Virus record (IMG/VR): IMGVR_UViG_3300020442_001802
Span: 1 to 33,419 of that record
DNA from: a virus
Strand: one strand, 5' to 3'
DNA length: 33,419 nucleotides
Below are positions 1 to 33,419 of this stretch, piece after piece. The notes beneath the pieces are model-generated. The model saw only the letters and a program-made list of their open reading frames with translations. It did no database searches and was not told where the DNA came from. The position numbers were made by a program, and so were the translations under genes. How positions within the stretch are numbered: position 1 is the first letter of the stretch; each line of letters starts with the position of its first letter.

Positions 1-77
1 CGATATACGCGAACCTTCTTGTCTGCATTAATGAAGTCTACAACTTCGCTGCTCTTCTGAACTCTTGGCTTTTTCAT
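1..77 (-). CDS. Small early protein, 3' end outside window
   Basis: The ATG at 77 opens a reading frame that stays open to the window edge, giving 25 residues beginning MKKPRVQKSSEVVDF. An AAAGG Shine-Dalgarno site lies about 7 nt upstream and a consensus promoter (107-134) lies just behind it, the same layout as the other leftward genes. The visible part is basic at the N-terminus. I do not recognise the family, and the true length is unknown because the stop codon is outside the window. Confidence 0.65.
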   Translation of the reverse strand, partial: MKKPRVQKSSEVVDFINADKKVRVY

Positions 78-106
78 GGTTATCCTTTCGTGTGTGTTAC
101 TCTTCC

Positions 107-134
107 ATTATACAGTCTATATCGTCAAAGTCAA
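107..134 (-). promoter_or_regulatory. Early promoter 1 (TTGACT-16-TATAAT)
   Basis: Read leftward: -35 TTGACT (134-129), 16-bp spacer containing ACGATA, -10 TATAAT (112-107). It drives the partial gene at 1-77 and is one of twelve near-identical cassettes in the left arm. Confidence 0.82.
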
Positions 135-183
135 GGGGGTGCGTCCAGTTTATTTCGCCTTTTTATCCGATTAGTTTGGAAAA

Positions 184-271
184 GACGTAAGTCGTTTGGT
201 GGTAAGGACTTAGGGCGAGCGACCCCCGCCCCGCCGCACCTAAACCCTTACAGCGTAAGGACTTAGGGCGA
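184..271. repeat. Paired-hairpin element copy A (88 bp)
   Basis: This is the first of five copies. Unit 1 is CGTAAGTCGTT, a 7-nt loop, then AAGGACTTAGG. A GC-rich bridge follows, then unit 2, CCTAAACCCTT, a 7-nt loop, AAGGACTTAGG. It lies downstream of the 294-566 gene and behind promoter 1. The outer end of unit 2 is the most diverged of the five copies. Confidence 0.85.
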
Positions 272-293
272 TGAGGAAAAACTTTGAGAAAAT

Positions 294-566
294 CTAGAAA
301 AAACGCTTGACAAGCGAGCCAACAAACGGGATTGCCACCCGCCAGTTTTGCCGTTCCCGGTAGAAGCACCTGAACCCGTCGCGGGTTTGTAGGGTGTCGA
401 TCTTGCGGGTACGTTCAAACTGTGGATCGTCCGCACGATAAGAGCCGGTGATCGTCTTATAACTTAGCGGTTCTTTTTTAGTGTCGCGTTGATCTCGCAA
501 CACACCCCAACGAAACTTAGAACCTTCAACCGGTTGCTTGTAGCTGCACAATACTAAACTTGACAT
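294..566 (-). CDS. Hypothetical protein, 90 aa
   Basis: ATG at 566 with AAAGGT spaced 7 nt upstream. The protein is basic and aromatic-rich: a motif KFRWGVLRD near residue 17, a central stretch rich in Lys/Arg/Asp, and a C-terminal FVGSLVKRFF tail. No transmembrane helix or known motif is recognised. It is separated from the stop of the gp88-family gene by about 94 bp of AT-rich DNA in which I see no convincing promoter, so it may be read through from the promoter at 1449-1476. Paired-hairpin copy A begins 22 bp past its stop. Confidence 0.7.
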   Translation of the reverse strand: MSSLVLCSYKQPVEGSKFRWGVLRDQRDTKKEPLSYKTITGSYRADDPQFERTRKIDTLQTRDGFRCFYRERQNWRVAIPFVGSLVKRFF

Positions 567-659
567 ATTAGTTACCTTTACAATGTTGACTTAAACTGTT
601 AATACATACAAAAATTATTGACAAAATTAAAAATTGTGTCACGCATCACCTCGCCCTTT

Positions 660-1421
660 CTAACTATAGGAAAACTTCACCTTCTCTTTCTTGAGTTGCT
701 TGATTGCTTCCGATGCCTTTGAGCCTTTGGGCTGGACACCGTGAATCAATAGTGCGAATGATTCGTCGCGAATCTCTGGAATCGCTGCGAGTTCGTCAGT
801 GTGGTCAATCTCATAACCTAGTGCTTCCGCTTCGGCTTCCGAGAATACAACCTTGCTTTCGCGAAGATTAAACTCGTCAATCATAAAATCCAAACGACCA
901 CCACGCGAAGCGGTCAAAACTAGATTGTCTGGCAAGCTGTCACGATCTTCTACCCACCACGAAAGTGATTTGGTATAAGCGTAGAACAGTCGGTCGGGAT
1001 ACCATTCTGCGACAAGATGCCACGCTCGAAAATACTTTTGATTGAAAAAATCACCAGCAACGTGAATCCGGCAGATACCAAGATTATCGGGCATAGCGTC
1101 AGCAATAGCACAAGCCATAGAATAGCTAGACTTGAACGAACGCATAGCGTCAAAATTGGCTTTGCGTTTATTGTACGCACTTGGGAATGTTGCCTCTTGT
1201 GATGCAGAGAAACAACGGAACTGGCAATCTTTACCGTCTTGAATCTTGCGACTGTCACCGATCTGGACAACTTTGGATAGGCAATCTTTCGCCATTGGAC
1301 ACGACCAACCAGAGAGAAGGTCGAAGCTGTAAACCTTGCGACGATCTTGCAACCATCGCTCTAATTCTGGAACGTCGTAAAGAGCTTTGAGCTTGGCGTT
1401 TGCATCGCTGAACTTAACCAT
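660..1421 (-). CDS. Phage gp88-family protein (function unknown), 253 aa
   Basis: ATG at 1421 preceded by CGAAAGG (spacing about 7), with a consensus promoter 28 bp further out. The sequence matches what I know of the 'gene product 88' phage family: FDLLSGWSCP (residues 33-42), a Cys quartet C41, C47, C66 and C70, CFSASQE directly after, then IHVAGDFFNQKYF and LFYAYTKSLSWW. The family is common in actinobacterial and other tailed phages and has no assigned role. The clustered cysteines before an alpha/beta-like body suggest a metal or Fe-S site, which is inference. It is the only leftward gene above 150 residues. Family assignment is fairly secure, function is not known. Confidence 0.85.
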   Translation of the reverse strand: MVKFSDANAKLKALYDVPELERWLQDRRKVYSFDLLSGWSCPMAKDCLSKVVQIGDSRKIQDGKDCQFRCFSASQEATFPSAYNKRKANFDAMRSFKSSYSMACAIADAMPDNLGICRIHVAGDFFNQKYFRAWHLVAEWYPDRLFYAYTKSLSWWVEDRDSLPDNLVLTASRGGRLDFMIDEFNLRESKVVFSEAEAEALGYEIDHTDELAAIPEIRDESFALLIHGVQPKGSKASEAIKQLKKEKVKFSYS

Positions 1422-1448
1422 GATAAACCTTTCGTTGGAGTTACCCTT

Positions 1449-1476
1449 ATTATACCATAATCATCGGCAAAGTCAA
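1449..1476 (-). promoter_or_regulatory. Early promoter 2 (TTGACT-16-TATAAT)
   Basis: -35 TTGACT (1476-1471), 16-bp spacer with CCGATGATTATGG, -10 TATAAT (1454-1449). It drives the gp88-family gene 28 bp downstream and possibly 294-566 by read-through. Confidence 0.85.
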
Positions 1477-1497
1477 GGGCTAAACTTTAATTTATTT

Positions 1498-1591
1498 TGG
1501 CGAACCAGAGGGGAATTGCACCCCACGCCCACCTTGGGCTTTAAGCGGATTTGCACCGGCTACCGCTCTAGCGGCTAGGAACATAATTGTA
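1498..1591 (-). ncRNA. Degenerate tRNA-Leu-like sequence ending in CCA
   Basis: Read leftward, the 3' end looks like a class II tRNA. There is an anticodon-like hairpin (1563-1544) with loop TGCAAAT, which would place CAA (Leu), then a long variable-arm hairpin GCCC-AAGGT-GGGC (1539-1527). A T-arm GGGG-TGCAATT-CCCC follows, then CTGGTTC, a discriminator G and an encoded CCA (1500-1498). Against a working tRNA: U33 and U55 are both replaced by G, the D-loop is only 4 nt, and no 5' strand (GAACCAG) pairs with the acceptor end. The 5' limit given is arbitrary. It is probably a decayed tRNA or a tRNA mimic co-transcribed with the RNA at 1597-1728. Confidence 0.4.
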
Positions 1592-1596
1592 CGGGT

Positions 1597-1728
1597 AGAG
1601 GACGGAGGGAGTCGAACCCTCATTCTCTCCAGCACCAAGATTCGCCATAAGGTCACACGCTGCGAAACGTGTAGAAGTTAATCTGAATCCGGGTGTCGCA
1701 ATCTGGAGCCTTGCCAACAAGCGTCCCC
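1597..1728 (-). ncRNA. tRNA-like RNA with ~70-nt anticodon loop
   Basis: The RNA starts about 7 nt after the predicted start site of promoter 3. In order: acceptor strand GGGGACG (1728-1722); small D-arm CTTG-TTGG-CAAG (1721-1710); stem strand CTCCAG (1708-1703); a 70-nt loop holding an inner hairpin ACACG/CGTGT; stem strand CTGGAG (1632-1627); a 5-nt variable region AGAAT; T-arm GAGGG-TTCGACT-CCCTC (1621-1605); and CGTCCTC, which closes the 7-bp acceptor with one G-U pair. Removing about 63 nt from the loop would leave a short tRNA-sized cloverleaf, with T after the A at loop position 32 as U33. CCA is not encoded, and the usual nt 8-9 are absent. It is too short for tmRNA and the insert is too short for a group I intron. 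Confidence 0.5.
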
Positions 1729-1741
1729 GTGTTATACTACC

Positions 1742-1769
1742 ATTATACAATAATTATCGTCAATGTCAA
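1742..1769 (-). promoter_or_regulatory. Early promoter 3 (TTGACA-16-TATAAT), drives RNA
   Basis: -35 TTGACA (1769-1764), 16-bp spacer with ACGATAATTATTG, -10 TATAAT (1747-1742). No protein gene lies between it and the next promoter 265 bp downstream. Its transcript is the tRNA-like region. Confidence 0.87.
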
Positions 1770-1806
1770 GCCCTATCTTGAGATAATTTAAAAGTTTTTT
1801 TTAATT

Positions 1807-1893
1807 GTCGTAAGTCGTTGTCAGATAAGGACTTACGGCGAGCGAGGCCCGCCCCGCCGACCCTAAGTCGTTTGATACCAAGGGTTTACGTTG
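1807..1893. repeat. Paired-hairpin element copy B (87 bp)
   Basis: CGTAAGTCGTT-N7-AAGGACTTACG, GC-rich bridge, CCTAAGTCGTT-N7-AAGGGTTTACG. It lies between a complete intrinsic terminator (1898-1930) and promoter 3, so this copy is not needed to end the upstream operon. Confidence 0.9.
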
Positions 1894-1897
1894 ATTT

Positions 1898-1930
1898 GAA
1901 AAAAGAGAAGCCGCCCCGCTAAGGGCGGCG
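1898..1930 (-). terminator. Intrinsic terminator of the 1963-2517 operon
   Basis: Read leftward: GCCGCCC (1929-1923), 6-nt loop, GGGCGGC (1916-1910), then TTCTCTTTTTT. It sits 33 bp past the stop of the 1963-2166 gene. Confidence 0.85.
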
Positions 1931-1962
1931 TTCTCCCCACAACACGAAAGGTTAGCGAAGTT

Positions 1963-2166
1963 TTACAAGCTCGCTACGCACTTGCTCACGGAGAAACTCT
2001 TGTGAAGTCCGTTTTTCTCACGGACGGTAATGCCACGCCCATTCGGGCCGGTGAAGCTCTTGATCTTAACGCCAGTGACTTGGCGAAGGACGTTCTTCTT
2101 CCCGTTAACTGGGTAAAGGAAAGAAACTTTACGCTCATTGCGTTTAAGGTACAAATCGTTAATCAT
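1963..2166 (-). CDS. Small basic protein, 67 aa
   Basis: ATG at 2166, overlapping the stop of the preceding gene in an ATGA junction, which suggests translational coupling. AAAGGA lies about 8 nt upstream. The protein is basic (many Lys/Arg) and alternates short hydrophobic and charged stretches. Its middle, KIKSFTGPNGRGITVREKNG, looks like beta strands joined by Gly/Asn turns, as in small SH3-like or OB-like nucleic-acid-binding folds; that is inference. Last gene of a three-gene operon, followed by a strong terminator. Confidence 0.75.
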   Translation of the reverse strand: MINDLYLKRNERKVSFLYPVNGKKNVLRQVTGVKIKSFTGPNGRGITVREKNGLHKSFSVSKCVASL

Positions 2167-2306
2167 AGTGCGATCCTTTCGATCTCTGCGTGTGAAACTT
2201 CGTTAACGCTACCGTTAGCGTCAACAACTAAAACGGTGCGACCCTTTATGGCGGTCACGGTTCCAATCGACAATTCGGTGCCGATACCTACAACTGGTTT
2301 ACTCAC
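2163..2306 (-). CDS. Small hypothetical protein, 47-49 aa
   Basis: Two starts are possible: an ATG at 2312 or a GTG at 2306. The Shine-Dalgarno AAAGGAG lies only one base before the ATG but 7 nt before the GTG, so the GTG is preferred. The product, (M)SKPVVGIGTELSIGTVTAI..., is rich in Val/Ile/Gly and looks all-beta, with a KGRTVLVVDANG turn. It overlaps the upstream gene by 8 nt and the downstream gene by 4 nt (ATGA). I do not recognise the family. Confidence 0.72.
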   Translation of the reverse strand: MSKPVVGIGTELSIGTVTAIKGRTVLVVDANGSVNEVSHAEIERIAL

Positions 2307-2517
2307 TCTCATTCTCCTTTGCGAGTTCTGCGGCTGCTTCCGCACGTTCTTTGCGGATACGATCCGCTTTGGTCTTGAGCGTGTCAAACAGATTAAGATA
2401 ATCATCATCGGTCATCTTGATCTGAATCTCGTCACCGTTCTCATCGTTGAACTCCAGCGAGTTCCAGCCGGTGTAAGCTGTGTAAAACTTGGCGGTTACA
2501 GTTTGTTTGACTTGCAT
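2299..2517 (-). CDS. Hypothetical protein with charged helical tail, 72 aa
   Basis: The ATG at 2517 is chosen because AGGAG lies 7 nt upstream; a TTG two codons earlier has no such site. The N-terminal half (VKQTVTAKFYTAYTGWNSLEF) looks like a beta hairpin pair. The C-terminal half, LFDTLKTKADRIRKERAEAA onward, is a long Lys/Arg/Glu helix likely to coil. First gene of the 1963-2517 operon behind promoter 4. No family recognised. Confidence 0.78.
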   Translation of the reverse strand: MQVKQTVTAKFYTAYTGWNSLEFNDENGDEIQIKMTDDDYLNLFDTLKTKADRIRKERAEAAAELAKENESE

Positions 2518-2555
2518 AGTCAATCTCCTAAAAGTGTTGTGAAGTTTACTCTCTC

Positions 2556-2583
2556 ATTATACCATAATTATCGGCAATGTCAA
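2556..2583 (-). promoter_or_regulatory. Early promoter 4 (TTGACA-16-TATAAT)
   Basis: -35 TTGACA (2583-2578), spacer with CCGATAATTATGG, -10 TATAAT (2561-2556). The -35 box contains the TGA stop codon of the upstream gene (2580-2582). Confidence 0.85.
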
Positions 2584-2732
2584 CCGGTAACTTTAGCAAT
2601 TTCCAAAACAATTTCTGCGTCTTTGGCGAGTTCGCTTTTCTTGTCAACGTAAATGCTGCCGGAAACCTCGCCCTTGGCGGTGTAGCGAATCTTGCTCTTG
2701 GTCTCTTTGTCTTTGATGAATTCAACAATCAT
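2580..2732 (-). CDS. Small conserved phage protein (ETK...RY...GSIYV type), 50 aa
   Basis: ATG at 2732 with GGAG 8 nt upstream. The product contains IKDKETKSKIRYTAKG followed by VSGSIYVDKKSEL. This layout (KETK..xRY...G.xYV.K) is one I know from a widespread family of 50-80 residue phage and plasmid proteins of unknown function. The stop codon TGA is embedded in the -35 TTGACA of promoter 4. Its likely promoter is number 5, shared with the gene at 2774-2935. Confidence 0.8.
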   Translation of the reverse strand: MIVEFIKDKETKSKIRYTAKGEVSGSIYVDKKSELAKDAEIVLEIAKVTG

Positions 2733-2773
2733 TTTCTTTTCTCCAATTTTGAGTTTGTTGTGAGCGGGTACGA

Positions 2774-2935
2774 TTACGATTCGTCGCCCGATGTTCCAGT
2801 GTTTGTGCTTTCAGCTTCGCCATCCACGTTCTTGGCTTTGTTTGCTGCTTTAGCTTGTCTGAGCTTCTCGATTTCATTTTGCTGTCTCTCAAATCTTCTT
2901 TTTTCTGCCATGCTTGTGAATATTGTTTCTTTCAT
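2774..2935 (-). CDS. Small charged helical protein, 53 aa (possible leaderless start)
   Basis: The ATG at 2935 lies exactly 6 nt after the TATAAT of promoter 5, so the mRNA would be essentially leaderless. A second in-frame ATG at 2911 (45 aa) has no clear Shine-Dalgarno site. The product is a Lys/Arg/Glu/Gln helix (EKRRFERQQNEIEKLRQAKA) with a Ser/Thr/Asp-rich tail, typical of a short coiled coil. Unrecognised family; which start is used is unsettled. Confidence 0.62.
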   Translation of the reverse strand: MKETIFTSMAEKRRFERQQNEIEKLRQAKAANKAKNVDGEAESTNTGTSGDES

Positions 2936-2941
2936 ACTTCT

Positions 2942-2969
2942 ATTATACCATATCTTTCGTAAATGTCAA
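2942..2969 (-). promoter_or_regulatory. Early promoter 5 (TTGACA-16-TATAAT)
   Basis: -35 TTGACA (2969-2964), 16-bp spacer (the least conserved of the set, TACGAAAGATATGG), -10 TATAAT (2947-2942). Drives 2774-2935 and 2580-2732. Confidence 0.83.
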
Positions 2970-3055
2970 GGGGTAAAATCTTTTTTTCTAAAACTCGCTG
3001 GCTGTACCATATCGCCTTTATCCGGCTTGATAAGCTGAGACAGAGGCCGCATCAT
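2966..3055 (-). CDS. Doubtful 29-codon ORF in an orphan transcript
   Basis: Two adjacent ATGs at 3055/3052 open a frame ending at 2966 in the TGA inside the -35 of promoter 5, the same stop/-35 overlap seen for two other small genes. The peptide is basic (MMRPLSQLIKPDKGD start, SFRKKDF near the end). The only upstream G-rich stretch, GGGA, is too far away to be a good ribosome site. The alternative is that promoter 6 makes a non-coding RNA of about 140 nt; short pairings such as GCGA/TCGC and CTGGC/GCCAG are possible. Confidence 0.3.
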   Translation of the reverse strand: MMRPLSQLIKPDKGDMVQPASFRKKDFTP

Positions 3056-3118
3056 GCACCATATCCCGCAGGACAGTTGGGCCAGACTTACAGTGCGACT
3101 TGTCTCGCTTACTCTATC

Positions 3119-3146
3119 ATTATACTATATTTATCGTCAAAGTCAA
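3119..3146 (-). promoter_or_regulatory. Early promoter 6 (TTGACT-16-TATAAT), orphan
   Basis: -35 TTGACT (3146-3141), spacer with ACGATAAATATAG, -10 TATAAT (3124-3119). Only a doubtful 29-codon ORF or a small RNA lies between it and promoter 5. Confidence 0.83.
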
Positions 3147-3183
3147 GGGGTATCTTCAATCTTTTTCAAACTTTTTTAGAATC

Positions 3184-3270
3184 GTCGTAAGTCGTTAGTA
3201 TCAAAGGACTTAGGTGCCTCGACCCCGCCCCCGCTCGCCCTAAGTCCTTATAGGGCAAGGGGTTACGTCA
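3184..3270. repeat. Paired-hairpin element copy C (87 bp)
   Basis: CGTAAGTCGTT-N7-AAGGACTTAGG, GC-rich bridge, CCTAAGTCCTT-N7-AAGGGGTTACG. Its last three bases (TCA on the plus strand) are the TGA stop codon of the gene at 3268-3549, so coding sequence runs right up to the element. Confidence 0.9.
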
Positions 3271-3549
3271 ATCCGGCAAACGTCCTTCGACGATACCACC
3301 ATGCAGAGCGAATTCACGCTCGAACACTTCGCGGGGAACGTAAGGGTACACGGTGTCGCATGGGTCTTTGAATTCCCCACCTTCCGCATACTCCAGCAAT
3401 TCCTTGCCGGGGATCATAGTGGGGAAGCCGCCTTCCATGTGGGTATGCGGTACGTTATCTTCTCGCGGCAGGCAGTAGCTACTAGAGCGAGCCTGCACGC
3501 TTATTGAGAAACCATCGCGGCAAACAATTCTAGGGTTGAAGGTGTTCAA
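3268..3549 (-). CDS. Conserved phage protein (NPRIVCRDGFS family), 93 aa
   Basis: The start is a TTG at 3549 overlapping the upstream TGA in a TTGA junction; GGAG lies 8 nt before it and there is no nearer ATG. The N-terminus NPRIVCRDGFSISVQA, then YCLPRED, VEGGFP-like HMEGGFPTMIP, LLEYAE, TVYPYVP and a closing ALHGG match a widespread phage family that I know only as conserved hypothetical. It is probably a small alpha/beta protein. The stop lies in paired-hairpin copy C. Third gene of an operon with two very acidic proteins. Confidence 0.8.
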   Translation of the reverse strand: MNTFNPRIVCRDGFSISVQARSSSYCLPREDNVPHTHMEGGFPTMIPGKELLEYAEGGEFKDPCDTVYPYVPREVFEREFALHGGIVEGRLPD

Positions 3550-3713
3550 AACGGGTACTCCAATTCATCAAGTAAATTTTCTAGGTCATCGTCGGCGTGC
3601 TGAGAATCCTCGTCGCCATAAAAATCGTTGTAAAAATCTTCAGCCTCGTGCAAAAGATCCTCATGGTAGTTATCTTCTGCTGGATAAAAATAATTGTCAA
3701 AGTCATCGTACAT
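3546..3713 (-). CDS. Very acidic small protein, 55 aa
   Basis: ATG at 3713 with AGGAG 7 nt upstream. Of 55 residues about 21 are Asp/Glu, none is Lys or Arg, and Tyr/Phe are frequent (MYDDFDNYFYPAEDN; DFYNDFYGDED). Such composition is seen in phage DNA-mimic inhibitors of restriction or nucleases, but composition alone does not prove this. It follows another acidic gene with a 10-bp gap and overlaps the next by 4 bp. Confidence 0.78.
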   Translation of the reverse strand: MYDDFDNYFYPAEDNYHEDLLHEAEDFYNDFYGDEDSQHADDDLENLLDELEYPF

Positions 3714-3723
3714 AGTAAATCTC

Positions 3724-3912
3724 CTACCAAGGGCAATCGGTGTCAAGGTTTTGGAATCCACGGTCGGCATCGGCATCGTAAGCCGCTTCGCCATCGTCGC
3801 CATCGTCGTACCCGATGGAATCGAGATAGTCGAAGTATTCCTGCAAATCTTCCGCAGTCGGAACGTAAACGGCAGGAGTGGTTTCGTCGAAGAGAAAATC
3901 AAGATCGTTCAT
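3724..3912 (-). CDS. Very acidic small protein, 62 aa
   Basis: ATG at 3912 with AAAGG about 8 nt upstream, first gene behind promoter 7. It has about 19 Asp/Glu and a single Arg. A helix-like segment AEDLQEYFDYLDSIG precedes a run DDGDDGEAAYDADAD, and the protein ends DTDCPW. No sequence similarity beyond composition is seen with the acidic protein next to it. Possible DNA mimic or inhibitor; unrecognised. Confidence 0.75.
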   Translation of the reverse strand: MNDLDFLFDETTPAVYVPTAEDLQEYFDYLDSIGYDDGDDGEAAYDADADRGFQNLDTDCPW

Positions 3913-3950
3913 GGTGAACCTTTCAAAAGTGTTGTGACTTGTATGCCTTT

Positions 3951-3978
3951 ATTATACTATAATTATCGGCGTTGTCAA
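3951..3978 (-). promoter_or_regulatory. Early promoter 7 (TTGACA-16-TATAAT)
   Basis: -35 TTGACA (3978-3973), spacer with CCGATAATTATAG, -10 TATAAT (3956-3951). Drives the acidic-protein operon 3912 to 3268. Confidence 0.86.
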
Positions 3979-4074
3979 GTGGTATCGTGAGAAAAAAAGA
4001 AAGTTTTTGGTAATTGAGTGATTTCGACAGAGCTTACCAAACTCCACACCGGCTAGGCCGGGACGGTCGCGGTT

Positions 4075-4284
4075 CTAATCCTCGTCAGATGGGAACATCG
4101 CATCCCAGCATTTTGGACAAATGCCAGAGATGAGAAGCTCACGCTGATCCGCATCAAGCTCAGGTAGAGCGTTGTGGATCAACTCACCTTTTTGCCAAGA
4201 AACGAAACCTTCAAGATCCGCTTGGATCTCGTTTAGCTCGTTGCACTTGACGCAAGGAACCGCAACAACTGCTGTCGTTGACAT
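4075..4284 (-). CDS. Zinc-ribbon phage protein (CPKCWD family), 69 aa
   Basis: ATG at 4284, exactly 6 nt past the TATAAT of promoter 8, so the transcript is predicted leaderless; no Shine-Dalgarno site is available. Two CxxC pairs (C11/C14 and C56/C59) would bind one zinc. Between them is a helical segment with EGFVSWQKGELI and ADQRELLISG. The pattern 'LISG.CPKCWD..F' is familiar from many phage genomes as a small conserved protein of unknown function. A CCGGC-CTA-GCCGG hairpin follows the stop without a T-run. Confidence 0.82.
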   Translation of the reverse strand: MSTTAVVAVPCVKCNELNEIQADLEGFVSWQKGELIHNALPELDADQRELLISGICPKCWDAMFPSDED

Positions 4285-4290
4285 GTTCTT

Positions 4291-4318
4291 ATTATACAAT
4301 ATTAATCGGCATTGTCAA
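4291..4318 (-). promoter_or_regulatory. Early promoter 8 (TTGACA-16-TATAAT)
   Basis: -35 TTGACA (4318-4313), spacer with CCGATTAATATTG, -10 TATAAT (4296-4291). Drives the zinc-ribbon gene with no 5' leader. Confidence 0.86.
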
Positions 4319-4355
4319 GGGCTATCATGAATAAAAATAAAAGTTTTTCCAAATT

Positions 4356-4442
4356 GTCGTAAGTCGTTACTACCAAAGGACTTACGTCGAGCGGGGCCGG
4401 GGCCGGTCGCCCTAAGTCGTTACCAGCAAAGGGTTTACGTCA
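4356..4442. repeat. Paired-hairpin element copy D (87 bp)
   Basis: CGTAAGTCGTT-N7-AAGGACTTACG, bridge rich in GGGGCC, CCTAAGTCGTT-N7-AAGGGTTTACG. The right edge supplies the TGA stop of the tiny ORF at 4440-4502. Confidence 0.9.
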
Positions 4443-4502
4443 ATCTCCGAGAAGTTTCAGTAAAACCCAGATCAAAAAGTTCTCGTGCCATAAATCTTCC
4501 AT
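4440..4502 (-). CDS. Tiny hydrophobic peptide, 20 aa
   Basis: ATG at 4502 preceded by AGGGG at 8 nt, 11 bp after the stop of the upstream gene. The product MEDLWHENFLIWVLLKLLGD has a short hydrophobic stretch that could lie in a membrane. The stop codon is formed by the edge of paired-hairpin copy D. It is supported only by its ribosome site and operon position. Confidence 0.42.
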   Translation of the reverse strand: MEDLWHENFLIWVLLKLLGD

Positions 4503-4513
4503 CTTGTCAACCC

Positions 4514-4753
4514 CTAAACTTGAGAATTTGGCGGAATTAATTCTTGCGGGAAAAATCCGCTGGCGGCGTGTTCGTTTGCACAATGCTGCCGCACACCCAT
4601 AAAAACAGAATCCCGATACGCTTCATCGACCATATCAATATTGTCGAGCATTTCAGACCAATCGCGTGGTAGCTCATAATCGAAACCGCTTTTCACGATT
4701 ACATCAGGGGAGACACCATCGGTCAACATACGAACCATCTTAACTTTCCACAT
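4514..4753 (-). CDS. Hypothetical protein, 79 aa
   Basis: The ATG at 4753 is chosen because GGAGG lies about 9 nt upstream, straddling the stop of the preceding gene; translation is probably coupled. Recognisable stretches are MVRMLTDGVSPDVIVKSGFD, an acidic helix WSEMLDNIDMVDEAYRDSVF and a His/Cys segment VRQHCANEH. No known motif. Second gene of the operon started by the dyad-type promoter at 5203-5234. Confidence 0.75.
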   Translation of the reverse strand: MWKVKMVRMLTDGVSPDVIVKSGFDYELPRDWSEMLDNIDMVDEAYRDSVFMGVRQHCANEHAASGFFPQELIPPNSQV

Positions 4754-4757
4754 AATT

Positions 4758-5174
4758 TTAATCCTCCAAAAGATCGTCTGAGTCAATCAATCCGCCGTTG
4801 ACCATACCGCCAACCAGAGCGGCCATATTTCGGTGCAACTGCAATTCGTCGATTTCGTTCATGCTGTAATCTAGCTCGGAATCAAGATCGACAAAATCGC
4901 CGTGACCGTTGCGAATGGTCTTGGCTTCAACTTGTGCGGCCAGTTTAGCCACGTTGCGAGCTTTTAGCTCTTTGAGTTTGCGGTGTTGGGTGTTGCCGTC
5001 TCGCTCGTCGCATAGTTGCTCAAGACGCTCAAGGGTACGACCGCCACGGGTGTGGTCGTGGAATTCTTCCGGCAGCAGGTGGTTTGGAACCGTGATACAC
5101 TCGCGAATAGCTTTCGCCAATTCGTCGAACATGCGGCCAGTTGCGGGATTGCTCATTTTGCTTTCGTAATTCAT
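4758..5174 (-). CDS. Hypothetical helical protein, 138 aa
   Basis: ATG at 5174 with AAAGG about 8 nt upstream. It is mostly charged helix: FDELAKAIRECITVP near residue 16, then RTLERLEQLCDERDGNTQHR, KLKELKARNVAKLAAQVEAK (likely coiled coil) and an acidic C-terminus ending DSDDLLED. No domain recognised. It is the first gene under the first GTGAC-dyad promoter, so it is probably regulated differently from most of its neighbours. Confidence 0.78.
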   Translation of the reverse strand: MNYESKMSNPATGRMFDELAKAIRECITVPNHLLPEEFHDHTRGGRTLERLEQLCDERDGNTQHRKLKELKARNVAKLAAQVEAKTIRNGHGDFVDLDSELDYSMNEIDELQLHRNMAALVGGMVNGGLIDSDDLLED

Positions 5175-5202
5175 AATTTAACCTTTCGTTTGAGTTACTT
5201 AC

Positions 5203-5234
5203 ATTATACAGATGGCTGTGACACGTTAGGTCAC
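5203..5234 (-). promoter_or_regulatory. Dyad-type promoter 1 (operator at -35, TATAAT)
   Basis: -10 TATAAT (5208-5203). In place of a -35 box there is a 17-bp dyad, GTGAC-ACGTTAG-GTCAC (5218-5234). The same 17 bp recur at 5632-5648 and 6327-6343. Confidence 0.75.
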
Positions 5235-5235
5235 T

Positions 5236-5370
5236 CTATCGGACAATTCCGTGAATTTTGTCCAATTCTTTTCGCTTCTCTTGCTCAGAGATTGTCAACT
5301 CAGCGACCAACTCGATGAGTTGCTCTTTGGTGTAGTGGGCGACTGCTTGCTTGATTTCTTCTTTATTCAT
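5236..5370 (-). CDS. Small helical protein, 44 aa
   Basis: ATG at 5370 with CGAAAGG about 7 nt upstream and promoter 10 just behind. Nearly all helix with heptad-like spacing: EEIKQAVAHYTKEQLIELVA then SEQEKRKELDKIHG. It may be a short dimerising coiled coil. No family recognised. The stop lies 2 bp from the dyad operator of the next promoter. Confidence 0.75.
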   Translation of the reverse strand: MNKEEIKQAVAHYTKEQLIELVAELTISEQEKRKELDKIHGIVR

Positions 5371-5397
5371 GTTTAACCTTTCGTTTGTGTTTCCTCT

Positions 5398-5425
5398 ATT
5401 ATACATAATAATCGTCATTTGTCAA
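5398..5425 (-). promoter_or_regulatory. Early promoter 10 (TTGACA-16-TATAAT)
   Basis: -35 TTGACA (5425-5420), spacer with ACGATTATTATG, -10 TATAAT (5403-5398). The -35 contains the TGA stop of the 5422-5520 gene. Confidence 0.84.
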
Positions 5426-5520
5426 GGGCTATCTTCAAACAAAATAGAATTATTCCAAGAAAAATTGGGACGATGATAAATGACCATAATTCGGTGTTCT
5501 CTGGATTCAACCAATCCATA
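5422..5520 (-). CDS. Tiny protein, 32 aa
   Basis: ATG at 5520 with AGGAG 8 nt upstream, just after the stop of the 23-residue gene. The product starts MDWLNPENTELWSFIIVPIF and ends ILFEDSP. The central WSFIIVPIF is hydrophobic but short for a transmembrane helix. The TGA stop is part of the TTGACA of promoter 10. Unrecognised. Confidence 0.55.
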   Translation of the reverse strand, partial: YGLVESREHRIMVIYHRPNFSWNNSILFEDSP

Positions 5521-5522
5521 AC

Positions 5523-5594
5523 TTATACTCCTGCAACAATACAACCAAGAATCGTGACAATAACCAAAATAATAAACGCTTTTTTCTCTGACAT
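5523..5594 (-). CDS. Tiny membrane peptide, 23 aa
   Basis: ATG at 5594 with a strong AAAGGAG 7-8 nt upstream, first gene behind the second dyad-type promoter. The product, MSEKKAFIILVIVTILGCIV then AGV, is a basic N-terminus followed by one hydrophobic helix, typical of a single-pass membrane peptide. Only two bases separate its stop from the next start. Function unknown. Confidence 0.62.
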   Translation of the reverse strand: MSEKKAFIILVIVTILGCIVAGV

Positions 5595-5615
5595 GTTTTC
5601 TCCTTTGTTACTTAT

Positions 5616-5648
5616 ATTATCGCATCCCGGTGTGACACGTTAGGTCAC
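5616..5648 (-). promoter_or_regulatory. Dyad-type promoter 2 (operator at -35, GATAAT)
   Basis: The 17-bp dyad (5632-5648) is followed after 10 bp by GATAAT (5621-5616). There is no TTGACA-like -35. Drives the two tiny genes at 5594-5422. Confidence 0.72.
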
Positions 5649-5681
5649 AATCACACAACAAAATAAAACTTTTTCGGAATT

Positions 5682-5769
5682 GTCGTAAGTCGTTATGTGG
5701 CAAGGGTTTACGTCGCCGGAAGCCCCCCTCACCGCACCTAAGTCCTTATATAGCAAGGGTTTACGTCGA
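5682..5769. repeat. Paired-hairpin element copy E (88 bp)
   Basis: CGTAAGTCGTT-N7-AAGGGTTTACG, GC-rich bridge, CCTAAGTCCTT-N7-AAGGGTTTACG. Here both 3' arms carry GGGTTTACG, so the units differ less from each other than in other copies. Confidence 0.88.
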
Positions 5770-5800
5770 TTCCGGCCCTAGCTGGCTGGATAGGGTAAGA

Positions 5801-5902
5801 CTACCACGGCCAGTGTAACAATAGGTGGGCTAGTAAGGTTATGCCGAACATGGTAAAGAACGGGACCACGGTAATATAGAGCAAGTCAAGTACAAATCGC
5901 AT
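5801..5902 (-). CDS. Tiny membrane protein, 33 aa
   Basis: ATG at 5902 with TAGGA about 7 nt upstream, 8 bp past the stop of the gene before it. The product MRFVLDLLYITVVPFFTMFG continues into ITLLAHLLLHWPW, giving about 25 consecutive hydrophobic or aromatic residues: one clear transmembrane helix. It closes the operon started at the third dyad-type promoter. No family recognised; a lysis or superinfection-exclusion role is conceivable but unproven. Confidence 0.62.
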   Translation of the reverse strand: MRFVLDLLYITVVPFFTMFGITLLAHLLLHWPW

Positions 5903-5910
5903 AGTTTTTC

Positions 5911-6045
5911 CTAGAAATAAGATTTAATTTTTTTCAGTTGATTGATTGTGTCCTGCATGTCGCGTTGAAATTCTTTGCTCATGCTTGGATCGTTACGGTA
6001 CTCAATCAGTTGGTCAATGATTAATAAGATAAGTTTGTAAAACAT
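5911..6045 (-). CDS. Small protein with hydrophobic N-terminus, 44 aa
   Basis: The ATG at 6045 follows an AGGA site that overlaps the TAG of the previous gene, indicating coupling. Residues 2-12 (FYKLILLIIDQ) are hydrophobic; the rest is a charged amphipathic helix (SKEFQRDMQDTINQLKKIKS). It could be a peripheral membrane peptide or a short coiled coil. Unrecognised. Confidence 0.68.
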   Translation of the reverse strand: MFYKLILLIIDQLIEYRNDPSMSKEFQRDMQDTINQLKKIKSYF

Positions 6046-6055
6046 AATTTTAATC

Positions 6056-6271
6056 CTACTCGTTTGCAGTTCCGAAGCGTGCGAAGTATGCTGCCTTGGC
6101 AGCTTGTTCTTCCTCACTGACAAGCTCGGCAGTGATAACCTCGATTGGCTCATTGTATCCGGTGAACCAAGTTTCGCCGTCGATGTCTTTGAGTTGCGAA
6201 GCAGGAACGTCTAGGTGTCGTACTTCGCGACCGGACCAAGGTTCGATGATTGTGACGTTGTAGCTTTTCAT
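6056..6271 (-). CDS. Hypothetical protein, 71 aa
   Basis: Two starts compete. The ATG at 6271 has AGAGG about 8 nt upstream and is preferred. An in-frame ATG at 6304 lies exactly 6 nt past GATAAT and would be leaderless, adding 11 residues. The protein begins MKSYNVTIIEPWSGREVRHL, which looks like a small beta sheet. An acidic segment follows, and the C-terminal helix is EEEQAAKAAYFARFG. First gene of an operon (6056, 5911, 5801) under the third dyad-type promoter. No family recognised. Confidence 0.74.
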   Translation of the reverse strand: MKSYNVTIIEPWSGREVRHLDVPASQLKDIDGETWFTGYNEPIEVITAELVSEEEQAAKAAYFARFGTANE

Positions 6272-6310
6272 AGTGTTTACCTCTTTGGTGTTGTTGTTTG
6301 TCATACTATT

Positions 6311-6343
6311 ATTATCGGGTAAGGGTGTGACACGTTAGGTCAC
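6311..6343 (-). promoter_or_regulatory. Dyad-type promoter 3 (operator at -35, GATAAT)
   Basis: The 17-bp dyad (6327-6343) is followed after 10 bp by GATAAT (6316-6311). Spacing is identical to dyad-type promoter 2. Confidence 0.72.
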
Positions 6344-6358
6344 GAATACTAGGTATTC
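6344..6358. repeat. 15-bp perfect inverted repeat GAATAC-TAG-GTATTC
   Basis: Six-bp arms around TAG, directly abutting the GTGAC dyad. The TAG stop codon of the gene at 6349-6504 lies inside it. It could be a second operator or a short hairpin at the end of that mRNA; no T-run follows. Confidence 0.6.
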
Positions 6359-6504
6359 TTAAAAGTTTTCCATTTATGTTGAACGTAGTCGCGGGAACCT
6401 TGACAGAGGATTGAGCCGGATGAGGTCACAATCTGGAGCGAGTAATCGCTAGTTTGAACAAGGTGGTAATCGCCGTGATTGTTGGTGTCGATGATAGTTT
6501 TCAT
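6349..6504 (-). CDS. Small hypothetical protein, 51 aa
   Basis: ATG at 6504 with AAAGGA about 8 nt upstream, 31 bp behind the -10 of promoter 13. The sequence reads MKTIIDTNNHGDYHLVQTSD, then YSLQIVTSSGSILCQGSRDY and VQHKWKTFKNT. The alternating pattern suggests three or four beta strands. One cysteine; no motif recognised. Its stop is in the 15-bp inverted repeat. Confidence 0.72.
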   Translation of the reverse strand: MKTIIDTNNHGDYHLVQTSDYSLQIVTSSGSILCQGSRDYVQHKWKTFKNT

Positions 6505-6535
6505 AGTTGTTATCCTTTTAACTTGTTATGTCTTT

Positions 6536-6563
6536 ATTATACTATACTTATCGGATTTGTCAA
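6536..6563 (-). promoter_or_regulatory. Early promoter 13 (TTGACA-16-TATAAT)
   Basis: -35 TTGACA (6563-6558), spacer with CCGATAAGTATAG, -10 TATAAT (6541-6536). Drives the 51-residue gene. Confidence 0.86.
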
Positions 6564-6592
6564 GGGGTATCTTTAACTTTTTAGAAAGTTTT

Positions 6593-6682
6593 TTAAACTT
6601 CCTCAGTCGGGTGAAGGATACCGTAGGCAATCGCCATGCAGATGAAAACCAAACCACCCAAGTAAACCAAACCAGTAATCAT
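6593..6682 (-). CDS. Tiny membrane protein, 29 aa
   Basis: ATG at 6682 with AAAAGGA about 9 nt upstream. The product, MITGLVYLGGLVFICMAIAY then GILHPTEEV, is one transmembrane helix with a short polar tail. It has its own promoter (6717-6744), so it is expressed as a single-gene unit. Function unknown. Confidence 0.62.
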   Translation of the reverse strand: MITGLVYLGGLVFICMAIAYGILHPTEEV

Positions 6683-6716
6683 TTTGTTTTTCCTTTTCGT
6701 TGTTTGTTATGCTTTA

Positions 6717-6744
6717 ATTATACTATAGTTATCGGAATTGTCAA
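6717..6744 (-). promoter_or_regulatory. Early promoter 14 (TTGACA-16-TATAAT)
   Basis: -35 TTGACA (6744-6739), spacer with CCGATAACTATAG, -10 TATAAT (6722-6717). Drives the 29-residue membrane protein. Confidence 0.86.
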
Positions 6745-6753
6745 GAGCAATCT

Positions 6754-6846
6754 TTAGTTTTTCCGAAACTTTTTTTCGAGTTGCCGGTGCTCGATTTCTT
6801 CCTTGACGAACTCAATCAACTCAGCAATCAGGGTGACGAATCTCAT
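6754..6846 (-). CDS. Tiny helical protein, 30 aa
   Basis: ATG at 6846 with GGAG 8 nt upstream. The product MRFVTLIAELIEFVKEEIEH then RQLEKKFRKN is a single amphipathic helix, hydrophobic and acidic at the start and basic at the end. First gene of the leftward array. Unrecognised. Confidence 0.6.
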   Translation of the reverse strand: MRFVTLIAELIEFVKEEIEHRQLEKKFRKN

Positions 6847-6889
6847 TTTGTTTTCTCCGTTGTTTGTTGTTTGTCTCTCGTATGTCTCT

Positions 6890-6917
6890 ATTATATACTA
6901 TCGGCAAGACTTGTCAA
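6890..6917 (-). promoter_or_regulatory. Early promoter 15, outermost leftward promoter
   Basis: -35 TTGACA (6917-6912), spacer with GCCGATAGTA, -10 TATAAT (6895-6890). It is the first of the leftward series. Confidence 0.85.
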
Positions 6918-7481
6918 GACCTTTAGCGGAAAAATAAAAAGTTTTTTGGGGGTATTTTATCTTCCTGACAAAACGGCAGCGACCTGCCAAAATGGCAGTA
7001 GGTGGTTCAGATGCAATACGGCGATGCCGCAGGTGTGTCTTACCCAAAGCATATAAGTCGGCCCTCTGTATAAAAATAATTATATGTAGCTTCTAATAGC
7101 TTCCTGTCGGTACGTACCAAGACCATTTATACCTGTAAAGAGAAGAGTGTCGCCCCTTACCAGATACTTTAGTTGTTTTAGAAAGCAGTTAAGTCTTCAA
7201 TGCTTTAGTTTTTACACTCGCTAATTTCTTCTTCTTACTCTATGTTCCGTCAGGAACCTTTACAGGACTGAGTTGACATGGTGGGTCATTGCTCAGATTT
7301 AAATTTTTTGCTTAACCTCGGAGTGCTTGTTCACTCACCAGTAACTTTCTTTTCACTGATTGGTCAGAACGCGAAACTGCACCAATAACGTTTTTTTACA
7401 AATTTTCAGTGAATTGTGACACTTTACAACCATTGCCACACCCTATTATAGTCAATTTTGACGGATTTTGCAAAAAGATTC
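6918..7481. other. Divergent intergenic region, no gene seen
   Basis: About 560 bp between leftward and rightward genes. No frame of useful length has a ribosome site; the longest plus-strand ATG frame (36 codons from 7276) lacks one. It contains two direct repeats at 6964-6998 and a GTTCC-GTCA-GGAAC hairpin near 7244. An isolated GTGAC half-site lies near 7416, and AT-rich runs occur at both ends. It is the likely place for regulator binding or a replication origin, but nothing decisive is visible. Confidence 0.5.
6964..6998. repeat. Two 16-bp direct repeats, alternative hairpins
   Basis: CCTGACAAAACGGCAG and CCTGCCAAAATGGCAG are separated by CGA and match at 14 of 16 positions. The middle CTGCC can pair with the GGCAG before it or the one after it, so two exclusive hairpins are possible. 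They lie 47 bp behind the outermost leftward promoter. Confidence 0.7.
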
Positions 7482-7510
7482 TTGGGAAAAAGTCGATTTC
7501 AGTGTATAAT
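7482..7510 (+). promoter_or_regulatory. First rightward promoter (TTGGGA-17-TATAAT)
   Basis: -35 TTGGGA (7482-7487), 17-bp spacer ending AGTG, -10 TATAAT (7505-7510). The -10 context GTGTATAATA equals that of the downstream late motifs. A GGAAC-AA-GTTCC palindrome (7519-7530) covers the start of the transcript. Confidence 0.75.
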
Positions 7511-7556
7511 AGAGTGTAGGAACAAGTTCCTCACTCATAGAACTGGAGATAAAAAG

Positions 7557-7739
7557 ATGACGAACAAAGATAAACCGCAACAGTGTGAGGCGAAAATGTG
7601 CTGTAAGGCTACCGCCCAATTGCAGGCAGAGGTTGTGGACGAGATTTTGAAGGACGACAAGAGCTTGGGCGAGCTTTTGAACAAAAAGGAAACAGATGAT
7701 AATCAAAACGATACTGGGAACGATAGCAGTTCCGGCTAG
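7557..7739 (+). CDS. Hypothetical acidic protein with Cys pairs, 60 aa
   Basis: ATG at 7557 with GGAG 8 nt upstream. Residues 9-16 (QCEAKMCC) hold three cysteines, followed by a helix ATAQLQAEVVDEILKDDKSL and a disordered Asp/Asn/Ser-rich tail. First gene of the rightward operon. The next gene starts inside it, 44 bp before the stop. No family recognised. Confidence 0.7.
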   Translation: MTNKDKPQQCEAKMCCKATAQLQAEVVDEILKDDKSLGELLNKKETDDNQNDTGNDSSSG

Positions 7740-8295
7740 AATCAAAGAAAATGGTATTGCTCTCGGTTGCTGCGGCATGGAAGAAGCGACTGATGACTTA
7801 ATCTGTCAACAATTATCGCAAGGAAACCCTGAACTTTGCGATCTATGTAACTTTGTTGATAAAAAACAATACTTTTTCTTTCAATTTACCACTAAAGATA
7901 ACAACATTACCTATTGTGTTGGACAAATGGGTGATGAGTTTGTTACATACTCGGCCCTCTATTGGTCAGATGGTAAAGAAATCGTCCCTATTCAGCCACG
8001 AGATCTAGACGTAGACGAACCAATTGTCATAAAAAACTGGATTCCTAGTAAATTTGAGACTCCCAACTCGGTAAGAACCTCTTCAGGCGATGCCGTCATA
8101 GAGAATAATCATATTCTTACCTCGATAGACAATAAAATTGTCACTATTTCCATTAATGATCTCAAAAATGAGTATCTTTCTTTTAAACCATTGACCAAAC
8201 GGCCACAAAAACCGAAACAGGGCACTATTTTCTTCAACAAGAACAAAAAATGCCTAGAATGTTACGATGGGCAAACTTGGAGGGCACTATGGTAA
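7696..8295 (+). CDS. Hypothetical protein, 199 aa, possibly virion-associated
   Basis: ATG at 7696 with AAGGA 5 nt upstream, inside the preceding gene. The N-terminus (TILGTIAVPARIKENGIALG) is followed by a Cys-rich stretch with CC at 25-26 and C37, C48 and C51. A beta-rich middle and a C-terminal module GTIFFNKNKKCLECYDGQTW follow. That last module resembles the 'GTIYFN...YDG..W' endings of phage structural and fibre-associated proteins, which is the only hint of role. It overlaps the sigma-like gene by 7 bp. Confidence 0.72.
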   Translation: MIIKTILGTIAVPARIKENGIALGCCGMEEATDDLICQQLSQGNPELCDLCNFVDKKQYFFFQFTTKDNNITYCVGQMGDEFVTYSALYWSDGKEIVPIQPRDLDVDEPIVIKNWIPSKFETPNSVRTSSGDAVIENNHILTSIDNKIVTISINDLKNEYLSFKPLTKRPQKPKQGTIFFNKNKKCLECYDGQTWRALW

Positions 8296-8807
8296 TACCA
8301 CCGGGAATGACAGAAGAACAGGTTATAGACCAAATTAACACTGTTGTCAATAGAATGTCACACAAATATACCTTTCATGGATATACAGTTGATGACATAA
8401 AACAAGAGGCTTTCATTATTTGCATGGAGGCACTTAACAGATATGATGGAATTCGCCCTTTAGAAAACTTTTTATCGGTAAATCTAAGCAACAGACTCAA
8501 AAACTTCATCCGTGACAATCATTTCTTCGGATATAACGAGGAGGACGAACGGCACAACATCCTTCAACCAGCACAACTTGACTTCGAGGACAACATTATC
8601 GACGGTCAAGAGAAATTCGCCACCTCGTATGACCAAATTCAACTAAATGACATGTCAGATATCATCGACAAGCACCTTCCAGCCAATCTTCGTATGGATT
8701 ATTTGAAGATGAAGAATGAAATTTACATCTCCAAACATCGAAGGGAAGAAATTGTCGCTGTAATCAAGACTATCCTAGAGGAGTATGGATACCATGAAGA
8801 AGGGTAG
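8289..8807 (+). CDS. Sigma-factor-like protein, 172 aa (late-sigma candidate)
   Basis: The ATG at 8289 is chosen for GGAGG 5-6 nt upstream. Residues about 25-75 read MSHKYTFHGYTVDDIKQEAF, then IICMEALNRYDGIRPLENFL and a basic helix NLSNRLKNFIRD. This is the layout of sigma-70 region 2 (core-binding and -10 recognition helices). The C-terminal part has no clear region 4 helix-turn-helix, although KHRREEIVAVIKTILEEYG is helical. The length is close to T4 gp55 (185 aa), which reads -10-only late promoters. A role at the GTGTATAAT motifs downstream is inference. Confidence 0.7.
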   Translation: MVIPPGMTEEQVIDQINTVVNRMSHKYTFHGYTVDDIKQEAFIICMEALNRYDGIRPLENFLSVNLSNRLKNFIRDNHFFGYNEEDERHNILQPAQLDFEDNIIDGQEKFATSYDQIQLNDMSDIIDKHLPANLRMDYLKMKNEIYISKHRREEIVAVIKTILEEYGYHEEG

Positions 8808-9606
8808 GATCTCAAGAGAGGAAGAACAGTTCATCAAGGACAATATTTCTTTTGGTTTAGACCATTTATCCTCAGAGTTAGACCGCGACCCTAAGTCTCT
8901 GACTAAGTTTATCAAGAAGAAGATTGCCAAAGGTGACATAGAAGAACCTTCTTGGATGCGTTCAAGGGCTGATGAAGAGAGGGCAAAGTACGATCTTACC
9001 TATAGACCATACTGGAAAGAGCTAGAGCAGCAGTTTACCAACGAAGAACTCAAACTTTTTGAGTATCATTGGACCAGAATTATATCTCAGTTCAAAGATG
9101 ACGTTATTCCAACCGAAGAACTGCAAGTTGTTGACCTTATCAAGCTAGAATTACTTATGAACAGAGCATTGAAAGGTAATAAAGATAACCTTGAGCAGAT
9201 ATCCGCTCTAGACGCTCTGATTACGGCTGAGAGGCAACGCGACCCCGACCAGATAGATACAGACCAACTTTTTAATATGGAGCGTCAGGTAGCGTCTCTG
9301 AAAGCCTCACAGGAGTCTCTGAACAAGGACTACCGTGAACTACAAACAAAAAAGAACAGTATGCTCAAGGAGATGAAGGCAACTCGTGAGCAAAGAGTGC
9401 AAAGAATCGAAGACTCTAAGAAAAACTTTACTGCTTGGATGGCACATCTTGTCGCTAATCCTGAGATAACCAAACAGTACGGTGCAGAAATGGAGAAAAT
9501 GCGTTTAGCTATGAAGCAAGAGCAGGAACGACTAGCTAAATTCCATGAATACACCGATGGACAGGTAGATCAACCTTTTCTAACACCAGATACCGTTGAG
9601 GACTAG
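8794..9606 (+). CDS. HTH + coiled-coil protein, possible small terminase, 270 aa
   Basis: Two ATGs are possible. The one at 8794 has GAGGAG about 10 nt upstream; that at 8785 has it 1 nt away. The first 40 residues (REEEQFIKDNISFGLDHLSS followed by SLTKFIKKKIAKG) look like a helix-turn-helix. The centre is helical, and residues about 160-250 form a long coiled coil (VASLKASQESLNKDYRELQT; MKQEQERLAKFHE). DNA-binding N-terminus plus oligomerising helices upstream of TerL fits a terminase small subunit, but four other genes intervene, so this remains a candidate. It overlaps the sigma-like gene by 14 bp. Confidence 0.55.
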   Translation: MKKGRISREEEQFIKDNISFGLDHLSSELDRDPKSLTKFIKKKIAKGDIEEPSWMRSRADEERAKYDLTYRPYWKELEQQFTNEELKLFEYHWTRIISQFKDDVIPTEELQVVDLIKLELLMNRALKGNKDNLEQISALDALITAERQRDPDQIDTDQLFNMERQVASLKASQESLNKDYRELQTKKNSMLKEMKATREQRVQRIEDSKKNFTAWMAHLVANPEITKQYGAEMEKMRLAMKQEQERLAKFHEYTDGQVDQPFLTPDTVED

Positions 9607-9613
9607 GACTATA

Positions 9614-10603
9614 ATGAAAAAAGCTATTATTTTCGGAATTACCGGCCAAGATGGAAGCCATCTAGCCGACCTGTTACTCTCAAAGGATTACCACGTAGTG
9701 GGAATCTCTAGAAGAGCCAGCACTGACAACACACAAAGAATCAAACACATCCTTGGGAACGAAAGGTTCGAGTTGATTCAAGGTGACATTACTGATGCTT
9801 ATTCTGTTATAAATATACTTAAAAAACATGAAGATGTAGATGAAATCTATAATTTAGCCGCACAGTCACATGTAGCAGTGTCGTTCAAGCAACCAGCACT
9901 CACATGGGACATAACAGGCAAGGGCTGTTTAAATATCTTACAGTCTATGGTAGATCTAGAAATTGATGCTAGGTTCTATCAGGCTAGTTCTAGCGAAATG
10001 TATGGAAAGCACTACGATAGAGATCGCGAAGGCAATAAGTATCAAAATGAAGAAACTAAGTTTATGCCTCAGAGTCCGTATGCAATTGCAAAAGTTGCAG
10101 CACACGAACTGACTAGATTGGTAAGAGAAGCATACGATTTACACGCTAGTGCCGGTATTCTATTTAATCATGAAGGTGAACGAAGAGGCGAAACCTTCGT
10201 AACGAGAAAAATTACGAAGTGGATCGGGGACTGGGTTAAGAGCGGTCGCGATCCTAACTTTCCGCAGCTACGTCTAGGCAACTTGGAAGCATTTAGAGAT
10301 TGGGGGTATGCTGGAGATTATGTGGAAGCGATGTGGATGATGCTACAGCAGGATAGTCCACAGGATTATGTTATCTGCACCGGCGAAACTCATACTATTC
10401 GCGAGTTCCTAGATGTAGCTTTCTCATACACTGGAGTTGACGATTGGTCTGATTTAGTAGTTCAAGACCCTGAATTCTATAGACCAGCAGAGGTGGATTA
10501 CTTACGGGGCGATTGCAGCAAGGCAAACAATGTATTGGGATGGACTCCTAAACACAGCTTTGAAGATTTGGTCAAGAAGATGGTAGAACATGATATATCA
10601 TGA
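9614..10603 (+). CDS. gmd: GDP-mannose 4,6-dehydratase, 329 aa
   Basis: ATG at 9614 with AGGA 5-6 nt upstream. Extended short-chain dehydrogenase: NAD(P)-binding GITGQDGSHLADLL (residues 8-21), the active-site segment QASSSEMYG, YAIAK with the catalytic Tyr and Lys, and the family signature NHEGERRGETFVTRKIT. The enzyme converts GDP-mannose to GDP-4-keto-6-deoxymannose, the precursor of fucose, rhamnose and perosamine sugars. It is full length with all catalytic residues. Carried by a phage among packaging genes, it probably alters host surface polysaccharide or supplies a sugar for modification; no partner epimerase or transferase is in the window. Confidence 0.95.
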   Translation: MKKAIIFGITGQDGSHLADLLLSKDYHVVGISRRASTDNTQRIKHILGNERFELIQGDITDAYSVINILKKHEDVDEIYNLAAQSHVAVSFKQPALTWDITGKGCLNILQSMVDLEIDARFYQASSSEMYGKHYDRDREGNKYQNEETKFMPQSPYAIAKVAAHELTRLVREAYDLHASAGILFNHEGERRGETFVTRKITKWIGDWVKSGRDPNFPQLRLGNLEAFRDWGYAGDYVEAMWMMLQQDSPQDYVICTGETHTIREFLDVAFSYTGVDDWSDLVVQDPEFYRPAEVDYLRGDCSKANNVLGWTPKHSFEDLVKKMVEHDIS

Positions 10604-10863
10604 AAATCTATGTTTTGAAGTTCGATCTATCTTTAGTCCATACCAGACTTAAAAAGTTTAGACTAAGAGAATTCAATAGTGAGAACCCCATAATATTCGT
10701 AGATGCAAAAGATCCAGACGAGGCTTGTTATTTAGGCTATTGTAAATTTGCAGATATTGTACTTAGTCAAGACGCTTCCTCGGAAACAGTAAAGTTAATG
10801 AAAGAAGTAGAGTACGACATAAGGATAACTAAGGTCTACTGTAAAGATGAAACGAAATTATAA
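10600..10863 (+). CDS. Hypothetical protein, 87 aa
   Basis: ATG at 10600 overlaps the gmd stop (ATGA). The sequence is a compact alpha/beta protein: a strand MKIYVLKFDLS, a basic segment RLKKFRLREFN, IIFVDAKDPDEACYLGYCKF, then YDIRITKVYC. The 'FVDAKDPDEA' helix resembles small phage accessory proteins but I cannot name a family. It overlaps the HNH gene by 17 bp. Confidence 0.72.
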   Translation: MKIYVLKFDLSLVHTRLKKFRLREFNSENPIIFVDAKDPDEACYLGYCKFADIVLSQDASSETVKLMKEVEYDIRITKVYCKDETKL

Positions 10864-11113
10864 CGATCCTGTCTACAGAACTTGGATAGCGAAAGTTAAA
10901 AAGCGAGATAAGTATACTTGTCAAATGCCAAAGTGCAATTGCAAGAAAAGATTGCAGGCTCACCATATTAGAAAGTGGTCAAGTGCCTCCATGTTGAGAT
11001 ACGATGTAAAGAATGGCATAACTCTATGCCGAAAGTGCCACGAATCAATAAGTGGTCAAGAGCATTTATACGAATCTTTATTCATGGAGATAGTGAGAAA
11101 AAATGGCGGGTAA
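10847..11113 (+). CDS. HNH endonuclease, 88 aa
   Basis: ATG at 10847 inside the preceding gene. Signature: C25 and C30 (TCQMPKC), the catalytic pair in LQAHHIRKW (H39, H40), Asn in KNGITLC, and C61/C64 with H65 (CRKCHE). This is a complete small HNH with its structural zinc cysteines. Stand-alone HNH proteins are common next to phage terminases, where they can assist DNA maturation or packaging. A homing role is less likely because no intron or interrupted gene is seen. It overlaps the ERCC4 gene by 11 bp. Confidence 0.92.
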   Translation: MKRNYNDPVYRTWIAKVKKRDKYTCQMPKCNCKKRLQAHHIRKWSSASMLRYDVKNGITLCRKCHESISGQEHLYESLFMEIVRKNGG

Positions 11114-11606
11114 AGCACCAGCGTACAAAGTTATTAAAGATACGCGAGAACAAGATGGTTATACTTTTGAGAGTTTTACTGGAAGATACACTTCTTGTAA
11201 AGGCATGGTCGTAAAAAAGTTAGATACTGGAGATTACTCGCTAGAAGGTTTAGAAGATAGGCTTTGTATTGAGAGAAAAGGAAGAGTCTCTGAACTTGCA
11301 ATTAATCTTGGAAAAGATAAAGCAAGATTCATGAGAGAGATTGAAAGGATGCAGGAGTTTGAGTTTCCCTTTTTGATTTTAGAATTTTCCTTAGATGATG
11401 TTATTAAATTTCCAGAAGGTGCAGATATTCCAGAGGGCAACATGTCCAAGGTTAAGATTACTGGGAAGTATCTATTAAAGATGCTCGTTGAGATACAAAT
11501 GAACTATAATATCCCAGTATATTTCTGCGATAACAAGAGAAACGCTAAATTCCTAATCAATAGTATATTCAAGAGAGTCAATGAACGCTGCTCAGTTGGA
11601 GAATAA
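11103..11606 (+). CDS. ERCC4-type nuclease, 167 aa
   Basis: ATG at 11103. Core motifs of the XPF/ERCC4 nuclease fold: DTREQDGYTF (residues 13-22), LDTGDYSLEG (40-49) and CIERKG (55-60, the ERK of the active site), followed by a helix KDKARFMREIERMQEF and FPFLILEF. There is no helicase or HhH domain, as in the small stand-alone phage members. These cut branched or flap DNA structures, so it may resolve replication or recombination intermediates before packaging, alongside the HNH enzyme. Confidence 0.9.
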   Translation: MAGKAPAYKVIKDTREQDGYTFESFTGRYTSCKGMVVKKLDTGDYSLEGLEDRLCIERKGRVSELAINLGKDKARFMREIERMQEFEFPFLILEFSLDDVIKFPEGADIPEGNMSKVKITGKYLLKMLVEIQMNYNIPVYFCDNKRNAKFLINSIFKRVNERCSVGE

Positions 11607-11610
11607 TAAA

Positions 11611-12264
11611 ATGACGTTAAGTGTCGATACCATTTCAGACGTTCAGGCTTATGGCCTAGACGTTAAAAATAGAGAGTTATACTTACACGGATATATTGGT
11701 AACACCGACGAAGATCCCGGTGTAGAATACAGGATGGCATCACAATTCTATAAAAACATTAGAATTTTAGATAACGTAAGCAAAGACCCTATTATAGTCC
11801 ACATGTTTAGTGTCGGAGGAGAGTGGGACGCTGGAATGGCTATCTTTGACGCTATATCACTTTGCCAATCATATGTTACGATTGTTGCATACGGTCAGGC
11901 TTCTTCTATGAGTAGTATTATTCTACAAGCTGCTGATACAAGGGTTATGACACCAAATGCACACTTTATGTCTCATTATGGATCTGTAGACTGTGGTGGC
12001 GATCATCTGAGTGCCCACAACTATGCAAAGGTTGACAAGAGAAATACTGAGATTATGATTGACATTTATACAGATGGATGTGTCAAGGGTAAGTATTTCA
12101 AAGATCACTACACTGATCTTACAGAAGAGAAAGTGCGTAATTACCTAAAGAGAAAACTTAAAGATGGTGACTGGTACTTGGACGCTAACGAAGCTGTGTA
12201 TTATGGGTTTGCAGACGTAGTATTAGAGACTAGAAAGTACCCACACATAGATAGCTTAAAATGA
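11611..12264 (+). CDS. ClpP-like serine protease, 217 aa
   Basis: The ATG at 11611 is preferred because GGAG lies 9 nt upstream; an ATG at 11581 would add ten residues and overlap the nuclease gene. ClpP fold: Gly-rich VHMFSVGGEWDAGMAIFDAI, nucleophile Ser99 in GQASSM, His122 in PNAHFMSH, and Asp187 in DGDWYLDANEA. The full catalytic triad is present. ClpP-like enzymes serve as head-maturation proteases in some phages; here a second candidate protease lies downstream, so its substrate is open. It ends in an ATGA overlap with TerL. Confidence 0.88.
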   Translation: MTLSVDTISDVQAYGLDVKNRELYLHGYIGNTDEDPGVEYRMASQFYKNIRILDNVSKDPIIVHMFSVGGEWDAGMAIFDAISLCQSYVTIVAYGQASSMSSIILQAADTRVMTPNAHFMSHYGSVDCGGDHLSAHNYAKVDKRNTEIMIDIYTDGCVKGKYFKDHYTDLTEEKVRNYLKRKLKDGDWYLDANEAVYYGFADVVLETRKYPHIDSLK

Positions 12265-14255
12265 GTAAACTGAAAAACATAGACGATGCTTGGCTAAATC
12301 TAGACGGTGTTGACACCAAGAATATCATCAATCCGTTTGATATAGTCAATCTCAATCAAGACGACTTTCACTATAGATTACTTTGGCTTATGACTAGGCC
12401 AGAGTATTTCTCGTTTTTGTGTAAACATATATTTAACATCAATATCTTGCCATCACAAGCTCTATTCCTATGTGAGATGTGGAATAGAAAGTTTCCCATG
12501 CTAATCGCTAGTCGTGGTTTTGGTAAGTCGTTTATCTTATCGTTATATTCCATGCTTAGAGCATTGATATTACCAGATCGAAAGGTTGTAGTTGTTGGTG
12601 CTGCTTTCCGACAATCTAAGGTTCTGTTTGAATATATGGAGACAATTTGGAATAATGCACCCGTATTAAGGAGTATGTGCGATGCTAACAGTGGTCCGAG
12701 ACGTGACGTTGACCGTTGCGTTATGCGTATTAATAAGTCTCGCGTCACTTGCTTGCCTCTGGGGGACGGACAAAAAATTAGAGGCCAGCGTGCTAACGAT
12801 ATTATTAGTGACGAATTTGCTAGTATACCGAGAGACATATTCGAGACTGTTGTTGCAGGTTTTGCAGCGGTCAGTTCAGACCCTATTGAAAACGTTAAAA
12901 AGATAGCAGCAGCTAAGAAGGCGGCAGAGTTAGGTATTGAAATGGAGGAAGAAAGTGAAGCTGTAATCGAAAAGAAAGACAACCAGATCATTTTGTCTGG
13001 TACGGCTTACTATGACTTTAATCATTTTGCTGAGTATTGGAAAAAGTGGAGGTCAATTATTAAAAGCCAAGGAAAGAAGAATAGATTAAGGGACATCTTT
13101 GGCGAAGATCCACCAGACGACTTTAACTGGAAAGATTACTCTATTATTCGTGTTCCTTACGAGCTTTTGCCAGAAGGCTTTATGGATGCCTCACAGGTCG
13201 CCAGATCGAAGGCAACAGTTCATGCTGGTATCTATCAGATGGAGTTCGGAGCGTGCTTTACACGCGATTCTCAGGGCTTCTTCAAGCGATCCTTGATTGA
13301 GACATGTGTTACTAACGATAAGGAGCCAGTAAAGGACTCTCAGGGCAGAGACTTGACATTCCAAGCACAGCTAATTGGAGATAAGAATAAGAAGTACATC
13401 TTTGGTGTTGACCCTGCGTCCGAGGTTGACAATTTTAGTATTGTCGTATTAGAAGTAAATCCTGACCATAGAAAGATAGTACACTGCTGGACTACAAACA
13501 GAGAAGAGCACAAAGGCAAAGTCAAAAGTGGATTTTCTGCTGAGACAGATTTCTACGCATACTGTGCTAGAAAGATCAGAGACTTAATGGTGAGATTCCC
13601 CTGTATTCATATCGCTATGGATGCTGGTGGTGGCGGTATCGCTGTGATGGAGTCTTTACACGACAAAGATAAGATCAAAGAGGGCGAAGCTGCAATCTGG
13701 CCTATTATTGACGAAGATAAACCTAAAGACACAGACGATGAACGTGGTCTACATATTCTAGAAATGTGTCAGTTTTCTAAGTATGACTGGCTTGCAGAGG
13801 CTAATCATGGAATGAGAAAAGACTTCGAGGATAAAGTTTTACTCTTTCCAATGTTTGACTCTATCAGTCTTGGTATCGCAAATGCTGAAGATGGTCTAAA
13901 GGGTCGTAATTATGACACGCTAGAGCAGTGCGTGATGGAAATCGAGGATATGAAAGACGAACTAGCTATGATCCAAATTACTCAAACCGCTACAGGTAGA
14001 GATAAGTGGGACACTCCAGAGACAGTAGTGGGTACAGGAAAGAAAGGAAAATTGAGAAAGGATAGGTACTCATCTCTCTTGATGGCTAACATGGCGGCAA
14101 GAACGTTATCTAGGACTCCAACCCCAATGACATACGCTATATATGGTGGATTTGCCACAATGGGTGATGGCGGAACAGACAGAAGCAAAGCTAAAGACAA
14201 CGCTGACTTTCAGGGTCCATCTTGGTTTACAGACAATATGAAGGATGTTTATTGA
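12261..14255 (+). CDS. terL: Terminase large subunit (TerL), 664 aa
   Basis: ATG at 12261 in an ATGA overlap. The N-terminal ATPase has Walker A SRGFGKS (84-90) and Walker B DIISDE (180-185), with LPLGDGQKIRGQRAND between. The C-terminal RNase H-like nuclease has its first acidic residue in IFGVDPAS near 383, a second in HIAMDAGGGG and a late RKDRYSSLLMAN segment. Length and order match T4 gp17-type motors. It pumps DNA into the prohead through the portal encoded next. A charged insertion (AAAKKAAELGIEMEEESEAV) lies between the ATPase motifs and the nuclease. Confidence 0.95.
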   Translation: MSKLKNIDDAWLNLDGVDTKNIINPFDIVNLNQDDFHYRLLWLMTRPEYFSFLCKHIFNINILPSQALFLCEMWNRKFPMLIASRGFGKSFILSLYSMLRALILPDRKVVVVGAAFRQSKVLFEYMETIWNNAPVLRSMCDANSGPRRDVDRCVMRINKSRVTCLPLGDGQKIRGQRANDIISDEFASIPRDIFETVVAGFAAVSSDPIENVKKIAAAKKAAELGIEMEEESEAVIEKKDNQIILSGTAYYDFNHFAEYWKKWRSIIKSQGKKNRLRDIFGEDPPDDFNWKDYSIIRVPYELLPEGFMDASQVARSKATVHAGIYQMEFGACFTRDSQGFFKRSLIETCVTNDKEPVKDSQGRDLTFQAQLIGDKNKKYIFGVDPASEVDNFSIVVLEVNPDHRKIVHCWTTNREEHKGKVKSGFSAETDFYAYCARKIRDLMVRFPCIHIAMDAGGGGIAVMESLHDKDKIKEGEAAIWPIIDEDKPKDTDDERGLHILEMCQFSKYDWLAEANHGMRKDFEDKVLLFPMFDSISLGIANAEDGLKGRNYDTLEQCVMEIEDMKDELAMIQITQTATGRDKWDTPETVVGTGKKGKLRKDRYSSLLMANMAARTLSRTPTPMTYAIYGGFATMGDGGTDRSKAKDNADFQGPSWFTDNMKDVY

Positions 14256-14257
14256 TA

Positions 14258-14270
14258 TTTTGTGTATAAT
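14258..14270 (+). promoter_or_regulatory. Late promoter motif before portal (TTTTGTGTATAAT)
   Basis: TATAAT at 14265-14270 preceded by TGTG and a T-run. The -35 region (AGGATG) has no consensus. It lies in the only gap between TerL and portal. Confidence 0.65.
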
Positions 14271-14331
14271 ACTTCGTTCAGAATGAATCCTATTTAATCA
14301 AATTACCAATCGGAATGTGTCGGAGATATTA

Positions 14332-16314
14332 ATGTCAAGCGAGTCGTTTACTTGGGACGAAGGTGATAACAAAGGCAGAGCAAAAGCCTTTGAAAATTTT
14401 AAAGAAACACAAGATTCCTATGATGGTGTAGCTAGAGCCTACCATAGAGATTTTCTAGACATCGAACCCAACCGCTCCGTAAAGCCTCACTTCGGAAGCA
14501 ACGACTATTACGCTTTTAGACCAGAGGAGCAAGTCCCTAGACGGTCTAAGCGAATTGTCAAAATGTGCATGGATGCCTATGACAAGGTTGGCATTGTTCG
14601 TAATGTTATCGACCTTATGGGCGATTTTGGGTGTCAAGGTATTAATATTGTTCATGAAAACAAAAGCGTAGAAAAGTTCCTACAGCAGTGGTTCAAGAAG
14701 ATTGATGGTAAAGAGAGATCTGAGAGATTTCTCAATAATCTATACAGAACTGGTAATGTATTTATCTACAAAAGCTACGCTGATATTACTCCAGACATTG
14801 AAAAATACATCAAATCTTTAGCCAGTGACATTATTCTACAGCGACCTGAGATCGAAGCAAAGCAGATTCCTTGGCGTTACAACTTCTTCAATCCGCTCAC
14901 TATCGACATGAAAGATGGTCAGGTTAGCTTGTTCTTAGGTAAAAAGAATTATGCCCTAAATGCCGATACCTTCTTTGACAACCTCAAGGATGGAACTATT
15001 CCAACTAAGGTTCTTGAGACCTTACCTCCCGGTGTTAAGCAAGCAATTAAGAATGAACAAAGAAAGATTGATCTAGATCCAGACCGTCTTTGCGTTCACT
15101 ACTACAAAAAAGACGATTGGCAGCAGTGGGCACACCCTCTTGTCTATGCTATTCTTGATGATATCATTATGCTTGAGAAGATGAAGCTCGCTGATCTTGC
15201 TGCTTTGGATGGTGCAATCTCAAATATTCGCCTATGGACACTTGGCGATTTTGACAATAAGATTTTGCCAACTAGAGAGGGTATCAATAAACTGCGTAAT
15301 ATCTTAGCCAGTAATACTGGTGGCGGTACTATGGAGCTTGTTTGGGGTCCAGAACTTAAGTTTACAGAGAGTAACTCACAAGTCTATAAATTTTTAGGCT
15401 CTGAAAAATATCAATCTGTACTCAACAGTATCTATGCTGGTCTTGGTGTACCCCCTACGTTGACGGGTATGGCGAACAATGGTGGCGGATTCACTAATAA
15501 CTTTATCTCATTAAAAACTCTTGTTGAGAGACTGCAATACGGTAGAGACCAACTCACAAAATTCTGGGAGAAAGAACTAGAATTTGTAAGAAAGTCTATG
15601 GGCTTCAGGAAGCCCGGACATATAGTTTATGATCAAATGAGTCTATCAGATGAGGCTTCTGAGAAAAATCTTCTTATCCAACTCGCAGATCGTGATATCA
15701 TCTCTCACGAAACCGTACTTGAAAGATTCAAGGAAGTTCCAGTGGTCGAAAAGGTTAGACTGCAAAGAGAAGACAAAGCTAGAGACGGAGAAAAACTACC
15801 TCCAAAAGCAAGTCCTTTTCATAATGCTAACAAGCGGTTTGAGATGGAAAAGATGGACAAACAAGCGAAACAGCAGGAGAAACTTGCTGAGAAGAAACAA
15901 TCTCAAAAACCAACTCAAGAAGCTGGAAGGCCACAAAATAAGATGGATGAAGAACCCAGAAAGAAAAGAGTTGATACACCAAAATCTACTCCGGGAGTTG
16001 CAGACCTAATTGTTTGGGCTACATCCGCCTTTGAGTCGATGGATGTGATCACCAAAGGTTATCTTGAAATGCAGGGTAAGTCAAATATGAGACAGTTGAC
16101 CAAAGCCCAAATCACTGAGGTTGAACATATCAAGTTATCCGCCTTCTTAAATCTACCTGTAATGTGCGAACTTTCAAATGAGAATATTCATAAAGCACTA
16201 TCTAAAAAGGTATCAATTCCCAAGGTTTTTGCAGTTTTGAAGGAAGAAAGCGAAACCGTAGATCACTACAAAAAACTAGTAGTAAGTAAGTACGTGGAGT
16301 TCACGTTGTCTTAA
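14332..16314 (+). CDS. Portal protein, 660 aa
   Basis: The ATG at 14332 is chosen for GGAG 6 nt upstream; an in-frame GTG at 14317 has no such site. It follows TerL directly, and size fits a large portal. Conserved-looking portal features: VRNVIDLMGDFGCQGINIVH, the RTGNVFIYKSY strand, NFFNPLTIDMKDG, and the wing/crown region DLAALDGAISNIRLWTLGDF with VPPTLTG after it. A Lys/Glu/Gln-rich low-complexity stretch near residues 490-560 precedes a helical C-terminal domain (about 565-660). The dodecamer would sit at the head vertex and receive TerL. Confidence 0.85.
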   Translation: MSSESFTWDEGDNKGRAKAFENFKETQDSYDGVARAYHRDFLDIEPNRSVKPHFGSNDYYAFRPEEQVPRRSKRIVKMCMDAYDKVGIVRNVIDLMGDFGCQGINIVHENKSVEKFLQQWFKKIDGKERSERFLNNLYRTGNVFIYKSYADITPDIEKYIKSLASDIILQRPEIEAKQIPWRYNFFNPLTIDMKDGQVSLFLGKKNYALNADTFFDNLKDGTIPTKVLETLPPGVKQAIKNEQRKIDLDPDRLCVHYYKKDDWQQWAHPLVYAILDDIIMLEKMKLADLAALDGAISNIRLWTLGDFDNKILPTREGINKLRNILASNTGGGTMELVWGPELKFTESNSQVYKFLGSEKYQSVLNSIYAGLGVPPTLTGMANNGGGFTNNFISLKTLVERLQYGRDQLTKFWEKELEFVRKSMGFRKPGHIVYDQMSLSDEASEKNLLIQLADRDIISHETVLERFKEVPVVEKVRLQREDKARDGEKLPPKASPFHNANKRFEMEKMDKQAKQQEKLAEKKQSQKPTQEAGRPQNKMDEEPRKKRVDTPKSTPGVADLIVWATSAFESMDVITKGYLEMQGKSNMRQLTKAQITEVEHIKLSAFLNLPVMCELSNENIHKALSKKVSIPKVFAVLKEESETVDHYKKLVVSKYVEFTLS

Positions 16315-16320
16315 TTTTAG

Positions 16321-16346
16321 ACTTTTTTCAAAAAAAAAGTTTTTTT
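16321..16346 (+). terminator. AT-only hairpin plus T-run, weak terminator candidate
   Basis: ACTTTTTT (16321-16328) and AAAAAAGT (16333-16340) pair, then TTTTTT. The stem has only two G-C pairs, so efficiency is doubtful. The T-run continues into the next promoter motif. Confidence 0.4.
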
Positions 16347-16355
16347 GTGTATAAT
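16343..16355 (+). promoter_or_regulatory. Late promoter motif before protease/scaffold
   Basis: TTTTGTG followed by TATAAT (16350-16355), 17 bp before the ATG of the next gene. No -35 consensus. Same sequence context as at 14258 and 19506. Confidence 0.65.
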
Positions 16356-16371
16356 TGTCTGAGGTAATTAA

Positions 16372-17892
16372 ATGACTATAAAAATATTCCAAAATGAAAT
16401 CAATGACGGTATTGCCGATCTCGTAAAGAGTACGGCCAGTGTCGCTTATTGTTCTGAAGCAATTGTACAAAAAGATATACCTGAAGAGGTTATCGCAAAG
16501 GCGATTGCTGAGAATCAAGACCAAATAGACCTGTATTACATTGAATCTGTTCTTGTCTCTACTGGCTGGAATAAGAATGATGATGTGTTTACATCTGAGG
16601 CTACTTGGGCTGCTAGGAATACTCCTGAAGATAAGCAATTTAATTTTATGCACAATGAAAATGACATCATTGGGCATATCACAGGTAGTTACGTTTTGAC
16701 CAAAGATGGAAAAGCCGTAGCTGACGATACCTCTAAACCAGAAGAGTTCGATATTATCACCCAAGCGGTGCTGTATAATAGCTGGACTGGCGAAGAGAAC
16801 AGGGATAGAATGGGGAAGATTATTGCTGAGATTCAGGAGGGTAAATGGTATGTTTCTATGGAGTGTCTTTTTTCTGGATTTGATTATGCCTTAATTAATG
16901 AGAAGGGTGAGGCAAAAGTTTTAGCCAGAGATGAAGAGTCATCATTCTTGACGAAACACCTTAGAGCCTATGGTGGAGCCGGGGAATACGAAGGTTACAA
17001 ACTGGGCAGGGCGTTAGCTAACATTTCCTTTTCTGGAAAGGGTTTGGTTTCCAAGCCTGCTAATCCAAGAAGTGTTATTTTAAGTGGTAATAGTACCGCA
17101 CAAATTAATGTAGATAGTAATTCTAAACTTTCAATAGGAGAATTAAACATGTCTGATGTTCTAACAACTCAAGTTTCTGAGTTGAAAGCAGAGCTTGAAG
17201 CAGCTAAGGCTGAGAATCAAGCTATCAAGGCTAAGATCGAAGAAGCAAAAGATAAAGAGTTTGCTTCCAAGGTAGAGGCTTTTGAAGCTGCCGCCGACGA
17301 GAGTAAAGCTACAATTGAGCAGCTTAACGAAACAATCAAGTCAACTCAAGCTCGCGTTGCTGAGTTGGAAGATACTCTTCAGTCATCCCAGACCGAATTG
17401 GCAGAAGCCATGAAGGAAATGGACGAGATGAAGAAGAAAGAAAAGTCCATGAAGCGTAAAGCAAGTCTTGCTGAAGCTGGATTGGAAGAAGACGAAGTTG
17501 AAGAAACTCTTGCTTCGTTCGATGCTCTCGATGACGATGCTTTTGAAAACATTGTCGCCATGATGAAGAAGAAGGTCGGCATGAAGAAGTATGCTGGCAA
17601 GCATGATAAGGAAGAAAAGCCTGAAGCTATGGATCACGGCGATAAAAAGAAAAAGAAAAAAGAAGATGAAGCAGAAGCTGGTATGCCCCCAGCACTCAAG
17701 GAAGCTCTTGAAAAAAAGAAGAAAGAAAAGGAAGCAAAGGCAGAAGAAGAAGCAGAAATCTCTGAGGATGCATTTGAAGATGTAGAAACCTCTGAAGCAA
17801 CTCTTGTAGAGTCCGCAGAAGTAACTGATGAGATTGAGAGGTCACGAGCAAGTGTCTCGGACTGGTTCGCAAATAATATCTTTAACAAGTAA
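16372..17892 (+). CDS. Prohead protease-scaffold fusion, 506 aa
   Basis: ATG at 16372 with GAGG 7 nt upstream. Residues 1-240 form a folded domain with candidate catalytic His94 (FMHNENDIIGHITGS) and Ser162 (KWYVSMECLFSGFD), in the order used by phage prohead serine proteases. From about 260 it becomes a long coiled coil (TTQVSELKAELEAAKAENQA). Lys/Glu-rich low complexity (400-470) and an acidic tail ending SVSDWFANNIFNK follow, typical of scaffolding. Position between portal and capsid supports this. Met260 has its own ribosome site, so free scaffold is probably also made. The protease assignment is from context and residues, not a firm family match. Confidence 0.72.
   Translation: MTIKIFQNEINDGIADLVKSTASVAYCSEAIVQKDIPEEVIAKAIAENQDQIDLYYIESVLVSTGWNKNDDVFTSEATWAARNTPEDKQFNFMHNENDIIGHITGSYVLTKDGKAVADDTSKPEEFDIITQAVLYNSWTGEENRDRMGKIIAEIQEGKWYVSMECLFSGFDYALINEKGEAKVLARDEESSFLTKHLRAYGGAGEYEGYKLGRALANISFSGKGLVSKPANPRSVILSGNSTAQINVDSNSKLSIGELNMSDVLTTQVSELKAELEAAKAENQAIKAKIEEAKDKEFASKVEAFEAAADESKATIEQLNETIKSTQARVAELEDTLQSSQTELAEAMKEMDEMKKKEKSMKRKASLAEAGLEEDEVEETLASFDALDDDAFENIVAMMKKKVGMKKYAGKHDKEEKPEAMDHGDKKKKKKEDEAEAGMPPALKEALEKKKKEKEAKAEEEAEISEDAFEDVETSEATLVESAEVTDEIERSRASVSDWFANNIFNK
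17149..17892 (+). CDS. Internal in-frame start: free scaffold protein, 247 aa
   Basis: ATG at 17149, codon 260 of the fusion, in frame, with AGGAG (17136-17140) spaced exactly 8 nt. It begins MSDVLTTQVSELKAEL, precisely where the protease domain ends and the coiled coil starts. This is the arrangement of lambda C/Nu3, where scaffold is made in excess from an internal start. Confidence 0.65.
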   Translation: MSDVLTTQVSELKAELEAAKAENQAIKAKIEEAKDKEFASKVEAFEAAADESKATIEQLNETIKSTQARVAELEDTLQSSQTELAEAMKEMDEMKKKEKSMKRKASLAEAGLEEDEVEETLASFDALDDDAFENIVAMMKKKVGMKKYAGKHDKEEKPEAMDHGDKKKKKKEDEAEAGMPPALKEALEKKKKEKEAKAEEEAEISEDAFEDVETSEATLVESAEVTDEIERSRASVSDWFANNIFNK

Positions 17893-17913
17893 TTCTTATA
17901 GGAGATTTTAACT

Positions 17914-18411
17914 ATGGCTCTTAAAGCAGATAGATACGAAGAATCTACTGATATCAGCTTTTTCTATACGGCTGGTACAGCTTCCCGTGGTGGAGTTGTT
18001 TGTCTTGATGTCCTCAGTGCGTCCGGTGCTGCTATGGATCAAGGTGACAACACCGTTTCACTCCAATCGGCAGTTGGCGGTTCTTCGCCAGATGTTCCAG
18101 TTGGAATTCTTTTGAACGACGTTGTTAACAAAGATCTTACTCGTACTCACCTTAATCAGTATAAGGATGAAGTTCAGCAAGGTGGTAAAGTTACCGTCCT
18201 TACTCGTGGTTGGGTTGTAACCAACTCAATTGATGGTTCTCCCGGACCCGGAGATGTGGCTTACGCATCATTCGATACCGCTGGAAACATTTGTGGTGCA
18301 GACCACTTTGCAGCGGCTTCTGGAGAGTTGGCGATTGGTCGATTTATGTCCGCTAAGGACGCTGATGGCTACGCCAAAGTTTATGTCAACCTTCCCGGCT
18401 CGTTCGCCTAA
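17914..18411 (+). CDS. Putative capsid decoration protein, 165 aa
   Basis: ATG at 17914 with AGGAG 9 nt upstream, 21 bp after the scaffold gene and 25 bp before the capsid gene. It is Gly/Ala/Val/Asp-rich and beta-dominated: ISFFYTAGTASRGGVVCLDV, VTVLTRGWVVTNSI, GDVAYASFD, IGRFMSAKDADGYAKVYVNL. Size and the position just before the major capsid gene fit small head-decoration or stabilising proteins (lambda gpD-like role). No family signature is certain. Confidence 0.68.
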   Translation: MALKADRYEESTDISFFYTAGTASRGGVVCLDVLSASGAAMDQGDNTVSLQSAVGGSSPDVPVGILLNDVVNKDLTRTHLNQYKDEVQQGGKVTVLTRGWVVTNSIDGSPGPGDVAYASFDTAGNICGADHFAAASGELAIGRFMSAKDADGYAKVYVNLPGSFA

Positions 18412-18436
18412 GCCATAATTAAAGGAGATAATTAAT

Positions 18437-19444
18437 ATGTCATTCACAGAAAGACCTAGCGATGAATTCCTCAGTCTTTATAAAAAGACTGGAGATAACG
18501 ATCAGAATGTAGCTTACGCTGCACAGCGTGAGTTTGCTAAAGCATTGGAACTTCCTTTGCGAAAAGGTGTTCTAGTCGGTAATATTCTCGGAAATATTTT
18601 CGAGACTATCAATGTTGAGCCGGGAGCTACCACTGAGTATCCTCTCGACCTCATTTCACCGGGACTCGAAGGTGAGCACGTTGCTTACACCAACCCCGGT
18701 CACGGTCGCATCCCTGAGCGTGCGGTTGAAAGCGATTACGTCATGATCCCAACCTACAGCATTACTTCGAGCATTGACTACTTGCTCCGTTATGCTAAAG
18801 AGGCTCGCTGGGATGTGGCTGGTCGTGCTGCACAGGTCATGGAAGCTGGCTTTGTCAAGAAGATGAACGATGACGGATGGCACACCCTTTTGGCTGCTGG
18901 CGTTGATCGTAACATCTTGGTTTACGACGGTGACGCTACCGCAGGCTTGTTCTCCAAGCGTCTGGTTTCTCTGATGCAGACCGTTATGCGTCGTAATGCT
19001 GGTGGTAACACCGGTTCTGCTAATCGCGGTCGTCTGACTGACCTGTACGTTTCTCCAGAAGCACTCGAAGACGTGCGAAACTGGGGATTGGATCAGGTTG
19101 ACGAAGTAACTCGTCGCGAGATCTACACTGCCGCTGAAGGTGGTGCTCCAATCACCCGTATCTACGGTGTGAACCTCCATGACCTCGACGAGCTTGGCGA
19201 AGGTCAGGAATATCAGGACTTCTTCACGACCGGCCTTGGCGGTGCTCTTGAAGCAAGCGACCTTGAGTTGGTTGTTGGTCTTGATCAGGGTGCTAATGAC
19301 AGCTTCGTTATGCCAATGAAGCAAGCCCTTCAGGTCTATGAAGACCCAAGCCTCCACCGTCAACAGCGAGTTGGCTACTACGGATGGGCTGAACTGGGCT
19401 TTGGTGTCCTTGATAACCGTCGCATTATCCTTGGCTCGTTCTAA
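18437..19444 (+). CDS. Major capsid protein (HK97 fold), 335 aa
   Basis: ATG at 18437 with AAGGAG 9 nt upstream. Composition (Gly/Glu/Leu/Val-rich, very few Cys) and codon use differ from neighbours, with more C-ending codons, as expected for a very highly expressed gene. Segments: helical N-terminus with QREFAKALELPLRKGVLVGN, an E-loop-like stretch EYPLDLISPGLEGEHVAYTN, a spine helix DVAGRAAQVMEAGFVKKMND, LTDLYVSPEALEDVRNWGLD, and a C-terminal beta strand region QQRVGYYGWAELGFGVLDNR. The position at the end of the head module, before a strong terminator, agrees. Confidence 0.87.
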   Translation: MSFTERPSDEFLSLYKKTGDNDQNVAYAAQREFAKALELPLRKGVLVGNILGNIFETINVEPGATTEYPLDLISPGLEGEHVAYTNPGHGRIPERAVESDYVMIPTYSITSSIDYLLRYAKEARWDVAGRAAQVMEAGFVKKMNDDGWHTLLAAGVDRNILVYDGDATAGLFSKRLVSLMQTVMRRNAGGNTGSANRGRLTDLYVSPEALEDVRNWGLDQVDEVTRREIYTAAEGGAPITRIYGVNLHDLDELGEGQEYQDFFTTGLGGALEASDLELVVGLDQGANDSFVMPMKQALQVYEDPSLHRQQRVGYYGWAELGFGVLDNRRIILGSF

Positions 19445-19470
19445 GAGATAAAGGTTATCTACATATCGAA

Positions 19471-19509
19471 AGAGCCATTCTCATTATTAATGGGAATGGT
19501 TCTTTTTTT
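19471..19509 (+). terminator. Strong intrinsic terminator after capsid gene
   Basis: A 12-bp stem AGAGCCATTCTC (19471-19482) with GGGAATGGTTCT (19492-19503), 9-nt loop, then a run of seven T. The T-run doubles as the upstream part of the next promoter. Confidence 0.92.
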
Positions 19510-19518
19510 GTGTATAAT
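19506..19518 (+). promoter_or_regulatory. Late promoter motif before fibre genes
   Basis: TTTTGTG then TATAAT (19513-19518), directly fused to the terminator. No -35 consensus. Restarts transcription for the fibre block. Confidence 0.68.
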
Positions 19519-19570
19519 ACTCTGTACCAAGCAATTCACATCCAAGGATTCCAATCGAGAGGAATAATTA

Positions 19571-20050
19571 ATGGCAGCTTTATCTGACTATTTAGAATCT
19601 GGACTGCTACACCAAGTTTTTAGGGGTGAAACTTTTCCAAAGTTTGAAAACGTCGCTATTGCTTTATGTAGTGGTGTCCCGCAAGATAGTGACACAGGTT
19701 CAACAATCCCAGAACTCCCCTCTGGAAAAGCACTTGAAGGTGGTGGAAACACCGCAACTGGCTACAAAAGGTATAGCCTTGGAAAGCCAGCAGACAGTGG
19801 TAACATTAAATGGCAATATAATATTGATGACCATAACGAAGGCAGTGGTCTAATTAAAAATAACCAAGTTTACTTGTTCGATACCGCCTTAGTAGACTGG
19901 GGATGGGTTTCTGGACTCGCAATTGTCGATTCTGGAGAATATGGAACTGGAAACCTTCTCATGCACGCACAATTAAACAATCCAAGAGTAATTTACCAAG
20001 GGGATTCTGTTAAGTTTGACATTTCTACCTTACAAATTAGTTTTAAGTAA
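19571..20050 (+). CDS. Tail/fibre-associated structural protein, 159 aa
   Basis: ATG at 19571 preceded by GAGAGGAA. N-terminus LSDYLESGLLHQVFRGETFP, then VAIALCSGVPQDSDTGST, is the pattern '.DYLE..LL...FRG..F.....V.VAL....P' that I know from a widespread phage structural family usually annotated as tail fibre or tail-associated protein. The rest is beta-rich and ends with QGDSVKFDISTLQISFK. First gene behind its own promoter, leading into the fibre genes. Confidence 0.75.
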   Translation: MAALSDYLESGLLHQVFRGETFPKFENVAIALCSGVPQDSDTGSTIPELPSGKALEGGGNTATGYKRYSLGKPADSGNIKWQYNIDDHNEGSGLIKNNQVYLFDTALVDWGWVSGLAIVDSGEYGTGNLLMHAQLNNPRVIYQGDSVKFDISTLQISFK

Positions 20051-20061
20051 ATAGGTAAAAA

Positions 20062-21663
20062 ATGGCTATTCTTACCAAGGCTGAATACATATCGTACATC
20101 AATACGGTATTGCCAGACAATTCTACACAAGAAATTTCTCCGTTAGATGTAAGAAATAGCTTGATTAATCTGGCTGATTCTGTTGGAAATCTAACAGAGG
20201 GGCTGGAATTAAAATCATCAAATTTTAGAACGCCAGACGTAAGGACAACAATAGCTGGTGAAACTGCTTTATCCAAAATTGATCTTCCGGGTAGAAGCAG
20301 CGTAGATAATACAGCAGTAGGTTATTTCTCACTTGGTGGTAACTACACCGGATCAGGAAATACTGCGGTTGGAACTTTTGCTCAATCATGTAACCTATAC
20401 GGAAATGGTAATTCTTCCGTTGGATATCTATCACAGGCAGCAAATGTTACCGGAAGCGGCAACGTAAGTATTGGTAGCTACTCCTTACACAACAATAAGA
20501 GGGGTAGTCTAAATATCGCTATTGGTCATGGTGCTTCATACTTTCTTGGCCCTGAAGAAAGTTATGTCTTATCTATTGGTTCTTACGATATAGATGAGTC
20601 CTTTCTTTGTGATGAAAATGACGAACCAATATATTCTGGTGGAGCACCTCTTCTTTATGGTGATCTAAAGGCTGGTCAGCACAAGCTAGGTGTTGGCGTT
20701 GGAGAATTTCATCAATACGGTATGCTTCAAGTTTCTGGAGGTATAGCACCTACAACTAGTGGCGACTTTGCTCTTGGCTATAGTCAGAAACCTTGGGCAT
20801 CAATTAACGATGATATCTATTTTAGCGGTCAATACGTTGGTGTTGGTGGCAACCCGTCTGGTGATATCCACGGCGTACAAGACGCAAAGATGACATCCTA
20901 TGGAGATTTTGTCCCAAGCAGAGATGAAAGATTCGCACTTGGACATCCAAACCTAAAGTGGGATGCATACCTAAATGACGTAATTATTAGTGGTCAATTA
21001 ACAGTAAATGACTTTGCCTACAATGCTATTAATTACTGTCTTTACGACTGCAAAACTCTTCATCTTGCAACGAGTGGTTTCTGTGATCCAGAAGATGATG
21101 GATTCCACAACTCTGCTGTTTGTGGATTCTTAGACGACACAAGTTTAGACGGTGCGGGTTTCGAGATCCACTCTAGCGGTGCAACCTACCGCAGAGATTA
21201 CAGATTCATCTATAGATATCCAGATGTTTCTCTAAATTGCTTGCCAGATGATAATCCATATACTAGAAGTAGATTTGAATCAAACATATCTCTAGAAGTT
21301 ACCAGTGGTGCCGCACTAATTACAGAGCGTGTACTTGGTAGAGAAGAGGTAGGATTAGTCATTGATAGTGGTTGCATGGGTGTCTGGGTTGAGCCTTATG
21401 CAGAATCTGGTCAGAGGGTCGTAGTTGCACAAGAGCCTCAGTACAGCGATAAGTATCCAACCTTGGTTGATGTGAATATGATTTCTAGATCCGGCACACA
21501 CGTTGGTGGTGATGGAAATCCAGTTGGATATGATTACTCAGTGATGTATGGAACTGTTGACTCTGGAGTTCAGGTCACTCAACAGTTTGCCAGTAGAATT
21601 AAGAGTGCAAGCACTATTCGTGGTTTCAGTATCGTTTATTACGATGAATTAGATCAGGATTAA
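20062..21663 (+). CDS. Fibre protein with YadA-head-like repeats, 533 aa
   Basis: ATG at 20062 (TAGG 6 nt upstream). The N-terminus SPLDVRNSLINLADSVGNL is a motif often seen in marine phage fibres. Residues about 90-165 contain repeats around NTAVG (NTAVGYFSLG, NTAVGTFAQS, NSSVGYLSQA, NVSIGSYSLH, NIAIGHGAS), the beta-roll of YadA-type trimeric adhesin heads. The central part has recurrent 'W...N..FSGQ..V' strands, and a Cys-containing C-terminal domain (about 315-533) includes NYCLYDC. Probably trimeric and on the virion surface; host-binding role is inferred. Confidence 0.78.
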   Translation: MAILTKAEYISYINTVLPDNSTQEISPLDVRNSLINLADSVGNLTEGLELKSSNFRTPDVRTTIAGETALSKIDLPGRSSVDNTAVGYFSLGGNYTGSGNTAVGTFAQSCNLYGNGNSSVGYLSQAANVTGSGNVSIGSYSLHNNKRGSLNIAIGHGASYFLGPEESYVLSIGSYDIDESFLCDENDEPIYSGGAPLLYGDLKAGQHKLGVGVGEFHQYGMLQVSGGIAPTTSGDFALGYSQKPWASINDDIYFSGQYVGVGGNPSGDIHGVQDAKMTSYGDFVPSRDERFALGHPNLKWDAYLNDVIISGQLTVNDFAYNAINYCLYDCKTLHLATSGFCDPEDDGFHNSAVCGFLDDTSLDGAGFEIHSSGATYRRDYRFIYRYPDVSLNCLPDDNPYTRSRFESNISLEVTSGAALITERVLGREEVGLVIDSGCMGVWVEPYAESGQRVVVAQEPQYSDKYPTLVDVNMISRSGTHVGGDGNPVGYDYSVMYGTVDSGVQVTQQFASRIKSASTIRGFSIVYYDELDQD

Positions 21664-21665
21664 AA

Positions 21666-24326
21666 ATGAAAGATAGATTATCTCTAAACATAGATAATGG
21701 TCAAGCTGAGATTAGAGAAGCAGTTACCGTTCTTAGGAATGGTGGTACTGCTGCACAGTCTGGACTTGTCGGAATTACAAATGCAACGAGGGATGAAGCA
21801 GATCCTCCAGTTATACCAGAGACTATTTTCAATGTACAGTCAACTGGTGATTCAAATATTAGATTTACTAGTGGTCCATCAAAAGATTATAGAAGTTGTT
21901 TAGAGCTTCTTGGTGTTAGCAATACCCGATCTTCTGGTCTACACTTTAGTTACGATCCAGAGTTTGACGATGCATATATTGATGCTGAAACTGGATACGG
22001 TTACTACGAGCCATGTGTGAACCCCGGAGTGACCGACAAGACTGTTTCTGACATCTCGCTTATTCGCCCAAGCGGTGATGTTGGGATGGAGTTTTCTCAC
22101 ATTTCTCTATCCGAGCGTGGATATGTCAGTATTGGACTAACCAGAGTTCACGAACAGAGACACTTTGAAGCTAACGCACCGCTCACTATTGCTTATGTTT
22201 GCGATAATCATCAAGACAGTGGAACTATCTCTATTCATGAGCAGGCTTCCTCACCAGCAGATCACGCAGATTTTGGCAAACTATATGTCAAACCATACTC
22301 CGTTGGCGGCAGAACTCAGGCAATCTATTTTAAAGATGACGGTGGAACAGAGACCAACCTTGTTAGATCACAAGATCTAGATCCAAATAATTCTGTAGAC
22401 GGTCTAATCTGGGGTGATGCAACAGAGGGTAATACATATGGCGGTTGGTATACGCCAAACTCCAGAACGTCTAGCTCTTCTAGACTAAGAAATACTTATT
22501 ACGGATATGGTGCTGGAAATACTCTTGGTTCTGTATCCGCAACATGCAATACCTTGCTTGGTTATCATGCTGGAAGTGGATTGGGTAATGATGCTAACAA
22601 CAACACCGCCGTTGGATGTAGAAGCCTAACTGGTTTTGCTAATATTGATAACTCTGTAGCGATTGGACGTGACGTTATCGTTGGCGATGACAACACTGCA
22701 ATTCAAAGAGTTATTGCTATCGGTGGAGAACTATTTAATTCAGAGTCTCCAGAAGATGAAGATTTAGCAATTGGTTTTGGTGATTCTCCACTTATTACTG
22801 GTAAGACTGGCGGCTTAAACAGGTCACTCGTTATCAATAATGGTACACTTTCGGTCACTCAGGATGATATTAGTTATGTTTTCACAAATGAGTTTGAGCC
22901 AAGTTCTGCTACTTATGATGCAGTAATAAAAGTTGTAGATGGTGACTCTGACGATTCAGATCCTCCAACCACTACGTTAAAGTTTAAGTTTGAGAATAGT
23001 GATGCAACTAATGACCAAGACTTCTTCATTCTCAATCATAGATTTGCTCCTTCTACTAATAACCCAAGCTATAGTAACCCTACAACTCCCGTTCCATTCG
23101 CAGAGTTAAACGGTGACTTCAGATTAAAAAATGCTATTAGATTTCAAGATGGTACTGCTATGTCAGGCTTGTCATATCTTGGATTCTTGCCCTACAATGC
23201 GTCAACTGGCATTGCGATAGATCTAGAACCAGAGCAAAGTTACTTTAGAGTCGATCTATCTAATGTCCCACTTGCTGGTACGCTAAGTAATAATATCACT
23301 ATTGATAATACTTTTGTTCCAGTACAGCTAGACGGTACTAGTTCCTCAAAACTTGGCAAGATGAGCTTAAATGCTCTAGCAGATTATATTACTGAGGGTC
23401 TAACAAACGTAACTGAAAACTGCAACATTGTTATTGCCAATGCAGACGCTGAAGCAAAAATCAATAAAGCAAAAAATACAAGATCTGTGTTTATAGGTTG
23501 CGATGTAGCAGATGGAGTTGAAGGTTGGCAAAACGCTATTATGATTGGTGCTGACGCTGGTTACAATGCCACCGTTTCAAACCCAACACTCACCTCTCCA
23601 AAACCTGTTATCTTCATTGGTAGTAAGGCCGGTTATAACGCAGACGATATTACAAACAGTATCTTTATTGGAGAAGATGCTGGCAATCAAGCTGCTTCAG
23701 CAGAGCAGTCTATATTTATTGGTCCAAATGCAGGTCAATACGCACAAACCAGTAACTCAATTGGTATTGGTAAGTTTGCTCTATACGGGAACTCTGATAC
23801 ATCTGTTGATGAATCTAATACCGGTAACATAGAGATTGTCACTAATCTTTTAAACAATCAAAGGCTGATGTATAATCAGTCTCTTAGTAGTAGGCTTAAC
23901 ATACAGAATACTATTGCTGGACGATGGGATAGAAGAAACATCGCTATTGGTGATGCTAGATTAAGTCCAGAATCTCCACTTGAGGTTAGACGAGACAGTA
24001 TCATCCATAATGAAAATGCCAACGACTACATTCAGGCTTGGTATTGTGACGATCAGCTTGTTGCATCTATAGATTGTGACGGTAAGTTTGATTCTGCACA
24101 AACATCTTTCTTCTTAGAGGGCTTGCTTGCAGATAACGATCTAAGTGCTACCGCTGGTTTGGCAGCACCTGTATCTGGATTGATGAGTATTTACGAGAAT
24201 GGAGTAGACACGGGCGATCAGGTTTATATCACTAACAGAGATGCAAACTTGACGATGAACAATGGAACATATGTAGTGGCAGGTAAACTAGGGTCTGAGT
24301 ATAGACCTTTATGGGTTAGCTGTTAA
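21666..24326 (+). CDS. Large fibre protein with YadA-like beta-roll blocks, 886 aa
   Basis: ATG at 21666, 3 bp after the previous stop, with AGGA 6 nt upstream. Two beta-roll blocks are visible. One near 285-350 (NTLLGYHAGSG, NTAVGCRSLTG, NSVAIGRDVIVG) and one near 620-705 (NAIMIGADAGYN, PVIFIGSKAGYN, NSIFIGEDAGNQ, QSIFIGPNAGQY). Between them lies FGKLYVKPYSVGGRTQAIYF, a linker motif common in phage fibres. Like its upstream neighbour it has a globular C-terminal domain. The paired arrangement suggests two proteins of one fibre or a duplicated gene. Confidence 0.78.
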   Translation: MKDRLSLNIDNGQAEIREAVTVLRNGGTAAQSGLVGITNATRDEADPPVIPETIFNVQSTGDSNIRFTSGPSKDYRSCLELLGVSNTRSSGLHFSYDPEFDDAYIDAETGYGYYEPCVNPGVTDKTVSDISLIRPSGDVGMEFSHISLSERGYVSIGLTRVHEQRHFEANAPLTIAYVCDNHQDSGTISIHEQASSPADHADFGKLYVKPYSVGGRTQAIYFKDDGGTETNLVRSQDLDPNNSVDGLIWGDATEGNTYGGWYTPNSRTSSSSRLRNTYYGYGAGNTLGSVSATCNTLLGYHAGSGLGNDANNNTAVGCRSLTGFANIDNSVAIGRDVIVGDDNTAIQRVIAIGGELFNSESPEDEDLAIGFGDSPLITGKTGGLNRSLVINNGTLSVTQDDISYVFTNEFEPSSATYDAVIKVVDGDSDDSDPPTTTLKFKFENSDATNDQDFFILNHRFAPSTNNPSYSNPTTPVPFAELNGDFRLKNAIRFQDGTAMSGLSYLGFLPYNASTGIAIDLEPEQSYFRVDLSNVPLAGTLSNNITIDNTFVPVQLDGTSSSKLGKMSLNALADYITEGLTNVTENCNIVIANADAEAKINKAKNTRSVFIGCDVADGVEGWQNAIMIGADAGYNATVSNPTLTSPKPVIFIGSKAGYNADDITNSIFIGEDAGNQAASAEQSIFIGPNAGQYAQTSNSIGIGKFALYGNSDTSVDESNTGNIEIVTNLLNNQRLMYNQSLSSRLNIQNTIAGRWDRRNIAIGDARLSPESPLEVRRDSIIHNENANDYIQAWYCDDQLVASIDCDGKFDSAQTSFFLEGLLADNDLSATAGLAAPVSGLMSIYENGVDTGDQVYITNRDANLTMNNGTYVVAGKLGSEYRPLWVSC

Positions 24327-24342
24327 TTAATAGAGGAAAAAA

Positions 24343-27300
24343 ATGGGAAGACCTAGCCAGTGTAATGTCTGCTGTGGACCTATAGTTGATCCTCCGCCAG
24401 ATCCACCAATCGGTGATTGCGGTAGTGCTATATGTATTGCGTTTATTGACGAGAATACAGGTAATCAAGGTGGTCAGATCAATATTACCGAGAAGGTAAA
24501 CGCTTGGGCCGCTGCGTATCCAGACAGGCTACTGTTTGTTTTAAATGTAGATAACAGGATCGCAAGTCTAAGTTTTCCACCTGAATTTTCTCAAAAAGAT
24601 ACATTCTTTCTTTTGCGTAGTAATGGTCCTCCAGCAAGTGCTCCGGGAACATTTAATAACCAAATAGAAAGATGTAATGGTGATACAGCCAAGGGTAACG
24701 GTAACGATCCTTGGGGTAAAATCGTTGCTATGGTCAACTATTATGAGGCCAATGGTAGGGCTGGAGTTCTTGCTAAGTTTAATGCAGGATCTGAAGTTAG
24801 TATTTTCATTGACGACTCTGGCAGTATGAATCAGAGAGATATAGGTCAAAGAAAAGTTGGTAGTGAGTTTCAATATTTCGGAACGATCAAAAAACTCAGA
24901 GATGACATTTTAGCAACCGGAAGAGAAATTGTCTCTTCGATATACAATGGAAGTGAAGATGTATTTTGCCCATTCGTTACCGCAAATTGTTGCCCTACAG
25001 AGGATACTAATGATATAACAAGTTTGTGCGGTCTTGGTACTCCATGTACAGTTGCAAACATATCTTTCGTCCAACAACCTAGTAATGGGTTGATAAGAGA
25101 ATACTGTGATAATGGAAGCCCCGAATGTGGACCGTGTGTAGATGCAGCTACAGAGGACGAAGATCAAACAGTAGAATACACCGCAAGAATATCTAACTCT
25201 CAAGGTGTAAGCCTAGACCACGAAGTGGTCAACTATTCCTTAGAGGCTTCCGACGACAATGGTCAGAATTGGTTCCTTATACAGTCTTTAGGTTCTGATT
25301 TTAGCAACGTAGAGCAGTCTTTAAACGTTGTCTCCGAAGACGAGTGCCCTTACTTTTTCACAAGTTCAGAGCTTTATGAATTGGTAGGAGACAGGGTTCA
25401 AGGTCAAATTTTTACAGAAGCCGAATGGAACGCATACATTGCCACAGAACCTGCCGACCCACAGGCTGTAGCTGAACAAACAAATTCAACCGTAAAATAT
25501 GCACTTTCAGAACCAATGTCAAGCCCACAAATTAACAATGGGCAAGAGTTTAGGTTTCTTGACGTAGTAATGGTCATAGGTCGCTACAAAACTGACGGGG
25601 TTGGCGGTACTTACCGAAAGAATAAAATTCTATACGCAGTCCATAAATCGTTTAGATTGTTTGATGATGGCAGTCTTGAGCCTTTTGGTCCTATCTTCGG
25701 TACGCCATTACCGTGTATGGGGGTTGAATATGATATATACGGTGGGTCGCAAGGAATAAGTGTACCATCGTGGGACTTTGAAGCGTTTGTTTCTATAGAC
25801 GCTGCGGCAAAACCAGATCCTGACGGAACATTTCGAGCGGTTGCCATCGGATTTACTGTGCAAAATTCATTGGCGGGTCAGCACCCTTTTGTGTTTTTTC
25901 CTGAACGAACGCTCCTTGCGGGTGGCGGGAGTGCGATATTCGAGACACAACCCAGCAATGCTGAACAAGCTGGCTTTGGTAGATGTGTAGCTTTTAGTAA
26001 AGAAGAGGGAGGATATCCTAAACAGTTAGTCGTTGGGGATATAGGAAAAATCATCGTGTATGACATTTCGGATGCTGGCTTTATAACAAACGAGCTTGGT
26101 GTCAGTGATTATACTAGTAGAAGAGAAATAACCACCTTCGGTACTTCAAATGTCTTCGTACCTAATAATCCTCGGTCGATTTCTGTTTCCCCCGCCTTTT
26201 ACGATTCTGAATTTGATAAATATTACTACAGAATAGCAGTAGGGTGCTGGTCTCATCGAACCAACACTTCATATGCCCACTTGCTTCTTTTTAAATCACA
26301 ACGTAAAGAAGGCGGCCTCACCCCAGATACGATAACCCTAATAGGTCAATACAGAGATACTGAAGGCGGATACAGAAATAATATATTCGGTAGGTTTGTC
26401 ACAATAGATAATTCTGAAAATTCTGTAATTCAGGTTTCTGATTATGATGAAGATAATGAAAAGAATAGACTTTTACTATTTCGGTATTCAAACGATGTTC
26501 TTACGCTGATAGATTCTATATCAGACGATGACTCGTTTCAATATTTAGCGGAATCGTTCATGTCTAGAGAAAACGATAATCCTGCCACTAGAATTCACAT
26601 CGCACTAACTGGTTTCGATGCGTCATCTCGCAATTATTTTGAAACCTACGAGTCGCAGAATGGGCAATTTTCTCCAACCACTGCTGTAAATAGAATTAGT
26701 TCAGCCGAGTTGCAACCAAGAGATGGTACTGCTTTATGGGGTGGTTTCTTTCCTGAAGGTGGAGCAACAGATAAGACCGCTTCATGGGTTGTTTATAGTG
26801 CAAGCCAAACCAATGTTTACGATGCCACCTTCGCTTCTTATGACCCCTCTCGCACACCGTCTATACAGTCTGTTCGCAGAAACACTTCCGCAAACGTGTG
26901 TGGCGACTTCACCTTGGAACAAGTTAACGAGTCCTGCAACAGAAAAATTTACAACAGACTTTTTAGAATTAAAGCGGTATCAAATTCAGACCCTTCGTTT
27001 GTTGCAACCTCTTCCTCGTTTCAATTGTTTGAGTGGGAGGTAGTTAGTAGCACTGATGATCCTATTGATCCACCTTCGTCAGATATAAACTTTAACGGAT
27101 TTTATAAGTTTCAATCTTTAGATGAGGCCGTAAACTCTGACGGAAACTTTGTATCAAATGATACTTACTCTGGGGCACCGGACATTCCGGTTACTCCAGA
27201 GGGTGAGATTTGGACTTTGGCTTCATCTGCCGAGGGCAAAGTACATGCTGTTTCAATCTGTACCAATGACGACAGTAGAAAAGTAGTTGTTTATTGGACC

Positions 27301-29376
27301 AGTTACGGCAGTCATAAAGTCCTAGCAGAGATATATCCTGATCCCGATCATAATCCACCCAACACCAGATCGTCATATGGTTTTGGTTATTCCCTTGCGT
27401 TAAACAGGAGAGGTAACTATCTCTACATTGGTTGCCCATCCACGGCTCGGGAGCCCTCTAAAGTCTTGGTTTATAAGTGGAACCTAGACAATTTTGGCGA
27501 CATTTTCGATACTGCGTCAGAACCAGTCGGTCAATATGAGCTTTATGACGTAATTGACGTTTCAACCATTGGCGAAGAACTTAATAAATTATTCCAATTC
27601 CAAGGTTTTGGATCTTCTATAGATGTTCTTGATGCGTCAGATAGCACAGGAACAGAAGGCTCAAGGTGGATTGCGATTGGTTCTATTTTAGGGGAATGTG
27701 TACGCCTTTTTGAGTATCGACCCTCAGAAACCCCCAAGTTTCTCTACATCAAAGGTGCAGATACTGAATCGGGAGAAGCAAAACCTTCTACAATGGGAAT
27801 TACTAATGATTGGCCTTACGGAAACGACCGGAGCAATTTTGCTGCTCGTGTAAAAATTCGACCGTATGAAAACTATAACGGAGACGGGACCAAGCCAATT
27901 ATTGCAGTGTCTGCTCCCGGATATTATTCCCCCGATCCCGGACGTATAGTATTTATCAAACATTTCGGAGATCAGTGGAGAACTGTTTTCAAAGAGATTA
28001 ATAAAGACGACATCTACAATCGTTTTTCTGGGGAGCTTGAGGAAGTCGGCAACAACGCAAAAATTGGATCTTCAATATGCTGGATTGAATCAACGGGTTT
28101 CCCCAATGAGCAAGATCCAGCCGTTTACAATACGTTACTTTTTTCAGTACCGGGATGGGATGCCACCAAAGGCCAGATTACAACAACATATACTGGTTTC
28201 CAAATATTGGTTAGTTTTGCCGAGGAGAGCAATGTTCCCGTCCTTCGTATTCTTAAGGGACCGGGACTTCATAAAAATTTCGCGGTTGGAAAATTTCGTT
28301 TCAACCTGTCTCAAAAACCCTTCTATATACGGGTTGCCGGTGCAGGAGGTGAAATTGGTGATGGTTATCTCACCAGAGGCCCAAGTGACGATTTCTTTCA
28401 GAAGAAGAACACCGATCTAAAAAATATTCATATTTTTGCAGACAGGCAGTCTCTAGGAAACCCTAACATCCTTTACACACCAGTGTTATCTGGAAATTAT
28501 AATGCCTTCGGTAACGATGCTGGAATTACAGACTCCACAAATACCTCTTCCGCACAAATTGAACGCAGCTTCATAACCATACCCCTATACCCCCAAACCT
28601 CGTATGGTCCGACCTTTGCAGCTATTGGGGTAGAAGAGGACATGGAAATCCCGATTTATCCTTCCCTTCGCGATGGCAGTCCAAACCCCATTGGGGCGTT
28701 GAGTGTGTATGAATCTAACCCAGAGGCTCATTGTCTAATAACTGCCTCAGAACTGGCCCCGGCAAACCCGACCGCCTCAGAAGCCTTGGGAATTAAAGTA
28801 AAGTATAAACAATCCGACACAAGCACTGTCGATGTGAGAAACTTGAGATTTGATCGACCACCTTCAACTTCTACATTTATTCCTGCTAACCTTATTCAAG
28901 AAGTAGAGCTATCTCTAATCAGTGATTTTAATTATCCAAACGGTCAAATCAATTATACAAACTGGTTTATATCTAAGAATGGTGGCAGTTTTGAAGACTC
29001 AGGTCAATCCGCACAAAACCCGATTACTATCCCCATCCAGCCGCAAGATTATTTTTTAGTAAGTGCTAAATCTTCAAGTCAGGATATACCAACATTCACT
29101 TTGACATGCCTTGAACAGCCCGGACTCAATCAAATAGCAACCGGAGTGATCCTTCTAGTAAACGGTGCCACCAAATTCGTTTTCTTCAACCAATCAATCG
29201 AGGTTGCTGAAAATGCACAAGTTGAGATTGTGAGATATGCAGGTGATAGATGTGTCGGTGGTGGTCTAACTCAGGAATTCTATGACGTGAATGGACAGGG
29301 GGTTACAAAGGGTCATACATTTACCATGAATGGTGACAAGACAGTTAGAACTAGGGCTTACTGTGTATTCGCATAA
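24343..29376 (+). CDS. Giant adhesin-like protein: vWA site plus FG-GAP-like blades, 1677 aa
   Basis: ATG at 24343 with GAGG 6 nt upstream. The N-terminus is Cys/Pro-rich (CNVCCGPIVDPPPDPPIGDC). Residues about 150-215 carry a vWA-type MIDAS, FIDDSGSMN (D157, S159, S161), in a Rossmann-like alpha/beta region. From about 440 to 1290 there are recurring segments that resemble FG-GAP/beta-propeller blades: FGRCVAFSKEEGGYPKQLVV, YGFGYSLALNRRGNYLYIGC, FGSSIDVLDAS...WIAIGS, PIIAVSAPGYYSPDPGRIVF. The C-terminal 300 residues are beta-rich and end RTRAYCVFA. Located in the fibre block, it is probably a surface adhesin; domain calls are by eye. Confidence 0.72.
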   Translation: MGRPSQCNVCCGPIVDPPPDPPIGDCGSAICIAFIDENTGNQGGQINITEKVNAWAAAYPDRLLFVLNVDNRIASLSFPPEFSQKDTFFLLRSNGPPASAPGTFNNQIERCNGDTAKGNGNDPWGKIVAMVNYYEANGRAGVLAKFNAGSEVSIFIDDSGSMNQRDIGQRKVGSEFQYFGTIKKLRDDILATGREIVSSIYNGSEDVFCPFVTANCCPTEDTNDITSLCGLGTPCTVANISFVQQPSNGLIREYCDNGSPECGPCVDAATEDEDQTVEYTARISNSQGVSLDHEVVNYSLEASDDNGQNWFLIQSLGSDFSNVEQSLNVVSEDECPYFFTSSELYELVGDRVQGQIFTEAEWNAYIATEPADPQAVAEQTNSTVKYALSEPMSSPQINNGQEFRFLDVVMVIGRYKTDGVGGTYRKNKILYAVHKSFRLFDDGSLEPFGPIFGTPLPCMGVEYDIYGGSQGISVPSWDFEAFVSIDAAAKPDPDGTFRAVAIGFTVQNSLAGQHPFVFFPERTLLAGGGSAIFETQPSNAEQAGFGRCVAFSKEEGGYPKQLVVGDIGKIIVYDISDAGFITNELGVSDYTSRREITTFGTSNVFVPNNPRSISVSPAFYDSEFDKYYYRIAVGCWSHRTNTSYAHLLLFKSQRKEGGLTPDTITLIGQYRDTEGGYRNNIFGRFVTIDNSENSVIQVSDYDEDNEKNRLLLFRYSNDVLTLIDSISDDDSFQYLAESFMSRENDNPATRIHIALTGFDASSRNYFETYESQNGQFSPTTAVNRISSAELQPRDGTALWGGFFPEGGATDKTASWVVYSASQTNVYDATFASYDPSRTPSIQSVRRNTSANVCGDFTLEQVNESCNRKIYNRLFRIKAVSNSDPSFVATSSSFQLFEWEVVSSTDDPIDPPSSDINFNGFYKFQSLDEAVNSDGNFVSNDTYSGAPDIPVTPEGEIWTLASSAEGKVHAVSICTNDDSRKVVVYWTSYGSHKVLAEIYPDPDHNPPNTRSSYGFGYSLALNRRGNYLYIGCPSTAREPSKVLVYKWNLDNFGDIFDTASEPVGQYELYDVIDVSTIGEELNKLFQFQGFGSSIDVLDASDSTGTEGSRWIAIGSILGECVRLFEYRPSETPKFLYIKGADTESGEAKPSTMGITNDWPYGNDRSNFAARVKIRPYENYNGDGTKPIIAVSAPGYYSPDPGRIVFIKHFGDQWRTVFKEINKDDIYNRFSGELEEVGNNAKIGSSICWIESTGFPNEQDPAVYNTLLFSVPGWDATKGQITTTYTGFQILVSFAEESNVPVLRILKGPGLHKNFAVGKFRFNLSQKPFYIRVAGAGGEIGDGYLTRGPSDDFFQKKNTDLKNIHIFADRQSLGNPNILYTPVLSGNYNAFGNDAGITDSTNTSSAQIERSFITIPLYPQTSYGPTFAAIGVEEDMEIPIYPSLRDGSPNPIGALSVYESNPEAHCLITASELAPANPTASEALGIKVKYKQSDTSTVDVRNLRFDRPPSTSTFIPANLIQEVELSLISDFNYPNGQINYTNWFISKNGGSFEDSGQSAQNPITIPIQPQDYFLVSAKSSSQDIPTFTLTCLEQPGLNQIATGVILLVNGATKFVFFNQSIEVAENAQVEIVRYAGDRCVGGGLTQEFYDVNGQGVTKGHTFTMNGDKTVRTRAYCVFA

Positions 29377-29382
29377 ATTGTA

Positions 29383-29388
29383 TATAAT
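29383..29388 (+). promoter_or_regulatory. Possible promoter -10 before the 932-aa fibre
   Basis: AAATTGTATATAATAT gives TATAAT at 29383-29388 in the 45-bp gap. The context differs from the other late motifs (TGTATATAAT rather than TGTGTATAAT). Confidence 0.4.
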
Positions 29389-29421
29389 ATTGGGGTATGT
29401 TACTTAGATTTAGGGTAAACA

Positions 29422-32220
29422 ATGTTTAAAATATCAGATAGAGTAAGAGAAACATCGGCATCGACTGGCACCGGTTCAGTTGTGTTTAATGGTTCGTATG
29501 GTGCTTATCAAACATTTGGTACTGGAATTGGAGATGGTAACACTACCTATTACACCATCGAAAACAATGACAGGTGGGAAGTTGGTCAGGGAACCTACAC
29601 CGCAATTTCTAACTCTTTGTCAAGAGATATTGTTTTTGACAGTTCTGCTGGTGGGGCAAAGATAACGCTAGAGGGTATCTCTGTTGTATTCTGCACTTTG
29701 CCTGCAAGCAAGGCTTTTGTGGAAGATGGTTCTGGCGATGTCATTGTTAGCGGTGTTAATGCGAGCAGTGGTGTATTTGACGATCTTTATGTTTACAATA
29801 CTACACAGCTTTATGGCCCACTTCTTGCTAGTGGTGCAAACGTCACAAACAATCTAAACGTTGGTGGAAACCTAGCAGTAAGCGGTAATTTTGATTACAA
29901 TGGAGACCTTATTGTAAATGAAATTATAGCAGATAGTATAGTTTCTAGTGGTTTTCTTACACTGGTAAGACCAAACGGAGATGAAGGTAATTTCTTTCAT
30001 GCGTACAAAGAAGATGGCACAAAGCAGACTCTCTCGCTTCATGTAGACTCAAACATCTCTCCACAATGGAAGCTCGGCCTTAAAACAAATCCAAGTAGCG
30101 AAACTGACCCCCCAACATTTGCATACGTATTTGGTAGAGATGGGCTTGTAGGACTATTATCAAATACAGACAACTATTTAATCCTTTCTGACTCAGTTGG
30201 TTTAACAGCAGTAAATGATTCTCATACTATTTTTACTGTTAGTTCAGATGATGGTGCGTTAATAGATCAACGCTCCACGGTCAATCCTGCACTCACAGTT
30301 CAAGGTGCCCCACTTAATGCGGCAGATTTGCAAGTCTGGGAAAACTCAGTCGGTTCACCTTTATCTGTTGTTGACAGTGGTGGTAAGTTTGGTATCCTAA
30401 ATGGTTCTCCTATCTACGAATTAGATGTAGATGGTAGTGGTAGAATGGAAACCATTACTCTAACAAGCGGTGTCCATTTCCAAGACGGGACTTTCCAGAG
30501 TTCAGCATTTACCGGCACAGACGCATCTGCCGTTAGTGGCTGGGCTGCTCAGACTATTACAAATGGTGATAATGCTGTTAGCGGTTGGGCTTCTTCTACA
30601 TTCCTGACTTCTGATGATGATAGCATAGCTAATTTTGCTTCTGGTTTAGCTGTCCAGAATGAATTAGATATTGTTACTGTTTCTGGGTTACTTGGCGACT
30701 CTGAAGTTGCTAACTTTGCTTCTGGCTTGGCGGTTCAAAACGAAACAGATATAGCAACCGTATCTGGTTTGCTGTATGACGATACTGCTATTTCTGGTTA
30801 CTTCGAGACTAGGGTTGATACTGCTGACTCTCAAATATCTTCTGTTAGTGGTTGGGCCGCTTCTACATTCTTAACATCTGATGACGACAGTATTGCTAAC
30901 TTTGCATCCGGCCTAGCAGTTCAAAACGAAACAGAAATCTCATCTGTCTCTGGGTATTTTGAGACTAGATCAGATACTAATGCTGCTGATATTGTAACGG
31001 TTTCAGGGTTACTAGGCTCTGCCGGATCGACTTCTGGGATAGTATTTGAAAAGTCTGGAAGTAACGATGAATTTAGAATTGGTACAACGTTTATTGATGC
31101 TGATGGAACAGAGCAAGTGGTTAGGGCCACTGACTTTAACGGAGGTTTCTTGAGGCTAGAGGTCGCTAGGTTCAGCCCGTCCGTTTCTGCTGCGGGTCAA
31201 TCAAGAAGCTGGGATCAACCAGTTACTCAGTGGACGGTTACAGTTGACAATCCAACGGACTTCACAACTAACTACGTGAGCGGTGTTAAATCTCCGCTAA
31301 CTGGAATCACTGGTAGTGTCACATCTGATGTCACTCTTTATTCAACATCCGGCCCATCTGTGACTCCGGGTGGCGGCGTTGACTGGACACAAACATTCAG
31401 CACAGACGGAGACTCACCGATTTATTCATCTACAAATAATTTGACTGGTGGATCTGCTAGTGCGACCGTTAGCTTCCTTGATAAGAACCAAGCAACAATA
31501 TCAGAAACAGCGACAATTACCTTCAATTGGTCAAATGCTTCTAACGCCATATCATTTGGAAATTTGAGTGGCAAGAACTTCCTAGAAACATACACATCCA
31601 CAAGCTATAACTTAACAATTAATAATATATCTGACTTGTCAAATACTTCTACTACTATTACCAGTAGCCAAGGTTCGCTCAGTAATAGTAGTGACGATGG
31701 CACGATAACATTTACCACAGCAATTCATAAAGACAACAATAGCGGTAGAACAATTACTGCGACCACAGATTTTACTAGACCTGCAACTGTCACTGGGACA
31801 GAATACACTTCTCAGGATGTTAGTAGTGATAGTAGTATCTCAGCTTCATTTACATATCCAAGTTTCTATATATTTACCGCAAGCACTTCTAATGTGCCGT
31901 CTAGGGCAGATGTTGTTGACACAAATGACTTTGATTCGTCAACAGTGACAGAGCTTGGAAATCAAGCAAAGACTATTGATCAGTACATAAATAATCCTGA
32001 CGGGGTTCCTAAGTGTTGGTGGTTTGGCGTAAGATCTTCTGCTTCTCAACCAACGTCGTTTGAAACTGGTAGTGGCCCATCATTGTTGGTCGGTGCTACC
32101 CCAACAGAGGCAACAGTTGACTTAGAGCCAGACTCACCACCTGCGGGTTATAATTCAGAAGAGTATAAGCTATATGGCATTACTCTTAATCCCGGTAACA
32201 CATACGTAAAGATATCTTAG
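29422..32220 (+). CDS. Fibre protein with internal repeats, 932 aa
   Basis: ATG at 29422 with AGGG 6 nt upstream. The first 105 residues (DRVRETSASTGTGSVVFNGS; YYTIENNDRWEVGQGTYTAI; LSRDIVFDSS) match the N-terminal domain common to many marine phage fibre or collar proteins. A baseplate- or neck-anchoring role is likely. Residues about 365-530 contain repeats of 'SGWA.STFLTSDDDSIANFASGLAVQNE' type alternating with 'VSGLL' and 'SGYFETR'. The C-terminal 400 residues are Ser/Thr-rich beta domains. The repeat unit recurs in the following gene. Confidence 0.8.
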   Translation: MFKISDRVRETSASTGTGSVVFNGSYGAYQTFGTGIGDGNTTYYTIENNDRWEVGQGTYTAISNSLSRDIVFDSSAGGAKITLEGISVVFCTLPASKAFVEDGSGDVIVSGVNASSGVFDDLYVYNTTQLYGPLLASGANVTNNLNVGGNLAVSGNFDYNGDLIVNEIIADSIVSSGFLTLVRPNGDEGNFFHAYKEDGTKQTLSLHVDSNISPQWKLGLKTNPSSETDPPTFAYVFGRDGLVGLLSNTDNYLILSDSVGLTAVNDSHTIFTVSSDDGALIDQRSTVNPALTVQGAPLNAADLQVWENSVGSPLSVVDSGGKFGILNGSPIYELDVDGSGRMETITLTSGVHFQDGTFQSSAFTGTDASAVSGWAAQTITNGDNAVSGWASSTFLTSDDDSIANFASGLAVQNELDIVTVSGLLGDSEVANFASGLAVQNETDIATVSGLLYDDTAISGYFETRVDTADSQISSVSGWAASTFLTSDDDSIANFASGLAVQNETEISSVSGYFETRSDTNAADIVTVSGLLGSAGSTSGIVFEKSGSNDEFRIGTTFIDADGTEQVVRATDFNGGFLRLEVARFSPSVSAAGQSRSWDQPVTQWTVTVDNPTDFTTNYVSGVKSPLTGITGSVTSDVTLYSTSGPSVTPGGGVDWTQTFSTDGDSPIYSSTNNLTGGSASATVSFLDKNQATISETATITFNWSNASNAISFGNLSGKNFLETYTSTSYNLTINNISDLSNTSTTITSSQGSLSNSSDDGTITFTTAIHKDNNSGRTITATTDFTRPATVTGTEYTSQDVSSDSSISASFTYPSFYIFTASTSNVPSRADVVDTNDFDSSTVTELGNQAKTIDQYINNPDGVPKCWWFGVRSSASQPTSFETGSGPSLLVGATPTEATVDLEPDSPPAGYNSEEYKLYGITLNPGNTYVKIS

Positions 32221-32232
32221 GAGATTTAAAGG

Positions 32233-33419
32233 ATGCCCAACTACGATGGATTAGCGAGAAACGCTTGGCCGGGGACTTGGAGTACCAACGGTACACACCC
32301 TATTGTACTAGACGTAGAGCAAAGAGGTGGTCTGCGACTCGTCTCTGGTAGCGGTACGGATACGCTGGTAGGTGTGCCTTCGGGTATGCTTCAAGATGGT
32401 ATGCTTGCTTACGTTGCTAGTGGTTATCATGCAGATGTTTCTACTGGAAAATACTACAAATATTCTGTACTAGCGGGAGAATCTAGAGACAGTAATACGG
32501 GATTTTTACCAAATAATTCAGGAAACTGGAGTGAGTTTACAACTGGTAGCTCTGATGTCGGTGGCGTATCTGGCGTTGCTGATTTTGCATCTGGACTGGC
32601 TGTACAAAACGAAGCGGATATTCTTGTCGTTTCTGGGATTGCAAATGGGGGTTTGTCAAACGTAGTAGAAGATACTACCCCCCAACTTGGCGGTAATTTA
32701 GATGCTCAAAATAATAATATCACTAATGTTTCCAAATTAGATATTCAACCTGCTAATGCCACCGATGTTGGAGTCACTGTTCAGGGTGCTGTATCTCAAA
32801 CCGCGAATTTACAGGAGTGGAAGAACAGTTTAGACGACACTCTTTCTCACGTAGACACAAGCGGTGTTTACACTAATATAGTTGGCACTAGTGGAACTGA
32901 TATCCTTAGAGTACAGTATGGTACGCCACTCCACGATCACGATGGTTCTTCAAACATAGAAGTTACTGGCGTGTGGTTAGACTATGAAGATGGGTCAGAA
33001 TATGCAACACCTATTAATAGTAATTCTTTAGTTATTGGAACTTGGTATAACACCGCTAGAACCATACCAAGTAGGATAAAAATAAGTGCTAATGCATTTA
33101 ATCTTAGTCTAGCCAATAGTCAAAAAATTGACATTCAAGGCACAACAACTAAATTTAATACTGATGTACGACCTTTCACTACGGCAGCTAGGGATCTAGG
33201 TAGCACATCGCTTATTTGGAGAAATCTATACGCCAGCGGTATAACTGTTAGTGGTATAGAATTAACAAACCACGTACCAGCAGATACTACCAATAAGCTA
33301 TACAATGATGATGGAACGCTTAAATTTAATGGTTCAGCAGTTGGTGGTGGAAATAGAACTTACAACAATATTACAGCAGATTTTAGCATGTCTGATACCT
33401 CAGATGTGGTATTCATGGA
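32233..33419 (+). CDS. Fibre protein, 3' end outside window, at least 395 aa
   Basis: ATG at 32233 with AGGAG 9 nt upstream; open to the window edge. It begins MPNYDGLARNAWPGTWSTNG and contains ADFASGLAVQNEADILVVSG, the same repeat as in the preceding fibre. VEDTTPQLGGNLDAQNNNIT follows, a motif frequent in phage fibre shafts, then LGSTSLIWRNLYASGITVSG, another common shaft motif. Virion surface fibre; full length unknown. Confidence 0.8.
   Translation, partial: MPNYDGLARNAWPGTWSTNGTHPIVLDVEQRGGLRLVSGSGTDTLVGVPSGMLQDGMLAYVASGYHADVSTGKYYKYSVLAGESRDSNTGFLPNNSGNWSEFTTGSSDVGGVSGVADFASGLAVQNEADILVVSGIANGGLSNVVEDTTPQLGGNLDAQNNNITNVSKLDIQPANATDVGVTVQGAVSQTANLQEWKNSLDDTLSHVDTSGVYTNIVGTSGTDILRVQYGTPLHDHDGSSNIEVTGVWLDYEDGSEYATPINSNSLVIGTWYNTARTIPSRIKISANAFNLSLANSQKIDIQGTTTKFNTDVRPFTTAARDLGSTSLIWRNLYASGITVSGIELTNHVPADTTNKLYNDDGTLKFNGSAVGGGNRTYNNITADFSMSDTSDVVFM

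Follow-up and report, generated by a model that had tools for sequence, protein, structure and literature searches.

Paired dyads helically phased to promoters in uncultured phages: candidate tandem operators of a putative dimeric regulator

A short repeated element composed of two inverted-repeat dyads was found upstream of sigma70-like promoters in phage genomes, and its position relative to the promoter is, as far as sequence can reveal, fixed in side and strongly constrained in rotation. The element is probably a set of tandem operators for a putative dimeric regulator that would contact RNA polymerase always from one side of the DNA helix. It would represent a cis-regulatory element repeated across a large lineage of uncultured environmental phages, where it marks a genomic array holding variable accessory genes and predicts a DNA-binding regulator.

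Architecture and distribution of the element

The window, meaning the whole stretch of DNA analyzed, is a 33,419-bp IMG/VR virus fragment with small leftward genes at its left and rightward structural genes, including those for terminase and head protease, in its right part. Five copies of the element, all in one orientation, had been noted in a sequence-only reading and were confirmed in the window sequence (Table 1). A strict scan identified ten dyads of 25 bp, nine of which matched TAARYCSTT-N7-AASGRYTTA perfectly and one with a single mismatch; the same scan of 100 shuffles gave zero matches, and none is expected by chance. The offset from dyad to dyad was 53 bp in all five copies. Arms that are kept around a center of constant length had been described previously, and this was borne out, with ten different 7-nt center sequences in the ten dyads. 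The description of the dyads as hairpins held only in part: the inverted repeats are present in all ten, but the arms are not clean stems, as mismatched bases lie opposite each other. A G.G mismatch arises where TAAGTCGTT faces AAGG, and where AAGGGTTTA faces TAAGTC the apposed bases are G.T and T.G, equivalent to A.C on the other strand. Conserved positions reached past the dyad arms, also into the GC-rich bridge, and the symmetry of the GC core around the element center was weak and mixed.

Every copy occupied the interval that separates a leftward gene from the promoter following it in that direction, in agreement with the placement first proposed. Copies 1 to 4 each lie upstream of a leftward promoter of the form TTGACA/T-N16-TATAAT. 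At copy 5, a GATAAT sequence lacking a TTGACA box could be read as the putative −10 box of a promoter of another type, with the dyad GTGACACGTTAGGTCAC just upstream of it; counted on the sequence, the −10 box and the proximal dyad of the element are separated by 64 bp at this copy versus 63 bp at copies 2 to 4.

Table 1. Copies of the element and associated features in the window
Feature	Position	Strand	Details
Element copy 1	184..271	(-)	Proximal dyad 188-212, GC-rich bridge 213-240, distal dyad 241-265; gap to −35, 53 bp
Element copy 2	1807..1893	(-)	Proximal dyad 1811-1835, bridge 1836-1863, distal dyad 1864-1888; gap to −35, 41 bp
Element copy 3	3184..3270	(-)	Proximal dyad 3188-3212, bridge 3213-3240, distal dyad 3241-3265; gap to −35, 41 bp
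Element copy 4	4356..4442	(-)	Proximal dyad 4360-4384, bridge 4385-4412, distal dyad 4413-4437; gap to −35, 41 bp
Element copy 5	5682..5769	(-)	Proximal dyad 5686-5710, bridge 5711-5738, distal dyad 5739-5763
Copy 1 promoter, TTGACT-N16-TATAAT	107..134	(-)	Consensus call
Copy 2 promoter, TTGACA-N16-TATAAT	1742..1769	(-)	Consensus call
Copy 3 promoter, TTGACT-N16-TATAAT	3119..3146	(-)	Consensus call
Copy 4 promoter, TTGACA-N16-TATAAT	4291..4318	(-)	Consensus call
Copy 5 putative −10 box, GATAAT	5616..5621	(-)	Read from sequence; without TTGACA box
Intrinsic-terminator-like hairpin, separate, before copy 2	1910..1929	(-)	Distinct from the element

For the family as a whole, 356 non-redundant elements were collected from 130 retrieved loci, nearly all environmental phage contigs and many of them retrieved by means of the motif itself. 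The single-dyad pattern occurred in more than 120 viral-contig stretches among the matches listed, and counts for the paired pattern are likewise lower bounds. In 200 retrieved loci the strict motif had a 7-nt center 211 times and any other center of 0 to 15 nt 0 times, a count to which many loci fetched with a 7-nt pattern contributed. Pair offsets were 53 bp in 363 cases, 52 bp in 23, 50 bp in 22, and 41 to 42 bp in 20. The 22 pairs with an offset of 50 bp form a clade in which the dyads are not at whole turns and no promoter of the sigma70-like type was called. BLAST searches with the left arm and with single and consensus elements gave no meaningful match among 50,697 phage records, and at the sensitivity used no isolated phage was seen to carry the element. 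The paired pattern was found in 56 stretches from bacterial or archaeal genomes, and the real motif only in L208, L214, L216/L229, L231, and L241; these five MAG contigs, all short, look like mis-binned phage. The remaining stretches were rejected as AT-rich or tandem-repeat chance matches.

Genomes carried up to about 15 copies, in records of up to about 240 kb, and the elements sat in one cluster per large record (13 pairs at 162 to 180 kb of a 230.7-kb record; 5 pairs at 26 to 36 kb of a 173.8-kb record). This cluster coincided with an array of small variable genes, mostly unshared between genomes. G003, a related and complete-looking genome with a terminase 85% identical, has kept the promoters and carries no element. 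On a tree of terminases, element presence or absence switched at least three times, with some absences judged from short upstream sequence.

Helical phasing to sigma70-like promoters

Promoters were defined as sigma70-like consensus calls within 120 bp of an element. Such a promoter was called on exactly one side of 249 of the 356 elements and on both sides of 7, leaving about 28% without a call; at random places a call was made at 10.8% per side. Within each genome, all promoter-assigned elements pointed one way. The gap between the proximal dyad and the −35 hexamer peaked at 20, 30 to 31, 41, 51 to 52, and 62 bp, and for 201 promoters the Rayleigh z was 88 at a period of 10.5 bp (best-fitting period, 10.7), compared with less than 4 for displaced controls. 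The statistic remained at 55 for 125 non-redundant elements and did not fall below 23 when each of 70 loci contributed a single element; when each locus was given a random shift, z never exceeded 13.5 versus 54 observed. Among cases of equal length, the intervening DNA between element and promoter was only 42 to 49% identical. The same phase was evident in elements with an offset of 52 bp and in single dyads, and the pair offsets of 53, 52, and 41 to 42 bp are themselves near whole helical turns.

Because the sites lie whole helical turns upstream of promoters, the element probably controls transcription, and the rotational phasing would be imposed by a DNA-bound protein touching or looping to RNA polymerase. 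Promoters with an element had mean consensus matches of 5.71 and 5.40, and those without one 5.77 and 5.30. Since the former are as near to consensus as the latter, they do not obviously require activation; activation and a repression of strong promoters resembling that by phi29 p4 appear about equally likely. Their near-consensus, host-type boxes, together with their position, suggest that promoters with an element act early.

Recombination, termination, and RNA structure as alternatives

Conserved arms flanking a variable center of fixed length are also typical of the core sites of tyrosine recombinases, and the gene units bounded by elements are highly variable. These features could mark places where promoter-gene cassettes are swapped by recombination, either homologous, in the manner of PeSL cassettes, or catalyzed by a site-specific recombinase. 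Between relatives, 23.0% of alignment ends fell within 20 bp of an element, relative to 6.3% for random points (all alignments), and at ≥90% identity the figures were 14.2% and 5.5%. However, this enrichment is modest, and it is biased and partly expected, since alignments run through any conserved repeat. A tyrosine recombinase (PF00589) was found in 0 of 12 records and in 14 of 14 control genomes, in a search directed at this family, and recombination requires neither the one-way orientation nor the promoter phasing of the element. A site of this kind is distinctly unlikely. The earlier suggestion of a recombination joint is weakly supported, as a by-product, by the enriched breakpoints; a side role of the elements in cassette exchange is possible. 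Nothing supported a transposon origin in the same 12 records, in a search that covered tyrosine recombinases. A dual-purpose module, in which a new type of phage-encoded protein wraps the dyads and GC core and sets the transcription of each cassette through a helix-phased contact with RNA polymerase while the element also acts as the preferred joint for cassette exchange between phages, is likewise unlikely. If true, it would amount to an integron-like platform for accessory genes without an integron integrase.

Because it lies past the end of one gene and ahead of the promoter that follows, and has a GC-rich core, the element could suit a terminator or a transcriptional insulator for the preceding operon, which had been put forward from the sequence. 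G003 has a GC-rich repeat at a similar place, and after some copies of that repeat the operon strand carries T-runs. Nevertheless, in 168 oriented cases no sense-strand intrinsic terminator was identified that ended within the element or immediately past it, and nine of these cases had a terminator upstream of the element. Copy 2 is preceded by its own terminator-like hairpin (Table 1), so the element is not needed as a terminator there, and phasing has no part in termination. This explanation is very improbable.

Of the two options first offered, that selection acts on structure or that it acts on a site bound by a dimer, the binding-site option is strongly supported by the phasing, the near-whole-turn offsets, and arms that vary in an anti-compensatory manner, and the structural option was not supported. 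Covariation was assessed in 186 elements oriented by their promoter, of which 125 were left after clustering at 75% identity. In these 125, TAA...TT and AA...TTA were nearly invariant. At the variable positions of the distal dyad, Watson-Crick pairing between arms was 0.30, 0.37, and 0.50, below the 0.44, 0.49, and 0.55 obtained with shuffled arms, and in the proximal dyad it was 0.49 versus 0.57. Mutual information was highest between neighbors inside one half-site (AC against GT), practically no dyad carried GT in its two half-sites at once, and most dyads had at least one AC-type half-site. Compensatory arm changes in relatives had been named in the sequence-only reading as the test for a structured RNA, and the changes observed were not compensatory. 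Two conserved transcript hairpins, acting as a riboregulator, processing site, or small RNA, are therefore largely refuted and highly improbable, even with inverted repeats around a constant 7-nt center and RNA folds of copies 1 to 3 that outperformed shuffled sequences (z from about −2.3 to −3.1), given that minimum-energy folds differed between the five window copies with no common fold, copy 5 scored a z of about 0 on both strands, an Rfam search returned nothing at gathering scores and chance matches only below threshold, and helical phasing to a promoter is unexpected for an RNA. These results show that the dyads are selected as DNA and not as RNA stems. Helical phasing could be read from metagenomic sequence alone, and in this way a dyad bound by protein can be told apart from an RNA hairpin ahead of experimental work.

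A candidate dimeric regulator and its relation to known systems

If the elements are tandem operators, a putative dimeric DNA-binding protein encoded by the phage or its host would occupy the two dyads of each 88-bp copy, which are spaced by 53 bp, or about five helical turns, on either side of a GC-rich core. One strong AC-type half-site may anchor each dimer, which fits most dyads having at least one. The two dimers would share a side of the helix and might wrap or bend the GC-rich DNA between them, with the center of the proximal dyad at roughly −68, −79, −89, −100, or −110, and the bound protein could touch the C-terminal domain of the RNA polymerase alpha subunit or sigma. Its targets would amount to about 30% of the strong promoters in the variable small-gene array.

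A comparison of gene-family profiles with element presence revealed no family restricted to element-bearing genomes, and among the gene families of the array none was near-universal or recognized as a DNA-binding regulator. Two sigma-like proteins, one weakly similar to sigma region 2 and the other similar to region 4, are not specific candidates for the binder, as both are widely shared and also present in the element-less G003. The binder may be host encoded or too divergent to group.

By architecture, the nearest described counterpart to the element appears to be the p4 region of phi29, in which two imperfect inverted repeats, each an independent dimer site, lie upstream of promoters (PMC3100819). 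The p4 sites at promoters A2c/A2b and A3 follow CTTTTT-N15-AAAATG and are recognized by A-tract readout; together with p6, p4 bends the DNA into a hairpin, activating the late promoter A3, and at the early promoter A2c it blocks isomerization of the RNA polymerase complex (PMC3100819). The element shares the paired dyads with pseudo-symmetric half-sites and the location upstream of promoters. However, p4 is described for one region in one genome, with a different sequence, whereas the element occurs in multiple copies, contains a GC-rich core, and has a helical phasing visible across sequences.

Class I CRP-dependent promoters have sites centered at −61.5, −71.5, −82.5, and −92.5 (PMC11894529), and so resemble the element in an upstream dyad stepped at about one turn from a sigma70 promoter; the element differs in its motif and register, its paired dyads, and its near-consensus promoters. 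The PeSL (promoter/stem-loop) cassettes known from T4-like phages, together with the motif of HGTV-1, are repeated units before variable small genes and have been proposed to aid gene shuffling (cited in PMC4503421 and PMC3950731); by title, PeSLs are composites of promoter and terminator. The element is also a repeated cassette of promoter plus inverted repeat ahead of variable small genes. Of the promoter and adjacent stem-loop terminator that characterize PeSL, it has the promoter and lacks the terminator, and its dyads are neither RNA stems nor terminators but fixed 53-bp pairs phased to a promoter.

The upstream activating sequences bound by Fis comprise several sites on one helix face upstream of strong rRNA promoters, and these sites are AT-rich and degenerate. 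The element similarly would offer several protein sites along a single side of the helix ahead of a strong promoter, but with a strict motif and a GC-rich core.

Putative operators and other repeats at leftward promoters

The sequence GCCGATA is conserved in the spacer between the −35 and −10 boxes of leftward promoters, both those with and those without the paired TAAGTC element, and perhaps represents a further operator. A second dyad, GTGACACGTTAGGTCAC, occurs in the window as three identical copies, compared with a chance expectation of 0.69 matches when one mismatch is allowed, and probably serves as the operator for a second regulator. All three copies sit at leftward promoter regions lacking a TTGACA box. 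In G003, a related genome without TAAGTC dyads, several leftward promoters are preceded by a different, GC-rich repeat. The core is very GC-rich in the clade whose paired dyads are offset by 50 bp; the promoters following these pairs are of another type, and no sigma70-like promoter was called there.

Coordinates of the sequence features and sigma-like proteins
Feature	Location	Remark
GCCGATA in −35/−10 spacer	window 1742-1769, 2556-2583, 4291-4318	also other leftward promoters and relatives
Second dyad GTGACACGTTAGGTCAC	window 5218-5234, 5632-5648, 6327-6343	
GC-rich repeat CCCGGCCGGG...CCCGG	L266 (G003 100,001-120,000), e.g. 7873-7916, 9609-9652	
Element pairs with 50-bp offset	L425 (from genome G022) 310, 1283, 2681	and others
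75-nt repeats	window 30612-30953 and 32562-32636	four, diverged
Sigma-like proteins	window 7696-8295 (+); L287:82-756(-); L264:18673-19140(-)	two kinds; L, loci of relatives

Array genes and bacterial contigs

The gene adjoining one element (window 660-1421, minus strand) matched Pfam GP88 (E value, 1.6e−32), and a GP88/DUF7227-like family was found repeatedly in the arrays of relatives. A small protein family (e.g., L336:8508-8882, plus strand), present in approximately 30 of 95 arrays, seems by eye to resemble the C-terminal domain of L7/L12, a ribosomal protein. The phage element was also present on five short bacterial metagenome-assembled genome contigs (L208, L214, L216, L231, and L241), which look like mis-binned phage DNA.

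Structural-region repeats and sigma-like proteins

The 75-nt repeats fall within two consecutive large genes of the structural region, which suggests repeated segments in the encoded proteins, possibly those of a fiber. Two sigma-like proteins are widely shared; one weakly matches sigma region 2, and the other matches region 4. The late sigma factor of T4 is split between gp55 and gp33, an arrangement that the two proteins identified here may recall.

Follow-up and report, generated by a model that had tools for sequence, protein, structure and literature searches.

A near-invariant 17-bp palindrome in place of the −35 element suggests an activator-dependent promoter class in uncultured tailed phages

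Three promoters of an uncultured virus carry an identical 17-bp dyad at the place where a −35 element would meet sigma region 4. The window analyzed here is a whole IMG/VR record of 33,419 bases, which is classed as linear and is therefore probably a fragment. A nearly unchanging palindrome that replaces half of a normal promoter suggests that some protein steers the host RNA polymerase to a few genes of the early region, and comparison with related sequences indicates that this arrangement is the common property of a clade of uncultured tailed phages. We give a probability of roughly 0.6 to the reading that the dyad promoters are an activator-dependent class, in which a putative binder near −31 replaces the contact between sigma region 4 and the −35 element. 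The dyad would be the site of a sequence-specific activator, either phage-coded or borrowed from the host, and would span about −39 to −23 when the −10 element is counted as −12 to −7. Bound there, the activator would hold the host core RNA polymerase on a promoter without a −35 element and help it to read a GATAATA (less often TATAAT) −10 element, downstream of which transcription would start. The dyad promoters would form a second class, probably middle-type, beside the early TTGACA-N16/17-TATAAT promoters on the same strand, with the late-type promoters (GTGTATAATA) on the opposite strand as a further class.

The exact 17-mer occurs three times in the window (5218–5234, 5632–5648, and 6327–6343), and no further site was found there with up to three mismatches allowed. 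At that tolerance, 0.07 sites were expected by chance, and none of 100 shuffles reached three. The genes are on the minus strand, and their transcribed strand accordingly reads GTGACCTAACGTGTCAC, which stands 9, 10, and 10 nt upstream of the −10 element in promoters 1, 2, and 3, respectively; all three copies are kept in the clade. These matches bear out the sequence-only reading, which had described three promoters with an identical 17-mer 9–10 bp from the −10 element, and its positions 5203, 5616, and 6311 are the coordinates of the −10 elements themselves (minus strand: TATAAT at 5203–5208, GATAAT at 5616–5621 and 6311–6316). Behind promoter 1 lies an early open reading frame of 138 aa (4758–5174, minus strand), which has relatives in the early region of five of the seven other clade contigs compared, and for which no known family and no PHROG match were found. 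Promoter 2 precedes the gene of a 23-aa peptide predicted from its sequence to be a membrane peptide (5523–5594, minus strand), and promoter 3 precedes an early gene of 71 aa (6056–6271, minus strand), in whose family 17 of 23 promoter assignments are of the dyad type. All these genes belong to the left part of the window (~1–7000), where numerous small genes run leftward, many of them behind a promoter of their own. The large terminase gene (12261–14255) and other genes beside it run rightward. No known cultured relative is near the window by DNA, relatives of the large terminase are only distant (24.6% for the best among the matches listed), and the sigma-like protein discussed below has no relative in the phage collection.

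The dyad is conserved in one clade. A search for the 17-mer beyond the three window sites, which the sequence-only reading had proposed as a check, revealed its clade-wide occurrence. In the IMG/VR collection, 78 stretches contain the exact 17-mer, and a pattern with a free center, NATAAT, and a spacer of 7–12 gave at least 120 matches. Where exact 17-mers are followed by NATAAT at 7–12 nt, the spacer is 10 in 65 of 66 aligned cases, the sole exception being the window's own site at 5218. Across 77 clade loci (690,017 bases), which were largely chosen via the dyad itself, there are 74, 36, 24, and 14 sites with 0, 1, 2, and 3 mismatches, respectively. This makes 148 sites at three or fewer mismatches versus none in the same sequences reversed, whereas at four mismatches 7 sites compare with 5 in the reversed sequence. 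As the loci are related by descent, the site counts do not represent independent events.

Because loci chosen via the dyad make the argument circular, an independent sample was drawn from relatives of the GDP-mannose-dehydratase-like protein encoded at 9596–10603 (best 80 of 323 kept; 20 of the 80 loci have less than 500 bases of early region). Where the early region of a protein-selected locus measures 3 kb or more, the dyad is present in 16 of 22 loci, and where it reaches 6.7 kb or more, in all seven. Among the 60 loci whose early region is 500 bases or longer, 50 dyads lie on the early strand and a single one on the opposite strand. A second script, run over all 80 loci and requiring an intact GAC in the left arm, returned 50 dyads in 21 loci, 48 of them with a −10 element at 9 or 10 nt. 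Six loci (L278, L255, L233, L210, L275, and L248) lack the dyad although their early region measures 3 kb or more, and the promoters recognizable in them are of the TTGACA type. When the 38 records reached through loci were searched whole, 35 matched a strict dyad-plus-−10 pattern (1–4 matches each) and none matched a backward control pattern; one of the 35, an uncultured Cocleimonas genome (G038), is probably a chance hit. Most clade contigs are incomplete, and the eight long contigs that were scanned completely contain 1–8 dyads each, in the early region and, except for one 3-mismatch site, on the early strand, along which TTGACA promoters continue.

The dyad promoters were also sought in bacteria. 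In one scan, a 33-base dyad-plus-−10 pattern matched 12 stretches of bacterial genome contigs and gave no clear sign of a host transcription-factor regulon, as the two clade-like matches look like binned phage contigs and the others like chance. Those two (L174, from a Thalassolituus MAG, and L180, from a Cytophagales MAG) are small contigs with dyad promoters in a clade-like context, and L174 also carries relatives of window genes. As both are probably phage fragments binned with bacterial MAGs, they do not count as host evidence. In the literature searched, which lay mostly outside subscription journals and preprints, no occurrence of the 17-mer or its 15/16-base cores was found, nor, judged by titles and abstract starts, any report of such a promoter.

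The dyad is locked to the −10 element in both distance and direction. When clade loci, protein-selected loci, and long contigs were pooled and scanned together, 155 non-redundant dyads were obtained, of which 137 have a −10 element downstream (135 at exactly 10 bp and 2 at 9), always in the same orientation. No part of the promoter is better conserved than the dyad, which holds 29.7 bits across its 17 positions. Positions 2–6 (TGACC) and 11–15 (GTGTC) are kept in at least 141 of 146 sites; the most variable are position 1 (G in 112, T in 27) and the center (position 7: T in 118, A in 27), which coincides with the presumed −35 position. Among 129 sites, positions 3–5 and 13–15 pair in every case, and positions 6/12, 7/11, and 8/10 almost never do; despite the palindromic arms, this asymmetric center always faces the same way. 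The absence of TTGACA from the three window promoters, as described from sequence alone, extends to the clade, with no site of 129 above 3/6 matches at spacers of 15–19. A TGn motif precedes the −10 element in 47 of the 129 sites, and 82 have neither a −35 element nor TGn. The median distance from the −10 element to the start codon is 37.5 nt for dyad promoters and 39 or 36 nt for TTGACA promoters with 16- or 17-bp spacers, respectively. These similar leader lengths argue that the in-register GATAAT is the real −10 element.

This anatomy bears on the choice, left open by the sequence-only reading, between an activator touching the polymerase and a repressor covering the −35 element. Contact with the polymerase demands a fixed distance and orientation and repression does not, so an activator standing in for the −35 contact is favored, in keeping also with the missing −35 element and the variable dyad center. 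It is distinctly unlikely that the dyad is an operator at which a phage or host repressor, masking the upstream portion of a weak or extended −10 promoter, silences the genes until its removal. The palindromic arms would suit a repressor, the TGn motifs mean that some of the promoters could work without a −35 element, and two rare dyads lie just downstream of TTGACA promoters. However, an operator would have no need of the 10-bp distance kept in 135 of 137 sites, an intact −35 element under the dyad was never encountered, many sites would have neither that element nor TGn to rely on, and dyads are rare on the many TTGACA promoters.

Some dyads stand apart from any −10 element (18 of 155), and the putative dyad binder may therefore have other roles too. 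Twelve of the 18 lie near the clade's second repeat family, two form an overlapping tandem, and two are those just downstream of a TTGACA promoter. In the tandem (L071, 7662–7693; 13895–13926 in G005), the two dyads overlap with a period of 15 bp, and a degenerate promoter of the TTGACA type follows downstream. In the other pair (L304, near 137500 in G002, and L188, near 157729 in G001), the dyad centers fall at about +8 and +22 past TTGACA promoters, where a repressor would sit. The 12 dyads near the other dyad repeat are also what could be cited for the view that the dyad serves mainly DNA maintenance (replication, partition, or packaging) and stands upstream of genes by accident. We regard this as highly improbable, as 137 of 155 dyads have a −10 element at a fixed distance in one orientation, with leader lengths like those of other promoters.

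The −10 element itself differs from that of the TTGACA class. Its first base is G in 93, T in 19, and A in 5 of 117 dyad promoters, whereas T occupies this position in 206 of 210 exact-TTGACA promoters; the base following it is A in 107 of 117 versus 89 of 210. This preference for G at the first base argues against a simple reliance on the host primary sigma. Two other readings of the region were dropped. An alternative −10 element, 12 nt past the C that begins CGATAAT, has its last T in only 1 of 146 sites, and the leaders fit the in-register element. The sequence GCCGATAA resembles the −10 element of sigma28, and the would-be TAAA of such a promoter is the varying part of the dyad. At the place where a TTGACA promoter would have its −10 element, the 146 dyad promoters show TATAA(A/C/G), as if a second −10 element were avoided.

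The systematic difference in the −10 element could also reflect a phage sigma factor, distinct from the host primary sigma, that reads the dyad and GATAATA with or without a helper. Candidates would be the short region-2 protein encoded at 8250–8807 or, in relatives, a protein with region 2 plus region 4. The short protein (185 aa, plus strand), in which region 2 is recognizable, is encoded by one of the first genes that run rightward next to the early region. Sigma region 2 (PF04542) is matched in 26 of 27 clade contigs, above the family cut-off in 22; the window's frame scores 23.1 bits alone (cut-off 24) and 24.9 bits in the genome search, and the window has no match to sigma region 4 (PF04545). 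The best PDB hits of its profile are sigma factors (E = 0.0005 and weaker), and the top fold matches of its model, which is of only moderate quality (mean pLDDT 71.9), are sigma factors as well, none below E = 0.001. In nearly all clade contigs, this gene adjoins the early region. Among the long contigs examined for sigma-like proteins (G001–G005, G007, G008, and G010), most have a second, fast-diverging one in the replication half, some with a clear region 4. That sigma-like proteins are so widespread speaks for a phage sigma at the dyad promoters, but we still consider it rather unlikely. To our knowledge, a 17-bp dyad centered near −31 is not a normal target of sigma region 4; the second sigma differs greatly from contig to contig, in contrast to the nearly constant dyad; and the late-type promoters already suit the short sigma.

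The short sigma-like protein is a candidate late sigma. The late-type promoters of the window, which lack a −35 element, consist of GTGTATAAT after a T-run on the plus strand at 7502, 14262 (14262–14270), 16347, and 19510. The four copies compare with 0.35 expected, no shuffle of 100 reached four, and three copies stand just before the rightward genes at 14317, 16372, and 19571. The late motif was not found on the late strand of the long contigs G002, G004, and G005. TTGACA early, dyad, and late-type promoters all occur in the window, so that three classes of promoter are recognizable in its sequence.

The genes under the dyad are partly shared with the TTGACA class. Fifty gene families were found first behind a dyad promoter, and 18 of them are also found behind a TTGACA promoter in other contigs, indicating that promoters were swapped in evolution and that the regulon is not fixed. 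The proposal that the dyad genes form a regulon separate from the TTGACA set consequently stands only in part. Tiny predicted membrane proteins are the first genes in 16 of the 50 dyad families versus 10 of 87 TTGACA families (Fisher p = 0.006, for one of several features examined in families that are not independent of shared ancestry).

The TTGACA promoters of the leftward region have features of their own. With at most one mismatch to TTGACA-N16-TATAAT, the window contains twelve leftward promoters between 134 and 6917. In the minus-strand promoters at 105–6920 and in 269 TTGACA promoters of clade loci, a CGATA is fixed 12 bp upstream of the −10 element (41 of 131 promoters with a 16-bp spacer and 60 of 138 with a 17-bp spacer; off by one base in 1 of 138), and the dyad promoters' own −10 element, CGATAATA, has this element in common with them. 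At 1500–1735 and 2990–3115 on the minus strand, two TTGACA promoters lead into stretches that hold no obvious gene and look partly tRNA-like to the eye (GGTTCGACTCC-like), and for which neither ARAGORN nor Rfam reported anything. In one phage contig, ARAGORN identified a permuted tmRNA with the tag AEPCLALAA (L197, 19620–19947; G005). Five intergenic repeats of ~108 nt (166–273, 1789–1896, 3166–3273, 4338–4445, and 5664–5771) each have two imperfect dyads of the TAAGTCnTT...AAnGACTTA type flanking a GC-rich core, and in relatives the 17-bp dyad is sometimes beside such a repeat. These repeats may be terminators, processing sites, or maintenance elements.

A search for the dyad binder among the conserved clade proteins examined yielded no candidate that was both universal and convincing. 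It comprised profile scans of 62 and 68 small proteins from two contigs (among the matches listed) and Pfam and PHROG comparisons of selected conserved proteins. A ~69-aa helix-turn-helix (HTH) protein is encoded beside the sigma gene at the head of the early region (L194, 16221–16439, and others; 20 matched frames, some from overlapping loci) and has a weak PHROG match to a transcriptional regulator. It is missing from the window and from the long contigs G001, G002, and G005, so it would not be the general binder unless it has been replaced there. A DUF932 protein, whose G003 copy is 54–58% identical to the G001 and G005 copies, is flanked by dyads in one contig; it was rejected as the binder, as no link to DNA binding and no PDB relative were found. 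The frame at 8785–9606, a neighbor of the sigma-like gene, begins like an HTH protein and may encode a small terminase subunit, for which no PDB or Pfam support was found. In ten clade contigs, some of which may be incomplete, the MotA families (PF09158 and PF09114) gave no match at E values up to 1, and the AsiA family (PF09010) gave none over the cut-off, with one chance-level match in a 2351-codon frame.

The closest known parallel is the middle promoter of phage T4. T4 middle promoters have a MotA box, (a/t)(a/t)(a/t)TGCTTtA, centered at −30 and 12 ± 1 bp from the −10 element, which replaces the −35 element, and about half of them have TGn (PMC2988021). The complex resolved by cryo-EM has MotA and AsiA on either side of the upstream DNA, holding it between them (PMC6755090). 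The dyad promoters share with them a box near −30 in the −35 place at a nearly fixed distance from the −10 element, a TGn motif in a sizeable part of the sites (47 of 129 here), and the presence alongside of strong early promoters with TTGACA and of a distinct late class. However, the MotA box is asymmetric and 9–10 bp long, whereas the element here is a 17-bp dyad, TGACCnnnnGTGTCA, at 10 bp from the −10 element rather than 12 ± 1 bp. MotA tolerates changes in its box and the dyad is almost invariant; the T4 −10 element is near-consensus TATAAT and the one here is GATAATA, with G first in 93 of 117; and each contig has few sites, unlike the T4 middle promoters. Homologs of MotA and AsiA were not found in the ten clade contigs, either. 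As the box, spacing, −10 element, and known proteins all differ, the dyad promoters would work like T4 middle promoters without being members of that group. We tentatively suggest that this clade of uncultured large phages may have invented the T4 middle plan independently, with a symmetric activator unrelated to MotA and AsiA at −31 in the place of region 4, possibly a non-primary sigma, GATAATA as the −10 element, and an early/middle/late program visible in a 33-kb window. Takeover of the polymerase by replacing its −35 contact is best known from T4, and the clade would offer a second, apparently unrelated solution. The near-invariant 17-bp address can be ordered as an oligonucleotide, which would make the putative factor directly fishable, and the dyad provides a way of predicting expression classes in many uncultured phages and possibly a new orthogonal promoter/activator pair for laboratory use.

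Other systems resemble the dyad promoters in part. Phages phiEco32 and 7-11 encode a sigma of their own and have, next to early promoters of the host type, well-conserved phage promoters in low copy number (PMC4331800). Their motif is set by that sigma, whereas the dyad promoters are conserved in a palindrome that occupies the −35 place. Promoters read by a region-2-only late sigma of the T4 gp55 type have a −10 element and no upstream element, unlike the promoters described here, in which the dyad is the most conserved part. Promoters of the CRP class II and MerR types likewise place a dimeric activator, as proposed here, on a dyad next to the RNA polymerase. CRP class II sites are centered at −41.5, beside the −35 place and not on it, and MerR sites lie between a real −35 element and the −10 element. 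Neither plan fits a dyad centered near −31 in a promoter without a −35 element.

Follow-up and report, generated by a model that had tools for sequence, protein, structure and literature searches.

A long reading frame downstream of the capsid gene raises the question as to what this virus builds from it. A first-pass annotation had seen in its product a vWA-type metal site and FG-GAP-like propeller blades, and had likened the whole to the domain set of integrin alpha chains. The window analyzed here is the entire virus record of 33,419 bases, in which the 1,677-residue frame reported at 24343-29376 is indeed a single, intact plus-strand ORF with an ATG start. The window protein (here P0001) looks like an exchangeable host-recognition protein of a marine-type phage. 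More specifically, we favor, at a probability of about 60%, a protein of modular build that is exposed on the virion, contacts the host, and bears exchangeable propeller heads.

Gene order and phage group

P0001 lies after a gene run that includes a terminase, a head protease, a portal-like protein, a scaffold-like protein, the capsid protein, and two long fibre-like ORFs. P0001 and the parts of this run used for comparison are as follows.

18437..19444, plus strand: probable major capsid protein gene with a marginal HK97-type match, used as the synteny anchor
21666..24326, plus strand: 886-residue structural gene upstream of P0001, whose homologues (about 47-55% identical) lie immediately upstream of family members
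24343..29376, plus strand: the whole P0001 ORF, 1,677 residues, proposed to encode a modular host-contact protein of the virion; 18 other viral contigs hold syntenic relatives

The capsid gene has a weak NCBIfam capsid match (E 0.21) and matches the major head protein of Bacillus phage G (E 2e-6), a distant match and the only one among 50,697 phage records. Its relatives occupy at least 598 viral-contig stretches, so this phage group is common and is without a close cultured relative among those 50,697 records. P0001 as a whole had no match in Pfam, in NCBIfam, or among PDB sequences, none by tblastn in the same 50,697 phage records, and, with exact peptides, none in the viral contigs; a PHROGs search gave nothing beyond one chance match (E 0.19). 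A search for a host in genome contigs with alignment A3 returned 41 stretches that fit a pattern, none of them a relative.

Relatives of P0001 were reached through gene order. In a scan of 80 capsid loci, 8 proved to have a homologue some 5 kb further downstream; many of the remaining loci stop short of that point. Two further scans brought the total to 19 other viral contigs. All are syntenic except one (L188), in which the homologue lies in another context.

The same gene run bears on where in the virion P0001 would sit. One alternative is that it decorates the head or neck rather than serving as a tail adhesin, its propellers binding environmental glycans or debris instead of a receptor. 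Proximity to the capsid gene would also fit a head or neck fibre: directly after the capsid gene, 19571-20050 matches Pfam PF23140 (Gp80, "Podophage GP4 fiber I protein"; E 5.3e-21) and also phrog_240, "head protein," and the two long fibre-like ORFs and P0001 follow. Against this, 20062-21663 matches a tail spike family, and in cyanophages the genes for the homologous domain, described below, mostly have short tail fibre and tail collar genes next to them. We regard the alternative as unlikely.

Several other features of the window were recorded. The two ORFs that follow P0001 (29422-33417) share repeated VSG-type fibre segments. A near full-length GDP-mannose 4,6-dehydratase-like gene lies at 9596-10603 (TIGR01472, E 1.1e-114, under the cut-off of that model). 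On the minus strand, 663-1421 matches PF17338 (GP88; E 1.6e-32); the left 6 kb that holds it has a GC content of about 0.45-0.46, compared with about 0.40 in the next stretches.

The N-terminal head and the DDSGS domain

The N-terminal part of P0001 contains the following features.

24343..24435, plus strand: Cys/Pro-rich head, residues 1-31 (MGRPxxCxxCC...C...C), a proposed anchor, from alignment A2
24424..24987, plus strand: Rossmann-type, MIDAS-like domain, residues ~28-215, from the AF2 model, reciprocal HMMs, and BFVD matches
24448..24453, plus strand: D36-E37, closing the first strand; D36 is conserved in all 37 aligned sequences
24811..24825, plus strand: DDSGS, residues 157-161, resembling MIDAS motif 1, from sequence, conservation, and the AF2 model

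The Cys/Pro-rich N-terminus described in the first-pass annotation is a family trait. Residues M1, G2, R3, P4, C7, C10, C11, and C26 are invariant in alignment A2, and [MV]GRP followed by a cysteine cluster of the CxxCC or CxCC type is present in 17 of the 18 family proteins listed, the sole exception being L188, where the domain stands in its different context.

The DDSGS motif is likewise present as described. In shuffles of P0001, the loose pattern D.S.S is expected in 63% of cases and D[DNE]SGS in only 1.8%. Across 37 aligned domain sequences, an alignment that leaves out the divergent relatives L197 and L198 (both of which are without the site), D36, R62, and S161 are invariant, D157 and E205 are each found in 35, and S159 is found in 34. 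Conservation of D157, S159, and S161 shows that the motif is not a chance occurrence. AlphaFold predicts residues 24-235 with high confidence (pLDDT 88.8, pTM 0.88) as a Rossmann-type alpha/beta domain of about 190 residues with alternating strands and helices.

This domain is shared with marine cyanophages. A tblastn search of phages with the first domain of P0001 found no match at E 10. Six viral stretches came from a DNA search with the degenerate pattern F[VI]D[DE]SGSM, and one of them (L006) aligns with P0001 beyond the motif. Searching with the L006 domain identified the same domain in 52 phage records, cyanophages among them; the Listeria and Staphylococcus rows were weak. An HMM of cyanophage-type sequences that excludes P0001 (A1, eight rows, one of them the L006 sequence found through the motif of P0001) matches P0001 among the window ORFs with an E value of 2.4e-8, and in the reverse direction an HMM of the P0001 family finds loci of the cyanophage type, the lowest E value being 2.7e-11. 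With residues 24-235, the top two BFVD hits, both at probability 1.00, come from cyanophages and are virion structural proteins (E 1.9e-6 and 2.7e-5). Taken together, the reciprocal profiles, the AlphaFold confidence, and the BFVD matches place DDSGS in a real, shared domain, and the reciprocal profiles and shared invariant residues assign the N-terminal domain of P0001 to a family found in virion structural proteins of the Kyanoviridae.

The Kyanoviridae members, such as those of S-PM2 (YP_195256.1) and ACG-2014i (YP_009140820.1), share the pattern C-x3-[VI]IDE ... YPxR ... RDNG ... W ... DxSGSM ... E. They differ from P0001 in that the aligned domains are without the Cys-rich MGRP head and are followed by other downstream parts. 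Eleven named phage records were examined. In 9 of them the matching gene is annotated "virion structural protein," and 8 of the 9 directly adjoin a tail-fibre or tail-collar gene. The other two records are AG-345-F15, which carries no annotation, and P-SSM2, where the match is split over two ORFs. We observed that in both the MIDAS-like domain extends over two neighboring ORFs with a degraded DxSGS (L016, 3608-4823, for AG-345-F15; L017, 7626-8814, for P-SSM2), and that one of the two P-SSM2 ORFs bears the annotation "L-shaped tail fiber protein assembly."

Is this a vWA domain? The D-x-S-G-S site does lie in a predicted Rossmann-type alpha/beta domain; by Pfam and by motif order, the assignment to vWA in the strict sense is not supported. 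In vWA domains, MIDAS motif 1 (DxSxS) follows the first strand. In the model of P0001, DxSGS follows strand 151-157, and strands 30-35, 63-69, and 88-91, along with several helices, come before it within the domain, so the motif falls in the domain's second half. PF13519 matched nowhere in the window at E<=10, although the same model was positive in 12 of 14 control genomes; divergence could hide a member. Residues 24-235 matched no Pfam family at all, and VWA_2 was touched by a single one of the 37 domain members (E 0.18). Comparison with solved structures placed no vWA chain among the 50 entries listed, which we do not read as exclusion. The first domain of P0001 is therefore not an ordinary vWA domain.

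One possibility is that a Rossmann-type enzyme, such as an isochorismatase-like cysteine hydrolase, was the ancestor of the domain, which would by now have become a structural adaptor of the virion, with a structural role for the SGS motif. Isochorismatase-like proteins are among its best solved matches (Z 4.4-6.8), including 8rkz (Z 6.8, rmsd 4.2, 147 aligned), YcaC 4wgf (Z 5.5), the nicotinamidase 6kua (Z 5.4), and 3hb7 (Z 5.4). The position of D36, after the first strand, also agrees with the catalytic Asp position of that family. The likeness is weak, since all of these Z scores are below 8 and may reflect merely a common arrangement, and the top match is an uncharacterized protein (3rag, Z 7.0). 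In addition, the second site of these hydrolases is a catalytic Cys, where the phage domain has DxSGS, and there is no sequence match. We consider this descent doubtful, if a respectable minority view.

A less probable alternative is that the domain is a circularly permuted vWA and that P0001 is a metal-dependent adhesin resembling an integrin I domain, in which an Mg/Mn MIDAS formed by D157, S159, S161, and D36 would engage an acidic group of the host while the propeller and the Ig-like domain act as support. The near invariance of the four residues speaks for it. When a profile of the phage domain was compared with all PDB chain sequences, only four matches were obtained up to E 10 (E 0.11-1.6): 4jdu, 4rck, CobT 21vt, and 3ibs, which is BatB, one of the Bat proteins that we take to be vWA proteins. 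The matched motif lies near the chain N-terminus in 4jdu, 3ibs, and 4rck (residues 7-52) and at residues 57-89 in 21vt, compared with the second half of the phage domain, a shift that a permutation would produce. A vWA domain and MIDAS are described for CobT in PMC8651126. It is for these four matches, CobT and Bat among them, that we keep this alternative, although their E values are not significant and they span just 23-38 residues around the motif. Besides the Pfam and solved-structure results given above, the variability of the site also argues against it. The site reads FVNTTNSM in L102, FVDTTNSM in L103, YVNDAGSM in L131, and FVDDSDSL in L104, all syntenic relatives, and is lost in L197, L198, and the cyanophage P-SSM2. 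Were a metal site essential for binding, decay of this kind would not be expected. Of the other profiles compared with PDB sequences, A1 found no match and A3 found one (E 1.3), which is not a vWA protein and was taken as chance.

The Ig-like domain and the propeller cassette

Beyond the DDSGS domain, P0001 is divided as follows.

25042..25332, plus strand: Ig-like domain part 1, residues 234-330 (AF2 strands 239-328, high pLDDT)
25345..26907, plus strand: loop insert of the Ig-like domain, residues ~335-855, a putative diverged 7-bladed propeller by position and homology
26908..27042, plus strand: Ig-like domain part 2, residues 856-900 (AF2 strands 856-900, high pLDDT), aligning with the second part in relatives
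27145..28212, plus strand: second propeller-like region, residues ~935-1290 (hhalign 36.9 over 905-1310; blast matches to relatives weak)
27385..27483, plus strand: best FG-GAP-like blade, residues 1015-1047, by repeat HMM
28213..29373, plus strand: C-terminal region, residues 1291-1677, with no relative found

In the AF2 model, strands 239-328 and 856-900 come together across the insert to form one Ig-like domain. Solved Ig-like structures match both parts together, in a span from 234 to 895 that bridges the insert (9jtz, Z 8.8, rmsd 2.9, 94 aligned; 9jz1, Z 8.8; 9jzp, Z 8.6). In three of the 19 contigs (L103, L102, and L124), the Ig-like domain is uninterrupted, with no insert.

What occupies this position in several family members is an FG-GAP propeller of the PF14312 type. 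Pfam FG-GAP_2 exceeds its cut-off in the syntenic proteins of L182, L131, and L184 (E 1.2e-13, 9.7e-22, and 1.3e-19), where the repeats occupy the same position as the P0001 insert, and L182 and L131 have seven repeat starts each. Of the 19 contigs, 8 have FG-GAP-type repeats of at least 50 bits within the family ORF (L104, L182, L185, L179, L184, L131, L212, and L201); in L104, L184, and L185 this ORF runs off the end of the contig. Four further contigs (L111, L114, L180, and L186) encode a short ORF with the head and N-terminal domain alone. The remainder are L197 and L198, which have diverged, L203, a fragment, and L188, with its different context. The insert also changes place. It lies between residues 327 and 868 in L212. 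In L201 an earlier loop holds it, with residues 312 and 1231 as its flanks, and the later loop is closed; the local alignment scores behind this difference are 125 and 72, against maxima of 46 and 48 in 50 shuffles.

An insert that sits in a loop, is absent from other relatives, and lies at a different loop in L201 indicates, by comparison of sequences, that the propeller travels as an exchangeable cassette; the new element is its insertion into a loop of an Ig-like domain. Presence, absence, and position are observed states, to which any direction of gain or loss would be our inference. The combination of Rossmann-type domain, propeller, and Ig-like domain is not unique to P0001 and recurs at the same position in several uncultured phages. 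FG-GAP_2 (PF14312) proteins of other phages, such as the "FG-GAP repeat" protein of LR797314.1 downstream of a tape measure gene, have the same type of repeat and a tail-gene location; the propeller of the P0001 family differs in lying inside an Ig-like domain behind a Rossmann-type domain, and the repeats of P0001 itself are too diverged for Pfam. The three cyanophage-type records searched for FG-GAP_2 (L019, L050, and L084) had no match.

Two related observations concern repeats outside this position. In L188 (3-6041 and 7991-11446), the domain follows Pro/Thr-rich linkers, and an ORF two genes upstream has FG-GAP-type repeats (390.7 bits) flanked by polyproline stretches. On the L212 contig (G008, a 166.8-kb record), a second frame of 4,414 residues also matches FG-GAP_2.

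For P0001 itself, the blades reported earlier are only partly recovered. Pfam FG-GAP finds none. A repeat HMM built from four relatives scores 12.4 bits, all from residues 1015-1047, compared with 6.8 for the best of 500 shuffles. Aligned with hhalign to the relatives' propeller profile, residues 905-1310 score 36.9, above 30 shuffles (at most 21.7) and 15 other window proteins (at most 19.2), a modest signal. Residues 335-860 score 15.4, within the range of 30 shuffles (at most 22.3), and pLDDT in the AF2 model is mostly below 50 across the roughly 520-residue insert at 335-855. Since the insert's own signal does not exceed that of shuffles, a propeller there rests on position and homology. 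We infer that P0001 probably carries two diverged propellers, with more confidence by sequence for the second and by position for the first. Two other results were set aside: an iterated repeat HMM, with which P0001 scored about 32 bits, was rejected as circular because the profile absorbs P0001's own blade, and Foldseek propeller matches of a 905-residue model fell in stretches at pLDDT below 50 (E above 0.004).

Integrin likeness and a proposed host-contact role

The likeness to an integrin alpha headpiece is one of parts: a 7-bladed FG-GAP-type propeller, an Ig-like domain, and an alpha/beta domain bearing DxSxS. The Ig-like domain of P0001 is matched by the integrin headpiece 8w30 (Z 5.0, rmsd 3.3, 98 aligned). 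According to PMC3192720, the vWA domain of integrins interrupts the propeller between blades 2 and 3, and the blades carry a Cage motif (aromatic-aromatic-G-aromatic-X13-20-P-X2-15-G) as well as DxDxDG Ca loops. Unlike in integrin alpha, the alpha/beta domain of the phage protein comes first, and it is the Ig-like domain that hosts the propeller. The strict Cage motif has no match in P0001 or in eight relatives or neighbors. D.[DN].[DN]G is absent from the P0001 blades, the one match, at residue 914, lying outside them and being of a kind found in 119 of 1,000 shuffles; it is absent from L182, L131, L184, L185, and L212 and occurs once each in L179 and L201. Given the different order and nesting and the absence of both motifs from the blades, the proposal of an integrin alpha domain set is not supported: the two share parts, without likeness in sequence or in how the parts are ordered. 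In the literature searched, whose coverage did not extend to most subscription journals and preprints, this domain combination was not found in a phage.

The reading that we favor is that of a modular host-contact protein exposed on the virion. In this model, the Cys-rich N-terminus and the Rossmann-type, MIDAS-like domain would form a family-wide anchor or hinge, and the Ig-like domain a scaffold with a 7-bladed FG-GAP-type propeller inserted into one loop. This propeller and the second, C-terminal propeller-like region would present an exchangeable receptor-binding surface. Host range could then change whenever the propeller cassette is swapped, lost, or moved, with the N-terminal ~330 residues and the position of the gene remaining as they are. 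Two observations weigh against this model: the insert of P0001 is unrecognizable as a propeller by sequence and its model is of low confidence, and L111, L114, L180, and L186 retain the N-terminal domain alone, so that domain must serve some use without a propeller.

A bolder version, in which a MIDAS domain with swapped halves and a mobile FG-GAP propeller in Ig-like loops make up an independently assembled viral counterpart of the integrin head, with metal-switchable and rapidly exchangeable host recognition, is a long shot. If it were true, a halves-swapped MIDAS domain, so far unnamed in the libraries searched, would be widespread in tail proteins of marine phages. A shared, unnamed domain links an uncultured and well-populated phage group (at least 598 capsid-related stretches) to proteins of the tail-fibre region in marine cyanophages. 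The propeller cassette, which may be present, absent, or in either of two Ig-like loops, would offer a concrete route by which host range changes. Because the domain also occurs in S-PM2 and other cyanophages, cultured phages offer a way to test its fold, any metal binding, and its role.
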